From positions 274,648,177-274,712,176 of the forward strand of contig OY282560.1 in NCBI GenBank assembly GCA_958295665.1: 64,000 nt of DNA, written 5' to 3'. The notes beneath the pieces were generated by a model. It did not search any database. It saw only the letters and a list, made by a program, of their open reading frames with translations, and was not told the DNA's origin. The translations under genes were made by a program, and so were the position numbers. Of this stretch, positions 1 through 64,000 are shown one piece after another. Source of the stretch: Tipula vernalis. Taxonomy: Eukaryota > Arthropoda > Insecta > Diptera > Tipulidae. Each line of letters begins with the position of its first letter. The stretch's first letter is position 1.

Positions 1-834
1 CTCTTTTATTTTCTTCAATAATTCACAATGTTTGATTTTAATTCGTTCAGTAAACTTCCTCTTCCGGTTGTGCGATTATACTGGAAATCTAATCAGCTCT
101 TCGCATAGTTAATAAACTTTTAAATATGAAGTTTCATTGTCCTGTCTTTGCTCATTTTTAAGATAATGAACATTCAGACACACATCCACACACACAGACG
201 TCATTACGAAAATAGTCAAAACGTATTTAGGCGACCCCAAAACATGTATTTACATCAAAATCTCGTAATCGAAATTTTTCATGATTCCTATACTTCCTTT
301 ATACTATGTATAAGAAAGTAAAAATGACGACGCAATAACAAAATTTATCGTTTGACGATGATGCTTAGTAAAATAAAAACAATTTGACAAAATAATTCAA
401 ATTATTAATTTTTTATTTTTAATCTGATCGCCTTGGACGGTGATTTTAGAAGAGATTTATTTTTTGACAAATTATGAAAATTTTACAATGTTTATACTAA
501 TTATGATAGGTGGCCAAAGGTATATATAATCCATAAATGTAGGTATTGAACGCCACTTATTTCTATTATAAGCTATAAAGTAATTTTAACATTTGTAAGG
601 TTTCAAATTAGTTTTTTATGGTTTTATAAATTTGATTGTAAACAATACAAAAAAGGATAAGAAATTTAATAATATTTAATTTAAATATAAATATAAATTA
701 ATTCTACATTATTAATTATTTCAGGACACAAAATACCAGAATTAATGTCATGGTAAGTAGATATACGAGTATAAGTATAGAATTTAAATTGTTTTCTAAT
801 TGGAAAGCAAATTTTCCCGATACATTATTCTTAT
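1..834. other. AT-rich sequence without recognisable gene
   Basis: No open frame with recognisable protein similarity and no clear repeat structure is visible on either strand. The stretch is AT-rich with short A and T runs. Confidence 0.5.
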
Positions 835-869
835 TTGATTTCAGATTATAATTTGACAACAACAACAAT

Positions 870-1035
870 GGATACAAATTCAAAATTTAAAGATAAGTAT
901 CCAGGAGTTATAAAATTCTTCACTGATGGTTCAAAACGGGACGGGAAAGTCGGGGATGGAGTGTTCTGCGAAGGACTTCTGTCAAATCTCTCCTTCCGTC
1001 TCCCCGACTACTGTAGCATTTTTCAAGCTGAAATA
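870..1035 (+). pseudogene. RNase H fragment of a non-LTR retrotransposon
   Basis: The conceptual peptide contains FFTDGSKRDGKVGDGVFCEG followed by FRLPDYCSIFQAEI. This is the start of the RNase H domain found after the reverse transcriptase of I-, R1- and LOA-like non-LTR elements: the TDGSK aspartate and the FQAE glutamate are both present. The frame ends soon afterwards in unrelated AT-rich sequence (stop near 1137), and no reverse transcriptase is visible upstream. It is therefore a short orphan piece. The clade is inferred from general resemblance and could be any RNase H-bearing non-LTR group. Confidence 0.7.
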
Positions 1036-1139
1036 ACTGTGTCAAAGAATCGACCACTAAAACAAAACAAATTAATTAGGATTTTGTATTTAACTTTAAT
1101 TTATTGTAATTATCATTTGTCAGCTATTCATTGTTAGAT

Positions 1140-1756
1140 GTCTCTTCAAGTGTTGTGTTAAGCGCAGCTTCTCCAAATATAAAACTCAATTAAATATTAT
1201 TTTATTTATTTTGCATGTTTAGACTTTCAATGCTTATGCTCTGACGGCTATAACTTAACTGCCTTATTCAATACATTTCAATTTTTTGTTAAATTACAAT
1301 AAAGGGGACAATCTCATGTAGCGCCAAATATCAGTACATTGCAACGAACGCTAACGGGCATACACAACACCTTTCCCCTTAAGTTGAAATATAAAGTGAA
1401 ATGTTATCTTTTAATGAGTTAGATGTGACCGTTGGAATGTATTAATATTCGGCTAATTATAATGTACATATTTTAAATAATCCAATATAATATAATGTGG
1501 GTTCTTAGATTCTAGTTACATGAATTTATAATTAAAAATATTAAATTTTGATTTAATTTTTTCTAAATAATATTTTTGAATTTATGAATTTATTTGTTTT
1601 TTTTTTTTATTTTTTTTTTTTTTTTATTTTATTTATAAGTTTTAATACATAATTTTTTTTTTTTTTTTAAATATATTGAGGTACAATGATGTAATTTGTT
1701 AATTAATGTTACAATTACAATTTGTAAGACATTGATTTTTTTTTAAGACAGTCTGT
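1140..1756. other. Non-coding sequence beyond the 3' end of the gypsy element
   Basis: This is where the downstream LTR of the minus-strand gypsy element should lie. Long T runs occur at about 1600-1670. A TGTAGCGCCAAAT string at about 1318 could be an LTR edge, but I found no matching copy near 5.8-6.5 kb, so no LTR pair is claimed. No env-like frame is present. Confidence 0.4.
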
Positions 1757-2776
1757 TTATTTCTTATTGTAAAGTTTCAGTAGATTATTATGAACAATTT
1801 TTCCCGATCTTCCAACAGCTAATTCAGAATTTTCGTCACTTAAAATATTGGTTATTTTGGATGGTCCAAGCCATAAAGGTGAGACCTTTCCTTGGCGCGC
1901 CTCATTCTTCAGCAAAACCGAATCTCCTAAACCAAATTTAATGGGTCTAGCGTTTCGATCATAGTAAGTTTTAGATTTAGTTTTGGAGGTAATAAGCATA
2001 TCATGGGCTATTCGAAACGAGTTTTGCAATTTGAATTTCAAATCAAATAAGTAATCGTCATAATATATGGGATCTAAATTTGAGGTTAAAGAATATGGTA
2101 TTACAGGCTTAAAACCAAATAACAACTCAAGGGGCATATACGTGGTAGACGAATGGGGAGTGGTATTATACGCAAACATTGCATAACTTAGCCAAGAATC
2201 CCATTCTAATGGATCATTTGAAGATTAATTTCTAAGATATTCGCCAATGGTCTTGTGGGAACGCTCCAGCGCCCCATTAGTTTGAGGATGGTAAGCCGTT
2301 GCATTGAATTTCTCGATTTTTAAAAACTTACAAATATTTTCGAATAACTCAGACATGAAGTTAGACCCTTGATCTGTTAATATCGATTTAGGTGAACCAA
2401 AAGTACATATAACATTTTCCACGAAGGCTCTGGCTACTGTCTCTGCTTCTTGATTGGGTAAAGGGATAGCAAAGGAGTATTTGGTTAGGTCATCTTGTAC
2501 GGTCAGTATATATTTATTGTAGGAATGGCTACTTGGCAGTGGACCGACTATGTCGAGGAACATTTTTTCGAACGGAAGTTTTGAGGTGGTAGTTATTTTC
2601 ATCGACATTTTAGTCAGCAATGAATGTTTATTTTTTTGACAAGTGTCACAAGTTTTGATGAAGTTTCCAATTTTTTGCAGCATCTGCGGAAAATAGTAAT
2701 ATTCTTTCATACTCTTGTATGTGCGATTTATGCCTTGGTGACCACCTATTGGGGTTAAATGGAAATCTTTGATCAC
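1757..2776 (-). pseudogene. pol: gypsy integrase, one in-frame stop
   Basis: The zinc-binding part is seen as GGHQGINRTY plus CDTCQKNK. The catalytic core has LDIVGPLP (first Asp), LTDQGSNF (second Asp) and NGALERSHKT (Glu), so D,D-E is complete. A TAA at 2225-2227 interrupts the frame after GEYLRN, but the same frame continues through AMFAYNTTPHSST to a C-terminal module with WLGPSKI and HNNLLKLY, ending near 1757. Apart from this stop the integrase looks intact, which suggests a fairly young copy. Confidence 0.9.
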
Positions 2777-2907
2777 AGATTGAATGTTGTCGTTGTCTTC
2801 TAAGGTGATAACTGGATTACTGACTTCTGAAAGTTAAGGAATTGGTTTTATTAAATCTTGGTTTGATTGGGAGAATTCCCAGGTTCTGGAACTGCAGTTT
2901 CCCGATT

Positions 2908-3765
2908 TTATGGTAATTCATTTAATGATGCTTCCAGCCTGTGTTGGACCTGTGCTCGAGTTAGTACATATGTGTTCGCGTTATCTTTTGTGAACTCACC
3001 TTCGGACGCGTATCTACTTAAAGCATCAGCATTACAATTTTTTGAACCAGGCTTGTGAAAAATTTCGTACTGATATTCGTCAAGTTTGATTCTCCATTTC
3101 AGTAGTCGAGATGTTGGATTACTAACCTTCCAAAGCCAAATCAGTGGCTTATGATCGGTATATATTTTAAATTTATGGCCGTAAACGTAGGGACGGAAAT
3201 GATTTACGCTCCAAACAACAGCTAGGACCTCTCTTTCCACAGTTGGATAATTCCTCTCAGCTAGAAATGATTTAATCGATTTGGTATCTTTTGGAATTGG
3301 GAAATTTTGGATCGCATTTACTTTCAGAGGATCAGGTTTTATAACGCTTGCTGATATAATATGCCCGAGATATATTAATTCTTTTCGAAGGAAATTACAT
3401 TTGGAAACGTTCAATTTAAGATTATTTTTTCTTATGCATTGGAATAATTCGGTTAATTTTCCGTTGTGTTCAAAAATATTTTTACCGTAAACCACTATGT
3501 CGTCGAGGTAAACGAAACATTTTATGCCATTAAGTCCAGTAAGAACGGAATTCATAAGCCTCTGGAAGGTGGCTGGCGCTCCCTTTAAACCAAAAGGCAT
3601 CCTTAAAAACTCGTAATGTCCAGTGCTGGTACTGAACGCAGTTTTTTCACGATTTGCGGGATCCAAAAGGACTTGGTGATAACCGTTTGACAAATCAAGA
3701 GTACTGAAATACTGTGATTTGGTCGAGGATTTCCGGTATGTTAGGTAGTGGAAACACGTTACCAA
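2908..3765 (-). pseudogene. pol: gypsy reverse transcriptase/RNase H with internal deletion
   Basis: RT motifs are clear: FSTLDLSNGYHQV, GHYEFLRMPFGLKGAPATFQ and the catalytic YLDD (about residues 87-90). At about residue 168 the RT thumb text KSIKSFL runs directly into AERNYPTVEREVLAVVW, which belongs near the end of the RNase H region. The tether and most of RNase H, roughly 100 or more residues, have been removed in frame at about position 3260. DHKPLIWLW and NADALSR, the usual end of gypsy RNase H, follow. It could not make a functional enzyme. Confidence 0.9.
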
Positions 3766-3768
3766 TGG

Positions 3769-4875
3769 TCACATCATCAGTCTCCTGAAATCAACAACGA
3801 CACGCCAATTCTTTTTCCCGTCTACAGATTTTTTGGGAACCACCAGTAGAGGAAAATTCCACGGACTAGAGCTAGGTTGAATTATTTCCTCTTTTAGCAT
3901 TTGTTCAACCTGTGATGAAACTTCGCATTTTAGTGCTTCGGGTAATCGATAAGGTTTTTTATAAATTGGAGAAATATTGGGCATATTATTGATTTTATGT
4001 TGAATACGGTTTGTATAAGTTAATTGATCGTCCTTCAAATGAAATATGTCATTGAACTTCCGGCACAACTCTAGTATTGAATGCTTTTCCTCAAAATTCA
4101 TGGCGAAAAGATTCAACTGACTTTCGAGTAGTTTTAAAAGATCGGATATGACGTTATCAATTTGCTCGATTTGGAAAATTTCGTAATTAGATAAACTTTC
4201 GAGATTAATAGCCAAATTTTGAAGTTCTACTATTCCTTCATTCGTGTTAAGTAACCCAAGTGTTGCAATACCATTGGATACTTTGATAAGATTATTGCCA
4301 ATATACACTCCTGTAGATACTTCTTCAGAGTGACAATAATACTCTCCATCCTTTGTGTTACTTAAAGGAATTTTCAAAATTTGTTCACAACGACCTGGTA
4401 TTTCAACCTTCGAATTTAATGGTAATTTGAATGATTTTTCAAGATAAGGGATTTCCAGATTTTTGGTTGAATAATTAATAGTACAATTATTTTTTATTAA
4501 GAAGTCTTGACCGATAATACCATCGAATGGGAAAACGAAATCTGATCCAAGAATTTGAAAGGTTTGGCGAATAGAACACTGATTATCTAAACGAATGTTA
4601 CAATTACATTGCGCTAACGTTTCTATGGGTTGCGAAATGATACCACTTAGATGGCATTTAAGATTTGGAAAACAAAGTGCATCGTCGTTTAAACAATCAA
4701 CATTAATCAACGAAATTTCAGAACCTGAATCGATTAAAAAAGAATTAGATTCAGAGTTACAAATATCCAGCTTGAGTGTAACAAAACTATGGAATCTAGC
4801 TGTTGAAAAAGAATTAGTGTATTGTGTATACATTATAAGAAAGATCCTTGGAATCGGCGTTATTATTTTGGCCAA
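3769..4875 (-). pseudogene. pol: gypsy protease and N-terminal reverse transcriptase
   Basis: The aspartic protease active site is seen as FLIDSGSEISLI at about residues 46-57. The frame runs on through a spacer into the RT N-terminus (KKPYRLPEALK, then WNFPLLVVPKKS and KKNWRVVVDFRRL), ending at a premature TGA near 3769. The downstream RT sequence continues in another frame, so a one-base loss near 3769 and a second indel near 3720 separate this part from the RT palm. The protein would be the N-terminal half of Pol. Confidence 0.85.
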
Positions 4876-5728
4876 TAGTTTTATTAGTGACTTCGGAATT
4901 TGATGTTTTTAAATCAGGATTCGTATCTTGATTTACTCTAAAAGAATTTGAACACCTAACTGCGTTCGTATTTAATTGTTCGAGTCCCTTCACTATTCCC
5001 GACGAATTGATAGAATAATGTTGTTTTTTGGAATCATTGTATAGTTTCTTTCGGCATTGAGATATGTGATGGCCGAATATTTTACAGTAAGAGCAAGTAA
5101 TTGATTTCCTCTGTAAGAAACTTGAGTTATTAGAATTAGGCTGGGGAGAAGACACAGACCGGCGATAAAATGTTCGATTCATAGGTGCTTCAGGAATTTT
5201 TGTTGCGGCATAATTAAGGCTAGTTTCTTCGCTACACGCTTTCTCAATAGCACTATTCATATCCGAAAAATTACAAGCTTTCACAAGTAATTTAATTGAT
5301 TGGTTTTGAAGTCCTTCTTCAAAGGCACGTAACCCGCTTTTCATATTCAAATTACTAATCGTTACAGCAAATGCAACCCCTTCGCTTTCAATACACGCGT
5401 CGTTTACTTCCGATACAAGTTTAAGAACACGAGAACCGTATGTGCGAATGTCTTCTAATTTTGTTTGCCTAATTCCAGTTAATTCATACTGAAGTTGCGA
5501 AACGGTTCGACGATCACCAAACTGTGATTTCAATTTGTTCCTTAAGTCCTTCCAGGTTTTAAAATCATTATATTTAACAAAATCGTAAGCCAATTTAATT
5601 ATATCGCAGCATGAAATAAATTTATGTAACGTGTCACGGTTACCGCTAAATTCCGGTATAATTTTTGGCCCATGGTCAATACTAAAGGTCGCCATTTTCG
5701 AAAAAGCTTCTGACAAAACGTGTTCCAA
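4814..5728 (-). pseudogene. gag: gypsy Gag (capsid plus zinc knuckle)
   Basis: About 304 codons are open. The N-terminal part (IIPEFSGNRDTLHKFISCCD) is typical of insect gypsy capsid. A single CCHC knuckle, C-x2-C-x4-H-x4-C, lies at about residues 212-225 (CSYCKIFGHHISQC). The protein would package element RNA into cytoplasmic particles. The capsid looks short between the FISCCD and W..L..L blocks, so an internal deletion is possible. The 3' end overlaps the protease frame by about 60 bp in a different frame, as in gag-pol frameshifting elements. Confidence 0.8.
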
Positions 5729-6577
5729 TGAATCTGTAAGGACAAGGATCGGCGTGATTTAATTTTTTGAACTTTTCGTTTGCGTAAACAATAATAATCC
5801 TCAGAAACTCTTTGGACATGAATTAAATTATTATAAGCAACGAAAGATTTTTATTTATTTTTTTTTTTTTGTGGTTGGAAAATGGAGATTGATTAATTCT
5901 ACGATATTAACACCCGGAAATAATTTGAAACTTTAAGAGAACACACATATAAGAGAATCTCATAAAAATTCACTAACCTTAACTTAATATACACAACCTT
6001 ACCATATCCACTGTTGATCCTGACCGCAATTGTACACCGAAATCAGCACCGCTCAGCATGTACCGTTGAGTTGATGAATACCAGATAAGTTTATTGTTTT
6101 TAATTTTTTTTTTTTTGTTTTGTTTTGAGAAATATAATATTATATATTAATATAACATTAAATATTTTTTTGGCTTTGTTTTGATTATAATGTTTCGATA
6201 ATTTCGTTTTATTGTAGCATTTGATTATATTTTGGCTGATCACTTGAAATTTAGCCAATAATATTTTTTTTATATAATTTTTTTTTGGACTGAACTGGTT
6301 TTGGCAAGTTGTTTTCCGGGTAACACTAAGTTGAGAAAATTTTGATGACATTAACTTTTTGGTTAATTATAAAGCGATCTTCAAAGCGATAACAATTACA
6401 AGTAAACTTATATTTATGATTCAAAAATAAAATTGTACGTTATTAAATTACATTGTTTTACTTAAAATTAAGTTAAAAATAAACAGTTCATGAATCGGTG
6501 CTGCCTGTGGCCTTTTGTGATTTCATCTCCTGATCCAGCGACAAAAAAGTTTGTGCAAATTACACCAAATTTGTTCA
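5729..6577. other. Non-coding: gypsy leader and BEL LTR region
   Basis: No gene is visible. On the minus strand this should contain the gypsy leader and upstream LTR. On the plus strand the last few hundred bases up to about 6577 should be the BEL/Pao 5' LTR, because a primer-binding site starts at 6578. Neither LTR start could be fixed. Homopolymer T runs occur at about 5858 and 6105. Confidence 0.45.
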
Positions 6578-6594
6578 TGGTCCTTCGAGCCGGA
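6578..6594 (+). promoter_or_regulatory. Primer-binding site of the BEL/Pao element
   Basis: TGGTCCTTCGAGCCGGA directly follows a CA dinucleotide (6576-6577) and starts with the TGG expected from pairing with a tRNA CCA end. A very similar GGTCCTTCGAGCCGGA string follows the 5' LTR in other insect BEL/Pao elements as I remember them. The tRNA is not named here. Confidence 0.65.
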
Positions 6595-6866
6595 TAGTAA
6601 TTCAATTCAAGCGAGCGCATTGTGAAAATTTGGAATCTGCAAGCCGCCATATTATCTTCAAGAAAATTCGACTTGGGATTCCAGCCACGTGAAAATCTAC
6701 AAAAGGAAAACAAAAGGTTGAGTTGTTTATTTTAATAAAGTGGAAAACTTTGGTTTCGTGCATAATTTATATTCATTGTCGCGAGTGAGTGAATTTAAAG
6801 TTGTAACTGAGATTTGTGAAGGTGCGATAAAATCTCGTGTGTAAAAAGTGTATCCTAGCGTGCAAA

Positions 6867-8258
6867 ATGACTGAAGAACAAAAGGATATTGAGTCACTGT
6901 GAAGAAAACGTGGCAATAATAAAGCTGCTATGACGCGATTGGAGCTTTATTATTCAAACGTTACGGTGGAAACTGGAGCTGAGGAAATCGGTATTTGTAT
7001 AGAAATGTTAGAAAAGACATATAACGAGTTCAAGTACGTCGATGAACGTCTTTCCGTTTATCGGCAACAAGTTTCAGAAATGGCAAATTTCGAAGAACGG
7101 TACAGTAATTTAAAGGCAAAGTTTCGTGCGGAATCAAATAAACGCAACAATATGTTCCATGAGTTGCACAAACAATTTAATTCCACGATGCAGACGTTTG
7201 TTCAACAACAAAAGGAATATTTTGATACTCTCCAAGATAGAAGTTTTGCCTTACACCCGAATAAGGATGAAATCAAGTTACATACCTAAAATCATTATAC
7301 CTCCATTTTGTGGAACTTATGCGGACTTTCCGTCGTTCATGGATCTCTTTAAAGCAACAATTCATAATAATAAATCTTTATCGAACGTTCACAAATTTAA
7401 ATATTTAAAAGGGTTATTCTGCGGCGAACTTTGAACATTGTGAAGCATGTTTCGACAACAGATTACGAAAGCACATGGGATAAAATTTGTGAAATGGTAC
7501 CATCATAAAGATCATATTATGACAAATTTAATTCGCGAATTTTTGACACAACCTCGCATTCATGTTATGGCAAAAGAGATCAGGCAAATGGCTGATACAA
7601 GTGATGAAGTTTTAAGAGGGTTAAAGGCATTAGGTGATGAAGCTGAAACACGAGACGGATGGCTAATATATATCTTACTAGAAAAATGCGATGAAGATAC
7701 AAAAAGAGCATGGGCATTGAAGACAACAGACATCCAACTTCCAAAGATGAACGTTTTTATAACATTCCTAAACAATCATAGCAACACATTAGAACGAGCG
7801 CAACCAAGTCAAAGGATAATCGTGAGAAATTGTAGTGCAATTACGAATACAAATATTTCGGTAGCAGCAGCAGCTTGCCTGTTATGCAACGAACAACATT
7901 TATTGCATCAATGCGATACATTTCTTGCCTTAGACATTTCAGCTCGTCACGGCTTAATTGCAGAAAAGAGGTTATGTTTTAACTGCAGGAGAGCCAATCA
8001 TCGATCACAATTTTGCAAATCAAAGGTAAAATGTTTTAAATGTAATCGAAGGCATCATGCATTACTTCACACTGAAGGTAATGATACTAAAATTCAAACT
8101 GCGTTAAACCAAGAAGTCATAACGGAAGTTGAAGAGTTGGATCAATCTCCGTCCTCATCAAAGGGCACAGCTACTTTCGGCAATTGCCTTGCGAATATGA
8201 GTATCCAGGCGGTTTTGCCTACTGCACTAATTAATATCAAAGATGGACTGGGCAAATG
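6867..8258 (+). pseudogene. gag: BEL/Pao Gag
   Basis: The likely start is ATG 6867 (MTEEQKDIESL), interrupted by TGA at about 6900. The same frame runs to 7289 through a heptad-rich helix. A frameshift near 7275 then leads into IIIPPFCGTYADFPSFMDLF and VHKFKYLKGLF, the DUF1759 block of Pao Gag. Two stops at 7432-7443 follow, then an open stretch to 8258. The C-terminus carries several CCHC-like knuckles (CLLCNEQHLLHQC, CFNCRRANHRSQFC, CFKCNRRHHALLH). At least three lesions make it non-functional. Confidence 0.88.
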
Positions 8259-8420
8259 AGACCAGCTCGAGTTCTCTTAGATAGTGGATCGCAAGCTTCT
8301 TTCGTCGATGGGAAGTTCTTCAATCAGCTTATGTTGACCAAAAAATGTGCAAAAGTTGCTATATCAGGACGAGCGTCGTCAGGAATTGTAACTAATTTCC
8401 TAAGGAAGTTGCTAATGTAG
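8256..8420 (+). pseudogene. pol: BEL/Pao aspartic protease remnant
   Basis: The frame MRPARVLLDSGSQASFVDGKFF contains the retroviral-type aspartic protease active site D-S-G, in the Pao form LLDSGSQ. It overlaps the Gag stop (ATGA arrangement at 8256-8259) and ends at TAG 8418-8420. Only about 55 codons survive; most sequence between protease and reverse transcriptase is missing. Confidence 0.8.
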
Positions 8421-8486
8421 AAATAGTCTCCAGAAGAGATTGAAATCGAGAATCACTTCTCGTAAAATGTTCAGAGAAATATTCAA

Positions 8487-9457
8487 GGTCGATTTGTTGT
8501 AAAACTTCCTTTTAAAAAAAACAAAAACAAATTCGGAAATTCATTACACATTGCGACTATACGATTCTACAATATCGAGAGAAAACTAACATCAAACGCA
8601 AATCTTAGTATTGAATACAAAACGTTTATGGCTGAATATTGTCAACTCAATCACATGAAGCAAATTCCGATACATGACATTCCAATGATTAGCGATAAAT
8701 GCTTTTACATTCCTCATCATGCCGTGTTAAAAACAAGTAGTACTACTACTAAGGTTCGAGTGGTGTTCGACGGATCATGCAGAAGCTCAACAGGAGTATC
8801 GCTCAATAAGACAATGATGGTGGGACCAACAATACAATCATCTCTGTGGGAAATCTTAATGCGATTCCGAACTCATAAATACGTAATGACTGCGAACATA
8901 GAGAAAATGTACCGGCAGGTCTTAGGTACTGACCAGGATGCAAATTATCAAAGGATTTTATGGCGAGAAAATCCAGAATCATCTTTAACGCATTACAAAT
9001 TAATGACAGTTACCTATGGTACTGTATCTACACCCTTTTTGGCTGCCAGATGCCTACATCAATTAGCATTAAACAATTTGTTGTTTCATCCGAAAGCATC
9101 TAACATGATCAAAAACGATTTCTACGTAGACGATTTGTTAACTGGCTGCAACTCCCTCGAACAGATGCTAAAATTATAAAATCAACTGGATTCGATTTAA
9201 GAAAATGGTCTTCCAATACTACCTTGATTAATGGAAATGATCCTTATATAAATATTTGCGATGAGATAGCTACGATAAAAATTCTCGGATTACAGTGGTT
9301 CCCACCACATGACTATTTTTCATTTAAGATGCAAGATGTTGCCATTATCTCTGATACAAAGCGCAGTATGTTGTCAGATGCATCTACCATTTTCGATCCG
9401 TTGGGCTGGTTATCGCCATCAACAATATTAATAAAAATTATGTTTCAACAATTATGA
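8487..9457 (+). pseudogene. pol: BEL/Pao reverse transcriptase
   Basis: From 8487 the frame reads VVKLPFKKN, then FYIPHHAVLK, VRVVFDGSC, MTANIEKMYRQV (catalytic Asp replaced at MTANIEKMY, where Pao elements usually have DIEKMY) and FYVDDLLTG, all in Pao order. It stops at 9179 and continues in another frame (FDLRKWSSN, LGLQWFP, FDPLGWLSP) to about 9457. The altered first catalytic aspartate, the frameshift near 9170 and the stop at about 9457 mark it as dead. Confidence 0.9.
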
Positions 9458-9582
9458 TTGCAGAAATTGGATTGGGATGATCCACTCCCTGAAATCATCA
9501 ACAAGAACTATAATCAAATTAGAAGAGAATACCAGCAATTCCAAAATTAAAAATCTCGCGGTGGATCCTGTGTTCGGAAAAA

Positions 9583-10296
9583 GTGGAGTTTCATGTGTTT
9601 GTTGACACCAGCGAAAAGGCTTATGCTGCCGCAGTTTTTTGTAGAAATATTTCCAGCGATAACATTGTACGAGTGAGCCTTGTAACTGCGAAAACTAAGG
9701 TGGCTCCTATTAAACAAAAATCACTCCCAAGACTTGAATTATGCGCTGCAGTACTAGGAGCTAATTTAGTGATGGCAGTGTCAAAGTCAATGCAGCATGT
9801 AACACACGACATATTTGCATGGACAGACTCATCGATTGTTTTATCGTTATTAAGTGACCATCCTAGCAGATGGACATCATTTATTGGCAATAGAACTTCA
9901 CAAATAATCACTAACTGTCCAAAAAAAAAATGGTCACATGTTAAATCAAGCGAGAATCCGGCAGATATTGCAACGCGAGGTATATTACCATCTCAACTAA
10001 GTGAGTACAAACTTTGGTGGCAGGGGCCTGAATGGTTATCGCAACAATGTTCATTTTGGCCAAAACAGAAGCAGTTGGAGAACGCGAAAGATAAATTAGT
10101 AGTTAAATCAGAGATGAGGAAAAAGAACATTGCTACGTTACAAACGCAACTGGATCAAACATTTTTGATTGTTTTAATAGAAAACTGCTCATTTTACTCA
10201 AAACTAGCTTTTGTGATTAGATTTGTAAAGAAATTTGTTGCAAAATATTCCAAAAATACGGTGAAGAGCATTAATTGTCCATACGTAACTTCATAG
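9583..10296 (+). pseudogene. pol: BEL/Pao RNase H-like region
   Basis: FHVFVDTSEKAYAAAVFCRN opens the Pao peptidase-A17/RNase H-like region. SLPRLELCAAVLGANL, FAWTDSSIVLSLL and SENPADIATRGILPSQL follow, which are the standard blocks between Pao RT and integrase. The stretch is open for about 237 codons and ends at a TAG at 10294-10296; the downstream sequence (ELSRAEEILIRHVQ) resumes at once in the same frame. Confidence 0.9.
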
Positions 10297-11061
10297 GAGC
10301 TCTCAAGAGCCGAAGAAATTTTAATTCGACACGTTCAAAATAACGACTTTAAAGATGAAATTGGCCGACTGAAAAACAAATTGGCATTAAACCAACAAAG
10401 CAAGTTAAAGTCATTAACTCCGTTTCTAGACAAAAATGTTATATTGAGAGTAGGCGGCAGATTAGAAAAGACTAGCTGCAATTTTCAAATTAAGCATCCG
10501 ATTATTTTGCACAAAACATCCATCCTTAGCAAAATAATCATTACCTATATCCATACTAAATTCCTACATCCTGGTCCTTCTTTAATTTTTCATCTCTTAC
10601 GACAGAAATTTTGGGTCATAAGTGGTAGGAGCAAGGTCAACCAGATTGTCAGAAACGGTGTAACACGCGCAAGCTACAGGGGTCAATCACCAACACAGTT
10701 AATGGGACAACTACCTAAAGTTCGAATTAGCCCAGCGAAACCATTCGAGAATACTGGTGTGGATTTTACTGGGGCAATCTCCATGGCAAATAAAAGAGGT
10801 CGCGGAGCAAAACTATCAAAGGGGTACATTGCCATATTTATTTGTCTTGCCACCAAGGCTATTTACATTGAAGTGGTCACAGACTGCTCTACAGATGGAT
10901 TTATTGCAGCGTTAAGGCGATTTATTGCAAGAAGTGGTCTTCCGTCAAATATGTACAGCGATAATGGCACGAATTTCATTGGAACTGAAAGAAAATTACG
11001 GCAAATGTACAATGCAGTGAATAGAATTTTAATGAAATACAAAAAATTACATCTCGAGTGA
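10297..11061 (+). pseudogene. pol: BEL/Pao integrase, truncated
   Basis: The zinc-binding region is seen as HTKFLHPGPSLIFHLLRQKFW, but the usual following C-x2-C is lost (RNGVTRASY). The core has VDFTGA (first Asp) and YSDNGTNFIG (second Asp). The catalytic Glu and the C-terminus are absent because similarity ends at about 11045 and the frame stops at 11061 beside the gap. The Penelope-like element after the gap may have inserted here, but the junction lies in missing sequence. Confidence 0.88.
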
Positions 11062-11066
11062 ATTTC

Positions 11067-11086
11067 TCCATCACCATCACCATCAC
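11067..11086. repeat. CATCAC microsatellite at the gap edge
   Basis: Three CATCAC units run straight into the N stretch, a sequence type likely to have stopped the assembly. Confidence 0.8.
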
Positions 11087-11286
11087 NNNNNNNNNNNNNN
11101 NNNNNNNNNNNNNNNNNNNNNNNNNNNNNNNNNNNNNNNNNNNNNNNNNNNNNNNNNNNNNNNNNNNNNNNNNNNNNNNNNNNNNNNNNNNNNNNNNNNN
11201 NNNNNNNNNNNNNNNNNNNNNNNNNNNNNNNNNNNNNNNNNNNNNNNNNNNNNNNNNNNNNNNNNNNNNNNNNNNNNNNNNNNNNN
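11087..11286. other. Assembly gap of 200 N
   Basis: Exactly 200 N are present, which may be a default or estimated size. The left side is BEL/Pao integrase and the right side the start of a Penelope-like frame, so the junction and the 5' part of the Penelope-like element are missing. Confidence 0.99.
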
Positions 11287-11301
11287 ACAACTGACAAAAA
11301 C

Positions 11302-13404
11302 ATGAATACAAAACGACGTAACTTACGGAAGAAACTTATAAAGTTAAAAACGATACAACGTACTGTGTGCATTATCCCTGAAAATATTATTAGACACAAA
11401 TTTTTCGAGCGTATACACAACCTAACTGATATAAACTTACATGCAGAAGAAGAGGGAATATTGAAAAAAGGTCTCAAACACAACCTAAAGCCTACGAACA
11501 ACAAAAAGCAATACATTAAACATTTATTGGAAATTGAAAACGCAATAGTCAGAACAAACAAAGAACATCAAGATGATATTAGAACTTTGGTAATTAATGA
11601 AATGGCTAAAAACCACAATACAACAAGAAAGCAGAAACATGACACAATGACGCCCGTGATCATTAATAACATTAAAAATAAGTTATCTGACAACGACGCG
11701 TTAATTACCAAAGCTGACAAAGGCAATACTGTCGTAATAATGTATCGAGCTGCGTATGATCAAAAAATCAATGAATATATCACCAGCAACAACATCATCA
11801 GAGCTACAAACGACCCTACTAGAATTTACCATAAAGAAATCAACAAAGTAATCAATAAATCTACTTCAATTCTCAATAATCATCAAATTTTTTACAACAA
11901 AATGATCAAGCCGTCTGCTCCTATAATAACGGGATTACCTAAAATACATAAAGAAAACATACCCATTCGCCCGTTAATTAATTTCACCACTTCACCGTCA
12001 TATAAAATAGCTAAATTTCTTAATAGTTGGCTAACACGTAACATCAAGTTGGAAAACGATATGTCTGTCAAAAACAATATGGAACTAGTGGACAAAATAC
12101 AATCCATCATCATTCCACACGGGGCTAAACTAGCTTCCTTCGATGTCACAAATATGTACACGAATATACCGGTCACGGAGACGATCGCCATCATCCGTAA
12201 CGTATTATTAAAAAATCATTTCGATAACAGAATAATTTTAGAGGTTATTGAGTTACTGGAAGTAATAACAAAACAAAATTACTTTCAACACAACAGCTCA
12301 TTTTATATACAAATGGATGGCCTACCAATGGGAAGCCCACTATCGGGTACACTGGCAAACATTTATTTAAATTATTTTGAGCAGACATTCATCAACAACG
12401 AATGCAATCCCTTAAGCAAAAACATCTTATACTGGTACAGGTATGTCGACGATATATTATTATTGTTCAAAGGCACACACAGACAACTGGGCAGTCTACT
12501 CAATTACATCAACAACATACACAGAAATATTAAATTCACTCTTGAAATTGAAACCAACAAAACAATTAACTTCCTTGATTTAACAATTTCCAACACAGAT
12601 AATAAACACAATTTCAAGATCTACCGTAAGCCTACACAAACAGACCACACCATTCACAATTCTTCAGATCATCCACCACAATTTAAAATAGCAGCATACA
12701 AACACATGTTACATAGACTCAACAATATCCAGATGAGTATTGAAAATTACAATGAAGAATTCAACACAATACGTCATATCGCTACACAAAATGGATTCAG
12801 TATTACTTTAATCAACCGACTTAATGTTAAAATAGTAAACAAAATACAATTACGTAACTTAACTTCTTTCTACACAGATAGCGATCACAACAACAAAAAC
12901 TATATCCCAGTTGAATACAACTCTAACACCAGCTACGTAATGCAGAAAATTTTCAATACATTTAACTACACCCTCGCATACACAACTAAACACAAGATAC
13001 AACAGAAACTACAATCACATAACAACAACAAATATGATTGTGGCATTTACAAATTAATATGCAACGACTGTCCTAAGTTTTACATTGGGCAAACTGGCCG
13101 ATCGTTTGCAACGCGTTTTTCCGAGCACACACACGAAATAAGGAATACACACACTGGAACTTTTCAAACCAAGAATATCAGATCCAATTTCTCTCTCCAT
13201 ATTATTAATGAAAAACACACATACACTGACATAAACAACAATTTGAAAATTTTACACAAACTACCTAAAGGCAATAATATGAACCGTTTAGAAGAGTTGG
13301 AAATTTACAGACATCGCAACAATCCACTACTACTCAACGACAAAATCAATTCCAAAACAAACAAAATTTATGATTTATTACTAAACAATGGATACAATGG
13401 ATAG
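11302..13404 (+). CDS. Penelope-like element protein: reverse transcriptase plus GIY-YIG endonuclease
   Basis: An uninterrupted 700-codon frame encodes both domains of a Penelope-like element. The RT core includes ITKADKGNTVVI (about 136-147), GLPKIHK (211-217), RPLINFTTSP, ASFDVTNMYTNIP (Asp 281), LPMGSPLSGTLANIYL and the catalytic YVDD (381-384). The C-terminal endonuclease has GIYKLICNDC (581-590), YIGQTGR (594-600) and SEH, the GIY-YIG core used to nick target DNA. The first ATG shown is only 15 bases after the gap, so the true start may be upstream. Having no stop over 2.1 kb, amid decayed elements, suggests a young and possibly active copy. The frame ends with NKIYDLLLNNGYNG. Confidence 0.95.
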   Translation: MNTKRRNLRKKLIKLKTIQRTVCIIPENIIRHKFFERIHNLTDINLHAEEEGILKKGLKHNLKPTNNKKQYIKHLLEIENAIVRTNKEHQDDIRTLVINEMAKNHNTTRKQKHDTMTPVIINNIKNKLSDNDALITKADKGNTVVIMYRAAYDQKINEYITSNNIIRATNDPTRIYHKEINKVINKSTSILNNHQIFYNKMIKPSAPIITGLPKIHKENIPIRPLINFTTSPSYKIAKFLNSWLTRNIKLENDMSVKNNMELVDKIQSIIIPHGAKLASFDVTNMYTNIPVTETIAIIRNVLLKNHFDNRIILEVIELLEVITKQNYFQHNSSFYIQMDGLPMGSPLSGTLANIYLNYFEQTFINNECNPLSKNILYWYRYVDDILLLFKGTHRQLGSLLNYINNIHRNIKFTLEIETNKTINFLDLTISNTDNKHNFKIYRKPTQTDHTIHNSSDHPPQFKIAAYKHMLHRLNNIQMSIENYNEEFNTIRHIATQNGFSITLINRLNVKIVNKIQLRNLTSFYTDSDHNNKNYIPVEYNSNTSYVMQKIFNTFNYTLAYTTKHKIQQKLQSHNNNKYDCGIYKLICNDCPKFYIGQTGRSFATRFSEHTHEIRNTHTGTFQTKNIRSNFSLHIINEKHTYTDINNNLKILHKLPKGNNMNRLEELEIYRHRNNPLLLNDKINSKTNKIYDLLLNNGYNG

Positions 13405-13470
13405 AATGGCCGCACTACGTCATGTACTTAACAATAAATAATCATATAATTTTTATTATTTTTTATTTTT

Positions 13471-13501
<31 letters not shown>

Positions 13502-13816
13502 GACATTGAATTTAGTGTAGTAATGGGATCTGATGAAGGAAGAAATTTCCGAAACTAGTCTCCATAGTAAATAAAAAAATTTTTTAAAATTATTAAAATT
13601 ATCACTATAAGATATTTTACTACCAATTTGTGTTTTTTTAGAATCGTATAAATTAGAAAATTTTATTTTGCTTGTTTTTTTGTGCTTGTAATTAAAAAAA
13701 ATTTTTTTAACCATATATTGTTATATAAAAACCATTAATAAAATGTAAAATTTTTAAAAAACCACCGTTTTTTAAACTATAATATACAGTGATAAAAGCC
13801 ACGGCACCTGATAAAA
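13405..13816 (+). other. 3' untranslated tail of the Penelope-like element and AT-rich junction
   Basis: After the stop comes an AATAAATAAT string, a T-rich run (13453-13500), then the ribozyme-like motif listed separately, then A/T-rich sequence to the next gypsy fragment. The exact element end and target duplication are not clear. Confidence 0.6.
13530..13569 (+). ncRNA. Hammerhead ribozyme-like motif of the Penelope-like element
   Basis: CTGATGA at 13530-13536 and GAAAC at 13551-13555 form the two conserved core strands. Between them GGAA (13538-13541) can pair with TTCC (13547-13550) as stem II, with one extra A at 13537. After GAA, ACTA (13553-13556) can pair with TAGT (13564-13568 region) as stem III around a GTCTCCA loop, followed by A 13569 as the base at the cleavage site. 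Hammerhead motifs are known in the terminal repeats of Penelope-like elements. Stem I pairing is weak by eye, so self-cleavage is not certain. Confidence 0.7.
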
Positions 13817-14293
13817 ATGGATAAATGCCATCTTTATAATATGTCTTTTAATGTTACAAAGGAAAAGCGAAAGTACGTATTCAGCATCAAAGACGGTTTC
13901 TCTAAATATGTCTGGTTAAAGCCGGTTAAAACTGTAGAGTCTAGAGAAACAGCGAATGCTTTTATAGAATTTATGTTTTGCTACGGGAAACCTAGATGGT
14001 TGATAACGGATAGAGGTAGCAGTTTTATAGGAATAGTATTTAAAAGGTTATGCGAGTCTTATAACATTATGTTAATTAATGTTGCTTCTCAAACCCCAAG
14101 AGCGAACGGTCAGGTAGAAGCTATTAATAGGCAAATTTTATTAGGATTAAAAACGATGACGACAAACATAAGTTGCGATGATTGGGATAACGTATTGTTA
14201 CAGGTGCAGTGGTCTATTAACAATTCGGTTCATAGTGTAACCAAACAAACTCCAGCTTATGTTATTCTGTGCTCAAAAGGCAAAACAGCTTAA
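13817..14293 (+). pseudogene. pol: Second Ty3/gypsy integrase, core part
   Basis: The frame includes YVFSIKDGFSKYVWLKPVKT (first Asp), PRWLITDRGSSFIG (second Asp), TPRANGQVEAINRQIL (Glu), then DDWDNVLLQVQWSINNSV. This is a Ty3/gypsy integrase core, nearest in style to mdg3/micropia-type elements. The frame ends where a small inverted-repeat element begins. No RT, LTR or gag of this element is present, so it is an orphan 3' pol fragment, joined at its left to the Penelope tail. Confidence 0.88.
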
Positions 14294-14508
14294 GTCGACT
14301 TAAGACAAAAAATATTTTCAATATTCAACGTTTTATAGCCGTCCTTTAACTCCACTAAACTTGAATTAAGTAGTAATGCCTTGTGGCCAAGAGCGGTGGG
14401 CGCAAGCCGTAGCTGCTTTTTTGTCGTCATAAGTGGAAAATGAATTTAAAATACAACTATTTCTACCTCTCTAGAAAAATTATCAAATTTGATTTAGGCT
14501 GTTTTACC
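14280..14508. mobile_element. Short inverted-repeat element inside the gypsy integrase
   Basis: The left end GGCAAAACAGCTTAAGTC (from about 14279) and the reverse complement of the right end, GGTAAAACAGCCTAAATC (to about 14508), match at 15 of 18 bases. About 190 bp of non-coding sequence lies between. Integrase similarity stops at the left edge and resumes soon after the right edge. The left inverted repeat contains a perfect 16-bp palindrome CTTAAGTCGACTTAAG (14289-14304). No clean target duplication was seen. Confidence 0.6.
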
Positions 14509-14521
14509 TATATCTGGGTAT

Positions 14522-14722
14522 ATGCCGGCTGGGCCCCATGACAATCCTTTAACAGACGAGATTAACCGCATAATTGAAGAAATCGGAAACACATTGATAG
14601 TTAATTTGGACGAAATTTCAAATCTTATCTATAGAGATCAAGAAAAACAGAAAAAGTACTATGATAGCAAGAGACGGGAAGGTGAAAAATTTATGGTAGG
14701 TGATTTGGTGATGGTACGTTGA
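14522..14722 (+). pseudogene. pol: Integrase C-terminal fragment of the second gypsy element
   Basis: NPLTDEINRIIEEIG then DQEKQKKYYDSKRREGEKFMVGDLVMVR is the familiar segment after the catalytic core of gypsy integrases (charged helix, KKYYDSKR, then GDLVMV). It follows the core after the small inverted-repeat element and ends at TGA 14720-14722, where a 108-bp repeat array starts. Confidence 0.8.
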
Positions 14723-15160
14723 GAAATAGGCAAGTTCCATTATAGGCAAGTTCCATTATACTTGGCCATATTCCAGAAATTCCTCCAAAAATCATTTTAG
14801 AATCCCATTTCCAACTTACATGTCGAATTTCATCATAATCGGTTGATAAATAGACAAGTTCCCTCATACTTTCCCTTACTCCAGAACTTGATACAAAAAT
14901 CATTTTAGAATCCCATTTCGAATGTGCAAGCCGGATTTCATCATAATTGATTAAAAAATAGGCAAGTTGCATAGAATAGAATCCCATTTCCAATGCATAT
15001 GCCAAATTTCACTATAAGTGGTTGAGAAATAGACAAGTTCCATCGCACTTGACCATATTCCAGAACTTGATCCAAAAATCATTTTAGAATCCCATTTCCA
15101 ACTTGGCAAAAAAAATTCAAAATCGGGCATTCCGTTCTCGAGATACCATGGGTACAGATA
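14722..15160. repeat. 108-bp tandem repeat, locus C (about 4 diverged copies)
   Basis: The segment TTTTAGAATCCCATTT recurs at a spacing of 108 bp (about 14795 and 14903) and again at about 15082 after a shortened unit. The unit text (CAAGTTCC, CTTGGCCATATTCCAGAA, AAATCATTTTAGAATCCCAT, AATTTCATCATAATCGGTTG) is the same family as the arrays at 42.8-45.4 kb (opposite orientation) and 58.3-58.5 kb. Here it borders gypsy integrase on the left and a T-rich tail on the right. Confidence 0.85.
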
Positions 15161-15296
15161 TCCAGACAGGACGGATGGACATTTTTTTTTTTTTTTGCTT
15201 TTTTAGACTTTCACAACGTCGAGAAAATTGGTTTTGGACCAACCAAATTGTTGATCATTTTTGACAGGATTTCAATACTTAGCCCGAAGTAATAAG
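15161..15296. other. Tail next to the 108-bp repeats
   Basis: This contains TCTCGAGATACCATGG, GACAGGACGGATGGAC, a T run and a further 70 bp. No gene is seen. It may be the tail of the element that carried the 108-bp repeats. Confidence 0.35.
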
Positions 15297-15405
15297 CGTA
15301 TCGACAATCGACACGACTCTGTTGTTGCCTTTTCGTTTTTAATATTGTTAATATTAAATGAAAAAAAAGGAGAAGCAACAGGGTCGTCTCGATTGTCCAT
15401 CAATA
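15297..15405. mobile_element. Small inverted-repeat element (ATCGACAATCGACACGA family)
   Basis: ATCGACAATCGACACGACTC at the left and the reverse complement of GTCGTCTCGATTGTCCAT at the right form imperfect arms of about 35 bp around an AT-rich core. The arms match the arms of the element at 56491-56616, so the two are copies of one family in this window. Confidence 0.7.
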
Positions 15406-15669
15406 TTTATAGACTAGTTCTAATAATTGTGTTTAAATCCTGTGATTCAAGAATAGCGTTACTCAAGTCGCAAGCGGAAATGTTAAGCTATTGTACGATG
15501 AACGAGTTTACTACATACGAAATCCGAAAATTCAGCGACAAACAATAAAATTGACAATAAATAAGGAATCTATTTATTTAAGAAGCCAAAGCCCTGTACC
15601 GATAGAGTTTGTTCAAAGGTAAGTTGTTCTTGTCATTAAAAATTTAAAGTAAATAATTTGGCGTTTATT

Positions 15670-16436
15670 TCACGGAAATTGGAATAAATGTTCAAAACCA
15701 AATGAATCAATTGAATTATCATCATCGAATGGCGGCGGCACATGATCTTCACTATCCAATACCCATTTCACCCGATAAATATTCGCCCGAATGTTGTGAA
15801 ACGTACGTAGTGCCCAAACGAAATACAAATGTAAAAAATATCCTGAAATAAAATAAACTTTACAACTTCGATAAAATTGATTTGGAATAGTTAATTTAAA
15901 TATTTACCTGAGTACATAGTAACTCCCTGTATAATCAGTGATTTAGCTGGAAAGCTAACGTTATCTTGTTCGACTATGTGATCGAATAAATCAAGTGATT
16001 GGCTTAAATTACAAAATACCATGATCGTAATTGAGCTAAAGTTTAATAAATCTCTTGCAATCCTCCACAAATATTCCTTATTTTTATAAACTCGGATTAA
16101 TTTTGTCTTTATATTGTGGACGGAAACCGTACCATCGATTTGCACCTTATTACATATTTCGCAAACTTTACTTTTTCGTTTGTAATGCCAAATCTTCATA
16201 CACTTTCGATGAATGTAGCCCATTGTGCCTTTACAATCGCATGGTGTTACTATCAGATCTTCATTACTATCAAGGCGACAAATACGGCATGTTGGTAAAG
16301 GAGCCGGCGGTTCAATACTATCATCCGAAGTTTTCAGTTTTAAAACCGTGTTTGTCGTATCATCAATTTTTGGATCACGTACTAATTGATATAACCGTAT
16401 TGCTTGTTGCGCGTTTATTAAACTAGTTGTCCCCAT
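15670..16436 (-). CDS. MARCH-type RING-CH E3 ubiquitin ligase, two exons
   Basis: Exon 1 is 16436-15908 and exon 2 is 15842-15670, with a 65-bp intron (15907-15843) that starts GTAAAT and ends TTTATTTCAG. The joined frame is 234 codons including TGA. The RING-CH finger has the C4HC3 pattern: C50, C53, C66, C68, H76, C79, C92, C95, with W at HRKCMKIW. Two hydrophobic segments follow (about 130-150 and 166-190, the second crossing the splice site), as in membrane-bound MARCH2/3-like ligases that ubiquitinate membrane cargo. AATAAA overlaps the stop. It is the only intact-looking cellular gene here. The start is the first ATG of the open frame; the orthologue is not resolved. Confidence 0.9.
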
Positions 16437-16439
16437 TTT

Positions 16440-17093
16440 AATTGTCTTTTATTAAACTACGGGAAATTTTGAAGTTCAAACCAAAAATATTAATATAAAA
16501 TAATTAAATTCAGGTTTTGCTTTTGCTAAACCATTTTGAGAATTAAATCTGTCACCTCATCAAACAACGTAAAATAAATAACAAAACTACAGGGGCTACT
16601 AAATTCATATGAATTTGAAAAGAATTTTTTTACATCAATTCGAGTTAACCAAGTGTTTTATTCGACTTTTGGTGTTTTAAGAAATATCTAAGCCTAACAA
16701 TACGGATAACAAGCACGACAAATGTATTATGTACTTCTGAAAAATACAGAGGGTTCCAAGACGAATTCAATGCTAGAATTTCTTAAGGCCTAATAATCAG
16801 AGGTATGCAAAATTATTTCTGATAAATGGCCATGAAGCTTGCCGGTTTTTGAGCGCTTTTCATGACGTTGCGTACTGTTTTGCTCGAAAAGTTGGCAATT
16901 CCTTGTCGAATGTTGCAAATTTTAAATTAATTTCAATTTATGTTTTAGATATTTTGCAACTGGTAGTTCTTTCCAAACGTAGCATTTTCCGAATTGTGTT
17001 TCCGCTGACGACGGAAAACATCTACTTATTCGCAAGCCTTTAAATTCTTTTCCTCATATTTTTAGTGCAAGAAAACTTTCTCTGTTGTCCTCA
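16440..17093. other. Upstream region of the MARCH gene, no gene seen
   Basis: This is about 650 bp of mostly AT-rich sequence with a short open frame at 16849-17043 that resembles nothing I know. It probably includes the MARCH promoter, but I could not point to a TATA box or initiator with confidence. Confidence 0.45.
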
Positions 17094-17576
17094 TGGCTTC
17101 TTCTTATAAATTTACATTTGTTGATGTAGGTGCACGAGATAGGTTCAGGCGACGAAAATATTTTCGCCAATAACAATTTTGGCAAAAGGCTGCAAAATAA
17201 TTTATTAAAGTTACCTGTTATTGAACCAGATTCTCTACCTATCGTTTTAATAGGAGGCGTAGCGTTTTAATTGACAAAAAATTGTATGAGGTTATATATA
17301 ACCCTAAGGGTATACCCTAGTTGTCACAAAAAACGTGATAAAAATCATAAAATTTTTAATTATCAATTATCGAGAGCTTATCAAACTGTGGAGTGTGCCT
17401 TCAGTATTTTAAATTCACGTTGGAGACAATTTAAAAGACCGTTTCAAGCCAGTCTAAGAAAGGTAGACAAAATAATCGAAGCGACGGCCATACTTCAAAA
17501 CTACTTAAAAATACAAAGTATCCAGCAACAAGTAAATGAATTTGGTGCAACGAATTTTGGTGATGGAGATAATTAA
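17094..17576 (+). pseudogene. PIF/Harbinger transposase, decayed (copy 1)
   Basis: The text SSYKFTFVDVGA is the first catalytic-Asp block of DDE_Tnp_4 transposases. After a frameshift comes ENIFANNNFGKRLQ, then LPIVLIGGVAF where the family has a GDxAF-type block, so the second Asp is gone. A TAA follows at about 17269. The frame then reads KIFNYQLSRAYQTVECAFSILNSRWRQFKRP with the Glu block, and EATAILQNYLK. Frameshift, stop and lost catalytic residue show it is dead. A second, C-terminal Harbinger piece lies at 19.6 kb. Confidence 0.85.
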
Positions 17577-17698
17577 CTTTTAGATTTACGGAAATCTACT
17601 ACACGAAGTACAAAAGAAGCTGTTCAAATCTGCGTTATTGAATGATTTTGCTAATCTATTAATTGGGTTATTATCGCCATAATTGGAGGAATGATGTT

Positions 17699-18040
17699 CT
17701 AGCGCCAAAAATCGGTGATTATGCAATGCGTAACACTTGGAACATTTTTAGAGATGTTTTCCAATACATAAGCTGAATCGATGTGGCCAACTAAGACGTT
17801 TCCGATAAAAGCAACATCCAGAATAAGACGTATGTTTTCAAGGGTGCAAATTTTAAAATCTTTGCACCTTGTTGAACGTGGTGGTAAGTGAGCCACCTTT
17901 TTATAGAAAGGTACGTTATAGTCATATTCCCAGCCAGTTTTTTTTTAACAGGAAAATCAACAACTTTTTTGTATGATTTCAATTCTTTTGACGGGCACAT
18001 CGTAGTAAAGATCCCAAACGATTACATCATATTCCACTTT
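17699..18040 (-). pseudogene. Jockey-clade reverse transcriptase, C-terminal end
   Basis: Read on the minus strand: VIVWDLYYDVPVKRIEIIQK, then stops, then WEYDYNVPFYKK, LPPRSTRCKDFKICTLENIR and FIGNVLVGHIDSAYVLENI, NVPSV. The order W.p.y, riE.iQk, Y..R, L..L, fi..ll.g.id, P matches the region after the RT of Jockey-clade elements. It is heavily mutated. With the fragment at 18120-18383 it may be one internally deleted element. Confidence 0.65.
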
Positions 18041-18119
18041 ATAACTTCTTTGTTGAATATTAATTAATTCATGTAACGGCAGCTTGTTTGTTTCCAAACT
18101 TGATTACATCATTTTATTA

Positions 18120-18383
18120 AAGGCCTTACATTTTCAAGTTTTTAGATTTATAACCCGGTCATCGAACCATGGACGATGAATACTTGGTGATATGTTGGAA
18201 ATAGGCATATGAAGTTCAAAACCTTCCAGTAAGAACTTTAAAAAATTTGTCGACATTTTTATTCAGCTTCTTTGCATTTAGAATCTCATTCCAATTCACT
18301 ATTTCTAAATAAACATGCAGACCGGTATGGTTTGTCTTCTTAAAGTTGTATTTGATTTGTTCCAGATGTTCTGATGTTGGCAT
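18120..18383 (-). pseudogene. Jockey-clade fragment between endonuclease and RT
   Basis: The minus strand reads YLEIVNWNEILNAKKLNKNVDKF, then in another frame GFELHMPISNISPSIHRPWFDDRVINLK. This is the link region of Jockey-clade ORF2 (W..il, vd.f, l..f.lh.P, PWF...l..lK). The RT proper is missing between this and the C-terminal piece at 17.7-18.04 kb. Confidence 0.65.
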
Positions 18384-18462
18384 TCAGTCAAGCTGAGATC
18401 ATTTGCTATAAATGGATTGAGTGATTCAATTACTTTAAACCCATTTGCTTCATTGGTGAAGA

Positions 18463-18890
18463 TTGTCAAACTCTGCTGTTGTTTCTGATAAAAATAATTA
18501 TGACAGCAATAAATTTCGTAATTGTGGATGTGATAGTAAAAAGACTTGGTCGCTTGATAATGAAATTTTAGGCAATATATCTAGTCTTACTATTGATAAA
18601 ATTTTGACTACTAATTCAATACTGTTGTCTGATCCGCGGAAGCAATTCCTAATGAATTTGCTAACTTTTTCAGGGTTCAATTCCAACATAATAAAATGTC
18701 CTGCTTATGTTTTATCACCAGTATTGGTTAATTTTATAATTCAAAGTTTTTTTAATGGTACAAACAATTATTATGCATAATTAACGACCAATTGCACTTC
18801 AACCTGTGATTTTAAAAATCATGGAAAAGCCCATGAAATTTCGTATGGATTCGTTTTTAAAGCAACCTAACGTCCTCAAGGCTGTCTCAT
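18463..18890 (+). pseudogene. Possible non-LTR reverse transcriptase N-terminal fragment
   Basis: An open stretch of about 105 codons (GFNSNIIKCPAYVLSPVLVN, FIIQSFFNGTN) is followed after a stop by RPIALQPVILKIMEKPMKFR. The last part resembles the YRPIsLl..l.KilEkl block of non-LTR reverse transcriptases, and the first part may be the preceding helix region. It is diverged and short, so the call is tentative. Confidence 0.45.
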
Positions 18891-19559
18891 GAAAATTAAA
18901 AAGTTGAAAAAGTGTGATCTCACGAGCTCAAAACAGTAGTACCAATTCCTTTTTTTTTTGCTCTTCTTCTTTTTGTCGTTTGCTGGTGAGCAAATGCTCT
19001 TCAAAGAGGATAGACATATTTTTTCTATTCTCTTCAAAAATTTAATTTAATTTAATTTAATTTTTTATTTTATTTATGTAGTTTATGTAGTGTTATGTAT
19101 ATACTCTATATACATACGTGTATTATATACATTTTAATTATAATTATAATTTTAACTCTATTTAATTCAATTTTTAGTGAAATAATATTTAAAGTGTAAG
19201 TGAAAAATTTAAAGTGTTATTTTGGAAAATGCAATCTACCAGGATGCATTTATCAGGCAATGTTTTATATTTATAGATAATGAAATCAAAATTATTGATT
19301 TCTTGATTAAGTGCATGGTTTTAACTTTTATTTGATTGTACATGGATTTTAATTACTAAAATCTAATAATTAGATCGTATTAAAATAGATTTTAACTTGA
19401 ATTGACATACGTCGTAGTTAATTTCATATTTGATTTGATTTTTACGCTACTTGAATGTGTTCTTGTGTTTTGTTTTATGTACAATCGACACAAATACATT
19501 CTTCAAGCTTGATACATAGCAAAACCAACAAAATTTATACATGCCGCTCTTTACACAGA
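18891..19559. other. AT-rich sequence without gene
   Basis: No protein similarity is visible. The stretch contains a TTTAATTTAATTTAATTT repeat at about 19040 and TA-rich runs. Confidence 0.5.
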
Positions 19560-19819
19560 TCTCCTGCGACGGTCGTTTTGCATAATTGGTTAAAAGGTAA
19601 AAACGTTCGAGAGTACATAAGTGGCGATTTGGTGGATCGTGATATTGATGGAACCCAGCGACCTGAAAGATGGCGAACAGAGAAAACCAACGGTATGCAA
19701 GATATTAGGAGAGTAGACTCAAACAATCCAAACCCAAACCCGATGAAATTAGCAATAAATTCAAACAATATCTAAATGAAGTTGATGTACTTTCCTGGAA
19801 GTACACAACAACACAATAA
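19560..19819 (+). pseudogene. Harbinger transposase, C-terminal end (copy 2)
   Basis: SPATVVLHNWLKGKNVREYI continues with GDLVDRDIDGTQRPERWR. After a one-base shift near 19738 comes PDEISNKFKQYLNEVDVLSW and the stop at 19817-19819. In PIF/Harbinger transposases the ATVVLHNyL block is followed by an acidic G..RWR segment and a terminal IR..F..YFN...W tail, which matches. It lies tail to tail with the MADF pseudogene, the arrangement used by two-gene Harbinger elements. Confidence 0.7.
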
Positions 19820-20099
19820 ATTAAAATATCAGAAATGTAAATTGTTTAAAATTTATTGTATAAAAACTTCAAATCGTATCACTAAATTAAAAAAAAATTG
19901 ATTTATTTGTATCATACGTACATAGTTCATTATTGATATTAAATAAAATAAAATATATTTTTAAATTAAATTGTTATGTTTTAAAAAACTTTCCCTTTCT
20001 TCTTTGAGTTGGCTAATATTAAATATTATCGGGGTTTGCTCTATTAGAGGCTAAGTGCTTAATTTTGCCTTTAGCGAATCCATGTAAGAGCCCAGAACA

Positions 20100-20490
20100 C
20101 AAGATTTTTTTTTTTTGGCATCTGCCTTATTAATTTGCGATGTTCTTTCATATTATGGAGTACCTCAATTAGAATTGGCTGGAACTGGTTTTTACTTTTC
20201 CTTATGTCGTTTATTGATTGATGAGATGATTATGGCCGTTCGTAATTTGGATGTGTGATGGAAGTACTAATATTACTCTCTACAGCCGTCTCAGTGTGGT
20301 TGCATACTTCAAGTGTGACATTTGTAGCTACATCTAATGTGTTCAAAAACTGAGATGAATTTACAACTTATAACATATCGTCGGCTGCTTGATTCAAAAA
20401 ATTCTGAAAATCAATTGATGGATTATGAACAGAAGTATGACTAGTGGATGGTGTCAAAGAAAAGCTGCTTTCCGTTGGTTTGAAAAGAAA
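20100..20490 (-). pseudogene. C-terminal part of a MADF-protein pseudogene
   Basis: On the minus strand one frame runs for about 125 codons with only two stops (complement of 20368-20370 and 20230-20232): SSFSLTPSTSHTSVHNPSID, FQNFLNQAADDML, then FLNTLDVATN, SITHPNYERP, then FQPILIEVLHNMKEHRKLIR. The Ser/Thr-rich linker and a terminal helix fit the distal half of MADF proteins. A small inverted-repeat element (20609-20773) separates it from the MADF domain. Confidence 0.55.
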
Positions 20491-20608
20491 ACAAACAATT
20501 AGTTAACAGTTTGATTAAAAAATTTCATGTAAATAAATAAAATATACTTATGTATATAAATATACATATTAGTTCAATGAAAATAAAATATAAAATATTT
20601 GTTATACA

Positions 20609-20773
20609 CCTATTCTCACCTCACCTGATAAATCGAGTTATTTGTTGCCGTTCATTGGCTGTGTGTTTGCCGTTCATTTGACAAAATCATACTTGTGTAT
20701 TCCAAACAGATAAAACTTGTGAATCGACTACGGTGACTCAAGTCACCCAGGTGAGGTGAGAACCATAATAGGT
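20609..20773. mobile_element. Small inverted-repeat element (CCTATTATGGTTCTCACC family)
   Basis: The left end reads ACCTATTCTCACCTCACCT. The reverse complement of the right end reads ACCTATTATGGTTCTCACCT followed by CACCT. The left arm lacks about six bases relative to the right. The same termini occur at 56881-56977. Confidence 0.7.
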
Positions 20774-20776
20774 ATA

Positions 20777-21121
20777 TTAAGCTTTAATATAAAAAGTAAA
20801 ATTATATACGAGGGTTATAAACTCAACAAACTCGTCTATAAACTCTCCTTTCAAAAAATCGAGCATTCTCAGGAATAGTGCATCTTTTTTATTTGATTTG
20901 TGGGCACTGACCCTTTTAGGGGCCCTTTGCAATCGGCTACATTTAGCTCTGATTAACTTCAACCTTCTCTTACACTCAATGACTGGAATAGCCAAACTAT
21001 TTTCAATTTCAATCCATATTTTTTGTAAGGCCAAATTTTTGTAATCTTGATGTCCTAGCTGGTAAATCAGTTTTTGGCCTTCTTTTCTTATCTCATCAAT
21101 TATTTGCTCGTCAATATCCAT
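20777..21121 (-). pseudogene. MADF-domain protein, N-terminal part (Harbinger accessory gene?)
   Basis: From ATG 21121 the frame reads MDIDEQIIDEIRKEGQKLIY, QDYKNLALQKIWIEIENSL, ECKRRLKLIRAKCSRLQR. This follows the MADF (Myb/SANT-like DNA-binding) pattern: Ile helix, Y, W..I, then the C..R...R.....R helix. Such a protein partners the transposase in many PIF/Harbinger elements. It faces the Harbinger C-terminus at 19.6 kb. The distal half lies beyond an inserted small element and contains two stops, so the gene is broken. A host MADF gene remnant is the alternative. Confidence 0.65.
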
Positions 21122-21429
21122 TCTTAAAATAATTATATAGAATTGTATTATGCGATACATTACAAACATACTGAAAATCTAAAGAATATAACTAACATAA
21201 TTGTTTTCATTACTACACAATATGTACCTTAACATCACCCAAGCATAAATACCAATTACGTGTACATTTTTTTTAGAAAAGTAAGACAGTAATAGTTTAA
21301 TGGAATTTAATTAAATTTAACCGTAAAATTAACTTTAAAATAAAAAAAATTTAAATTCGTTTATAACACGAATTTTGCTTGCGAACTGTCATATTACAAA
21401 ACAAATTTCAGTCCTATCTTGTAATAAAG
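21122..21429. other. AT-rich sequence without gene
   Basis: Nothing recognisable is seen on either strand. Confidence 0.5.
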
Positions 21430-21627
21430 TAATGGTTTTGTTTTTAGGGGACAACATTGAATAGGCTTGAAGTATGTATCACGTACCGGGAGGCAGTATT
21501 ATCAGGTTCATTAAGAACCTCAATATTGACTGGACGGATAATTAAGCAGGGGCCAGCACAATAGGTCTTTTAGGTCGCAGTACGAAGTGGCTGATCGCCC
21601 GCATGGCCCTCCAATAATAATAATAAT
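21430..21627 (+). repeat. 3' tail of an I-like non-LTR element, copy 1
   Basis: GTGGCTGATCGCCCGCATGG and CCCTCC are followed by an AAT/TAA triplet run (21611-21630). The same string with few changes plus a triplet run occurs at 35560-35630. A (TAA)n end is typical of I-like elements. No coding part of the element is attached. Confidence 0.65.
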
Positions 21628-22155
21628 AGGGGGCTTACCGAGCTAAATAAAATAGAGCGTAAATAGAGCTAAAAAATTGCTCAATCGTTGTTCAATATTT
21701 TTTTTTTTGTAATATTGGTATGCATGATTGGCTCATAAAAATTTAACTTGAGTTGGACAAAAATGGGTGTTTACATTTGAAAATTAAGGAATTTAATTGG
21801 CAGAAAAGTGGGATAAGAAATCTCAGATTATAATCTCGCTCTGTGAAGGCACCTTCAATACGAATCAACATGGGTTAATAGATTGTTTAAATGACGTTCA
21901 AGTTAAACTAAGGACGTGTCCGAACCTTGTGATAATTATTCCAGCTGTAACAATTATGACATTAATTTGTATGCAACCAAATTATCACAGCCACTACGTA
22001 TTAAATAATATTCATAAACAATAGCGCACAATAACAATAATTAAGCCGTACTACGTTAATTTATTTTTTTAAAAATAAAACAATGTTAGTACAAATTATT
22101 TCACTCCTGCCAAAAGTATTACAAAAAAACAAAATTATCACAAACTTCGGACACG
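21628..22155. other. Sequence without recognised gene
   Basis: A 75-codon open frame at 21797-22024 shows no familiar motif and is not claimed. The rest is AT-rich. Confidence 0.45.
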
Positions 22156-22310
22156 TCCTAAATGAAACAAATAACGTTGCAGCAGTTTTCATTGATATTA
22201 AGCGAGCATTCGATATGGTAGACCACAAGTTACTCTTATTTAAATTGTAATCTCTCGGATTTAGAAGTGTAGTGTGGAAATTAGCACAATGAAACTAGAT
22301 TTATTCGTGA
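22156..22310 (+). pseudogene. Non-LTR reverse transcriptase motif fragment
   Basis: NNVAAVFIDIKRAFDMVDHK followed by LLLFKL, stop, LGFRSVVWKL is the motif A block of non-LTR reverse transcriptases (F.D..kAFD.VdH..Ll.kL). Only about 50 codons survive. Confidence 0.75.
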
Positions 22311-22423
22311 TAATTTTGGTATTGTTTTTTTTTTGAGGACGTGATTGGTACACGGGTTATTTAGAATTTAGACTTTAAAAATCCCAATTTGTTACATGTA
22401 ATGGTGTCTGTACTAAACATTGT

Positions 22424-22735
22424 TATTTTCTGCGTTCCATTTGACGTGGCAAAGTACAAATAAGTACTTGGGAGTAGATGGTAAATGGAACGCAGAAAAT
22501 TAATTGCGAAAATAAAAATTCATTAAAAAAAATGTACATGCAACATGAAAAGTTGGAAAATTAATTATTAATTTGAAAACTGATCAGCCATTTCTTACCG
22601 TTTAGTTGTACTAAATATTCTGGTAACGAAGTCGCCATAAATTCAAAAAGCAAACTACTCATAAAATTTAGCTAGAGTAGCTGCGTGCAGTCAGAAGTAC
22701 TTGTGGTGTAATTTGCCACGTTAAATGGAACCCAG
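22424..22735. mobile_element. Small inverted-repeat element (TGGAACCCAG/GCGTTCCATTT family)
   Basis: The left arm has GCGTTCCATTTGACGTGGCA followed by AAGTAC, and the right arm has TTTGCCACGTTAAATGGAAC followed by CCAGCAA. They are imperfect inverted copies about 300 bp apart. A second inverted match to the left arm (AAATGGAACGCAGAAAA) lies at 22483-22499, giving an inner hairpin. A related AATGGAACCCAGTG string occurs at about 29145. Confidence 0.6.
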
Positions 22736-22754
22736 CAATTTGTGCCAGGCGAGC

Positions 22755-23115
22755 AGAATCAAAAACTGTTATAAATGATTTTAACAAAGGGGGGTTCGTT
22801 TCTGGGATAATACAGATAAATTTAACACAAACCCAGTACCCTGATTCTATAAAAAATAAGATAATGTGTAAACGGGTAAACTAGTGAAAAGCAAAGCTTA
22901 CTTTTATGAGTTTGGAATTTTTCGATATTATTTTAGTAATAAGCCAAACCGAGAAATTGCTAACACATAAAAGTAAGCTTTGCTTTTCACTAGTTTACCC
23001 GTTTACACATTATCTTATTTTTTATAGAATCAGGGTACAGAGTGTTCTACTTTTTGTTTTATTACAGAAACGAACCCCCCTTTATTCAAATTATTTATAA
23101 CTGCTGCGATTCTTG
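22755..23115. repeat. Nested palindrome: near-perfect 202-bp inner, diverged outer arms
   Basis: The inner arms (22837-22908 and 22967-23038) are close to perfect reverse complements over about 72 bp, running from GTACCCTGATTCTATAAAAA to CTTACTTTTATG. TA precedes the left CCCTGATTCT and follows the right AGAATCAGGG, as expected of a TA-inserting element. Outside, 22755-22836 and 23039-23115 are again inverted copies (GGGGGGTTCGTTTCTG against CAGAAACGAACCCCCC) but clearly more diverged. Either one long foldback element or an inverted duplication of the mariner end with a young insertion in the middle would explain it. Confidence 0.8.
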
Positions 23116-24140
23116 CTTGCCTAGTAGAATTGAATTTTTTTTTTTTTTTTGAGAATTTTGCCAACTTGTTCTTTCTTGTTCGATCGAGGATTTTCATTAG
23201 AAACAAATTTTTCTGATACCAGGAAAGCAGCTGATTGCATCGCCGGAACAAGTGGTAATCAGAGGGAGCAATGTCTGGTGAATACGGCGAGTGGGGTAGA
23301 ATGTTCCAGTTCTGCCTGTCCAAGTAATTTTTGACAGGTATAGCAACATGTGGCCTAGCGTTGTCATGTTACAAAATAATCTTATTGTGCCTTTTGTCCC
23401 ATTCCGGTCGTTTTGCAGTTAGAGCTTGCTTTAAAGCCATCAGTTGTCGTCGATAAACTTGTCCCGTAATGGTTTCATGCTCTTTCAGCAGCTCATAATA
23501 GACGACACCCTTCATATCCCACCAAATACAAAGCATCACCTTCGAATCATGGATATTTGCTTTTGGCGTCGACGGCCCTGGTTCGCCTGGCTTGACCCAC
23601 GCTGGTTTGCGCTTTGGATTGTCATAATGGATCCATTTTTCATCCCCAGTGATGATCCGATGCAAAAACCCCTTCCTTTGTTGTCGTTCAAGCAACCAAG
23701 CATCCATGTCCCTTTCTTTCAATTTGTGTGGCACCCAATTTCCCAGCTTCTGAACCAATCCCATTGCATGTATACGTTGCGAAACACATTGTTGGGTAAT
23801 ATTCAACTCTTCTGCCAATTGTTTTTCAGTCTGACAAGAGTCCACATCAAGCAATTCTTCCAATTCTGTATCTTCAAATTTGCTTGGTCTGCCTTCACGT
23901 TCTTTGTCTCTTACGTCAAAATCACCAACTTTGAATCATTGAAACCACTCTTTGCATGTTGTTTTCGATGGAGCATATGTTCACCGTAAACTTCCACAAG
24001 CAAACGATTTGTTTCCGATGCACTTTTCTTCAACAAAAAATAATGAAGTAAAATTTTCCGCAAATGTTGTTTTTTGGCACAAAATTCGACATTTTCAATT
24101 ACATGTTTACGCTTTGAACAAATATCACTAATAATTATTC
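23116..24140 (-). pseudogene. mariner (DD34D) transposase, recently inactivated
   Basis: On the minus strand the N-terminal helix-turn-helix part is seen in broken frames (KKQHLRKILLHYFLLKKSAS, VYGEHM). Then come ELEELLDVDSCQTEKQLAEE, NITQQCVSQRIHAMG and the catalytic core: ITGDEKWIHYDN (first Asp), HDNARPHVA (second Asp) and SPYSPDIAPSDYHLF (third Asp). Exactly 34 residues separate the second and third Asp, which defines mariner. A TAA replaces one sense codon just before HDNARPH; a one-base shift follows YHLFR; N-terminal frameshifts also exist. Few lesions over about 1 kb suggest modest age. Confidence 0.92.
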
Positions 24141-24244
24141 AAGCTTGACATCTAACCTCCAAAAAACATGTATTGCTCGATTAAATAATATGCAAGCAGT
24201 GATACTAACGACACCTATCTAAAAAGGTCGGAAATTTATTTGTA

Positions 24245-24355
24245 CACTCAATATAATGGTATGATCGTATGTTGGTATGATAATACGATCGTATTATGGT
24301 AAGATGGTATGTTGGTACAATGGTATAATGGTATGGACGGTACGATGGTATAGTG
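24245..24355. repeat. GGTA-rich degenerate minisatellite
   Basis: The text repeats variants of ATGGTATGATGGTATGTTGG (GGTAtgatcGTATGTTGGTA, GGTAagatGGTATGTTGGTA, and so on) and leads directly into a TA tract. Confidence 0.7.
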
Positions 24356-24356
24356 G

Positions 24357-24566
<210 letters not shown>

Positions 24567-24593
24567 GTTAAGAATTTAATTTGTCTGTCTGTA

Positions 24594-24905
24594 ATCAGTT
24601 GATTTTTCGGCATTTTTATAGACAAATATATTAATTGTTCATGGCAATCTCAATACTTTCGATCATAATATACCTATCTACTAAAAAAAAGTAGAAATAT
24701 CTTCCCCCCCCCCGTAATTTCGGCTGAATTCTCATTTTTGCAGAGTGGTACATTGGTATAACTCTTTGGGCCTTCAGCCAAAATTACGGGGAGGGGGGAA
24801 GATATTTCTACTTTTTTTCAGTAGATATATTATGATCGAAAATATTGAGATTGCCATGAACAATTTATATATTTGTCTATAAAAAATGCCGAAAAATCAA
24901 CTGAT
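24594..24905. mobile_element. Foldback-type small element with about 140-bp arms
   Basis: Left ATCAGTTGATTTTTCGGCAT through CATGGCAATCTCAATA, GTAGAAATATCTTCCCCCC and CGTAATTT is mirrored on the right by AAATTACGGGG, GGAAGATATTTCTACTTTTT, TATTGAGATTGCCATG and ATGCCGAAAAATCAACTGAT. The arms are nearly identical and separated by only about 50 bp, so the transcript or single strand would form a very long hairpin. TATATATTAGG occurs on both outer sides (about 24553 and 24906). No coding capacity. Confidence 0.85.
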
Positions 24906-25589
24906 ATATATATTAGGGTGCACAAAAAAAATTTTGTGTCTTGAATGCTATTTCGCCGGTCAAAATATGAAAGTAGTTCAAAATAATTAATTTAGGTGAA
25001 AAAAAAAATTATAAAAGTTCAAAATTAGATGGTGCTCAACGCAAAAACGTGCAAAAATAAACGAAAAATTGCCGAATTCTGGCGAATAAAATATAAATGT
25101 CACACACGTTTTCAAAAAAAATTGAATATACCATTTCTTGAAGTAAAATTGTATGAACTATCGATTAAATCCACAAAAATTGGTGTTTTGTTATCATTAA
25201 AGGTAGTTTCGAGGACTTTTTTATAAAATTTTATGACTTTTTTCGCATTTTCTGTAAAAAGCTTTGCAAGTCGTGGATACAACTTATTTTTTTAAACACG
25301 GAAAATACTCGTTATTTTAGAGCACTTAATAATGGGTGTGAAGTTTTTCCCAAAATTCCCATTTTGATTTATGTGTTAGTTTCACACTGTTAAATTGAAT
25401 TCCAATTTGAAAAAATTTAGATTCCTATTGAAATATTTAGTACTAAAAATGTAATTTTATTAAAAAATAGAAAAGAATCAAATTATAAATCAAGAATAAA
25501 AATTATTTCTCAATAAAAATTATTTCTGAATTCCGGAATTTAGTCAGCTAATTTATTAACTAAATAAATGAACCATTAGTATTTATGGC
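24906..25589. repeat. Left outer arm of the 167-bp foldback structure
   Basis: Non-coding. TGTGAAGTTTTTCCCA (25337-25352) is mirrored by TGGGAAAAACTTCACA (33480-33495), and ACACTGTTAA (25384-25393) by TTAACAGTGT (33376-33385), in the same order and orientation relationship. The inverted symmetry therefore extends beyond the satellite arrays. Confidence 0.65.
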
Positions 25590-28355
25590 AAAATTGCGAT
25601 TTGAAGATTAAAAGGTGGAAGAAATTTATTTCTGGGGACAGGGAATTCATCTTCAATTTGATGGATGGAGAATATATTCAGATTTCACATGAACTATCAG
25701 AACCTGAGTCCAAATCTTCAACTTGATGGATGGAGAATATATTCAGATGTCATGCGAACTATAAGAAACTGAGCCCAAATCTGTGACAAAGGGTGTTTTG
25801 CCTTTATCAATTTCAGTCAAAACGGAATTTAAAATTCAAAGATTAAATCGAATCACATTTATTTCTCTGGTTAGGCGATATCTTCATAGCTTGATATGTG
25901 TGGAATTGAATCAGCTATTTCGTGAACTATCACAACTTGAGTCCAAATCTCTGAGAATGGCCATTAGTGGCTTTTCATCAATTTCATGCAAAATCGCAAT
26001 TTGAACTCAAAAATTCGCAGTATATTTATTTCTCTGGTTAGGGAATACGTTTATAGCTTGATAGATAGGGAATTTAATCGACTATTTCGTGAACTATCAC
26101 AACTTGAGTCCAAATCTCTGGGAATGGCCGTTATGGGCCTTTTATCAATTTCATGCAAAATCGCAATTTGAACTCAAAAATTCGCAGCACATTTATTTCT
26201 CTGGTTACGGGATACCTTTATAGCTTGATGGATAGAGAATTTAATCGACTATTTCGTGAACTATCACAACTTGAGTCCAAATCTCTGGGAATGGCCGTTA
26301 TGGGCCTTCTATCAATTTCATGCAAAATCGCAATTTGAACTCAAAAATTCGCAGCATATTTATTTCTCTGGTTAGGGAATACGTTTATAGCTTGATAGAT
26401 AGGGAATTTAATCGACTATTTCTTGAACAATCACAACTTGAGTCCAAATCTCTGGGAATGGCCGTTATGGGCCTTTTATCAATTTCATGCAAAATCGCAA
26501 TTTGAACTCAAAAATTCGCAGCACATTTATTTCTCTGGTTAGGGAATACGTTTATAGCTTGATAGATAGGGAATTTAATCGACTATTTCGTGAACTATCA
26601 CAACTTGAGTCCAAATCTCTGGGAATGGCCGTTAATGGCCTTTTATCAATTTCATGCAAAATCGCAATTTGAACTCAAAAATTCGCAGCACATTTATTTC
26701 TCTGGTTACGGCATACCTTTATAGCTTGATGGATAGGGAATTTAATCGGCTATTTTGTGTACTATCACAACTTGAGTCCAAATCTCTGGGAATGGCCGTT
26801 ATGGGCCTTCTATCAATTTCATACAAAATCGCAATTTGAACTCAAAAATTCGCAGCACATTTATTTCTCTGGTTAGGGAATACGTTTATAGCTTGACAGA
26901 TAGGGAATTTAATCGACTATTTTGTGAACTATCACAACTTGAGTCCAAATCTCTGGGAACGGCCGTTAATGGCCTTTTATCAATTTCATGCAAAATCGCA
27001 ATTTGAACTCAAAAATTCGCAGCACATTTATTTCTCTGGTTACGGGATACCTTTATAGCTTGATGGATAGGGAATTTAATCGGCTATTTTGTGTACTATC
27101 ACAACTTGAGTCCAAATCTCTGGGAATGGCCGTTATGGGCCTTCTATCAATTTCATGCAAAATCGCAATTTGAACTCAAAAATTCGCAGCATATTTATTT
27201 CTCTGGTTAGGGAATACGTTTATAGCTTGATAGATAGGGAATTTAATCGACTATTTCGTGAACTATCACAACTTGAGTCCAAATCTCTGGGAATGGCCGT
27301 TATGGGCCTTCTATCAATTTCATACAAAATCGCAATTTGAACTCAAAAATTCGCAGCACATTTATTTCTCTGGTTAGGGAATACGTTTATAGCTTGACAG
27401 ATAGGGAATTTAATCGACTATTTCGTGAACTATCACAACTTGAGTCCAAATCTCTGGGAATGGCCGTTATGGGCCTTCTATCAATTTCATGCAAAATCGC
27501 AATTTGAACTCAAAAATTCGCAGCATATTTATTTCTCTGGTTAGGGAATACGTTTATAGCTTGATAGATAGGGAATTTAATCGACTATTTCGTGAACAAT
27601 CACAACTTGAGTCCAAATCTCTGGGAATGGCCGTTATGGGCCTTTTATCAATTTCATGCAAAATCGCAATTTGAACTCAAAAATTCGCAGCACATTTATT
27701 TCTCTGGTTAGGGAATACGTTTATAGCTTGATAGATAGGGAATTTAATCGACTATTTCGTGAACGATCACAACTTGAGTCCAAATCTCTGGGAATGGCCG
27801 TTATGGGCCTTTTATCAATTTCATGCAAAATCGCAATTTGAACTCAAAAATTCGCAGCACATTTATTTCTCTGGTTAGGGAATACGTTTATAGCTTGATA
27901 GATAGGGAATTTAATCGACTATTTCGTGAACGATCACAACTTGAGTCCAAATCTCTGGGAATGGCCGTTATGGGCCTTTTATCAATTTCATGCAAAATCG
28001 CAATTTGAACTCAAAAATTCGCAGCACATTTATTTCTCTGGTTAGGGAATACGTTTATAGCTAGATAGATAGGGAATTTAATCGACTATTTCGTGAACTA
28101 TCACAACTTGAGTCCAAATCTCTGGGAATGGCCGTTATGGGCCTTCTATCAATTTCATGCAAAATCGCAATTTGAACTCAAAAATTCGCAGCATATTTAT
28201 TTCTCTGGTTAGGGAATACGTTTATAGCTTGACAGATAGGGAATTTAATCGACTATTTCGTGAACTATCACAACTTGAGTCCAAATCTCTGGGAATGGCC
28301 GTTATGGGCCTTCTATCAATTTCATACAAAATCGCAATTTGAACTCAAAAATTCA
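25590..28355 (+). repeat. 167-bp tandem repeat array, plus orientation
   Basis: The block AAAATCGCAATTTGAACTCA recurs about every 167 bp from 25990 to 28328, giving 14 full intervals, preceded by more diverged and shortened units from about 25590. Units differ at scattered sites (TATATTTATT or CACATTTATT, GATAGATAGG or GACAGATAGG, CGTGAAC or TGTGTAC), and these variants recur in patterns. Each unit carries a 61-codon open frame, but 167 is not a multiple of three, so the frame closes in the next unit. Confidence 0.95.
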
Positions 28356-31019
28356 TAGATGAAGTACTTCGAGTATTACTTAAATACCTTTCAAAATATT
28401 CATTATAATGATTTTTATATGATGGATATAGGCTGCTCTTGAATGCCACGAAAAACTAACAATAATTATCAGAAGTTTTTATATTTTCACAATACGACAA
28501 CTTTAATTTAATTTGTATAAAAAAAATGAAAATAAGACAAAGCCGCAAGATATAATTGACAGCACTGTGTATAGAGAATGTAAATGTAGTAGTGTGTTGT
28601 AATAAGAACCTTTCGTAAACTGTTCGTAAACGAAATACTTTTGATGTATACATTTTTGCGCCGGGAGGGTTGCTACTAAAACATTTTTGTATTTTTGTGT
28701 GTTATCTTTACTCTATACGTAACCCAAAGATATGAATATATACGATAATCATACGAAGAAAATGCCTGAATTGAAAGGTACGGATAGTATAAATTGATGA
28801 TGTCTGTCCCAAACAATTGATGATGTCTGACACACACAAAATTAAAATTTACGTTCGGATAGTTTTCTTTTTAGCCAAACAAAGTCGTAATTTTGATAAA
28901 TAAAGTAGTAAAGCCGCGACATTCATCAAAGTTACATTGCCGATTTTATACCGCTAAAAAATTATAGCATGCCCGATATTTTTGTTTTATACTTCTCTCT
29001 TTTTATAGCATGTTAATTTTTTCTATTGCGTGTTGCTCTAAGTCTCAACAAAAAAAGTTAGAAAAAAATTGTTGGAACGTGTAAGTCACAAAAATTGGCA
29101 TTCCATTGAAGTCATAAGAACTTGGCAGTAGCAAACTGTTTCCAATGGAACCCAGTGAAAACGCACTCATTTATCACAAAAAAAAAACCAAGATTTTTTT
29201 TGGTTTTATCTGTCAAAAAATATTGTTTTTTGATTATGCAAAAAAAAACTTAATAATTTAAAATAATTTCAATTTCCATAATATAAATATACTGAAAAAA
29301 TTTAATTACTTTAACAAATTTAATTATTTATGTTTAAAAAAAAATTCACAATAAATTAAATTGTTTGACGTTTATTTTCCATTTTTATTTATATTGCTTT
29401 CATTTAGGTCGTTTCCTCGGGTTTGACATAACATTTAATGGAATGAAGTTAGGATCATAAGTAATTGAAATTTTTTATCACGTTTGCTCGAGGAAACACT
29501 AGGACTGTTCCCCTTTCAGCATTAAATATCTCGAAAACTATCTAGGGCAAAAAATTGAGACTTTTTGACTTTATAATGTCGAAAAAACAAGTTTTTGATA
29601 CGTATCGTACGCACAAAAAACATGTATGATTTCTTTTTGAGGTTATGTTAACCGTCAGTAAATCTTTAGTTTGATTATGTACAAAATTACACAGATTTTG
29701 TCACAAAAACTATTTTAATAACACAACTTATTTATTAATAAATAACGAACTCGTAAAAATTCCGGAGTGATTAAAAACGATGAATTTTTTAACGTCTTGA
29801 ATTGTCACAATTGTGATTGACATTTCTTTTTTATTGGAATTTGTAAATCTTGCAAAAAATGATTATCAAAACAATGACATTTCATACATAATATTTATTA
29901 GCTTTATTTAGATTTTTTTATTAGTTTTACATATATGTTTGATTCAGAGATGGATACTGTAAAAAACACTTTGACAGCTAAAAAAACTGAAAAATGTAAA
30001 ATTTTAGCTTCATTTACGTTCAGAACTGTTTCAATAGTTTCAACAGTTTCAAAATTTACCAATATATTTGAGAAACTTTTTGACGAAACAATAAGAATAT
30101 TTTGTTTCCTCTTTTTCGTAATATCGCACGCACAGCTTTTAACACTTTCCGGTAGTTTTTACACTTTTCGACAATATTTGATCCTTTTCAAGAGTTTTTG
30201 ACCATATTCGACAGTTTTTGACATTTTTCGACAGTTTTTGACGATAATTTAAGGTGTTTGACCTATTGGTCATGATTTAGTCGAGAAAAAGTGATAAAAA
30301 ATATCATGATGTTTTTTATTTCCCTAACTTCACTTCGTTGTATTTTATGTCATGTCAGACAAAACAACCAAAATGAAAAAAGTAATTTAACACGTCAAAC
30401 TTCGGTATATCACCTCTATTTGAGCAACATCAACACAAATTTATCGCGATTTTTTATAAAATAACTAAAAATACCCTTCCTAAGCCAAATATTTTGTTTC
30501 CAAATATGTATTTATTTTGACAGCTAAAAAAACTTGTTTTTTTGTTTTTTTTTTTTGTGACAAATGAGTGTGTTTTATGGCAAAACGTGATAGAAAATAT
30601 CATGATAATTTTTATCAATTTTGCCCGACTGAACACTAGGATTCGTGATAAAATTGTCGAAAAACCAGATTTTTAACCTTTTACCGTCTCTGGCTTTAAT
30701 TATCCGAATATTTGACAGTTTGTTTAGGGTTAAAGCAACGTAATATAATAGTACAATAATAGATGGCGCTTTTTACTTAGTTAATGCAATTCCTGTTGTA
30801 CTAAAACCTTTACAAGATTTTTTGTATGTGATACGATTTCTAATCTAATAAGAAAATAAATGATTTATTATGAAAAATTTTTATCAGGAATAATTTTCTA
30901 TGCAAATAAACGAAAAACCAGAAATCATGGTTTCCGTTAATGATTTTGACTCTAATCGTAATGTGAAAGTTATACTATATCAAGCTGATAAGGTATCCCT
31001 TATCCCCAGACATAAAGGT
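28356..31019. other. Spacer between the two 167-bp arrays
   Basis: About 2.7 kb of AT-rich sequence without recognisable protein. The ends of an inner inverted repeat lie at 29150-29190 (AAAACGCACTCATTTATCAC) and 30550-30580 (GTGACAAATGAGTGTGTTTT), so an element of about 1.4 kb may sit in the spacer. CACTAGGA recurs at about 29500 and 30638. An 88-codon open frame at 29935-30201 has no familiar motif. Confidence 0.5.
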
Positions 31020-32770
31020 GCTTCGAATTTTTAACTACAAATTGCGATTTTGAACGAAATTGATAAAAAGCCGTTAACGGTCATTCTCTTGGACTCAAGT
31101 TGTGATAGTTCACGAAATAGTCGATTAAATTCCCTATCTATTAAGCTATAAACGTATTCCCTAACCAGAGAAATAAATGTGCTGCGAATTTTTGAGTTCA
31201 AATTGCGATTTTGCATAAAATTGATAAAAGGCCATTAACGGCCATTCTTAGAGATTTGGACTCAAGTTGTGATAGTTCACGAAATAGTCGATTAAATTCC
31301 CTATCTATCAAGCTATAAACGTATTCCCTAACCAGAGAAATAAATGTGCTGCGAATTTTTGAGTTCAAATTGCGATTTTGCATAAAATTGATAAAAGGCC
31401 ATTAACGGCCATTCTTAGAGATTTGGACTCAAGTTGTGATAGTTCACGAAATAGTCGATTAAATTCCCTATCCATCAAGCTATAAACGTATGCCTTAACC
31501 AGAGAAATAAATATGCTGCGAATTTTTGAGTTCAAATTGCGATTTTGTATGAAATTTATAGAAGGCCCATAACGGCCATTCCCAGAGATTTGGACTCAAG
31601 TTGTGATAGTTCACGAAATAGTCGATTAAATTCCCTATCTATCAAGCTATAAACGTATTCCCTAACCAGAGAAATAAATATGCTGCGAATTTTTGAGTTC
31701 AAATTGCGATTTTGCATGAAATTGATAGAAGACCCATAACGGCCATTCCCAGAGATTTGGACTCAAGTTGTGATAGTACACAAAATAGCCGATTAAATTC
31801 CCTATCTATCAAGCTATAAACGTATTCCCTAACCAGAGAAATAAATATGCTGCGAATTTTTGAGTTCAAATTGCAATTTTGCATGAAATTGATAAAAGGC
31901 CCATAACGGCCATTCCCAGAGATTTGGACTCAAGTTGTGATAGTACACAAAATAGCCGATTAAATTCCCTATCTATCAAGCTATAAACGTATTCCCTAAC
32001 CAGAGAAATAAATATGCTGCGAATTTTTGAGTTCAAATTGCGATTTTGCATGAAATTGATAGAAGGCCCATAACGGCCATTCCCAGAGATTTGGACTCAA
32101 GTTGTGATAGTTCACGAAATAGTCGATTAAATTCCCTATCTATCAAGCTATAAACGTATTCCCTAACCAGAGAAATAAATGTGCTGCGAATTTTTGAGTT
32201 CAAATTGCGATTTTGCATGAAATTGATTAAAGGCCATTAACGGCCATTCTCAGAGATTTGGACTCAAGTTGTGATAGTTCACGAAATGGTCGATTAAACT
32301 CTCTATCCATCAAGCTATAAAAGTATTCCCTAACCAGAGAAATAATTGTATTGCGAATTTTTATTGATAAAAAATAAATAATTGATAAAAGGCCCTTAAC
32401 GGCCATTCTCAGAGATTTGGACTCAAGTTGTGATAGTTCACGAAATAGTCGATTAAATTCCCTATCCATCAAGCTATAAACGTATCCCCTAACCAGAGAA
32501 ATAAATGTGCTCCGAATTTTTAAGTTCAAATTGCAATTTTGCATGAAATTGATAAAAGGCCATTAACGGCCATTCACAGAGATTTGGACTCAAGTTGTGA
32601 TAGTTCACGAAATAGCTGATGAAATTGGCTATTATATTTTCTACCCTTCAAACTATGAACATATCCCCTAACCAGAGAAATAAATGTGCGAATTTAGAAT
32701 TTTAATCTTCAAATTGAGGTTTTATATGAAATTGGCCCAAGTCCATTAACACTTTTTGCGACAGATTAGA
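31020..32770 (-). repeat. 167-bp tandem repeat array, minus orientation
   Basis: This is the same repeat as at 25.6-28.4 kb but reverse-complemented. Regular units at 167-bp spacing run from about 31190 to 32192, with more diverged, shortened or expanded units to about 32770. The two arrays face each other around the 2.7-kb spacer. Confidence 0.95.
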
Positions 32771-34059
32771 GCTCAGTTTCTACGGAATACCTGAAAAAAT
32801 TTGCGACCTATTAAAGTATATTCATTGAAAAGTATTTTATAAACTAATTTTTTACTTAACATTTTTTTTGGTGTAATTTATTTTTTCTATTGGACAGAAA
32901 ATTGAATTCTTATTGGAACAAATTTATAATTTGTACTAAAACTTTGATGTTTATTTTAGTGGTTCGGAACTTTGCTTTTATATTTAGCACATTGATATTT
33001 ATTGGAATAGATCCATATGTACTAACAAAGTAAAATTAATTTAATATATTTAATTAAACTACTTCAATGTTCGGACTAAGCTAAACAAAATAATCGTTCT
33101 GTTTTAAAAAAACGCCTAATATGTTTGTTTTATTATTTTACTCTGTCGTGAAGATTAAGAAATTCAGTAAAATAATGCACGGTAATAGCACAAATTATCA
33201 TAATATGTATTCATTTATGGACCGAATCTTTATATTTCAATATAAATGAGCTTTGTGATTCGCATTTTACAAATTTTCTTACATAAGTTTCAATTAAAAT
33301 TATGTTCTTTTAATCCCTTGAATTTAATCGAGATTTATTTTAATAACAAAACATTTATAAATAAATTCTGAAATCTTAACAGTGTACAAAAAGCACCAAC
33401 ACATACCAAAATCAATGAGAATCCAATAGAATTTTGTTTATTCCAATAGGATTTGTATACATATATCTGGGAAAAAAAATGGGAAAAACTTCACATCCAT
33501 CACTTAATAACCTTTCAAACTTGATATTATTCAATTTGATATCTTACGTGGATCAAAAAATATAAATCATTTTCTAAAACCAGAATTTTCGATTGAACGC
33601 AGTTTTTCGTAACTTTTGCGAATGGAGTTCAAAGTTGGTGTATTTATTTTTTTTATAAATTTCCCAGTTAATACATTTTTAATGCATTAAATAACCTTTT
33701 AAACGATATTACACAATGCATTGCAATATCTTTCAAATGGCTTAAAATATAAATCAAATATTAAAATATTATCTTTTTTATGCGATAGTGAAGTTTATAA
33801 CAAAAAAAAAAATAACATGTACGTATATGAATCCAATTGGAATTTGAAAAATTTTATATGTGTTGGTGATTACACTGTCAAAACAAGTATTTTTATGAGA
33901 GAGCCATATAAAAAGTATCAAATAAGATTTGATATCTCTTTCTAATAACACATGCATGCCTTGCTAATAATTAATATGTATCTATTCAACGAGCTTAAAT
34001 TTTGTAAAAAAATAATTAAATTAGACTTCTGAGGTTTAACCAAAAAAGATGAAGAAGAC
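32771..34059. other. Right outer flank of the 167-bp foldback structure
   Basis: AT-rich, no gene. Its first part (to about 33500) mirrors 25330-25590. No convincing outer terminus or target duplication was found between 33.5 and 34.06 kb. Confidence 0.5.
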
Positions 34060-34955
34060 TAATTGATGGATAGTTCTACAAAGGCATTAACTGGAAACAA
34101 CAGCCTGTTGCCCGCATACTGTGCACCACTTGAACGATATGCCATTTCGCAACGGTGTGGCAAATGCCACATTTTGAATTTTATTTTTATGTTATGCAAA
34201 TTTTTAACTAGTTTGAGTACTCCTTGTTTCAGCCAATAACAAGAATACCACAGGGATTGTTCTAAGAAGCCACTAACTGGAAACAATAGCCTCATACCTT
34301 GTGAACCCCATGGACTATATACCATTTCGCAACGGTGTGGAAATTTCCACATTTTTAATTTTCTTGTTAAGTCATGCCAATTTTTTTACTCGTTTGAGTA
34401 ATTTATGGATCGGCCAATAATAAGAATACCATAGGGATTGTTCTAAGAAGCCACTAACTGGAAACAATAGCCTCATACCTTGTGAACCATATGGACTATA
34501 TACCATTTCGCAACGGTGTGGAAATTTCCACATTTGGAATTTTCTTGTTAAGTCATGCCAATTTTTTTACTCGTTTGAGTAATTTATGGTTCGGCCAATA
34601 ACAAGAATACCACAGGGATTGTTCTAAGAAGCCACTAGCTGGAAACAATAGCCTCATATCTTGTGAACCACATGGACTATAGTATATACCATTTCGCAAC
34701 GGTGTGGAAATTTCCACATTTGGAATTTTCTTGTTAAGTCATGCCAATTTGTTTACTCGTTTTAGTAATTTATGGTTCGGCCAATAACAAAATATCACAG
34801 GGATTTTTCTTAAAAGCCACTAATTGGGAACAATAGCCTCATGCCTTGTGAACCACATGGACTATATGCCATTTCGTAACAGTGTGGAGATTGCCATATT
34901 TATTCTTGTTAAACCTCCCCAGTTTATTTCACATTAAATGGGAGTATCAGTTTTA
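34060..34955. repeat. About 180-bp tandem repeat, 5 copies
   Basis: ATTTCGCAACGGTGTGG recurs at about 34145, 34325, 34505, 34691 and (as ATTTCGTAACAGTGTGG) 34871. Each unit also contains AAGCCACTAACTGGAAACAA and TAGCCTCATACCTTGTGAAC. Spacing is about 180-186 bp. Units diverge towards both ends. It is unrelated by eye to the 167-bp and 108-bp families. Confidence 0.9.
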
Positions 34956-35519
34956 TGTCTGGTGAATCATATGGAGCTTATCCGTCTTCGGATTGTTTTA
35001 ATTTTGGTTTTTTGTGTCGATTATACATATACGCAATTGTCTTTAAATAATCGATCAATCAATAATCTTTAAATAAAATAATAATAAAAATATTTAATAC
35101 TTACTGAACAAATAAATATCTCTCGAAACTTTTAAATTTGGCATTTTTTATAATTATCACAAACACTCTTAACAATGTTTACTTTTAATAACTTAAAATT
35201 TCACACTAATTATTTTTATGCTATGAGAAAGTTTAACAGCATACAATTAGAATTAAGTCGCACAAAAGTCACCGTTGAACTGAAGGTAAAACCTAATAAT
35301 TTTGAATGGCAACGATCATTTATTCCCTAAATTACAAAAAAATATACTCTCCCCTCGCACACACACAGACACACACTGGGACTGGGATAGTATAATAAAG
35401 CAGTGTCATTCGAAAAAAATATGCCATTAAAAAGTAAAGGATTTTTTTTTTTGTTTTTTATCCCCGCCCTTTAATTTTTATTACTAATGTAATAAGTTTT
35501 CCACTCCTCATATCAAAAC
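34956..35519. other. AT-rich sequence with a short CA-rich tract
   Basis: No gene is seen. A CACACACACAGACACACAC tract lies at about 35356-35375. Confidence 0.5.
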
Positions 35520-35630
35520 ATTGTAAACAGAACTGATGCCTGTAGGCAATAAAAGTAATTGTAATAGCAAGATGTGCGAGGTGGCTTATCGCCCACATGG
35601 CTCTCCAGTAAATAATAATAATAATAACCG
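35520..35630 (+). repeat. 3' tail of an I-like non-LTR element, copy 2
   Basis: GAGGTGGCTTATCGCCCACA, TGGCTCTCC and an AATAATAATAA run match the tail at 21560-21630 with few changes. Only the tail is present. Confidence 0.65.
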
Positions 35631-37825
35631 TGAAAAAATGATGAAATTTTTTCGAAAAAAATCAACATATTTTCATTTGTTTTCATTATTTCAATTAAAA
35701 ATCTAGTTAAATGCATGAAAATGTAACATAGCCAAAGAGGACATAAACCAAATTTCGCACAACATGTAAAAACTGAAAAACATAGGTACTGTAACGATAC
35801 CTTGCGATGTCGTTAACATACATACGATCAGAGGTCTGGTGCGGTGTTTATAGCTGGCTAAGCTCAGGGTTGGCGTGGGAATTTCCAGACATGACCGTAT
35901 GCTTAAATAACCGCATTGGTACCAAAAGATAAAAAAAACACAGAGAGCAACATTCCCGCTGCCTTGTTTACAGGAGTAAAAAAAACTGACAAAAAACTAT
36001 GAATGACCGACCTCAACACGAAAGACCCCTACCCCATGACTCATCTTGATCACTATTTTATCACCTACTCACTCATTATTCACAATCACGTAAACTTTTA
36101 AACCAAAAAAAATTACCATAGGACAGACAACGGATGATAAAACAACCGTAAATGAAAATACGGAAGGCGTGATTACGGAGACGCTAAAGCTGAAAAAATG
36201 TTGTTATGTATGTATGTACAATAAATATAAGAAAAAAAAAACCCAAAACAAACCGTCAAATTTGGCTCACAATACAATCTAACTATTAGCAAAAAAAAAA
36301 CTTCAAACATTTAAAATTACGTTTTAATATTAAATTAGAAAAATTACGTTAATAAAGGAAAAAAAAAAATTGTAAAATTACAATGTAAACTAATAAAAAA
36401 AAAAAAATCTCTTCCAGGAGAGCATGACCAAACCATAAATTTTGCGGTTGTTTGTTTTCATGGACACCATACCTTCAAGCAAATCCGCCCGATCTGCTAG
36501 TATCCGGCGTAGGATCTTCCTCGCACCACGGCAACAAATATTCACCAACAATCCAATCTGCCAATTTATAGGCAACACCGTTGCACTTGAAAGTCAGTTA
36601 ATTAATAACGCTCACTTTTCGAAAAGAAAGCTCAAATAATCAAGCGCACCACAATAACGGATCGGACTCAGACCGCTATCACACATAAACAAAAGAAAAA
36701 TGTCACTTTTTATTGCCAAGTGAAACACATTTATGTCTTGTGATTATTTTCTTATAGCTTGTTTAACATTTTATACACGATTGGGCGTTCAATTTATTTA
36801 TTTTAATTTGTTATGAGTTTTTTTTCACTTTCTTTATTGATCACTTCTAACAGCCCAAAACAAAAAAAAACCATTCATAGATCATTAATTTATCCCAAAA
36901 ATTGTTTTATTTGAGAAAAGAACAACATTTAACGTTTCTTTTATTTATAAATGTTTACAAATTTTTCGGTCGATTTCACTACACTTTCTAAGGATCATTT
37001 CACACCTCTTAACGGGACAAAAAAACTTGAACTTTTTTTATTTTTAATTTTATTGATTTTTATTGATTTATTATCCAATTATTTTCACATTCTTATATAA
37101 AAATGAATATGGCCTTAAGGCACCAAATATATTCCATCACAAAAATGAGGCCACTAATATTTCTATTATCCAAACAAAATGAATGGTCGGCTACACCAAA
37201 TTCATATAAAGTTTTTAGGATTACAAAACCTAATGATAATAGAAAAGGACTTAACTTTTCACGATTATTGAATAATTAATAACGCATTAATAAAAGTTTA
37301 TCTTAACAATTTATAATATAATCAAAAAAAAAATTTAATCGTTCACGATAGCACACCAAATTTGACTCGCCTGGTCGATTTTAAAATCAAAACTTGACTG
37401 TCCACCGAATCGTAAAAAAAATTTTTTTTTTTCTTTTTTTCCTATACTCTCAAACAAAATTGGACCACGAACAACAGACTCGCTCGTCGCTTCGTAATCA
37501 CGTCATCGTCCACCACCACACTGACAAACTCAACCATGCAAATCCTATCGCTTGAAAGCAACACAAAAGCACACATGCACAGCAACTGGAATTTTCCATC
37601 TTTCTATTCAACAATCATGCCTCTCAATCACACGACAACCACACAAAATCATACGCGCCACATCAACACCACAAATCGTCATCATGCCAATCATTGCAAT
37701 TATTGATTTCTTAATCGTCATTAAGGCGATAATAGAAAAATCAATAATCCAACAGATCTGCCCAAACTGTTTATCACGCACCAGACCAATGCGCGACTGG
37801 TTGTTACGTAAGGACCGGTGTCGTA
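35631..37825. other. About 2.2 kb without recognised gene
   Basis: Non-coding by eye. A stretch at about 35850-35900 (GCTCAGGGTTGGCGTGGGA, then CAGACATGA) resembles 62570-62620 (GCTCAGGGTTAGGGGTGGGA, then AAGGCATGA), suggesting a dispersed repeat. Several A runs occur. A 62-65-codon overlapping open pair at 36390-36640 is not recognised. Confidence 0.4.
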
Positions 37826-38033
37826 ACAGTACACTGAATTCAATAAAAATTTTACCATTTTACACAGAATCAAAAAAGGACCGAAATTAGTCACGTTAGA
37901 GGAGCTGGAAATATACAAAAGCAAAAACCACAACAATTTACCTAACGACAAAATCAACACCAAAACCAATAAAATTTACGACTTAATTATCCATAACTTA
38001 AAAACAAAGGAGGTGCCAAACAAAGGCGCATAG
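37826..38033 (+). pseudogene. C-terminal remnant of a second Penelope-like element
   Basis: The frame reads QYTEFNKNFTILHRIKKGPK then LVTLEELEIYKSKNHNNLPN, DKINTKTNKIYDLIIHNLK and ends TAG at 38031-38033. It aligns along its length with the end of the 700-codon protein at 11.3-13.4 kb (TDINNNLKILHKLPKG, RLEELEIYRHRN, KINSKTNKIYDLLLNN). A TAA at 37824-37826 ends the similarity upstream. It is a related but distinct family, and 5'-truncated. Confidence 0.85.
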
Positions 38034-38085
38034 CAACAGTATATAAACAGCATCAAAATAAATTATGTAATAGTAGTAAAAAAGA

Positions 38086-38113
38086 AACCGAAGAAGTGAT
38101 TATTCTCGAAATC
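38086..38113 (+). ncRNA. Degenerate hammerhead-like motif after the Penelope remnant
   Basis: CCGAAGA (38088-38094) and CGAAAT (38107-38112) lie about 55 bp after the stop codon, in the position of the core strands of the motif at 13530. The U of CUGANGA is changed to C, so it would not be active. The call rests mainly on position. Confidence 0.3.
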
Positions 38114-38485
38114 GATATTTTTAAGAAAGTTCAAAAATTGTCACAATAAGGAAGAAATAGAAACTACAATATAAAATAAAAAATAAAGTTTTTCATTTAA
38201 ATATATAAAATGACAAAAGAACACAAAAAATAAAGTGAAAATCGGCTTGTGAAATGTGGTGAAATATGGATAGATGTTTTAAACTCAATAGCTTTTGTTA
38301 TGTATGTGGAAAATTTAAAATTATTTTCACAAAATGTTATTAGTGATGTAAATTGGACGCCGTCTATTGTTTATACGGCATGCTTTTTCCATCTGCATAG
38401 ATGGCAGAACACTGGAGCCACAATGATATGGATAGATCCCCAAGTATATGATGCAGTTCAATGTACAAGTATATGACGCAGTTCA

Positions 38486-38952
38486 ATGTTATGGGTTATT
38501 CCCGATACAAACAGACAAAAAATTCATTCTTTGACATACACTGAAATGACATACATAGGTATGTTCAATTTCCGCTGCCGCAATAAGATGAAATTCATGT
38601 TCCGGAAAGATCAAACCCAGCTGAAAAATATTTACCATCATAATTTCAATCTGATAAAACTGGAGAAACACCTGTATCAATGTATCAATTTGATTAAATA
38701 CAACGACCATCAGTGGAAAGTTTCTGCAGACTTAAAAGTAATAGCCCTTTTAAGAGGCATGCAATTGGGTTACACTAAAAACCTCTGTTTTATGTGCTTG
38801 TGGAATACACGTTTTGAAGGCGTCCAATAGAAAGAACGGAACTGGGCTTTAAGTGAGAACATTAGATTGCTCTGAATCCAGATAGAAATGCATTCTTTGA
38901 ATCGCATCGCATTTTTCCACGATTAAGTGGAATGAAAATAAAAGAAGGCTGG
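38486..38952 (+). pseudogene. Unclassified repetitive arthropod gene family, middle fragment
   Basis: IKYNDHQWKVSADLKVIALL, RGMQLGYTKNLCFMCLWNTR and, after a stop and frameshift, FFESHRIFPRLSGMKIKEG correspond in order to a protein family of unknown function that recurs in many arthropod genomes and is probably transposon-derived (conserved text of the kind HQW..cgDLKv...L.G.Q.GYTK..CFlC.WdsR and FP.iS.aKIKEG). The similarity breaks at 38952, exactly where the gypsy LTR-like sequence begins, and resumes at 60.09 kb. The upstream open frame at 38249-38476 is not recognised. Confidence 0.65.
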
Positions 38953-40001
38953 TGTTTAAATCTAAAGCGAGACACTCATACAATCGCTCACGCATTTCGT
39001 TTAATCACTACCAGCACACAAAATATACTTACTCATTTCGATTGTGAAATTTCATCTCCAGTCTATTGACGCAAACTCTGTTACGTCTAGTATTTTACGT
39101 AACGTCCGTGGTGACCACCAACGTCCGTGTTTACGGTAAAGGATACACACGCACACAAATATGTCAAACACATTCACACATACACACAATGGGATCAAAC
39201 CAGAATACGTGAATAAAAACAGCGGTAAACATACGCATCGATAAATTACAACTCATAATATTACACATCGAGAATTAAGACAAAGCCGCACAGCACACAC
39301 CTATGCAACACTCAATCACATTAATCATTTATCAAATTATTCAAAAAAATTACGTATAGAACAGTAAACGGCAGCAACAAGTACGTACGCACATTATTAA
39401 AATTTACATATAAGCAACAAGGTGGCAGCAAGCCAAACACATCTAAAACAAATCAGTTAACATTTTTTTTTTTTTTGCCTCAATATTTCTTTTTGAAAAT
39501 AAAAAAGCAACACACAACTGGATGGAGTCACGCAGATTGTAAAATATGGACATATGGTACATGTACATAGTGCAACAAACAAAATAGATAAGCAACCATT
39601 ATACATTGAGTCATTGAACAACGGTTATTGGAACAAGATACGCATTGAAGGAGTACAAACACACAACGGCGTAATATAAAAATAAATAACGAACATTGGA
39701 ATAACAACAATCGTTATCAACATCAACAGCAGCAGCATATAAACGAAACCGCAAGTTTTTATTAATGTAGAATCAAATTTATTAAAATTTTTCCAATTTT
39801 ACAAATATTCAATAAATTTACAAGTAAACCTTCCACCACTGGTTTGTCGGATATATAACCGTAATATCTAAAATTCGAAAATTCAGAATGAAATTAATTT
39901 TTTTGTTGGGTAAATCTCTGTGTGTTCTTCTGCGCATTCATTTTTTTTACAGCTGTCCATTTGGGCAATAATATTTTTTTTGATTACTCGTCAAGGTTAC
40001 A
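38953..40001 (+). repeat. 5' LTR region of the CsRn1-like gypsy element
   Basis: CACTCATACAATCGCTCACG through CATTTCGTTTAATCACTAC and GCTACGTCTAGTATTTTACG-like text to AACGTCC (38980-39112) is matched almost base for base at 59748-59876. A TGTTCTTCTGCG string (about 39923) recurs at 59989. Between them this copy holds about 0.8 kb that the 3' copy lacks (39113-39910, with CA-rich tracts), probably a later insertion. It ends near TTACA 40001, followed by TGGTAACC, a possible primer-binding site. LTR edges are approximate. Confidence 0.65.
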
Positions 40002-40241
40002 TGGTAACCAACCATCCCACACGTTTACTCTTCATTTTTGTATGTAATTTTCAACGAGCCCCACAATAATAGAGGGCGAAAGGCTCGGGTATATTCTGGG
40101 TTTCCTCGTCTAGAATAAAACGGGTGTCGAAAAGTCAGGTCCATTTGGTAACAAGTCCGGTATTTAGTTTGAGCATCGTATACTATTAAATTTTTAGTAT
40201 TTTGCGTCATTGCAAGTTCAATTATAAAATAATAATTCAAA

Positions 40242-40680
40242 ATGATGAATGAAGACGAATCGAAAGACAAGACTAACCAAGCCAAAATCGAAAATACACA
40301 CCAACAGGACTCACAGAACATGGATACAGGCAATACAAGCAACATACCTTTAGAGGTTGTAGCCACAACTAACAGTGTTGACTTTTTAACCTTTCTGGCC
40401 ACAGAAAAAGCAGAATTCGTTTCGTTTGGCAAAAAACGACTAGCAAAAATATCTGCGCACATTGTCGTCGCTCTCGCCTGAAACATGCGACACGATAGCG
40501 GATCTGTTGCAAAATCCGCCAGCAGAAAATCATTATCAACCTCTGAAGAAGATGTTGTTGGATCGACTTGGCCCATCGGATGAGCGATTAAATCTAAATG
40601 TCGGGATGCGCATACTAGCGGGAGACAATTTTTCGGACAAAATCGTGAGATCACTATGGATCCGAAAAATGCTGGAATCT
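40242..40680 (+). pseudogene. gag: CsRn1-like Gag, N-terminal part
   Basis: MMNEDESKDKTNQAKIE opens a frame to 40481 (VDFLTFLATEKAEFVSFG). The next frame gives [40 protein letters not shown], then [19 protein letters not shown]. These are the usual CsRn1-type capsid blocks, split by frameshifts. The rest of Gag, the zinc knuckle, the protease and the RT N-terminus are absent because sequence jumps to the RT palm at about 40680. Confidence 0.8.
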
Positions 40681-41500
40681 CTATGCACTTACAAGCATGC
40701 AAGATTTTCTCCAAAATTGATTTCGTAAGAGCCTATCATTTAATTCCCGTTGCACCTGAAGACGTTTATAAAACAGCGATCACTACACCGTTTGGCCTGT
40801 GTAACGCCGCACAAACGTTTCAGCGATTTATGAACGAAGTCGTTCGTGATTTAGACATCGTTTTCGCCTACATTGGCGACATTCTTGTGGCTTCGCACAA
40901 TGAGGAACAACACAAACTTCACCTGGAACAAGTTTTCCACAGGTTAACCGAGTTTGACGTTCACATCAAGAGTTCAAAATGCGTCTTTGGGCTGTTCATT
41001 CTTGATTTCCTCAACCACAAGATAACTCCTAATGATATTCAGCCATCCGAAGAATGAATTAATGCCATTAGAGAGTTCCCAGCACCTACTTCAATAAAAA
41101 ATATTCATCGTTTTGTCGGTATGGTAACTTACTATCACCGATTTATACCAAAACTCGCACAAACACTCGCACCAATTCACAGTCACTTGACAGCTTTACT
41201 CAAAAAGCCCAAGACAGCCAAACATTTTCTGCGAATTACTCGTAATATATCTGGCAATCAAACACTTTAGAAATTTTGTTGAAGGCCGGGATTTTACCAT
41301 TTACACCGACCACAAACCTCTGACCAGAGCAATTCAGTCTAAAACTGAACGTAATCCTAGGCAAACCCGCCACTTGGATTACTTACTGTTAGTCAATTTA
41401 CCACGGATATTCAGCATGTTCACGTAGACGACAACGTTGTAGCGGACACACTTCCCGCACAGCTGACAACGAAACGGCCACAGTCGAGGCTCAATTCGAC
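40681..41500 (+). pseudogene. pol: CsRn1-like reverse transcriptase and RNase H
   Basis: [40 protein letters not shown] and [11 protein letters not shown] are RT motifs A to C; the catalytic YxDD box reads YIGD, so one Asp is lost. A stop at 41055-41057 is followed in frame by FPAPTSIKNIHRFVGMVTYY. RNase H traces are FTIYTDHKPLTRAIQSK and RQTRHLDY, then broken frames to the VDDNVVAD-type end near 41450. It is non-functional. Confidence 0.85.
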
Positions 41501-42152
41501 TTAAACAAAATAGCAAAAACACAAAAAGCCGAACAAGAACTTCAGAATTTATTTTCTTGTTCCAAATGTCACACTAGTTCATCAATGAAACTAGAGCTTT
41601 TGAAACTACCTGGCCTCGAAATCGACCGCGAAACATCTACTGGGACCAATCGCCTGTACATTGCAGATTCACTGCGTCGAACCATCTTCAATACATTACA
41701 TAACCTTACCCATCAAATTGATTACTTTTGGCCCAGTATAAACAAAGATGAAGACAAATGGGCTCAGTCTAGTATATCCTGCCAACGTGCTAAAGTCTAA
41801 CGGCACACAAAACTACCCTATGGATAATTTCAAATTCCACTTGATCGATTCGAACACATCCACTTAGACATCGTACGACCACTTCCTCCGTCTAATGGAT
41901 ACAATTTGCTCACGTGTGTCGATCGCTTCACTCGCTGGCCGAAAGCGTACTACATGATAAACATGTCGGCTGCAACCTTCGCAATGACATTCGTCAACAA
42001 TTACGTATCTCGATTCGGCGTGCCCCTTAACATCACAACTGATCAAGGAAAACAATTTGAGTCCAAGCTTTTCACTGAATTAACAAAACTCCTTGGCTCA
42101 CATCGGATACGAACAACGGCTTACCATCCGCAAGCCAATGGCAAGGTCGAAC
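41501..42152 (+). pseudogene. pol: CsRn1-like integrase, N-terminal and core part
   Basis: RRTIFNTLHNLTHQIDYFWP and SISCQRAKV are the remains of the zinc-binding region. After a stop, FEHIHLDIVRPLPPSNGYN (first Asp), ITTDQGKQFESKLF (second Asp) and YHPQANGKVE (Glu) form the complete D,D-E core. The similarity ends exactly at GTCGAAC (42146-42152), the target duplication of the large transposon, and resumes at 59141. Confidence 0.88.
42146..42152. repeat. Target-site duplication of the 17-kb transposon, left copy
   Basis: GTCGAAC here is repeated at 59141-59147. Both copies lie at the same codon position of the interrupted integrase. Confidence 0.88.
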
Positions 42153-42830
42153 CAAAAACTATAGTAGATTTCATAGAAACGTCTCATGTCGAATAAATAA
42201 ACATTCAAATTAGTTGGGTGTAGAAAATACCTATTTGGGTGTAGAAATTATATTTCGAACAATACAGTGAGCCCCTACGCAATATACTTAAAACCAAAAA
42301 ACATAATTCTCTCTTTGAGTAAATTTACTCTTCAACTAATGCGAGATTGTTTTGAGCGAGGTCAAAAATATGTATTCAGAAAAATTTTCGTGTGTTAAAC
42401 TAGTTAGTATGCGCTGGTACACCGGTGAGCATGATTCAAGCAAGGTTAGCTCGATGTTTCGAGTCACGTGTTCGTGACGTCACACAATTCTGCCACGTGT
42501 TTGTAAATAAATAGAGAAAAAGCGAATGAACCATTTTTTGGTTTGTTTTTATTTTTCGTTTTTTTACTTGTGTTGTAATTTAAAGGTCTCCTTTAATACT
42601 AGAATTGAGTGTCGTCATAAAACAAAAAATTATCATTTGTTTACATATTTAGAGCTAAACTGGTATTAACTGAATCACGACTGGTGAATAAAGGGAATAT
42701 ATATGTTTATTTGTTTTTTTTTTTTTATTAACAAATTAACGATGGGTTTTCATTGGGTTATGGGTTATTTATTGTGACCAACCAGCAGTATACATTTGAA
42801 TTCGATACTGACTAAATGTGGGATTCTAAA
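42153..42830. repeat. Outer left arm of the P-superfamily transposon
   Basis: It starts CAAAAACTATAGTAGATTTC and contains GAAACGTCTCATG, mirrored at the right end by CACGAGACGTCTCG and CATCGTTTTTG. Near the satellite, TTATTGTGACCAACC, AGTATACATTTGA and GATACTGACTAAATGTG mirror 58520-58600 in reverse complement. The middle part is not alike by eye. No gene. Confidence 0.7.
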
Positions 42831-45425
42831 ATGATTTTTAGATAAGATTCTGGAATATGGCCAAGTAGTATGGAACTTGTCTATTTCTCAACCGATTATG
42901 ATGAAATTCGACTTGTACGATAGAAATAGAACCTTCAAATGATTTTTAGATGAAGTTCTGGAATATGGCCAAGTAGGATGGAACTTCGTTATTTCTTGAA
43001 CGATTTTGATGAAATTCAACAAATGCGATAGAAATGGGATTATAAAATGATATTTAGAAGAAGTTCTGGAATATGGCCAAGTAGGATGGAACTTGGATAT
43101 TTCTTGAGAGATTTTGACGAAATTCGACTTGTATGATGGAAATGGGACCTTCAAATGATTTTTAGATGAAGTTCTGGAATATGGCCAAGTAGGATGGAAC
43201 TTGGATATTTCTTGAACGATTTTGACGAAATTCGACTTGCATGATGGAAATGGGACCTTCAAATGATTTTTAGATGAAGTTCTGGAATATGGCCAAGTAG
43301 GATTGAACTTTGATATTTCTTGAACGATTTTGACGCAATTCGACTTGTATGATGGAAATGGGACCTTCAAATGATTTTTAGATGAAGTTCTGGAATATGG
43401 CCAAGTAGGATGGAACTTGGATATTTCTTGAACGATTTTGATGAAATTCAACAAGTGCGATAGAAATGGGATTCTAAAGTGATATTTAGAAGAAGTTCTG
43501 GAATATGGCCAAGTAGGATGGAACTTCGATATTTCTTGAACGATTTTGATGAAATTCAACAAGTGCGATAGAAATGGGATTCTATAGTGATATTTAGAAG
43601 AAGTTCTGGAATATGGCCAAGTAGGATGGAACTTGGCTATTTCTTGAACGATTTTGACGAAATTCGACTTGTATGATGGAAATGGGACCTTCAAATGATT
43701 TTTAGATGAAGTTCTGGAATATGGCTAAGTAGGATGGAACATGGATATTTCTTGAACGATTTTGACGAAATTCGACTTGCATGATGGAAATGGGACCTTC
43801 AAATGATTTTTAGATGAAGTTCTGGAATATGGCCAAGTAGGATGGAACTTTGATATTTCTTGAACGATTTTGACGAAATTCGACTTGTATGATGGAAATG
43901 GGACCTTCAAATGATTTTTAGATGAAGTTCTGGAATATGGCCAAGTAGGATGGAACTTGGATATTTCTTGAACGATTTTGATGAAATTCAACAAGTGCGA
44001 TAGAAATGGGATTCTAAAGTGATATTTAGAAGAAGTTCTGGAATATGGCCAAGTAGGATGGAACTTCGATATTTCTTGAACGATTTTGATGAAATTCAAC
44101 AAGTGCGATAGAAATGGGATTCTATAGTGATATTTAGAAGAAGTTCTGGAATATGGCCAAGTAGGATGGAACTCGGATATTTCTTGAACGATTTTGATGA
44201 AATTCAACAAGTGCGATAGAAATGGGATTCTAAAGTGATATTTAGAAGAAGTTATCGTGTTTCGTATAGTGCGATGGGGGCACAAAAATAAAATGAACAA
44301 AAATAAATTTACTGAATGGCCACACAATGCACAATTTTAAAATATGCGGCCACAAATTTATTTATTATAAGTAATTCACAAAACTGTGGATAAAATCCAC
44401 CACCACTAAGCGCGATACTTTTATTAAACTTTTTATTTATATTCAATTTTAGTTGGTTTATAATTTATTTATAATTATTTTTCTAGGAAAATATTCTCTG
44501 AAAAATGGGCGAGTATATGTCGCGTCAAAGTTGTAACGAGAGTCTTATGACATTTGTGTAATGTCTTTCGTGTGTTTTATGTATGACTTTCGTGAGTGTC
44601 TATTTGAGACACTGGCATAATTATATAGACGAAAAGGCATAGACTGTATATAGACAGTGGAGAAGAGTTGTAGATGGAATTTATTTATAATCATGAATAA
44701 TTAATATTTGTGGTGATGTACGAAATGAAGCGATTGAATAAGTAAATCGCTACAAAGTTCTGGAATATAGCTAAGTAGGATGGAACTTGGCTATTTCTTG
44801 AACGATTTTGACGAAATTCGACTTGTATGATGGAAATGGGACCTTCAAATGATTTTTAGATGAAGTTCTGGAATATGGCCAAGTAGGATGGAACTTGGAT
44901 ATTTCTTGAACGATTTTGATGAAATTCGACTTGTATGATGGAAATGGGACCTTCAAATGATTTTTAGATGAAGTTCTGGAATATGGCCAAGTAGGATGGA
45001 ACTTGGATATTTCTTGAACGATTTTGATGAAATTCGACTTGTATGATGGAAATGGGACCTTCAAATGATTTTTAGATGAAGTTCTGGAATATGGCCAAGT
45101 AGGATGGAACTTCGATATTTCTTGAACGATTTTGATGAAATTCAACAAGTGCGATAGAAATGGGATTCTAAAATGATATTTAGAAGAAGTTCTGGAATAT
45201 GGCCAAGTAGGATGGAACTTGGCTATTTCTTGAACGATTTTGACGAAATTCGACTTGTATGATGGAAATGGGACCTTCAAATGATTTTTAGATGAAGTTC
45301 TGGAATATGGCCAAGTAGGATGGAACTTGGATATTTCTTGAACGATTTTGATGAAATTCGACTTGTATGATGGAAATGGGACCTTCAAATGATTTTTAGA
45401 TGAAGTTCTGGAATATGGTCAATTA
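42831..45425 (-). repeat. 108-bp satellite array inside the left transposon arm (about 20 units)
   Basis: TTCTGGAATATGG recurs at 108-bp intervals from 42848 to 44144, and after a 501-bp insertion from 44758 to 45406. Two monomer types exist (minus-strand text KVPFPSYKSNFVK or RIPFLSHLLNFIK). In the left part types recur in a five-unit order: diagnostic variants TCTATAGTGA (43581 and 44121) and TTGCATGATGG (43238 and 43778) repeat exactly 540 bp apart, a higher-order repeat. Because 108 is a multiple of three and units lack stops, long minus-strand frames (268, 200 and 205 codons) appear. Confidence 0.95.
44254..44754 (-). mobile_element. 501-bp insertion in a satellite unit, possible solo LTR
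   Basis: One 108-bp unit is interrupted. AAGTT occurs at both edges (44249-44253 and 44755-44759), while an intact unit has it once, so this is a 5-bp target duplication. On the minus strand the insert begins TGTAGCGATTTACTTATTC and contains a TATATAATTATG box and AATAAA signals, as LTRs do. It ends ACACGAT rather than in CA, so the solo-LTR reading is uncertain. Confidence 0.65.
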
Positions 45426-46073
45426 GGAAGGGACTCGGTTATTTCTCAACCGATTATGATGAAATTTTACTTGTGTGTTTACAGAGGAATACAATTTTGT
45501 GAACAACTAAAATTGTTGGTTTGGAAATTCGATATGAAGTTTTGCATTTGTTTTGCATGGCAATGATTGATTATTTACTAGAAGATATTTTTCCGCAAAT
45601 ACAAGTAAATTATTTAAAAAACACTTTTGATTGAAGTATAATGTGACTCTAAAGAAATAAAATAAACTTTGTTTGGGGAATTTTACTAACAATTTAGTTA
45701 ATAAAAAGTAAAATGATGGGGCATTAGAATAAATATTACCTGTCGCACTGTCGCTCAATTAGCAAAGCTGGTTAGAAACACTTTCTATGCAATAAGCATT
45801 GAGAAGCATAATGGAGATTGGCTGAAAAAAATCTCTATTTGAATTGCGGAAAAGCCGGTTTTTCTTATTTCCAGAATTCTTTTAATATACAATTTAAAAT
45901 TAGTTTAGGCAAATTGAGATAACGCTAGAAATAAAGCAGAAAGAGTTCTAAATATGATGAAATTTACAATTCTGTACTACACCCATTCATGCAGTCATGT
46001 TTTTCGACCATAACAAAACTTTTCGAAATTGTTTTTGTAATACTACACAAGCATCATAATAACATGAGATAGT
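45426..46073. repeat. Inner left arm of the P-superfamily transposon
   Basis: This is the reverse complement, with modest divergence, of 57703-58340. For example AGCAAAGCTGGTTAGAAACA (45761-45780) is exactly mirrored at 57992-58011. Alignment ends at about 46066, where a small element follows. A minus-strand frame of 83 codons (45507-45758) has a counterpart on the right arm, but its substitutions look unconstrained, so it is not called a gene. Confidence 0.88.
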
Positions 46074-46250
46074 ATTGGGCGCTTTCAGCTCTATACCAAC
46101 TGTTGGCAACATGTTGACTAAAATAACCCTGTTGTTTTCTGAATGCCCCGATTTATCGAAAATTTCATGGCAATGTTATGTATCGAATGTCATTTTGCCC
46201 ATCAGTAAATTTTGAAAGCCAACATGTTGCGGGACCTGAAAGCGCCCAAT
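46074..46250. mobile_element. Small inverted-repeat element (TTGGGCGCTTTCAG ends)
   Basis: The left end ATTGGGCGCTTTCAG and inner GCAACATGTTG are mirrored by CAACATGTTGC and CTGAAAGCGCCCAAT on the right. Arms are about 45 bp around 90 bp. No clear target duplication. Confidence 0.7.
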
Positions 46251-47388
46251 GGCACCCATTTCCAAGCCGTTGAAAGCTTACTAAAAGCGATTGTGTTGCA
46301 GTCAGTGCTTTAATTTTCGATTTTATTTTTTAAAGCCATCATATCAAAAATTCGTCGATCTCATACTGTTTGAATAATAATTCAAGTCGAATCATTTTTG
46401 ACGTCAAGAACGACGTGATGATAATTATCTTTAGCAAAAATCATGGAACATATTAAACAACTGATAACTAAAAGCACATAAGCAGCACGGTTATTGTACA
46501 ATTGAAATTGAAATTAAATAAGTATTTTATATAAAAACCGCTAATACTTAAGCAAATTAATTAATGAAATATATGTATTATTAGGTAAAAATAATATTAA
46601 ATTTAAGTTATAATTATATTAATTATTATAATAAGTGATATATGCAAAGTGAAAAGTTTTTGATCGTATAGACCCCTTGTTTGATTCATAAATTTATTTT
46701 AGAATTATGTTCATTTTACACTTTACAGGGATACTAACTACAGTTTCGTTAATTAGACTACCATTTAAAATGATCAGTCAATCAAGAAGCTATAGTAATA
46801 TTTTTTGACGTTTTCTCTAAATAAGGAAATCTATGAAAACTTGGGAACTTTGCTTTAAAATCAGATTTACCTATACCAGGAGGGATGTGCGTGTGATTTT
46901 TATTCCAGAAATGGTGAAAAGAAAGAGGATGTTAGGCCTTACAAATCCATTAGCCGCACATTATTTATTTTGAAAACCTTGCATAAAATACCGGTTCAGT
47001 AGATTAGATTCAACGCCTTCAAGCGACTTGACATCATAAATTGATGACACACTCCGGAACAAAGAGCTACTATTATGTTCCTTCATTGATATTCCACGGG
47101 CTTTTGATAATACCAAATTCAAAGCCTTTCCGGAACAAAAACAATCATGGGGTATAGACTCGGCCTGATCCTATAAGTAGTTTGCTTCTTTGTAGTATTA
47201 AACAATTCGAAATAGAATAATGTGAAAATGAAAAATCATTTTTATTGTTTTAGCAATTCATTTAATTTTCTTTGGTTAATATCCAATTCATATTAAATAC
47301 AGTCATTTCAAATTCACTAAAAAATTTATTCAAATAAAAAATTAATAAATACATAATATCTATCTAATCTTTGCCGATAAAGATTACT
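46251..47388. other. Non-coding sequence between left arm and transposase end
   Basis: About 1.1 kb, AT-rich. No protein similarity is seen. It presumably contains the transposase 3' untranslated region. Confidence 0.5.
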
Positions 47389-50110
47389 TCAAGAAGTAAG
47401 TATCCTTAGCTTGCGGTGGCGGGAAAGCTTGTATCCTTTTCTTGTAGAAACAGCGACTCTTCGTTTTCTTCGAGTTTCGATTGAATTTTGTGTATTAAGG
47501 TTCCGAAATCGTTTTGTCACCCATTTACAATGCTTCCTTAATAGTATTAGTATCATATAATCTAACACTTCCAAATGATGCTCGTAGCAAGAATTAGATT
47601 CGTTGAACCAACTTTTAAAATCGTTCATATTATTGGTAGAGCTGATGCAATTATTAATAATGTGTGTCTTAATACCAAATTCATGCGAGTGATTTTTAAA
47701 AACATTAGAAAAAATATTAAGATGCAATTTTGAAATTTTGAAGTATAATTCACTGGGTGGATGAAGAGCACCGAATTCATAATCATTTTTATAGTTCTTA
47801 TAAAATAAAAAATTTTCACTTGTTGCTACGATTGTTTCTCCCTCCATTTTAATTAATGTCTCGGAACATTGAAGACAAGGTTTTTTTTTAGTTGTTTGTA
47901 AGCTAAAAATCCAAAAAAATATCTTGCCGACGCATCATTGAAACTGCAGCCTTCGTCGTCCTCTAAAACTATGGAGTCTAATTCATCTGGCACTTCATTC
48001 TCTTCTGTTGTTTCTTCTGCGTTACTATCTGAAATTGCCGTCTCCTCACAAAAGTCCTGTGTGGTGTCCATTAAAACTTCTGACGTTATTATCAGGTCAT
48101 CAGAATCAGCCTCACAGTTAGTTAACGCTGTATTATTTAAAAATTTTATTGATAGAATTTTGGCTGCGATGTGGCTGAACTCATTTACTGACGGGAGTAC
48201 ATTATTTCCTCCTCTTTGTCTTACAAGACCAAAAAAATTTTCGATGGGATCTTGATTTAACCGCGAAGTTAAAATAAATTTTGTTTCATTTCCTTTACTC
48301 GTCAAATGTTGTAGTAGTTGTAAAATTCCATTTATTGATTGCTTCATACCTTACCAAAAACTATATATTGACAATATATAGTTTTTGGAACAGTAGGTGA
48401 AATACAGTCAATATAATTCAGCATAAGATTTAAATTTTCAAAAACACTATTATCTAATGTAAGCCCGTGCTTCTGCGGATTCTGATCGAACAACAATTTG
48501 CTGTTTAAGTTGTCGAACAGCTTATCTATTGATTCTATAAATTTTGCAGTTGACAAAGCAAAAGGTTGAACTTGCTTTGAAAATTTATTAAAATCCAGCA
48601 TGGTTCGGATTCCGGCGGCAACAGACCTGCTAAATACTTGAGTGGCTAGTTTTACTCTCATTTTTTCGAAGGTATTTGGTTGTATATGGCGTATAGTTAG
48701 TTTCGGACACAGTTTGGTTTTGTTAGCTGCTTCACAATTATACAGCGCCCGTATCACTGACCAGCTTACAATTCCGTCGGGAGTTTTAAAATTTACAGCC
48801 ATCAAATTGTTCCTCAAAGATTTAATTAAGTGTGGTACATCATATAAAGCAAAGATTTTATCGTCATTATAATAAAAAAATGGGTTATGTTCGGTAACAT
48901 TTAATATTTTATAGCAATTTCTATTGTTTGGTCCCTGATCACATACAACCGCAACTATTGTTAAATTAATATTTTGTAGAGCTTTTATTGTATCCAATAA
49001 AATTTCGGTTAATACTGATCCTGCTATATTTTCCTCTGTAGCATGGTATGATACCAAATATTTGAATGGTTGTAAAAGCCCGCGTATCATAAATGCGATT
49101 ATGTACTGTGCTATTGTTGGGGTTCTACTGCTGTTGATTTGAGAATATCCATCAATTAAGTCAGAAGTTCTATCGTATTCCAAATCAGCCCTTATTTTAA
49201 TCTCATCAAACATTAAAACAACTTTCTTTGAACTTTGATCCATTTCATCCAAACTCACCTTCAAATTGTTTAAAAGAATTTGGTTTATGCCAGGCTTTAT
49301 GCTTTTGAGCGGCGCCCATCGACATAACGATGCTTTCGATGGTATATTTAATTTTAAAATGTCCCTCAAAAATCGGTAGCACGATGGAGATTTAAAATAG
49401 ATTCTCTGTGCAAGGTTTTTTTGTTCCGTTTGCCACTGTTTTTGTTTTCCAATCAATAACATTTTCACAAACTCCTTGGCGTCTGAACTTATGTCTAACT
49501 CATCAATTTTGCTTTTTAGTGAAATTTTCTGTGACGAGCGAGATTTTAGTTTAATCTTTAACAATTTTATTTGCTGTTTTAAATTATAAGATTTTTTTTG
49601 TTTTATTTTGATATTGTTATACAATTTCTTATTTTGCTTAAGAACTTCTTCGTATTTATTTTTGTAGTAATATGAATTCTTTAAATTGACGAAACAATTG
49701 CTGCAACTGGAAGGAATTTCGTTATTTATAGATGATGGACCAAAATTACTCCAATGTGCTTCAAAGTTTTCCAAGCTTAAATCTGGCATTTCAGGTCTAA
49801 TATAAGTTTTAATATCCCTATAACGATTTGGGATTTCATCATCAACTTTCATATCCACATATGTTAAAAAAAAACGTGGAATGGAATTACGTTTCAATTT
49901 CCGTTTCAAAATTGAACTTGAATCGAAATGTCTTTCGCAAATATGTTGCCTCTTGGAGACATTCTCGGACAACAAACCGCATTTCTTTACCCAAATATCA
50001 AACAAGATTTTATTTGATGGGAATGTGAAAAATTTTCTTTCCGGGTTTGATCTTCTTGATGCTTTGCACGATGTTACAGCGCATATCATACCGGAACTTG
50101 AATTCACCAT
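47389..50110 (-). pseudogene. P-superfamily (THAP) transposase, two frame breaks
   Basis: The first frame (50110-48344, 588 codons) starts with a THAP zinc finger: C10, C15, W40, C58, H61, for DNA binding. A lysine-rich coiled region (about 145-200) follows, then the RNase H-like catalytic domain with VLMFDEIKI (Asp 302), VAVVCDQGPNNRNCYKI (Asp 391) and LYDVPHLIKSLRNNL. Frame 2 (48347-47890) contains LTSRLNQDPIENFFGLVRQR, the conserved late-catalytic block. Frame 3 (about 47880-47389) holds the C-terminus. The breaks are at 48345, beside a 35-bp palindrome, and in a run of nine A on the coding strand (47889-47881). Total about 900 codons. With no other stops it is recently dead, unless expressed by frameshifting. 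Confidence 0.93.
48355..48389. repeat. 35-bp perfect palindrome in the transposase gene
   Basis: CCAAAAACTATATATTG, a central A, then CAATATATAGTTTTTGG: 17-bp arms with a one-base centre. It sits between the conserved ISPTVPK text and the block that continues in another frame, about 8 bp before the first frame break. Confidence 0.95.
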
Positions 50111-50647
50111 TTTTTAATACTGTAACATTAAAATTCAAATTAAAAAATCGAAAAAATCATAAAATGTAAGAAAAGTTCTGAATATTTTCCGGTTGAGAGA
50201 AAAAATTCTTTTAATAAGGGACTATTCACACCAAGCGCGAATAGCGAATTCAAGTAAACAATTTTTATAAAATTATGTTTTAATTTTTCTTTTACTTCGG
50301 TTTCTTTATAGACTGTTTTTAATTATACAAATTTTAAATGTCTATTAAAAACATGGGGTAATTTTTGATTTTTCACCAATATTTCAACCTTTCGAATTAT
50401 CATCAGCGTATTTATATATAATCTTGATATACGAGTAAATATAGGTGAAATATTAAAAATTACCATACATTTTTTAAATTTATTTAATAAAGAAGCCAAC
50501 GTAAAAGAAAAGTTAAAGTGTATAAAGGCAATTAACTATATTAAAATAATTAATAAAATTATAATATAAAAAACACTTATACATACTTATTTATATAAAA
50601 TGTTTGTCTATTTATGATGTTTTTAATCAAATTAAATTCAGCGTTTA

Positions 50648-50750
50648 GCCCGAAAATTATTTCAATATTAGAGAAAAATGAAATTCGCATGTAACATGAC
50701 ATTTTTTAGAGGAATTTCATTTTTCTCTATTTTTGAAATAATTTTCGGGC
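50648..50750. mobile_element. 103-bp inverted-repeat element with TTA target duplication
   Basis: Arms GCCCGAAAATTATTTCAA with further AGAGAAAAATGAAATTC, and the mirror GAATTTCATTTTTCTCT with TTGAAATAATTTTCGGGC, cover most of its length. TTA flanks both sides (50645-50647 and 50751-50753). A 3-bp TWA duplication points to PIF/Harbinger mobilisation. Confidence 0.8.
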
Positions 50751-50960
50751 TTAGGTAATTAAATTTCATTTCAATGTGCGGTAATTGGCCATTTTTTATA
50801 AGAAACTAGCGCAAGTACAGCAAAATGTAATGCAAAATAGCACCATTGGGAAGATTAAAGCTAGTTTGAAGTCTATTTTTACAATTCATACTTATAATTT
50901 TGAGTCTAAATTGATAACTCTTAGGGAATCAAGAAAATGATAAATAATCAAATCACTAAC

Positions 50961-50972
50961 ATGTTTGCATTT
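50961..50972. repeat. Target-site duplication of the Jockey element, left copy
   Basis: ATGTTTGCATTT, repeated at 55592-55603 directly after the A-rich tail. Confidence 0.85.
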
Positions 50973-51166
50973 TGGGTCTTGGGTGCGTCTCAATAGGGTA
51001 GGGGTTGACCGTCTATAGCCATGTATTTCGTGGTCTATATTCCAACGCTGCAACTATGTAGAAACCACCAAATTTGTCTAGTATACCTCCACGTGGTAAC
51101 ACCCGGGCAACGATGTGAAGCATCGGCGAAATACTAGAGGCGAGTGCAGTACACTATAAATGAGTA

Positions 51167-52750
51167 ATGAGCAGAATAAATAAGGAAACTAATACCCCAG
51201 GTGGTACACCTGTTGCTCAGGTAAATCCACCCTCTTCGGAGGTCGGTCTCATGGATTCTGGGGGAGACCAGCCATTGCTATACTACAAATATTTTAACCA
51301 ATCCCAAGACATGTTGGTGAATAAACAAGCTCATTTGAGTGAAACAGAAAAGGATAATTCACATCCCTTCCAGAGGAGTAACAAAGTCGCGTATTCTCCG
51401 ATAAGAGGCCGTAGTCCCTCCATTGGGGCCATCAGCCACAACAATCGTTCTACAAACGAAGAAAAGCTTCACAATGAATTGTGTAAAGCTAATAATGCAT
51501 TAGTTGAAGCCAACAATATAAATAAGCAACTGAATGTTACAATTGCATGGATGCAGGAGCGTATGAAGAAGCTTGAAAACGAAGTTAAAGCTCTTAAGCC
51601 AAAGGAGGACATCGGTTCTACTCCTAACCAGAATACAACTCTACAAGAGTATCATACGGATGAAAAAGAACTACCTCGAGAAACTGAGTGGATTAGAGTT
51701 AAAGATGGGAGAAAAAAAGGAGACGGAATAATTCGCCCTCCCCACCTCAATTAAAGGATAATGTTCCAAATATTATCCAGAAACAACCAAAAAAAATACC
51801 ACCACCAATAGTAATAGATGAAGTCAAAGACTACGATGTACTCTATGAGAAAATAAAAACAATAACTGCTACTGATAAGTTTAATGCAAAGGTGATGAAT
51901 GGAAACCCCATCAAAATAAACTTAGAAGATGGTGAAACACAGAAAAATGACAAAAATGTTAAATGAAGAAAAACGTGCTTGGCACACGTTTGAAGATAAA
52001 CAAACCAGACCAATTAGGGTCATGGCTAAAAACTTACACTCTACGTGTAAACCAGATAAAATAATTGATGACCTGAAAGCAAAAGGATTTAAGGCAACTG
52101 AAGCATCGATTAAGCTAAAACGGAGAGGCAAAGTACCTTTAAACATGTTTATGTTGACCTTCGATACTGATGAAGATATCGAAAAAATTTATCAAATTAA
52201 GTACATCTTGGGGTGCAAAGTGGTTATTCAGCCTCTAAGAAGATCTAAGCTTATACCACAATGTAAACAATGTCAAGCCTATGGAGATACACAAAAATAT
52301 TGCAACAGGCAACCCAGGTGTGTCAAATGTTTAGGTAAGCATTATACCAAAGATTGAGTAAAAGCCCAAAATATTCAACCTAAATGCGTTCACTGTGGAG
52401 AAAACCATCCGGCTAACTACAGAGGATGCAGCGTTGCTATTGAACTGCAAAATATCAAAAATAAGAACGTGATTGCTAAAAATCCAAGTTTATTCAGGAA
52501 ACAAGCGGTTAAGATGAACCGACCCGAAGTAAATCGTAGAATGTCGGGAACTACTCAAGGACAATTTGGTAAAATGACTTATGCTCAAGTAATGATGAGC
52601 AACGGAAATCCAGGAAAAACTGCTCAAAATGACGATATAAGTCAAACACTTAAATTAATTTTAAGCAGACTAAATACATTTGATGAGCGATTACAGAAAC
52701 TAGAATACAGCACTAAGGGAGCCATCCCTAAACAGAAAAATGGCCAATGA
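51167..52750 (+). pseudogene. Jockey ORF1 (Gag-like, zinc knuckles)
   Basis: ATG 51167 opens MSRINKETNTPGGTPVAQ, and a coiled region (about residues 95-145) follows. The frame shifts near 51745 and back near 51930. The block RVMAKNLHSTCKPDKIIDDL and DIEKIYQIKYILGCKVVIQP resembles the pre-zinc-knuckle domain of insect Jockey ORF1. Knuckles follow: CKQCQAYGDTQKYC, CVKCLGKHYTKD with TGA at 52355-52357, and CVHCGENHPANYRGC. The frame then runs to 52750, overlapping the ORF2 start at 52740. A close relative of its N-terminus is at 63216. Confidence 0.88.
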
Positions 52751-55370
52751 TCTTAGAATCTTATATTGGAATGCCAATGGACTGATGCCACATCAACAAG
52801 AACTGCAAGTGGTCCTGGACACAAAAAAATCGATGTATGTCTCATCACGGAAACACACTTCACTAGTCAATCAATCATTAAATTTAAAAATTATCAAATA
52901 TACCACGCTATTCACCCTGGAAACACTGCTAAAGGAGGTAGTGCTGTTATAATTAGAAATAGTATTCATCACTATGAGGAGTTAAAATATGAAACGGAAG
53001 AAATACAAGCAACTGCTGTTATTGTCAAATCCAAAAGTAGTTCTATTTGTATTGCTAGTATTTACTGCCCACCGAAGCACTCAATGAAAGAAAAAGATTA
53101 TCTCGAGTTCCTCAGTAAATTAGGAAAACGATTTGTACTTGGAGGAGACTTTAATGCAAAAAATGTACACTGGGGATCCAGATTAACAACAACTAAGGGT
53201 AAAGCACTCCTAAAAGCTATCAGAAATTGCAGTTGTGAAGCCCTCTCAACTGGAAAACCAACCTACTGGCCAACTGATCCAAACAAAGTGCCAGATCTGA
53301 TTGATTTCTTTGTAATAAAGAACATATCTGTAAATTATGTACAAGTAGATGAAAGCCACGACTTAAACTCTGATCATTCACCAATACTTCTAACGTTAAG
53401 TGAAAAAATCATTCAGAAAGAAAGAAACCCTTTCCTAGTAAATAATCACACTAATTGGGCATGCTTTAGACTATCGCTAGAAGAAAAAATTAACTTAATG
53501 GTTCCATTAAAGACTGAAGAACAATTAGACAAAGAAGTTCACAAATTTGTAAACGATATACAGCAATCAGCTTGGGAAAATACTCCTGAAATTAAAACGA
53601 AAATCAAGGGAAACAATTACCCTATGGAAATTAGGGAACTCCTCGCAGAAAAAAGAAGAGCGAGAAGAGTATGGCAACAAACAAGGGCCCCGCAAGATAA
53701 ATCTCATTTGAACAACCTCACTCAACAATTAAGAAGAAAGATCAAAGAATTGAAAGATGAATCAATCAGCAACTATTAAAGAAAATTAACTAATGATAAC
53801 AGTACTAATTATTCTCTTTGGAAAGCAACCAAAAGAATCAAAAGACCAATAATGCAGATTCCCCCAATAAAAATAGCAGGTGAGAAATGGGCTAGAAATA
53901 ATGAAGACAAAGCTCGAGAATTTGCCGAACACCTCGAAAAAATATTCCAGCCACATGAAGACCAAACGTTGGAAGCCGAGATAATAACTGAACAAGCTGT
54001 GCAAGAAAGTAAAGAAATCCTACCGACAACACCAAAAGAAGTCATGCGTGAGATAAAAGCTAATATGAATACGAAAAAAGCTTCTGGGTACGATCTTATT
54101 ACTGCAGAAATCTTAAAAGAACTGCCAAGGAAAGCTCTGGTGAAACTTACCAGTCTTATAAATGCAGCATTTAGAATCAAATGTGTACCAAGCTTATGGA
54201 AAATTGCAGAAGTAATTATGATCCCAAAACCTGGGAAACCACCACACATAGCATCGTCTTATAGGCCAATTTCACTATTGCCCGTCATGTCCAAACTCTT
54301 TGAGAAGCTTCTGGTAAAAAGATTAAATCCGATAATCGAGAGTAAAAACTTGATCCCAAATCATCAGTTCGGTTTTCGCAACCAACACTCAACAATTGAT
54401 CAAGTACACAGAATAACCAGTATAATTGAGAAAGCATTAGAGGAGAAAAAAGTCTGTTCAACAGTAATTCTAGACGTTGCACAAGCGTTTGATAGAGTGT
54501 GGCATGAAGGACTTAACCACAAGTTAAGGAATCTTCTACCAATGCAATTTGCTAAGATACTGGAATCTTACTTGAAATATAGGTTCTTCAGGATTAAGTT
54601 AGATGATACATTTTCTGAATTGAAAGAAATCAATGCAGGAGTTCCGCAGGACAGTGTATTAGGGCCGGTTTTATACCTACTATACACTTATGATCTTCTT
54701 CATTAGAAAACAACACAGTGGCAACTTTTGCAGATGATACGGCGACCTTAGCTGTTGGAAAAAGCAACGAAGAATCAACACAGAAGTTACAATCAGCTAT
54801 AACTCAAATATATAAATGGACAAAAAGATGGAGAATAAAACTAAATGAAGCTAAATCAGTTCACATCAACTTTACAAACAGACGAATCGAACATATTCCG
54901 ATTACCATAAATCGGGAAATAATACCGCATGCGAACGCAGCTAAGTATCTCAGCATGACCCTGGATGCTAAACTACAATGGAAAGCACACGTCAAGAAGA
55001 AAAGCGAAGAATTAAGACTTAAATACAGAAAAATGTATTGGCTGATGGGAAGGAACTCTTCTTTATCAACATACAACAAGCTTCTACTTTATAAGCAAAT
55101 ATTGAAACCGATTTGGACTTATGTTACTTAGCTTTGGGGTTGTACCAAACAGAGCAACGTAAATATCATCCAAAGATTTCAGAATATGGTATTAAGGAAC
55201 ATCGTTGATGCACCTTGGTATGTCAGGAACAATGACCTTCATAGGGACCTTAAAATGAACCTTATCTTATACTAAATCCAGGAAAAAGCACGGAGACTGA
55301 AGAAAAGGCTCCGCCAACATGTGAACATTGAGGCAACTCAGCTCCTAACCAAACATTTTGAGCTGGTGTG
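52740..55370 (+). pseudogene. Jockey ORF2: endonuclease and reverse transcriptase
   Basis: It begins MANDLRILYWNANGLMPHQQ (endonuclease start), shifts frame near 52830, then shows VCLITETHF, CIASIYCPP, FVLGGDFNAKNVHWGS and DLNSDHSPILL, the endonuclease catalytic blocks. A TAA at 53777-53779 is followed in frame by the RT: SSYRPISLLPVMSKLFEKLL, HQFGFRNQHST, LDVAQAFDRVWHEGL (motif A), AGVPQDSVLGPVLY (motif B), then after a frameshift at about 54705 TFADDTATLA (motif C). Stops at 55131 and about 55275 lie in the C-terminal region. All catalytic motifs survive. Confidence 0.93.
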
Positions 55371-55591
55371 ATTGTCAGTTTAAGCAGCATTGTGATGATC
55401 TAAAATCCACTACAAAGATGTGGTTTACTTCAATTTACCGAACACTATGGAACACCAATGGGAGGAAGCCATAGATTAATTTAAGTTAGTAAATTAAGTC
55501 AGAAACAAATTACTCATTAGTCCAGGAGACTAGATTGTAATTACATAAAATAAATAAATAAAATTTATTTTAAATAAAAAAAAATAAAAAA

Positions 55592-55603
55592 ATGTTTGCA
55601 TTT
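55592..55603. repeat. Target-site duplication of the Jockey element, right copy
   Basis: ATGTTTGCATTT, matching 50961-50972. Confidence 0.85.
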
Positions 55604-56490
55604 CAATTTGAGCTGTTGTTGGGCTCATTCTTATAAAAACCGAACAAAACATTTGACCGGCTTTAGTTGACATAAAATCAACTACATCATTGACAAATTA
55701 AAATATATTTAGGGTTAGGGACTTTGTACTTTATACTTAGGGTTACCCACAAAATAAGAGCTCCAAATAGATAGGAGCAAGCTGCTTCGAACTTCCCGAA
55801 AAAGCTTTGCCTGAACCTATGTAAAAATTTAAAGAGTTTTCGATAGCTTAACATAATAGATTTTTTAATCAAAATGGCAACACCTCCTCCATCAAAAATA
55901 CATATTAATAAGTATATTAATATATTATTAGATTTTAAGTAGAAGTTGGATTTGTTATAAATTTGAAGTTTCATAATAGGATAAATCAACGACGATTCGA
56001 ATCCTATATACCTGAAAAATTCGAAATCGGAAAATATCCTAATATGTCCCTGAGTGGGTTTGACATACTATAATGATGGTATAATGGATTTTATAAACAA
56101 CATTTTATGATACAGGGAAAACTGTAAAGTTGGACACGTATATAACATGGATATGTGCTACAACAACAAGAAGAAATAAAACCTTTTTATTTAATTTTTT
56201 ATTTCTTATTATCCACAAAAAGCTCAATTTCATTAAGTGTAAAACCCCAGTTAGCTTACATACTTTACACTTATTGAATTTTATTTATTTTTATGGTTTT
56301 CAAACGAAACCTTTATAAGTTGGCCAATTTCGGAACCATGAGTATCCAACTTAGACAGATTTCACTGAACAATGTTGCTTGAGGCTTAAAAATGAACCAT
56401 GCAATTTTTAAATCGATTCCTAATAATGCAATATAAAAAAAGATTTATAGCCAACAGACGACTTTCTCTTATAAACGGCGTCGCAATCAT

Positions 56491-56617
56491 CCCTATTATG
56501 ATTGTCGAGTCGATCGACAATCGACACGGCTCTCTGTTGCCTAGTATCAATTGAGAAAACAAAAACGCAACGCAGAGTCGTGTCGATTGTCGATCGACTT
56601 GTCAATCATAATAGGGG
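56491..56617. mobile_element. Small inverted-repeat element with 50-bp arms (CCCTATTATGATTG ends)
   Basis: Left CCCTATTATGATTGTCGAGT then CGATCGACAATCGACACGGC is mirrored by GTCGTGTCGATTGTCGATCG then ACTTGTCAATCATAATAGGG. About 46 of 50 bases pair. It shares its inner arm sequence with the element at 15297-15405 and its outermost CCTATTATG with the elements at 56881 and 20609. Confidence 0.88.
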
Positions 56618-56880
56618 GAATCCTATTAAACAAATTTCTTTCAAATTTTGGCAAAAATCCACTGGGACCTCCCAATTTATTAAAAAAAAAAAAACTTATA
56701 TATGGTTTCAATTTAATTAGTTGAAACACCTGGACGCAGACGAGAGAGGACACAGACAGATCGACGGACTGACCGATCGGCAAATAGACCGACAAAAACC
56801 AATTCGAAACTCAAATTTTCGGACTCAAGGGACACTAAAACAGATAAATTTCCAAAATCTCAAGGGCGAAAGTTATACAG

Positions 56881-56977
56881 CCCTATTATGGTTCTCACTT
56901 AACCGAAAAATTTCATACAAATCTAGTCACATTTGCATAGTATTTCTCGATGAGGTGAGAACCATAATAGGGGTAAT
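56881..56977. mobile_element. Small inverted-repeat element (CCCTATTATGGTTCTCAC ends)
   Basis: Left CCCTATTATGGTTCTCACTT and right GAGGTGAGAACCATAATAGG G form arms of about 20-25 bp around 50 bp. The same terminal sequence bounds the element at 20609-20773. Confidence 0.82.
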
Positions 56978-57699
56978 AGTTATTATTAAACATTTTCGTA
57001 ACGTAAATAAAATAAAATCACTTACCAATTGTATAAATTTTGACACTGTTATTTTTAATTTCAACACCTCACAATTTACTTTTAATTATTACTTGAAACT
57101 TCGTTCACTCACAAACAACTTATGATTTTCACAGTGGTTACATACGAGTTTATATACGATTACACATTTGCGTATATTTTAAAATTCGATTTGAAAAAAA
57201 TTCCACTCAATCTTCCGTTATTTTCCCAAACAAACTAAAAATGAATATTTCTCGAATAGAGTAAAATATAATGAAATTGCGCAAAATTGGGTAAATCAAT
57301 TTCGTCTTATTACAGATTACAGTTGTACATACTTCTTTGTACGTACTCGTTTTTCAAAGAGTCCTGGAGATGTCTTTTTTTAATTTTTTAATAAAATGCT
57401 TTTTTTGATTATTTAGCTTAAACATTTTTTATTAATTTCTAAATAAAAAACCCCACGTAACCCGTATATTTAGTCATTTTCAAGGTATTTTTAAATAAAA
57501 TTAATTTGGACAGAAAAAGAAGTTGGGCAGCGCTGATTTATAAAATAATTTCAAAGAAACTTTTTTAATGAATGTTTTTCTAACTTAACTCTTCTTTCAT
57601 CGGTAAGTTGAGGACTATTATTTTGGACATTAATAGTTTTACACCACTAATTAAATTAAAATGTGAAATTGAAAATCAAGGTTGTTTCAAGAAAATCAA

Positions 57700-58319
57700 G
57701 GTATCATGTTATTCATGATGCTTGTTTAATGTTACAAAAACCATTTCGAAAAGCTGTAGTATGGCCGAAAAACATGACTGCGTGAATAGGTGTAGTACAT
57801 AATTGTCAATTTCGTCATATTTAGAACTCTTTCTGCTTTATTACTAGCGTTTTCTCGCTTTGCCTAAACTAATTTTAAATTGTATATTAAAAGAATTCTA
57901 AAAATAATAAAAACCGGCTTTTCCGCAATTCAAATAGAGATTTTTTTCAGCCAATCTTCATTATGCTTCTCAATGCTTATTGCATAGAAAGTGTTTCTAA
58001 CCAGCTTTGCTAATTGAGTGACGGTGCGACAGGTAATATTTATTCTAATGCCCCCTCATTTTACATTTTATTAGCTCAATTGTTAGTAAAATCCCCCAAA
58101 CAAAGTTTATTTTATTTCTTTAGAGTCACATTATATTTCAATCAAAAGTGTTTTTTAAATAATTTACTTGTATTTGCGGAAAAATATCTTCTAGTAAATA
58201 ATCAATCTAATAGAAAAAATCTTTAATACATTTGACATACTTGCAAAACTTCATATCGAATTTCTAAACCAACAATTTTAATTGTTCACAAAATTGTATT
58301 CCTCTGTAAGCACACAAGT
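57700..58319. repeat. Inner right arm of the P-superfamily transposon
   Basis: Inverted counterpart of 45430-46070. Landmarks in order are ATGCTTGT, GAAAAACATGACTGC, AGAACTCTTTCTGCTTTATT, AAAGTGTTTCTAACCAGC, CGACAGGTAATATTTATTC and CAAACAAAGTTTATTTTATT. Differences are scattered point changes and small indels. Confidence 0.88.
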
Positions 58320-58530
58320 AAAATTTCATCATAATCGGTTGAGAAATAACCGAGTCCCTTCCTAATTGACCATATTCCAGAACCTTTTCTAAATATCATT
58401 TTAGAATCCCATTTCTATCGCACTTGTCGAATTTCATCAAAATCGTTCAAGAAATATCCAAGTTCCATTATACTTGGCCATATTCCAGAACTTCATCTAA
58501 AATTCAATTTAGAATGTCACATTTAGTAAG
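58320..58530 (+). repeat. 108-bp satellite units in the right transposon arm (about 2)
   Basis: AATTTCATCATAATCGGTTG, ACCATATTCCAGAACC, ATCATTTTAGAATCCCATTT, then CAAGTTCCATTATACTTGGC CATATTCC. Same family as the left array, in opposite orientation, but only about two units. Confidence 0.92.
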
Positions 58531-59140
58531 TATCATAATCATATGTATATTCTCAGTTTGGCACAACAAATAGTTCATAACGCAATGTACACCCATGTTA
58601 GTAATATAAATTCGCTTTATTTTCATATAAAAATAAGAACTCCAGCCGAAATATGAAGTTTTTTTTATTCAGCCGGGAAAAGGATAAATAAAGGTTAAAA
58701 AATCCAAAACCAATAACATAAACTTATTAGTAAACTACTATTATATACGAGAAGCGTTTATTTTCTATATACATATCTAGCTTAATGTTTTTTATTTATT
58801 TGTTGCAAACTATCACAAATTTTGTATGAATTGATGTACGTACTCACACATAAAAATTGTAAACACAAAAAATAAACAAAAATAAAAGTAGTGAGAAATG
58901 GGAATTTTTGTTAGATTTGTTTTGTAAATTTTTATACTCGTAGAGCATACTCAATTCAAAGTCAAACGCAGATCAAGAAGAAGTAAGAGGTAAGAAGAAA
59001 TTAACAGCAGAGAGTCCGATTTAATGAGATTAAGAAGATAAAGTTATTACAGTTCTACTGTATTTTCCATTTGTTGTTGTTGTTTTTTTATTTTTTGAAA
59101 ATAAATGTTCACGAGACGTCTCGATATTACATCGTTTTTG
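58531..59140. repeat. Outer right arm of the P-superfamily transposon
   Basis: The first part mirrors 42770-42830 (CACATTTAGTAAGTATCATA, TATGTATATTCTCAGTTTGG). The last part (CACGAGACGTCTCG, CATCGTTTTTG) mirrors the left terminus. The middle shows no obvious match. Non-coding. Confidence 0.7.
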
Positions 59141-59147
59141 GTCGAAC
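59141..59147. repeat. Target-site duplication of the 17-kb transposon, right copy
   Basis: GTCGAAC, identical to 42146-42152. Confidence 0.88.
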
Positions 59148-59690
59148 ACTTCCATCGGCAACTTATGGCCAGAAGCAACACGAATCATTGGAGCTCGGAG
59201 ATACTAATCGTTTTACTAGGTATCCGAGCAACAGTGAAGGAAGATCTAAAGTGCTCACCAGCGAAACTAGTTTATGGTCAAACCGTTAAGCTACCCGATG
59301 AGTTTTTCATCGAGAACCCTCTTTCACCTCTACCAACTAGTGACACAGTCATCGATAAACTACGACAAACCATTCAAAACCTTGTAACCAAACCAACTCG
59401 TCGATCCAAACAAGATGATGTTTTTGTTCCAAAATCACTCGACACCTGCGATTTTGTTTTTATTAGAACAGACAAGGTTCGCACAGGGTTATCTCCTCCC
59501 TATGAAGGTCCATTTAATGTCATTCGACGCTTTCTGAAAAAATTCGTCGTATCGGGTAATGGTAAAAACCATAACGTTTCAAATCGATCGACTTAAACCA
59601 GCATATGAAATTCTCTGTTCGGCCGATCAAACATCGAGCCCACGAACACACAAAACCGTCCAACCGTGCTGAATGTCCGTATTGCTACTA
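59141..59690 (+). pseudogene. pol: CsRn1-like integrase, C-terminal part
   Basis: From the duplication the frame reads VEHFHRQLMARSNTNHWSSE, VLLGIRATVKEDLKCSPAKL, VYGQTVKLPDEFF, then FVFIRTDKVRTGLSPPYEGP and FNVIRR, the GPF/Y-like tail. After a one-base shift near 59580 comes QIDRLKPAYE. It is the direct continuation of the integrase that stops at 42152, in register. Confidence 0.9.
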
Positions 59691-59730
59691 CAAATTCAAT
59701 AATTCCTTAGGAAATGAGAATCCCTTGCGA

Positions 59731-60041
59731 AGGAGTCCTGTAGCAATTCACTCATGCAATTGCTCACGCATTTCGTTTAATCACTACAAGAATTCAAAAT
59801 AGACCTACTCATGTCGAATTTCATCTCCAGTGTACTGACGCAAACGCCGCTACGTCTAGTATTTTACGTAACGTCCCAAATGCAAATGTCATGTTTTGGC
59901 ACACTCGTATATTTATTTCCAACAATATACACTCTCGTTTTTTCTTTCGGTGTGGAATCATCAGCCATTAAATTTTTCTATAATTTTTCTGTTCTTCTGC
60001 GAAATCTTGGAATTCATCTAAAATAAAAATTAAAGCGTGTA
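59731..60041 (+). repeat. 3' LTR region of the CsRn1-like gypsy element
   Basis: It starts near TGTAGCAATTCACTCATGC after a purine-containing GCGAAGGAGTCC. The block 59748-59876 matches 38980-39112 closely. The right edge is approximate (GTGTAACA near 60041). At about 310 bp it is far shorter than the left copy, which appears to carry an insertion. Confidence 0.65.
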
Positions 60042-60088
60042 ACAAACACAAATAATAAGATAATATAAAAAATTATTTTCAATAAAAT

Positions 60089-60452
60089 TTGATGAACGAT
60101 GATGCATTTGAAAATGCTCTCACTCTCAGTGAGCGAGAGCTTGTGGCATGGAAATATGTAAAAGAAGTTATTAAGAATGTTCCCGAAATTAATCGGTTCG
60201 ATGATTGGAGCAAACATATTGAAAACATGCTGACCACTTTTCATAATATAAACGTTCGAACGCCGTTGAAAATACATTTTTTGCATTGGCATATGGAAAA
60301 ATTTGCCGAACAATCACCAGCCGAATCCGATGAGTGACGGCCAGGCTCGTACAGCGGCAAAAAGCTATATGTACTCTTGGGTGACATTTGTTGGAATTTA
60401 AAAGAGGAAGAAGATCCCGAAGACGATACAAAAGAATCAAAAAATAAAAATT
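60089..60452 (+). pseudogene. Unclassified repetitive arthropod gene family, C-terminal fragment
   Basis: MNDDAFENALTLSERELVAW, KYVKEVIKNVPEINRFDDW, LKIHFLHWHMEKFAEQSPAE then SDE, stop, and in another frame YSGKKLYVLLGDICWNLKEE. In the family, KIKEG is followed closely by a helix with E..AW..F..V..N, then LKIHFLHsHLdfF, SDE and DYCW.LkRe. This is the piece expected after 38952, so the gypsy insertion split the gene copy. Stop and frame changes show it was dead or died later. Confidence 0.65.
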
Positions 60453-61371
60453 GAAAAAGTTAAGAAAAATCACCATAAAATCGACTGAATCGATTCAATT
60501 TTTTTTTTAATAGTTTCTATTGGATCTACATTTGTCGATGCGATGTTTATTCGATCGATTTCAATCGATTTAAATTCAATAAATGGTCAAAAAATGATAA
60601 AAAAAAAAGTGTTTGTCCACGACTAACGTATAATATACTCATTATGCGTTTGTTTCTTCAATTATAATGATATCCATTATACACTGCTAGTTTATCTAGT
60701 AGTCCCTTCTTCCATTATTCAATACTACCAAGTAAAAACTTCATATTTGAAATTTTATCTAGTAGTCTCTTGCTATTTTCATTATTATTAAACTGAGACG
60801 TCAAAATGTCGACGGAAATTATTTTAGGTTTGTTTAAAGGATTTGATAATACAATACAATTTTTTTGTCGGTCGTGGACAAAGTATCGAATTCTACTCGC
60901 ATTTAATGGCTGTTATTCACTCAGATGATGGTAAACTTCATCTTCGTGAATAACAGCTACCATTATATGCTCGTTGAATAATATTCTATTTTCGTCGAAA
61001 TGAAAATAAAATAAAAGTAACACAAAAATGTGAATGTGGATGTAGTTTTTCGGTGAATGGTTCAAATAATATTGATGAACAACGAAAAAATGCCTGTTTT
61101 TTAAGACATTTTGTATCAAAATACCCACTAGATACCATTTTTCATATTTAATTGATCGGCAAAATTGTTGGCCGGAATAATAGGAACAACTTTGCTAAAG
61201 AAATCAAAACGAAAATGTTAATGGTTCAAGAGCTATCAACGAATATATTTTGACAAATTTTTGACTCTGAGCCAAAATACAGTCGAAAGCGATATCTCAA
61301 AAATGGGGAGTAACTTTGAAATGGGACTAGCACCATTGGATTCAGCGTACTCGAATTAGGTTTTTCAAACA
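60453..61371. other. Non-coding sequence with inverted-repeat traces
   Basis: No gene. AATGGCTGTTATTCAC and GTGAATAACAGCTACCATT (60904-60964) form a hairpin. TTTGTCCACGACTAACG (60612) and CGGTCGTGGACAAAG (60871) are inverted copies about 260 bp apart. TTATCTAGTAGTC occurs twice (60691 and 60757). Confidence 0.5.
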
Positions 61372-62455
61372 TTAACACGTTCGCCCATCAAAGACACATA
61401 TATGTGTCACGCAAGTTTCCCAAAAAACTCATGTTACATATACGTATGTGTCACAAATTACTGAAACTTTACATAGGTATAACTTTGGAATGGTTAGTGT
61501 TACGATTATTTTCTTTTCGCCGTAGTCTTTATGAGTATATGACACACAGTTGTGTAACATGATTTCAATGAGAAAGTTTTATTTATTGAAATATTTTCAT
61601 ATTTCGGGAAACCCCCGATATGGGTTCAAAGAAAAGGGATAACGATTTATTTAACGTTTTTATGTTAGTTTGCCGACGATTTTTGTTTAGTAAAGAGGTA
61701 TTTTGTTTGCATTATAATATTTATACTTAGAATTTTTGGTATTATAGTGAAAAATTAACGATTTTTAATTCAAAACTAAATTTTTAAAGTGTAATAAAAA
61801 TTATTCAAAGTTATTTGTGTAGCATATAAAGTTGTAAGGTATAGTAATTTTATTATTTACTCTCCGATTTTCTGATTTGGGTGAGTTTCAAGTTAATTGC
61901 AGATTTTTTTGTTGTACTGTTATAATAGATCCTTGGTTTTAAAGGAATTTGTGCATAATGGAAAGTCAAGGAAAGCGCTTGCAGCTTGCGCGTAAATCTG
62001 ACGAATCTGAATTGGACTCCAGCAACAATGAAATAGACTTTGAAGATTCGGGCAGCAGCTTTCGCATCTATCACACTGACAGCATGTCATCTGAATGCTC
62101 AGTAGAAATTGACTTCCAAGAGGTACCAGTTCAAGAATATGTTGCTGAAAATAGCAATGATGAGTGAACTGATGTTGGACCTGAAACAAGTAACATAGTT
62201 TTTACTGGAGCAGAATTGATATCCATAGATCTACCACCAACCGCCGAACCATTAGAATATTTCAGGAAAATATTTGACGATTTATTGCTCGAGAAAATAG
62301 TTACTTGGACTAACGCACGTGCTAAATTCATTATTGAGCATAAGCAATAATCAGCAAATTCAAACCTTCGCAGATGGACAGATGTGACCATTAGCGAATT
62401 GAAACAACTGGGCTTTATGTTCAAAATGTTGTAACAAATCTGAGTGTGGTGCAGA
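61372..62455 (+). mobile_element. piggyBac element, left end and start of transposase
   Basis: TTAACACGTTCGCCCATCAA at 61372 fits a piggyBac left end: TTAA target followed by an inverted-repeat-like start. About 580 bp downstream a piggyBac-type transposase begins. No right end is seen before unrelated sequence at about 62540, so the element is 3'-truncated. Confidence 0.7.
61958..62455 (+). pseudogene. piggyBac transposase, N-terminal fragment
   Basis: MESQGKRLQLARKSDESELD is an acidic N-terminal region. After a TGA at 62165-62167 the frame continues TGAELISIDLPPTAEPLEYF, RKIFDDLLLEKIVTWTNARA, then a TAA at about 62348 and SNLRRWTDVTISELKQLGFM. The block P..yF...Fdd.ll..Iv..TN..A....W.d.t..ElK is the start of the DDE_Tnp_1_7 domain of piggyBac transposases. 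The catalytic aspartates lie further on and are absent. Confidence 0.8.
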
Positions 62456-63215
62456 AAAAAGAAATGTCTGTCACGGTCCTATGCGTGCTATGTTTCTGTA
62501 TTCATTCCCACAATTCAGATTGCTAACAGAAAATTTTGTTCATTCAGCGGCCTTTAGGCGGTCATCATTGGCCGGCTAGGGCTCAGGGTTAGGGGTGGGA
62601 TTTCTGAAGGCATGAATAAACCTTGCTAGACCGCAACGAAGTAATAAAAAAAAACGAGAGACCAGCAGACGACAACTTACCTCATACACACTTACTATGA
62701 TCATCCCACTATCGGATTGACTTTATCTCATACTGAAACTGTAAGAGCGAACACAAATTTTCACTTCAATTCGCAACGAAACAAAAATTTTCACCGGTAA
62801 ATAATAAAAATAATGAAATCAGGAAAGTTATTATCAAATCAACTGAATTTAAAAAGAATTTATTTTGTCCATAAAATAATATTGGATGTATAATGAATTT
62901 GTTTGTTTTTTTTTATTTTATCAAAAATTAATTTCTAAGTTAAGAAAGATAGATTTCTAAGAAGAAAAAAACAAAATTCATACAAAATGAATGGGGGGTA
63001 AGGGGCGCCGGTTTAGATGGTCTTATTATACTAGCCCAAATGCCAACCTCACCTGCACGTGGTACTTCCTGCTAATTAACTAACGAGGCTCTGGCGACCG
63101 AGATACGGCGGAATAACCGACTACCGAGAACATAGCAAATGATGTTCTCTTCAATGACCCACTACCAACTTGTACTGGTTAGGTTGGTAGTTGATACATA
63201 ACCAGTTTTAAAGCA
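62456..63215. other. Region between piggyBac and the second Jockey ORF1
   Basis: No gene. 62570-62620 resembles 35850-35900. The last few hundred bases probably form the leader of the Jockey element whose ORF1 starts at 63216, but they do not match the leader at 50973 closely. Confidence 0.4.
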
Positions 63216-63850
63216 ATGAGTTCAACGCAAAAAGGAAACAATACCCCAGGTGGTAAACCAACTACCCAGTTGGCTAATCCACCCTCTTACGAGGCTGGCT
63301 CAATGGATTCTGGGGTGAGCCAATCATTGCTAAACCCATTCGAAAGAAGTTCAATGTTGTTAAGATCACCAAACAATCATACTAACTCTGCAAATCAGCA
63401 GAAAGACGAAAACGCTGAACTCTGTCGAAAACTCAGTGAAGTAGAGGTACTTTTAACCCAATTAAGAAGCGAAATTGAAAAGCTGAAAAAAGAAAATGAA
63501 GAATTGAAGAAGCCCAAACCAATGGAGATTTCTGAAAACCCGCTAACTTGTTATAATGAAACAAGTACTCACACTAGTTATAACAATGAGTTCCATACTG
63601 ATGAAGAGGATCTCATGAGAGAAACAGATTGGGTACTGAAAAGGAAGAAAAGACCTACCAAAAAAAGAAAAGCAGAATTCTCGCCTGAAGTTGGAGATCA
63701 TTCGCAAGCTAATGTATTAGTAACTGGTGATACTAATACCAAACCAACTCACAAGCAACAGCAACAAAAGGTTGTACCGAAAGAAAAGGCTCCTCCGCCA
63801 ATTAATGTAATCGGCATAACAGAATTTGCAAGTATACAATCTATAATGAA
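63216..63850 (+). pseudogene. Jockey ORF1, second copy, 5' part
   Basis: MSSTQKGNNTPGGKPTTQLA, NPPSYEAGSMDSGVSQSLL closely follows the ORF1 at 51167 (NTPGGTPVAQ, NPPSSEVGLMDSGGDQPLL). A coiled-coil stretch (ELCRKLSEVEVLLTQLRSEI, EKLKKENEELKK) and an FHTDEEDLMRETDWV block (YHTDEKELPRETEWI in the other copy) follow. Similarity stops at about 63850, and the frame ends at 63884 in different sequence. Up to that point no stop occurs. It is a related subfamily rather than an identical copy. Confidence 0.8.
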
Positions 63851-64000
63851 ATCAGTGTATTTTATATTTTTTCTCAGATCTTAGTTAAATATTTTAGGTT
63901 TGTATCTGATATTGATTCTGTTGTATTTTTTCGTGATGGGATTTTGTATTTTATCAGAAATAGGTTAGCCTACAGTGTCAATATTTTGGGTATTTATGGT
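63851..64000 (+). other. Unidentified sequence at the window end, open on plus strand
   Basis: After a pyrimidine tract ending in CAG (to about 63877) one frame is open to the end: LVKYFRFVSDIDSVVFFRDG, ILYFIRNRLAYSVNILGIYG. It is too short to identify. It interrupts the Jockey ORF1, so it is either another insertion or a truncation junction. Confidence 0.3.

Follow-up and report, generated by a model that had tools for sequence, protein, structure and literature searches.

Among the described transposons, Galileo of the Drosophilidae is well documented as a natural generator of chromosome inversions, and the role of its long repeats is uncertain. Galileo has an intronless gene for a P-type THAP transposase, many copies lacking the transposase, long inverted arms, known to contain tandem repeats in some subfamilies only (~140 bp in one species, ~210 bp in another), and duplications of 7 or 8 bp at palindrome-like sites, both lengths being known for D. 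willistoni. The P element of Drosophila melanogaster has introns, makes 8-bp duplications and, to our knowledge, carries no satellite arms. Tetris, a foldback-type element of Drosophila virilis, is described as having tandem repeats in its inverted arms and as being linked to satellite DNA (PMC4079207).

The element analyzed here represents a new family of the P superfamily outside the Drosophilidae, whose architecture is a variant form of that of Galileo; the likeness to Galileo noted here is one of build. The initial annotation had proposed a Galileo-like relative, “probably from another fly lineage,” and the host is a crane fly, Tipula vernalis. Positions 42153–59140 of the window (the whole analyzed stretch of 64,000 nucleotides, located on chromosome 3) constitute a single mobile element, which opens with CAAAAAC, closes with GTTTTTG, and lies between two copies of the 7-bp target duplication GTCGAAC, 42146–42152, within a gypsy-type integrase, and 59141–59147, both delimited by comparison with empty sites. 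The integrase frame stays open across the joined flanks for 119 codons. In a genome search with 360-base joined flanks, all 40 scored integrase places (out of 1819 first-look candidates) continue through the joint, and the three integrase copies that were read each have a single site there (two exact, one GTCAAAC), with the joint ungapped. Together with other copies of the element, these empty sites bear out the previously suggested 7-bp duplication. Assembling long repeats is difficult, and the structure might be ascribed to an assembly artefact; the chance of that is negligible, given these 40 out of 40 empty sites, the same plan at many loci on three chromosomes, and an assembly from PacBio reads with QV 58. 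We consider it highly probable that the element is a P-superfamily DNA transposon of the cut-and-paste type, resident in T. vernalis, with the plan and mechanism proposed below.

This plan comprises a unique left end, a 108-bp array, an inner arm block, a spacer with the transposase gene, an inverted block, an inverted array, and a unique right end. On the plus strand, the left end (42153–42736, 584 bp) is followed by the left arm, that is, the satellite array (part 1 at 42737–44253, with 13.2 units found by TRF at 42829–44253, and part 2 at 44755–45474, with 6.7 units), broken by an interruption of about 500 bp (44254–44754), and the inner block of 593 bp (45475–46067). A short segment with inverted ends (46075–46252), recognized by reading the sequence, leads from the inner block to the spacer; at this position a gap of similar size is seen in other copies, e.g., L009. 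The spacer mid1 (46253–47388, plus strand) provides an orientation marker, and the transposase gene (47389–50113) lies on the minus strand. Further to the right, a nested non-LTR retroelement of about 4.6 kb encoding an endonuclease and a reverse transcriptase (50973–55591, plus strand) is flanked by 12-bp duplications, ATGTTTGCATTT, at 50961–50972 and 55592–55603. The first ~180 bp of the right spacer (55604–57703) recur in L031, and the remainder as a whole was not found to be common to the copies. The right arm, on the minus strand, consists of the inverted inner block (57704–58310; 90% over 821 aligned positions against 45266–46067) and the inverted satellite (58311–58600), and the element ends with the unique right end (58601–59140, 540 bp, plus strand). 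Subtraction of the non-LTR element and of the ~500 bp within the array leaves about 12 kb, as had been estimated. The term “giant” suits the window copy, at 17 kb, but not the family, as the 14 other complete copies span 0.88 to 9.6 kb.

The transposase (50113–47389) matches, above the cut-off, the Pfam models of THAP (E = 2.3e-11), TNP-like RNaseH_N (1.3e-25), the GTP-binding insertion (1.6e-20), and RNaseH_C (3.1e-8), and slightly under it Tnp_P_element, which covers the HTH domain (21.6 vs. 23 bits); it therefore combines a THAP domain with an RNaseH-like catalytic domain containing a GTP-binding insertion, as is characteristic of the P superfamily. In the match to the P transposase the DDE and DxxH residues are aligned, namely, the invariant D303, D392, and D425/H428 of the window protein, as well as NQDxxE in the next open stretch. 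These domains, the fold family, and the catalytic residues confirm the THAP–P transposase noticed in the middle of the element and support its assignment to the P superfamily. The P element is similar in transposase domains, catalytic residues, short matching tips, and differing subterminal DNA, but differs in its introns and in the distance between the transposases: in the tree (56 rows, the P element taken from PDB 6p5a only, no Galileo rows) it sits on a long branch, the window row filling 46% of the columns. The searches with the transposase yielded no protein named Galileo or 1360, or originating from Drosophila, among their matches. No intron is seen in the crane-fly gene, since relatives align over consecutive stretches, separated only by breaks that range from a few bases to about 20, and in this it agrees with Galileo.

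The reading frame is broken near 48350–48371 and near 47880. Two other places match at 92–95%: L031, which covers all 2729 bp of 47389–50117 in three pieces, with one stop each in two of the three matches, and L019, the other transposase place, without the THAP end. As the window gene is broken and neither of these was seen whole, this counts against our main explanation, under which rare transposase-bearing copies would make a THAP-domain transposase acting on the ends.

The outer 584 bp on the left and 540 bp on the right contain no detectable inverted copy of each other except for about the last 35 bp (CAAAAAC...ACGTCTC); in an end-to-end comparison of the last 45 bp, one of 2000 shuffles was as good. 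The best local alignment of the two ends scores 33 and covers 29 bp of A/T-rich sequence, against a mean of 24.6 after shuffling (this score was reached by three out of 300 simple shuffles), and we reject plain inverted copies at the outer ends; a relaxed BLAST gave a weak A/T-rich similarity with E = 0.002. Such weak likeness makes a remote common origin of the ends possible. Inverted copies span only 42737–46067 and 58600–57704, so that the initial annotation, which had described the two sides as inverted copies, was right for these segments (its mirrored 20-mer is present at 45761 and 57992), but not for the outer 584/540 bp beyond the ~35-bp tips. Likewise, its Galileo-like arms do bear satellite, with about 20.0 units in the left arm and 1.9 in the right, close to the suggested 20 against 2; however, the long repeats of Galileo are terminal, whereas those of the crane fly do not start at the tips and lie inside the unlike ends. 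The transposase would recognize the two unlike ends with their common ~35-bp tip, excise the element, and reinsert it.

Whether the satellite units, as well as the ends, are putative binding sites of the THAP domain is doubtful. Not a single 9-base satellite word is common to both ends, the right arm of the window has just 1.9 units, and L024 has none. The THAP consensus is TNNGGGNW; neither the satellite nor the right end contains it, and the left end has a single reversed instance, located far inside. Binding to the satellite would nevertheless have a precedent in Galileo, with BS2 and BS3 located within its tandem repeats (PMC3688188), and the word GAAAATAC is found at a distance of 71 bp from the left tip and 74 bp from the right one, close to the GalileoG footprint at 63–80 (PMC3688188).

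For other genomic copies, the best 40 of 625 first-look left-end candidates were scored, a sample biased toward young copies; copy number is based on these left-end candidates. Both ends are present in 14 of 21 further copies; as for the remaining seven, the L014 stretch starts inside the element, the L020 stretch stops inside the right end, and in L010, L012, L013, L021, and L026 a complete right end was not found within the examined stretch. Among these 14 complete copies, the duplication is exactly 7 bp in eleven, in agreement with the initial annotation, one has a single mismatch, one (L011) has 8 bp, and one (L015) has both ends and no duplication, which speaks against the main explanation. 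A usual length of 8 bp, as in the P element proper, was rejected, as the base preceding the 7-bp site varies among copies and 8 bp are seen in L011 only; 7 or 8 bp is the range of the superfamily. Thirteen duplications yield the motif S-T-W-W-A-A-S (12 have T at position 2, 11 have A at position 5, and all 13 have A at position 6), similar to Galileo GTATTAC in the outer bases and differing in the inner ones. Insertion would occur at sites of this type with a 7-bp stagger.

The element might be a true Galileo, with a transposase from the Drosophila Galileo branch and the unlike ends acquired later. The 7-bp and once 8-bp duplications, recalling D. willistoni, the inverted arms with tandem repeats, and the gene without a visible intron would fit, as would some D. 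mojavensis copies whose repeats are down to 18 bp via loss at one end. We regard this origin as unlikely, as the unlike ends are common to all 14 complete copies and the window and hence are not a private loss, and as three related P groups of the same genome (L029, L035, and L036, single copies) show no satellite arms within 3.1–4.0 kb of the gene. The L029 surroundings contain a single inverted pair, a weak one (22–227 and 7874–8061; 208 bp, 69%), no inverted pair was found around L035 and L036, and a search for the ends of these groups by tips and duplication gave no convincing pair.

The lack of satellite arms in these three sampled groups, together with the position of the arms inside the unlike ends, would also suit a composite origin, in which nesting in an ancestor joined a foldback-like element with arms to a plain unlike-ended P-type element, the whole then moving as one. 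This seems improbable, since the transposase sits between the arms, and, on reading by eye, the two ends show no direct duplication at their inner edges. At somewhat less than even odds, a crane-fly P-type lineage may have evolved satellite arms independently of Galileo, inside unlike ends, the ends fixing polarity and the arms permitting inversion of the interior, with one family, two isomers, and satellite DNA carried through the genome. Compared with Tetris, the crane-fly element differs in its P-type transposase and in its unique ends, which are unlike each other.

The arms, i.e., the 108-bp array and a block of ~0.6 kb, are 92.6–99.5% identical within one copy (11 measurable copies), and across copies identity is 95.6% for left–left, 96.1% for right–right, and 96.2% for left–right comparisons; the array size differs both between arms and among copies, down to zero units in L024. 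Under the main explanation, the arms would recombine with each other within one element, which would even them out and, by unequal exchange, alter the number of repeats. The same recombination would flip the interior between the fixed ends. Of 20 long loci, 17 carry an interior that is reversed with respect to the ends, one has the orientation of the window copy, and in two the marker is missing. Twelve of the 14 complete copies measure 4.3–6.5 kb, with the transposase not found in them; most of the copies seen, being short, transposase-less, and in one orientation, presumably spread in trans from a single flipped and deleted founder. The flip could also be a single old rearrangement common to a burst of copies. 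In the flipped copies, one near-palindromic part of the right spacer, ~120 bp long, has the plus rather than the reversed orientation, against the prediction of a plain flip. Separate insertion of this part would account for its orientation.

A second satellite-armed P-type family, far from Drosophila and with ends that mark polarity, makes the roles of tips and arms separable. Owing to the unlike ends, interior flips can be counted from assemblies alone. Finally, a 108-bp repeat is seen here to be carried by a transposon to many places in a genome of 1.27 Gb.

The element occupies positions 42153-59140 of the window (G000:C3:274648177-274712176), and GTCGAAC adjoins it on both sides. When its flanks are joined, the gypsy integrase frame is open over 119 codons, and the joint is crossed without interruption in all 40 scored genomic places (40 scored of 1819 first-look candidates); three uninterrupted places inspected in full each have a gap-free joint and a single copy of the site, exact in two cases and with one change in the third. 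Taking together the continuous frame and the uninterrupted genomic copies with one site, the 7-bp duplication proposed in the initial annotation is real.

From left to right, the window copy consists of a 584-bp left end; a left arm formed by an array of 108-bp repeats (20.0 units, with a ~500-bp interruption within) and a 593-bp inner block; a short segment; the transposase gene on the minus strand between two spacers, the right one containing a nested non-LTR element; a right arm with the inverted inner block followed by the inverted array (1.9 units); and a 540-bp right end. The non-LTR element is bordered by ATGTTTGCATTT at 50961-50972 and 55592-55603, and another copy of the transposon, L031, is continuous across this insertion point and lacks that element. 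Its removal together with the ~500-bp interruption leaves ~11.9 kb, in line with the earlier estimate of about 12 kb without nested insertions. Also located in the right spacer are two short pieces (56490-56620 and 56879-56996) that resemble MITEs, are near-palindromic and carry CCCTATTATG at their ends; the second is found beside the left arm in most transposase-less copies as well. An open frame at 63195-63884 resembles the start of the first frame of the non-LTR element at 51164.

Convincing alignment of the outer parts is limited to approximately the last 35 bp, further inward of which there is only weak A/T-rich similarity; for the last 45 bp of both ends, an equal score was reached in one of 2000 shuffles. 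The arms begin inside the ends in other copies too, e.g., at 594-1526 versus 5196-4266 of the 5721-bp copy L017.

In the open stretches of the transposase, the cut-off was exceeded by the models for THAP, RNaseH_N, the GTP-binding insertion, and RNaseH_C and narrowly missed by that for HTH. The P transposase was the top of five PDB sequences matched by a 13-row profile (E 1.4e-68), the remaining four being human-type THAP domain entries. By these features the element belongs to the P superfamily. The reading frame of the window copy of the gene is broken twice, around 48350-48371 and around 47880, making this copy a pseudogene. A 35-bp near-perfect palindrome (48354-48388) lies at the first break, each of its arms (CAAAAACTATA...) being like the left tip of the element; the aligned stretch 48085-48889, which includes this palindrome, has 14 bp less in L031.

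The genome search with the transposase yielded 91 match rows, with 74 of 4317 candidates scored. Among these rows, 92-95% identity was observed at just two places besides the window, C3:176344513-176345927 (within copy L019) and C2:195075208-195077370 (within L031); C1:234500911-234502590 is 62-67% identical, and all others are at most 59% identical. Several further P-superfamily groups are present, ~53, 42-46, and 41% identical to the window transposase among the matches scored, and many of their frames are long and open (up to 998 residues among the matches listed).

Orientation of the interior was followed in 20 loci of ~10 kb each, chosen from left-end matches, which with L007 make 21 copies. 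The marker spacer (46253-47388 in the window) is reversed and adjoins the right arm in 17 of the 20 loci, is absent in two (L016, L026), and is oriented as in the window in one, the 9.6-kb L019 with transposase pieces. Both ends were recovered in 14 of the 21 copies, with lengths from 878 to 9631 bp; 12 of these complete copies are 4.3-6.5 kb long and have no transposase match. Their duplications are exact in 11 cases, whereas L009 has one mismatch, L011 has 8 bp, and L015 has none; chimeric Galileo copies with unequal flanks are known (PMC3573991). The left 220 bp differ on average by 2.0% among 19 copies and the window, in a sample leaning to the youngest copies.

The 13 long complete copies have arrays of 5.3-14.9 units on the left and 0-14.0 on the right, compared with 20.0 and 1.9 in the window. 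In 11 of the 12 copies with both arms, the left and right arm could be compared and are 92.6-99.5% alike; across copies, similarity is no higher for arms of the same side (95.6 and 96.1%) than for those of opposite sides (96.2%). The two copies with a transposase retain a side-specific signal: their left arms are 96.4% and their right arms 97.6% alike, against 94.5-94.7% when a left arm is compared with a right one. The shorter copies resemble the right arms of these two (95.0-97.2%) more closely than the left arms (91.8-93.8%), whichever of their own arms is compared.

Other repeats in the window include a ~360-bp relic of the 108-bp satellite at 14742-15100, on the opposite strand (68-88% identical to element units), shortly after an integrase-like frame (13982-14266); a 181-bp tandem repeat (34120-34901, 4.3 units); and another foldback-like structure, made of two inverted arrays of a 167-bp repeat at 25722-28354 (15 units) and 30978-32781 (10 units) whose similarity reaches ~92%. 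Elsewhere in the genome, COX1 on C68 repeats every 16,012 bp, fitting the 16.01-kb mitogenome given for Tipula vernalis in PMC11803394, and the best named hit of mitochondrial ND2 is Tipula nova, at 92% identity. Locus L030 on chromosome 2 (from about G000:C2:191941585, match 191943085-191944425) carries mitochondrial ND2, COX1, and COX2 with open frames, its COX1 score equalling that of mitochondrial contigs; it is either a recent transfer to the nucleus or a misjoin in the assembly.

Insertion with a 7-bp duplication at many sites, unlike ends, two interior orientations, and varying arrays are established. Rare transposase-bearing copies could drive THAP-directed cut and paste in trans; arm-arm recombination would be the source of both the interior flip and the arm likeness, and unequal exchange that of array size change. 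The flip may represent one founding event. Galileo provides a precedent for satellites as THAP sites (PMC3688188); motif support for this role was not found in the satellite and ends of the crane-fly element.

Galileo has been described in Drosophilidae (PMC10990002, PMC4168063, PMC3573991, PMC3688188), and the literature searched, mostly outside subscription journals, yielded no crane-fly example of an element of this kind. The superfamily assignment of the initial description stands. The long repeats of Galileo are terminal, whereas the long arms here lie inside unlike ends, and in this position the element departs from Galileo. Near the genes of three other P groups (53, 43, and 41% identical, one copy each), no such satellite array was observed within 3.1-4.0 kb, one weak inverted pair of ~200 bp surrounding the gene in L029. 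The satellite arms therefore look like a feature of the element's own branch, as judged from stretches in which the true ends of these relatives were not found. The element is a well-bounded new family with a variant plan within a known superfamily, set apart from Galileo by architecture; being polarised, it adds a second system in which the function of Galileo-like arms can be studied.
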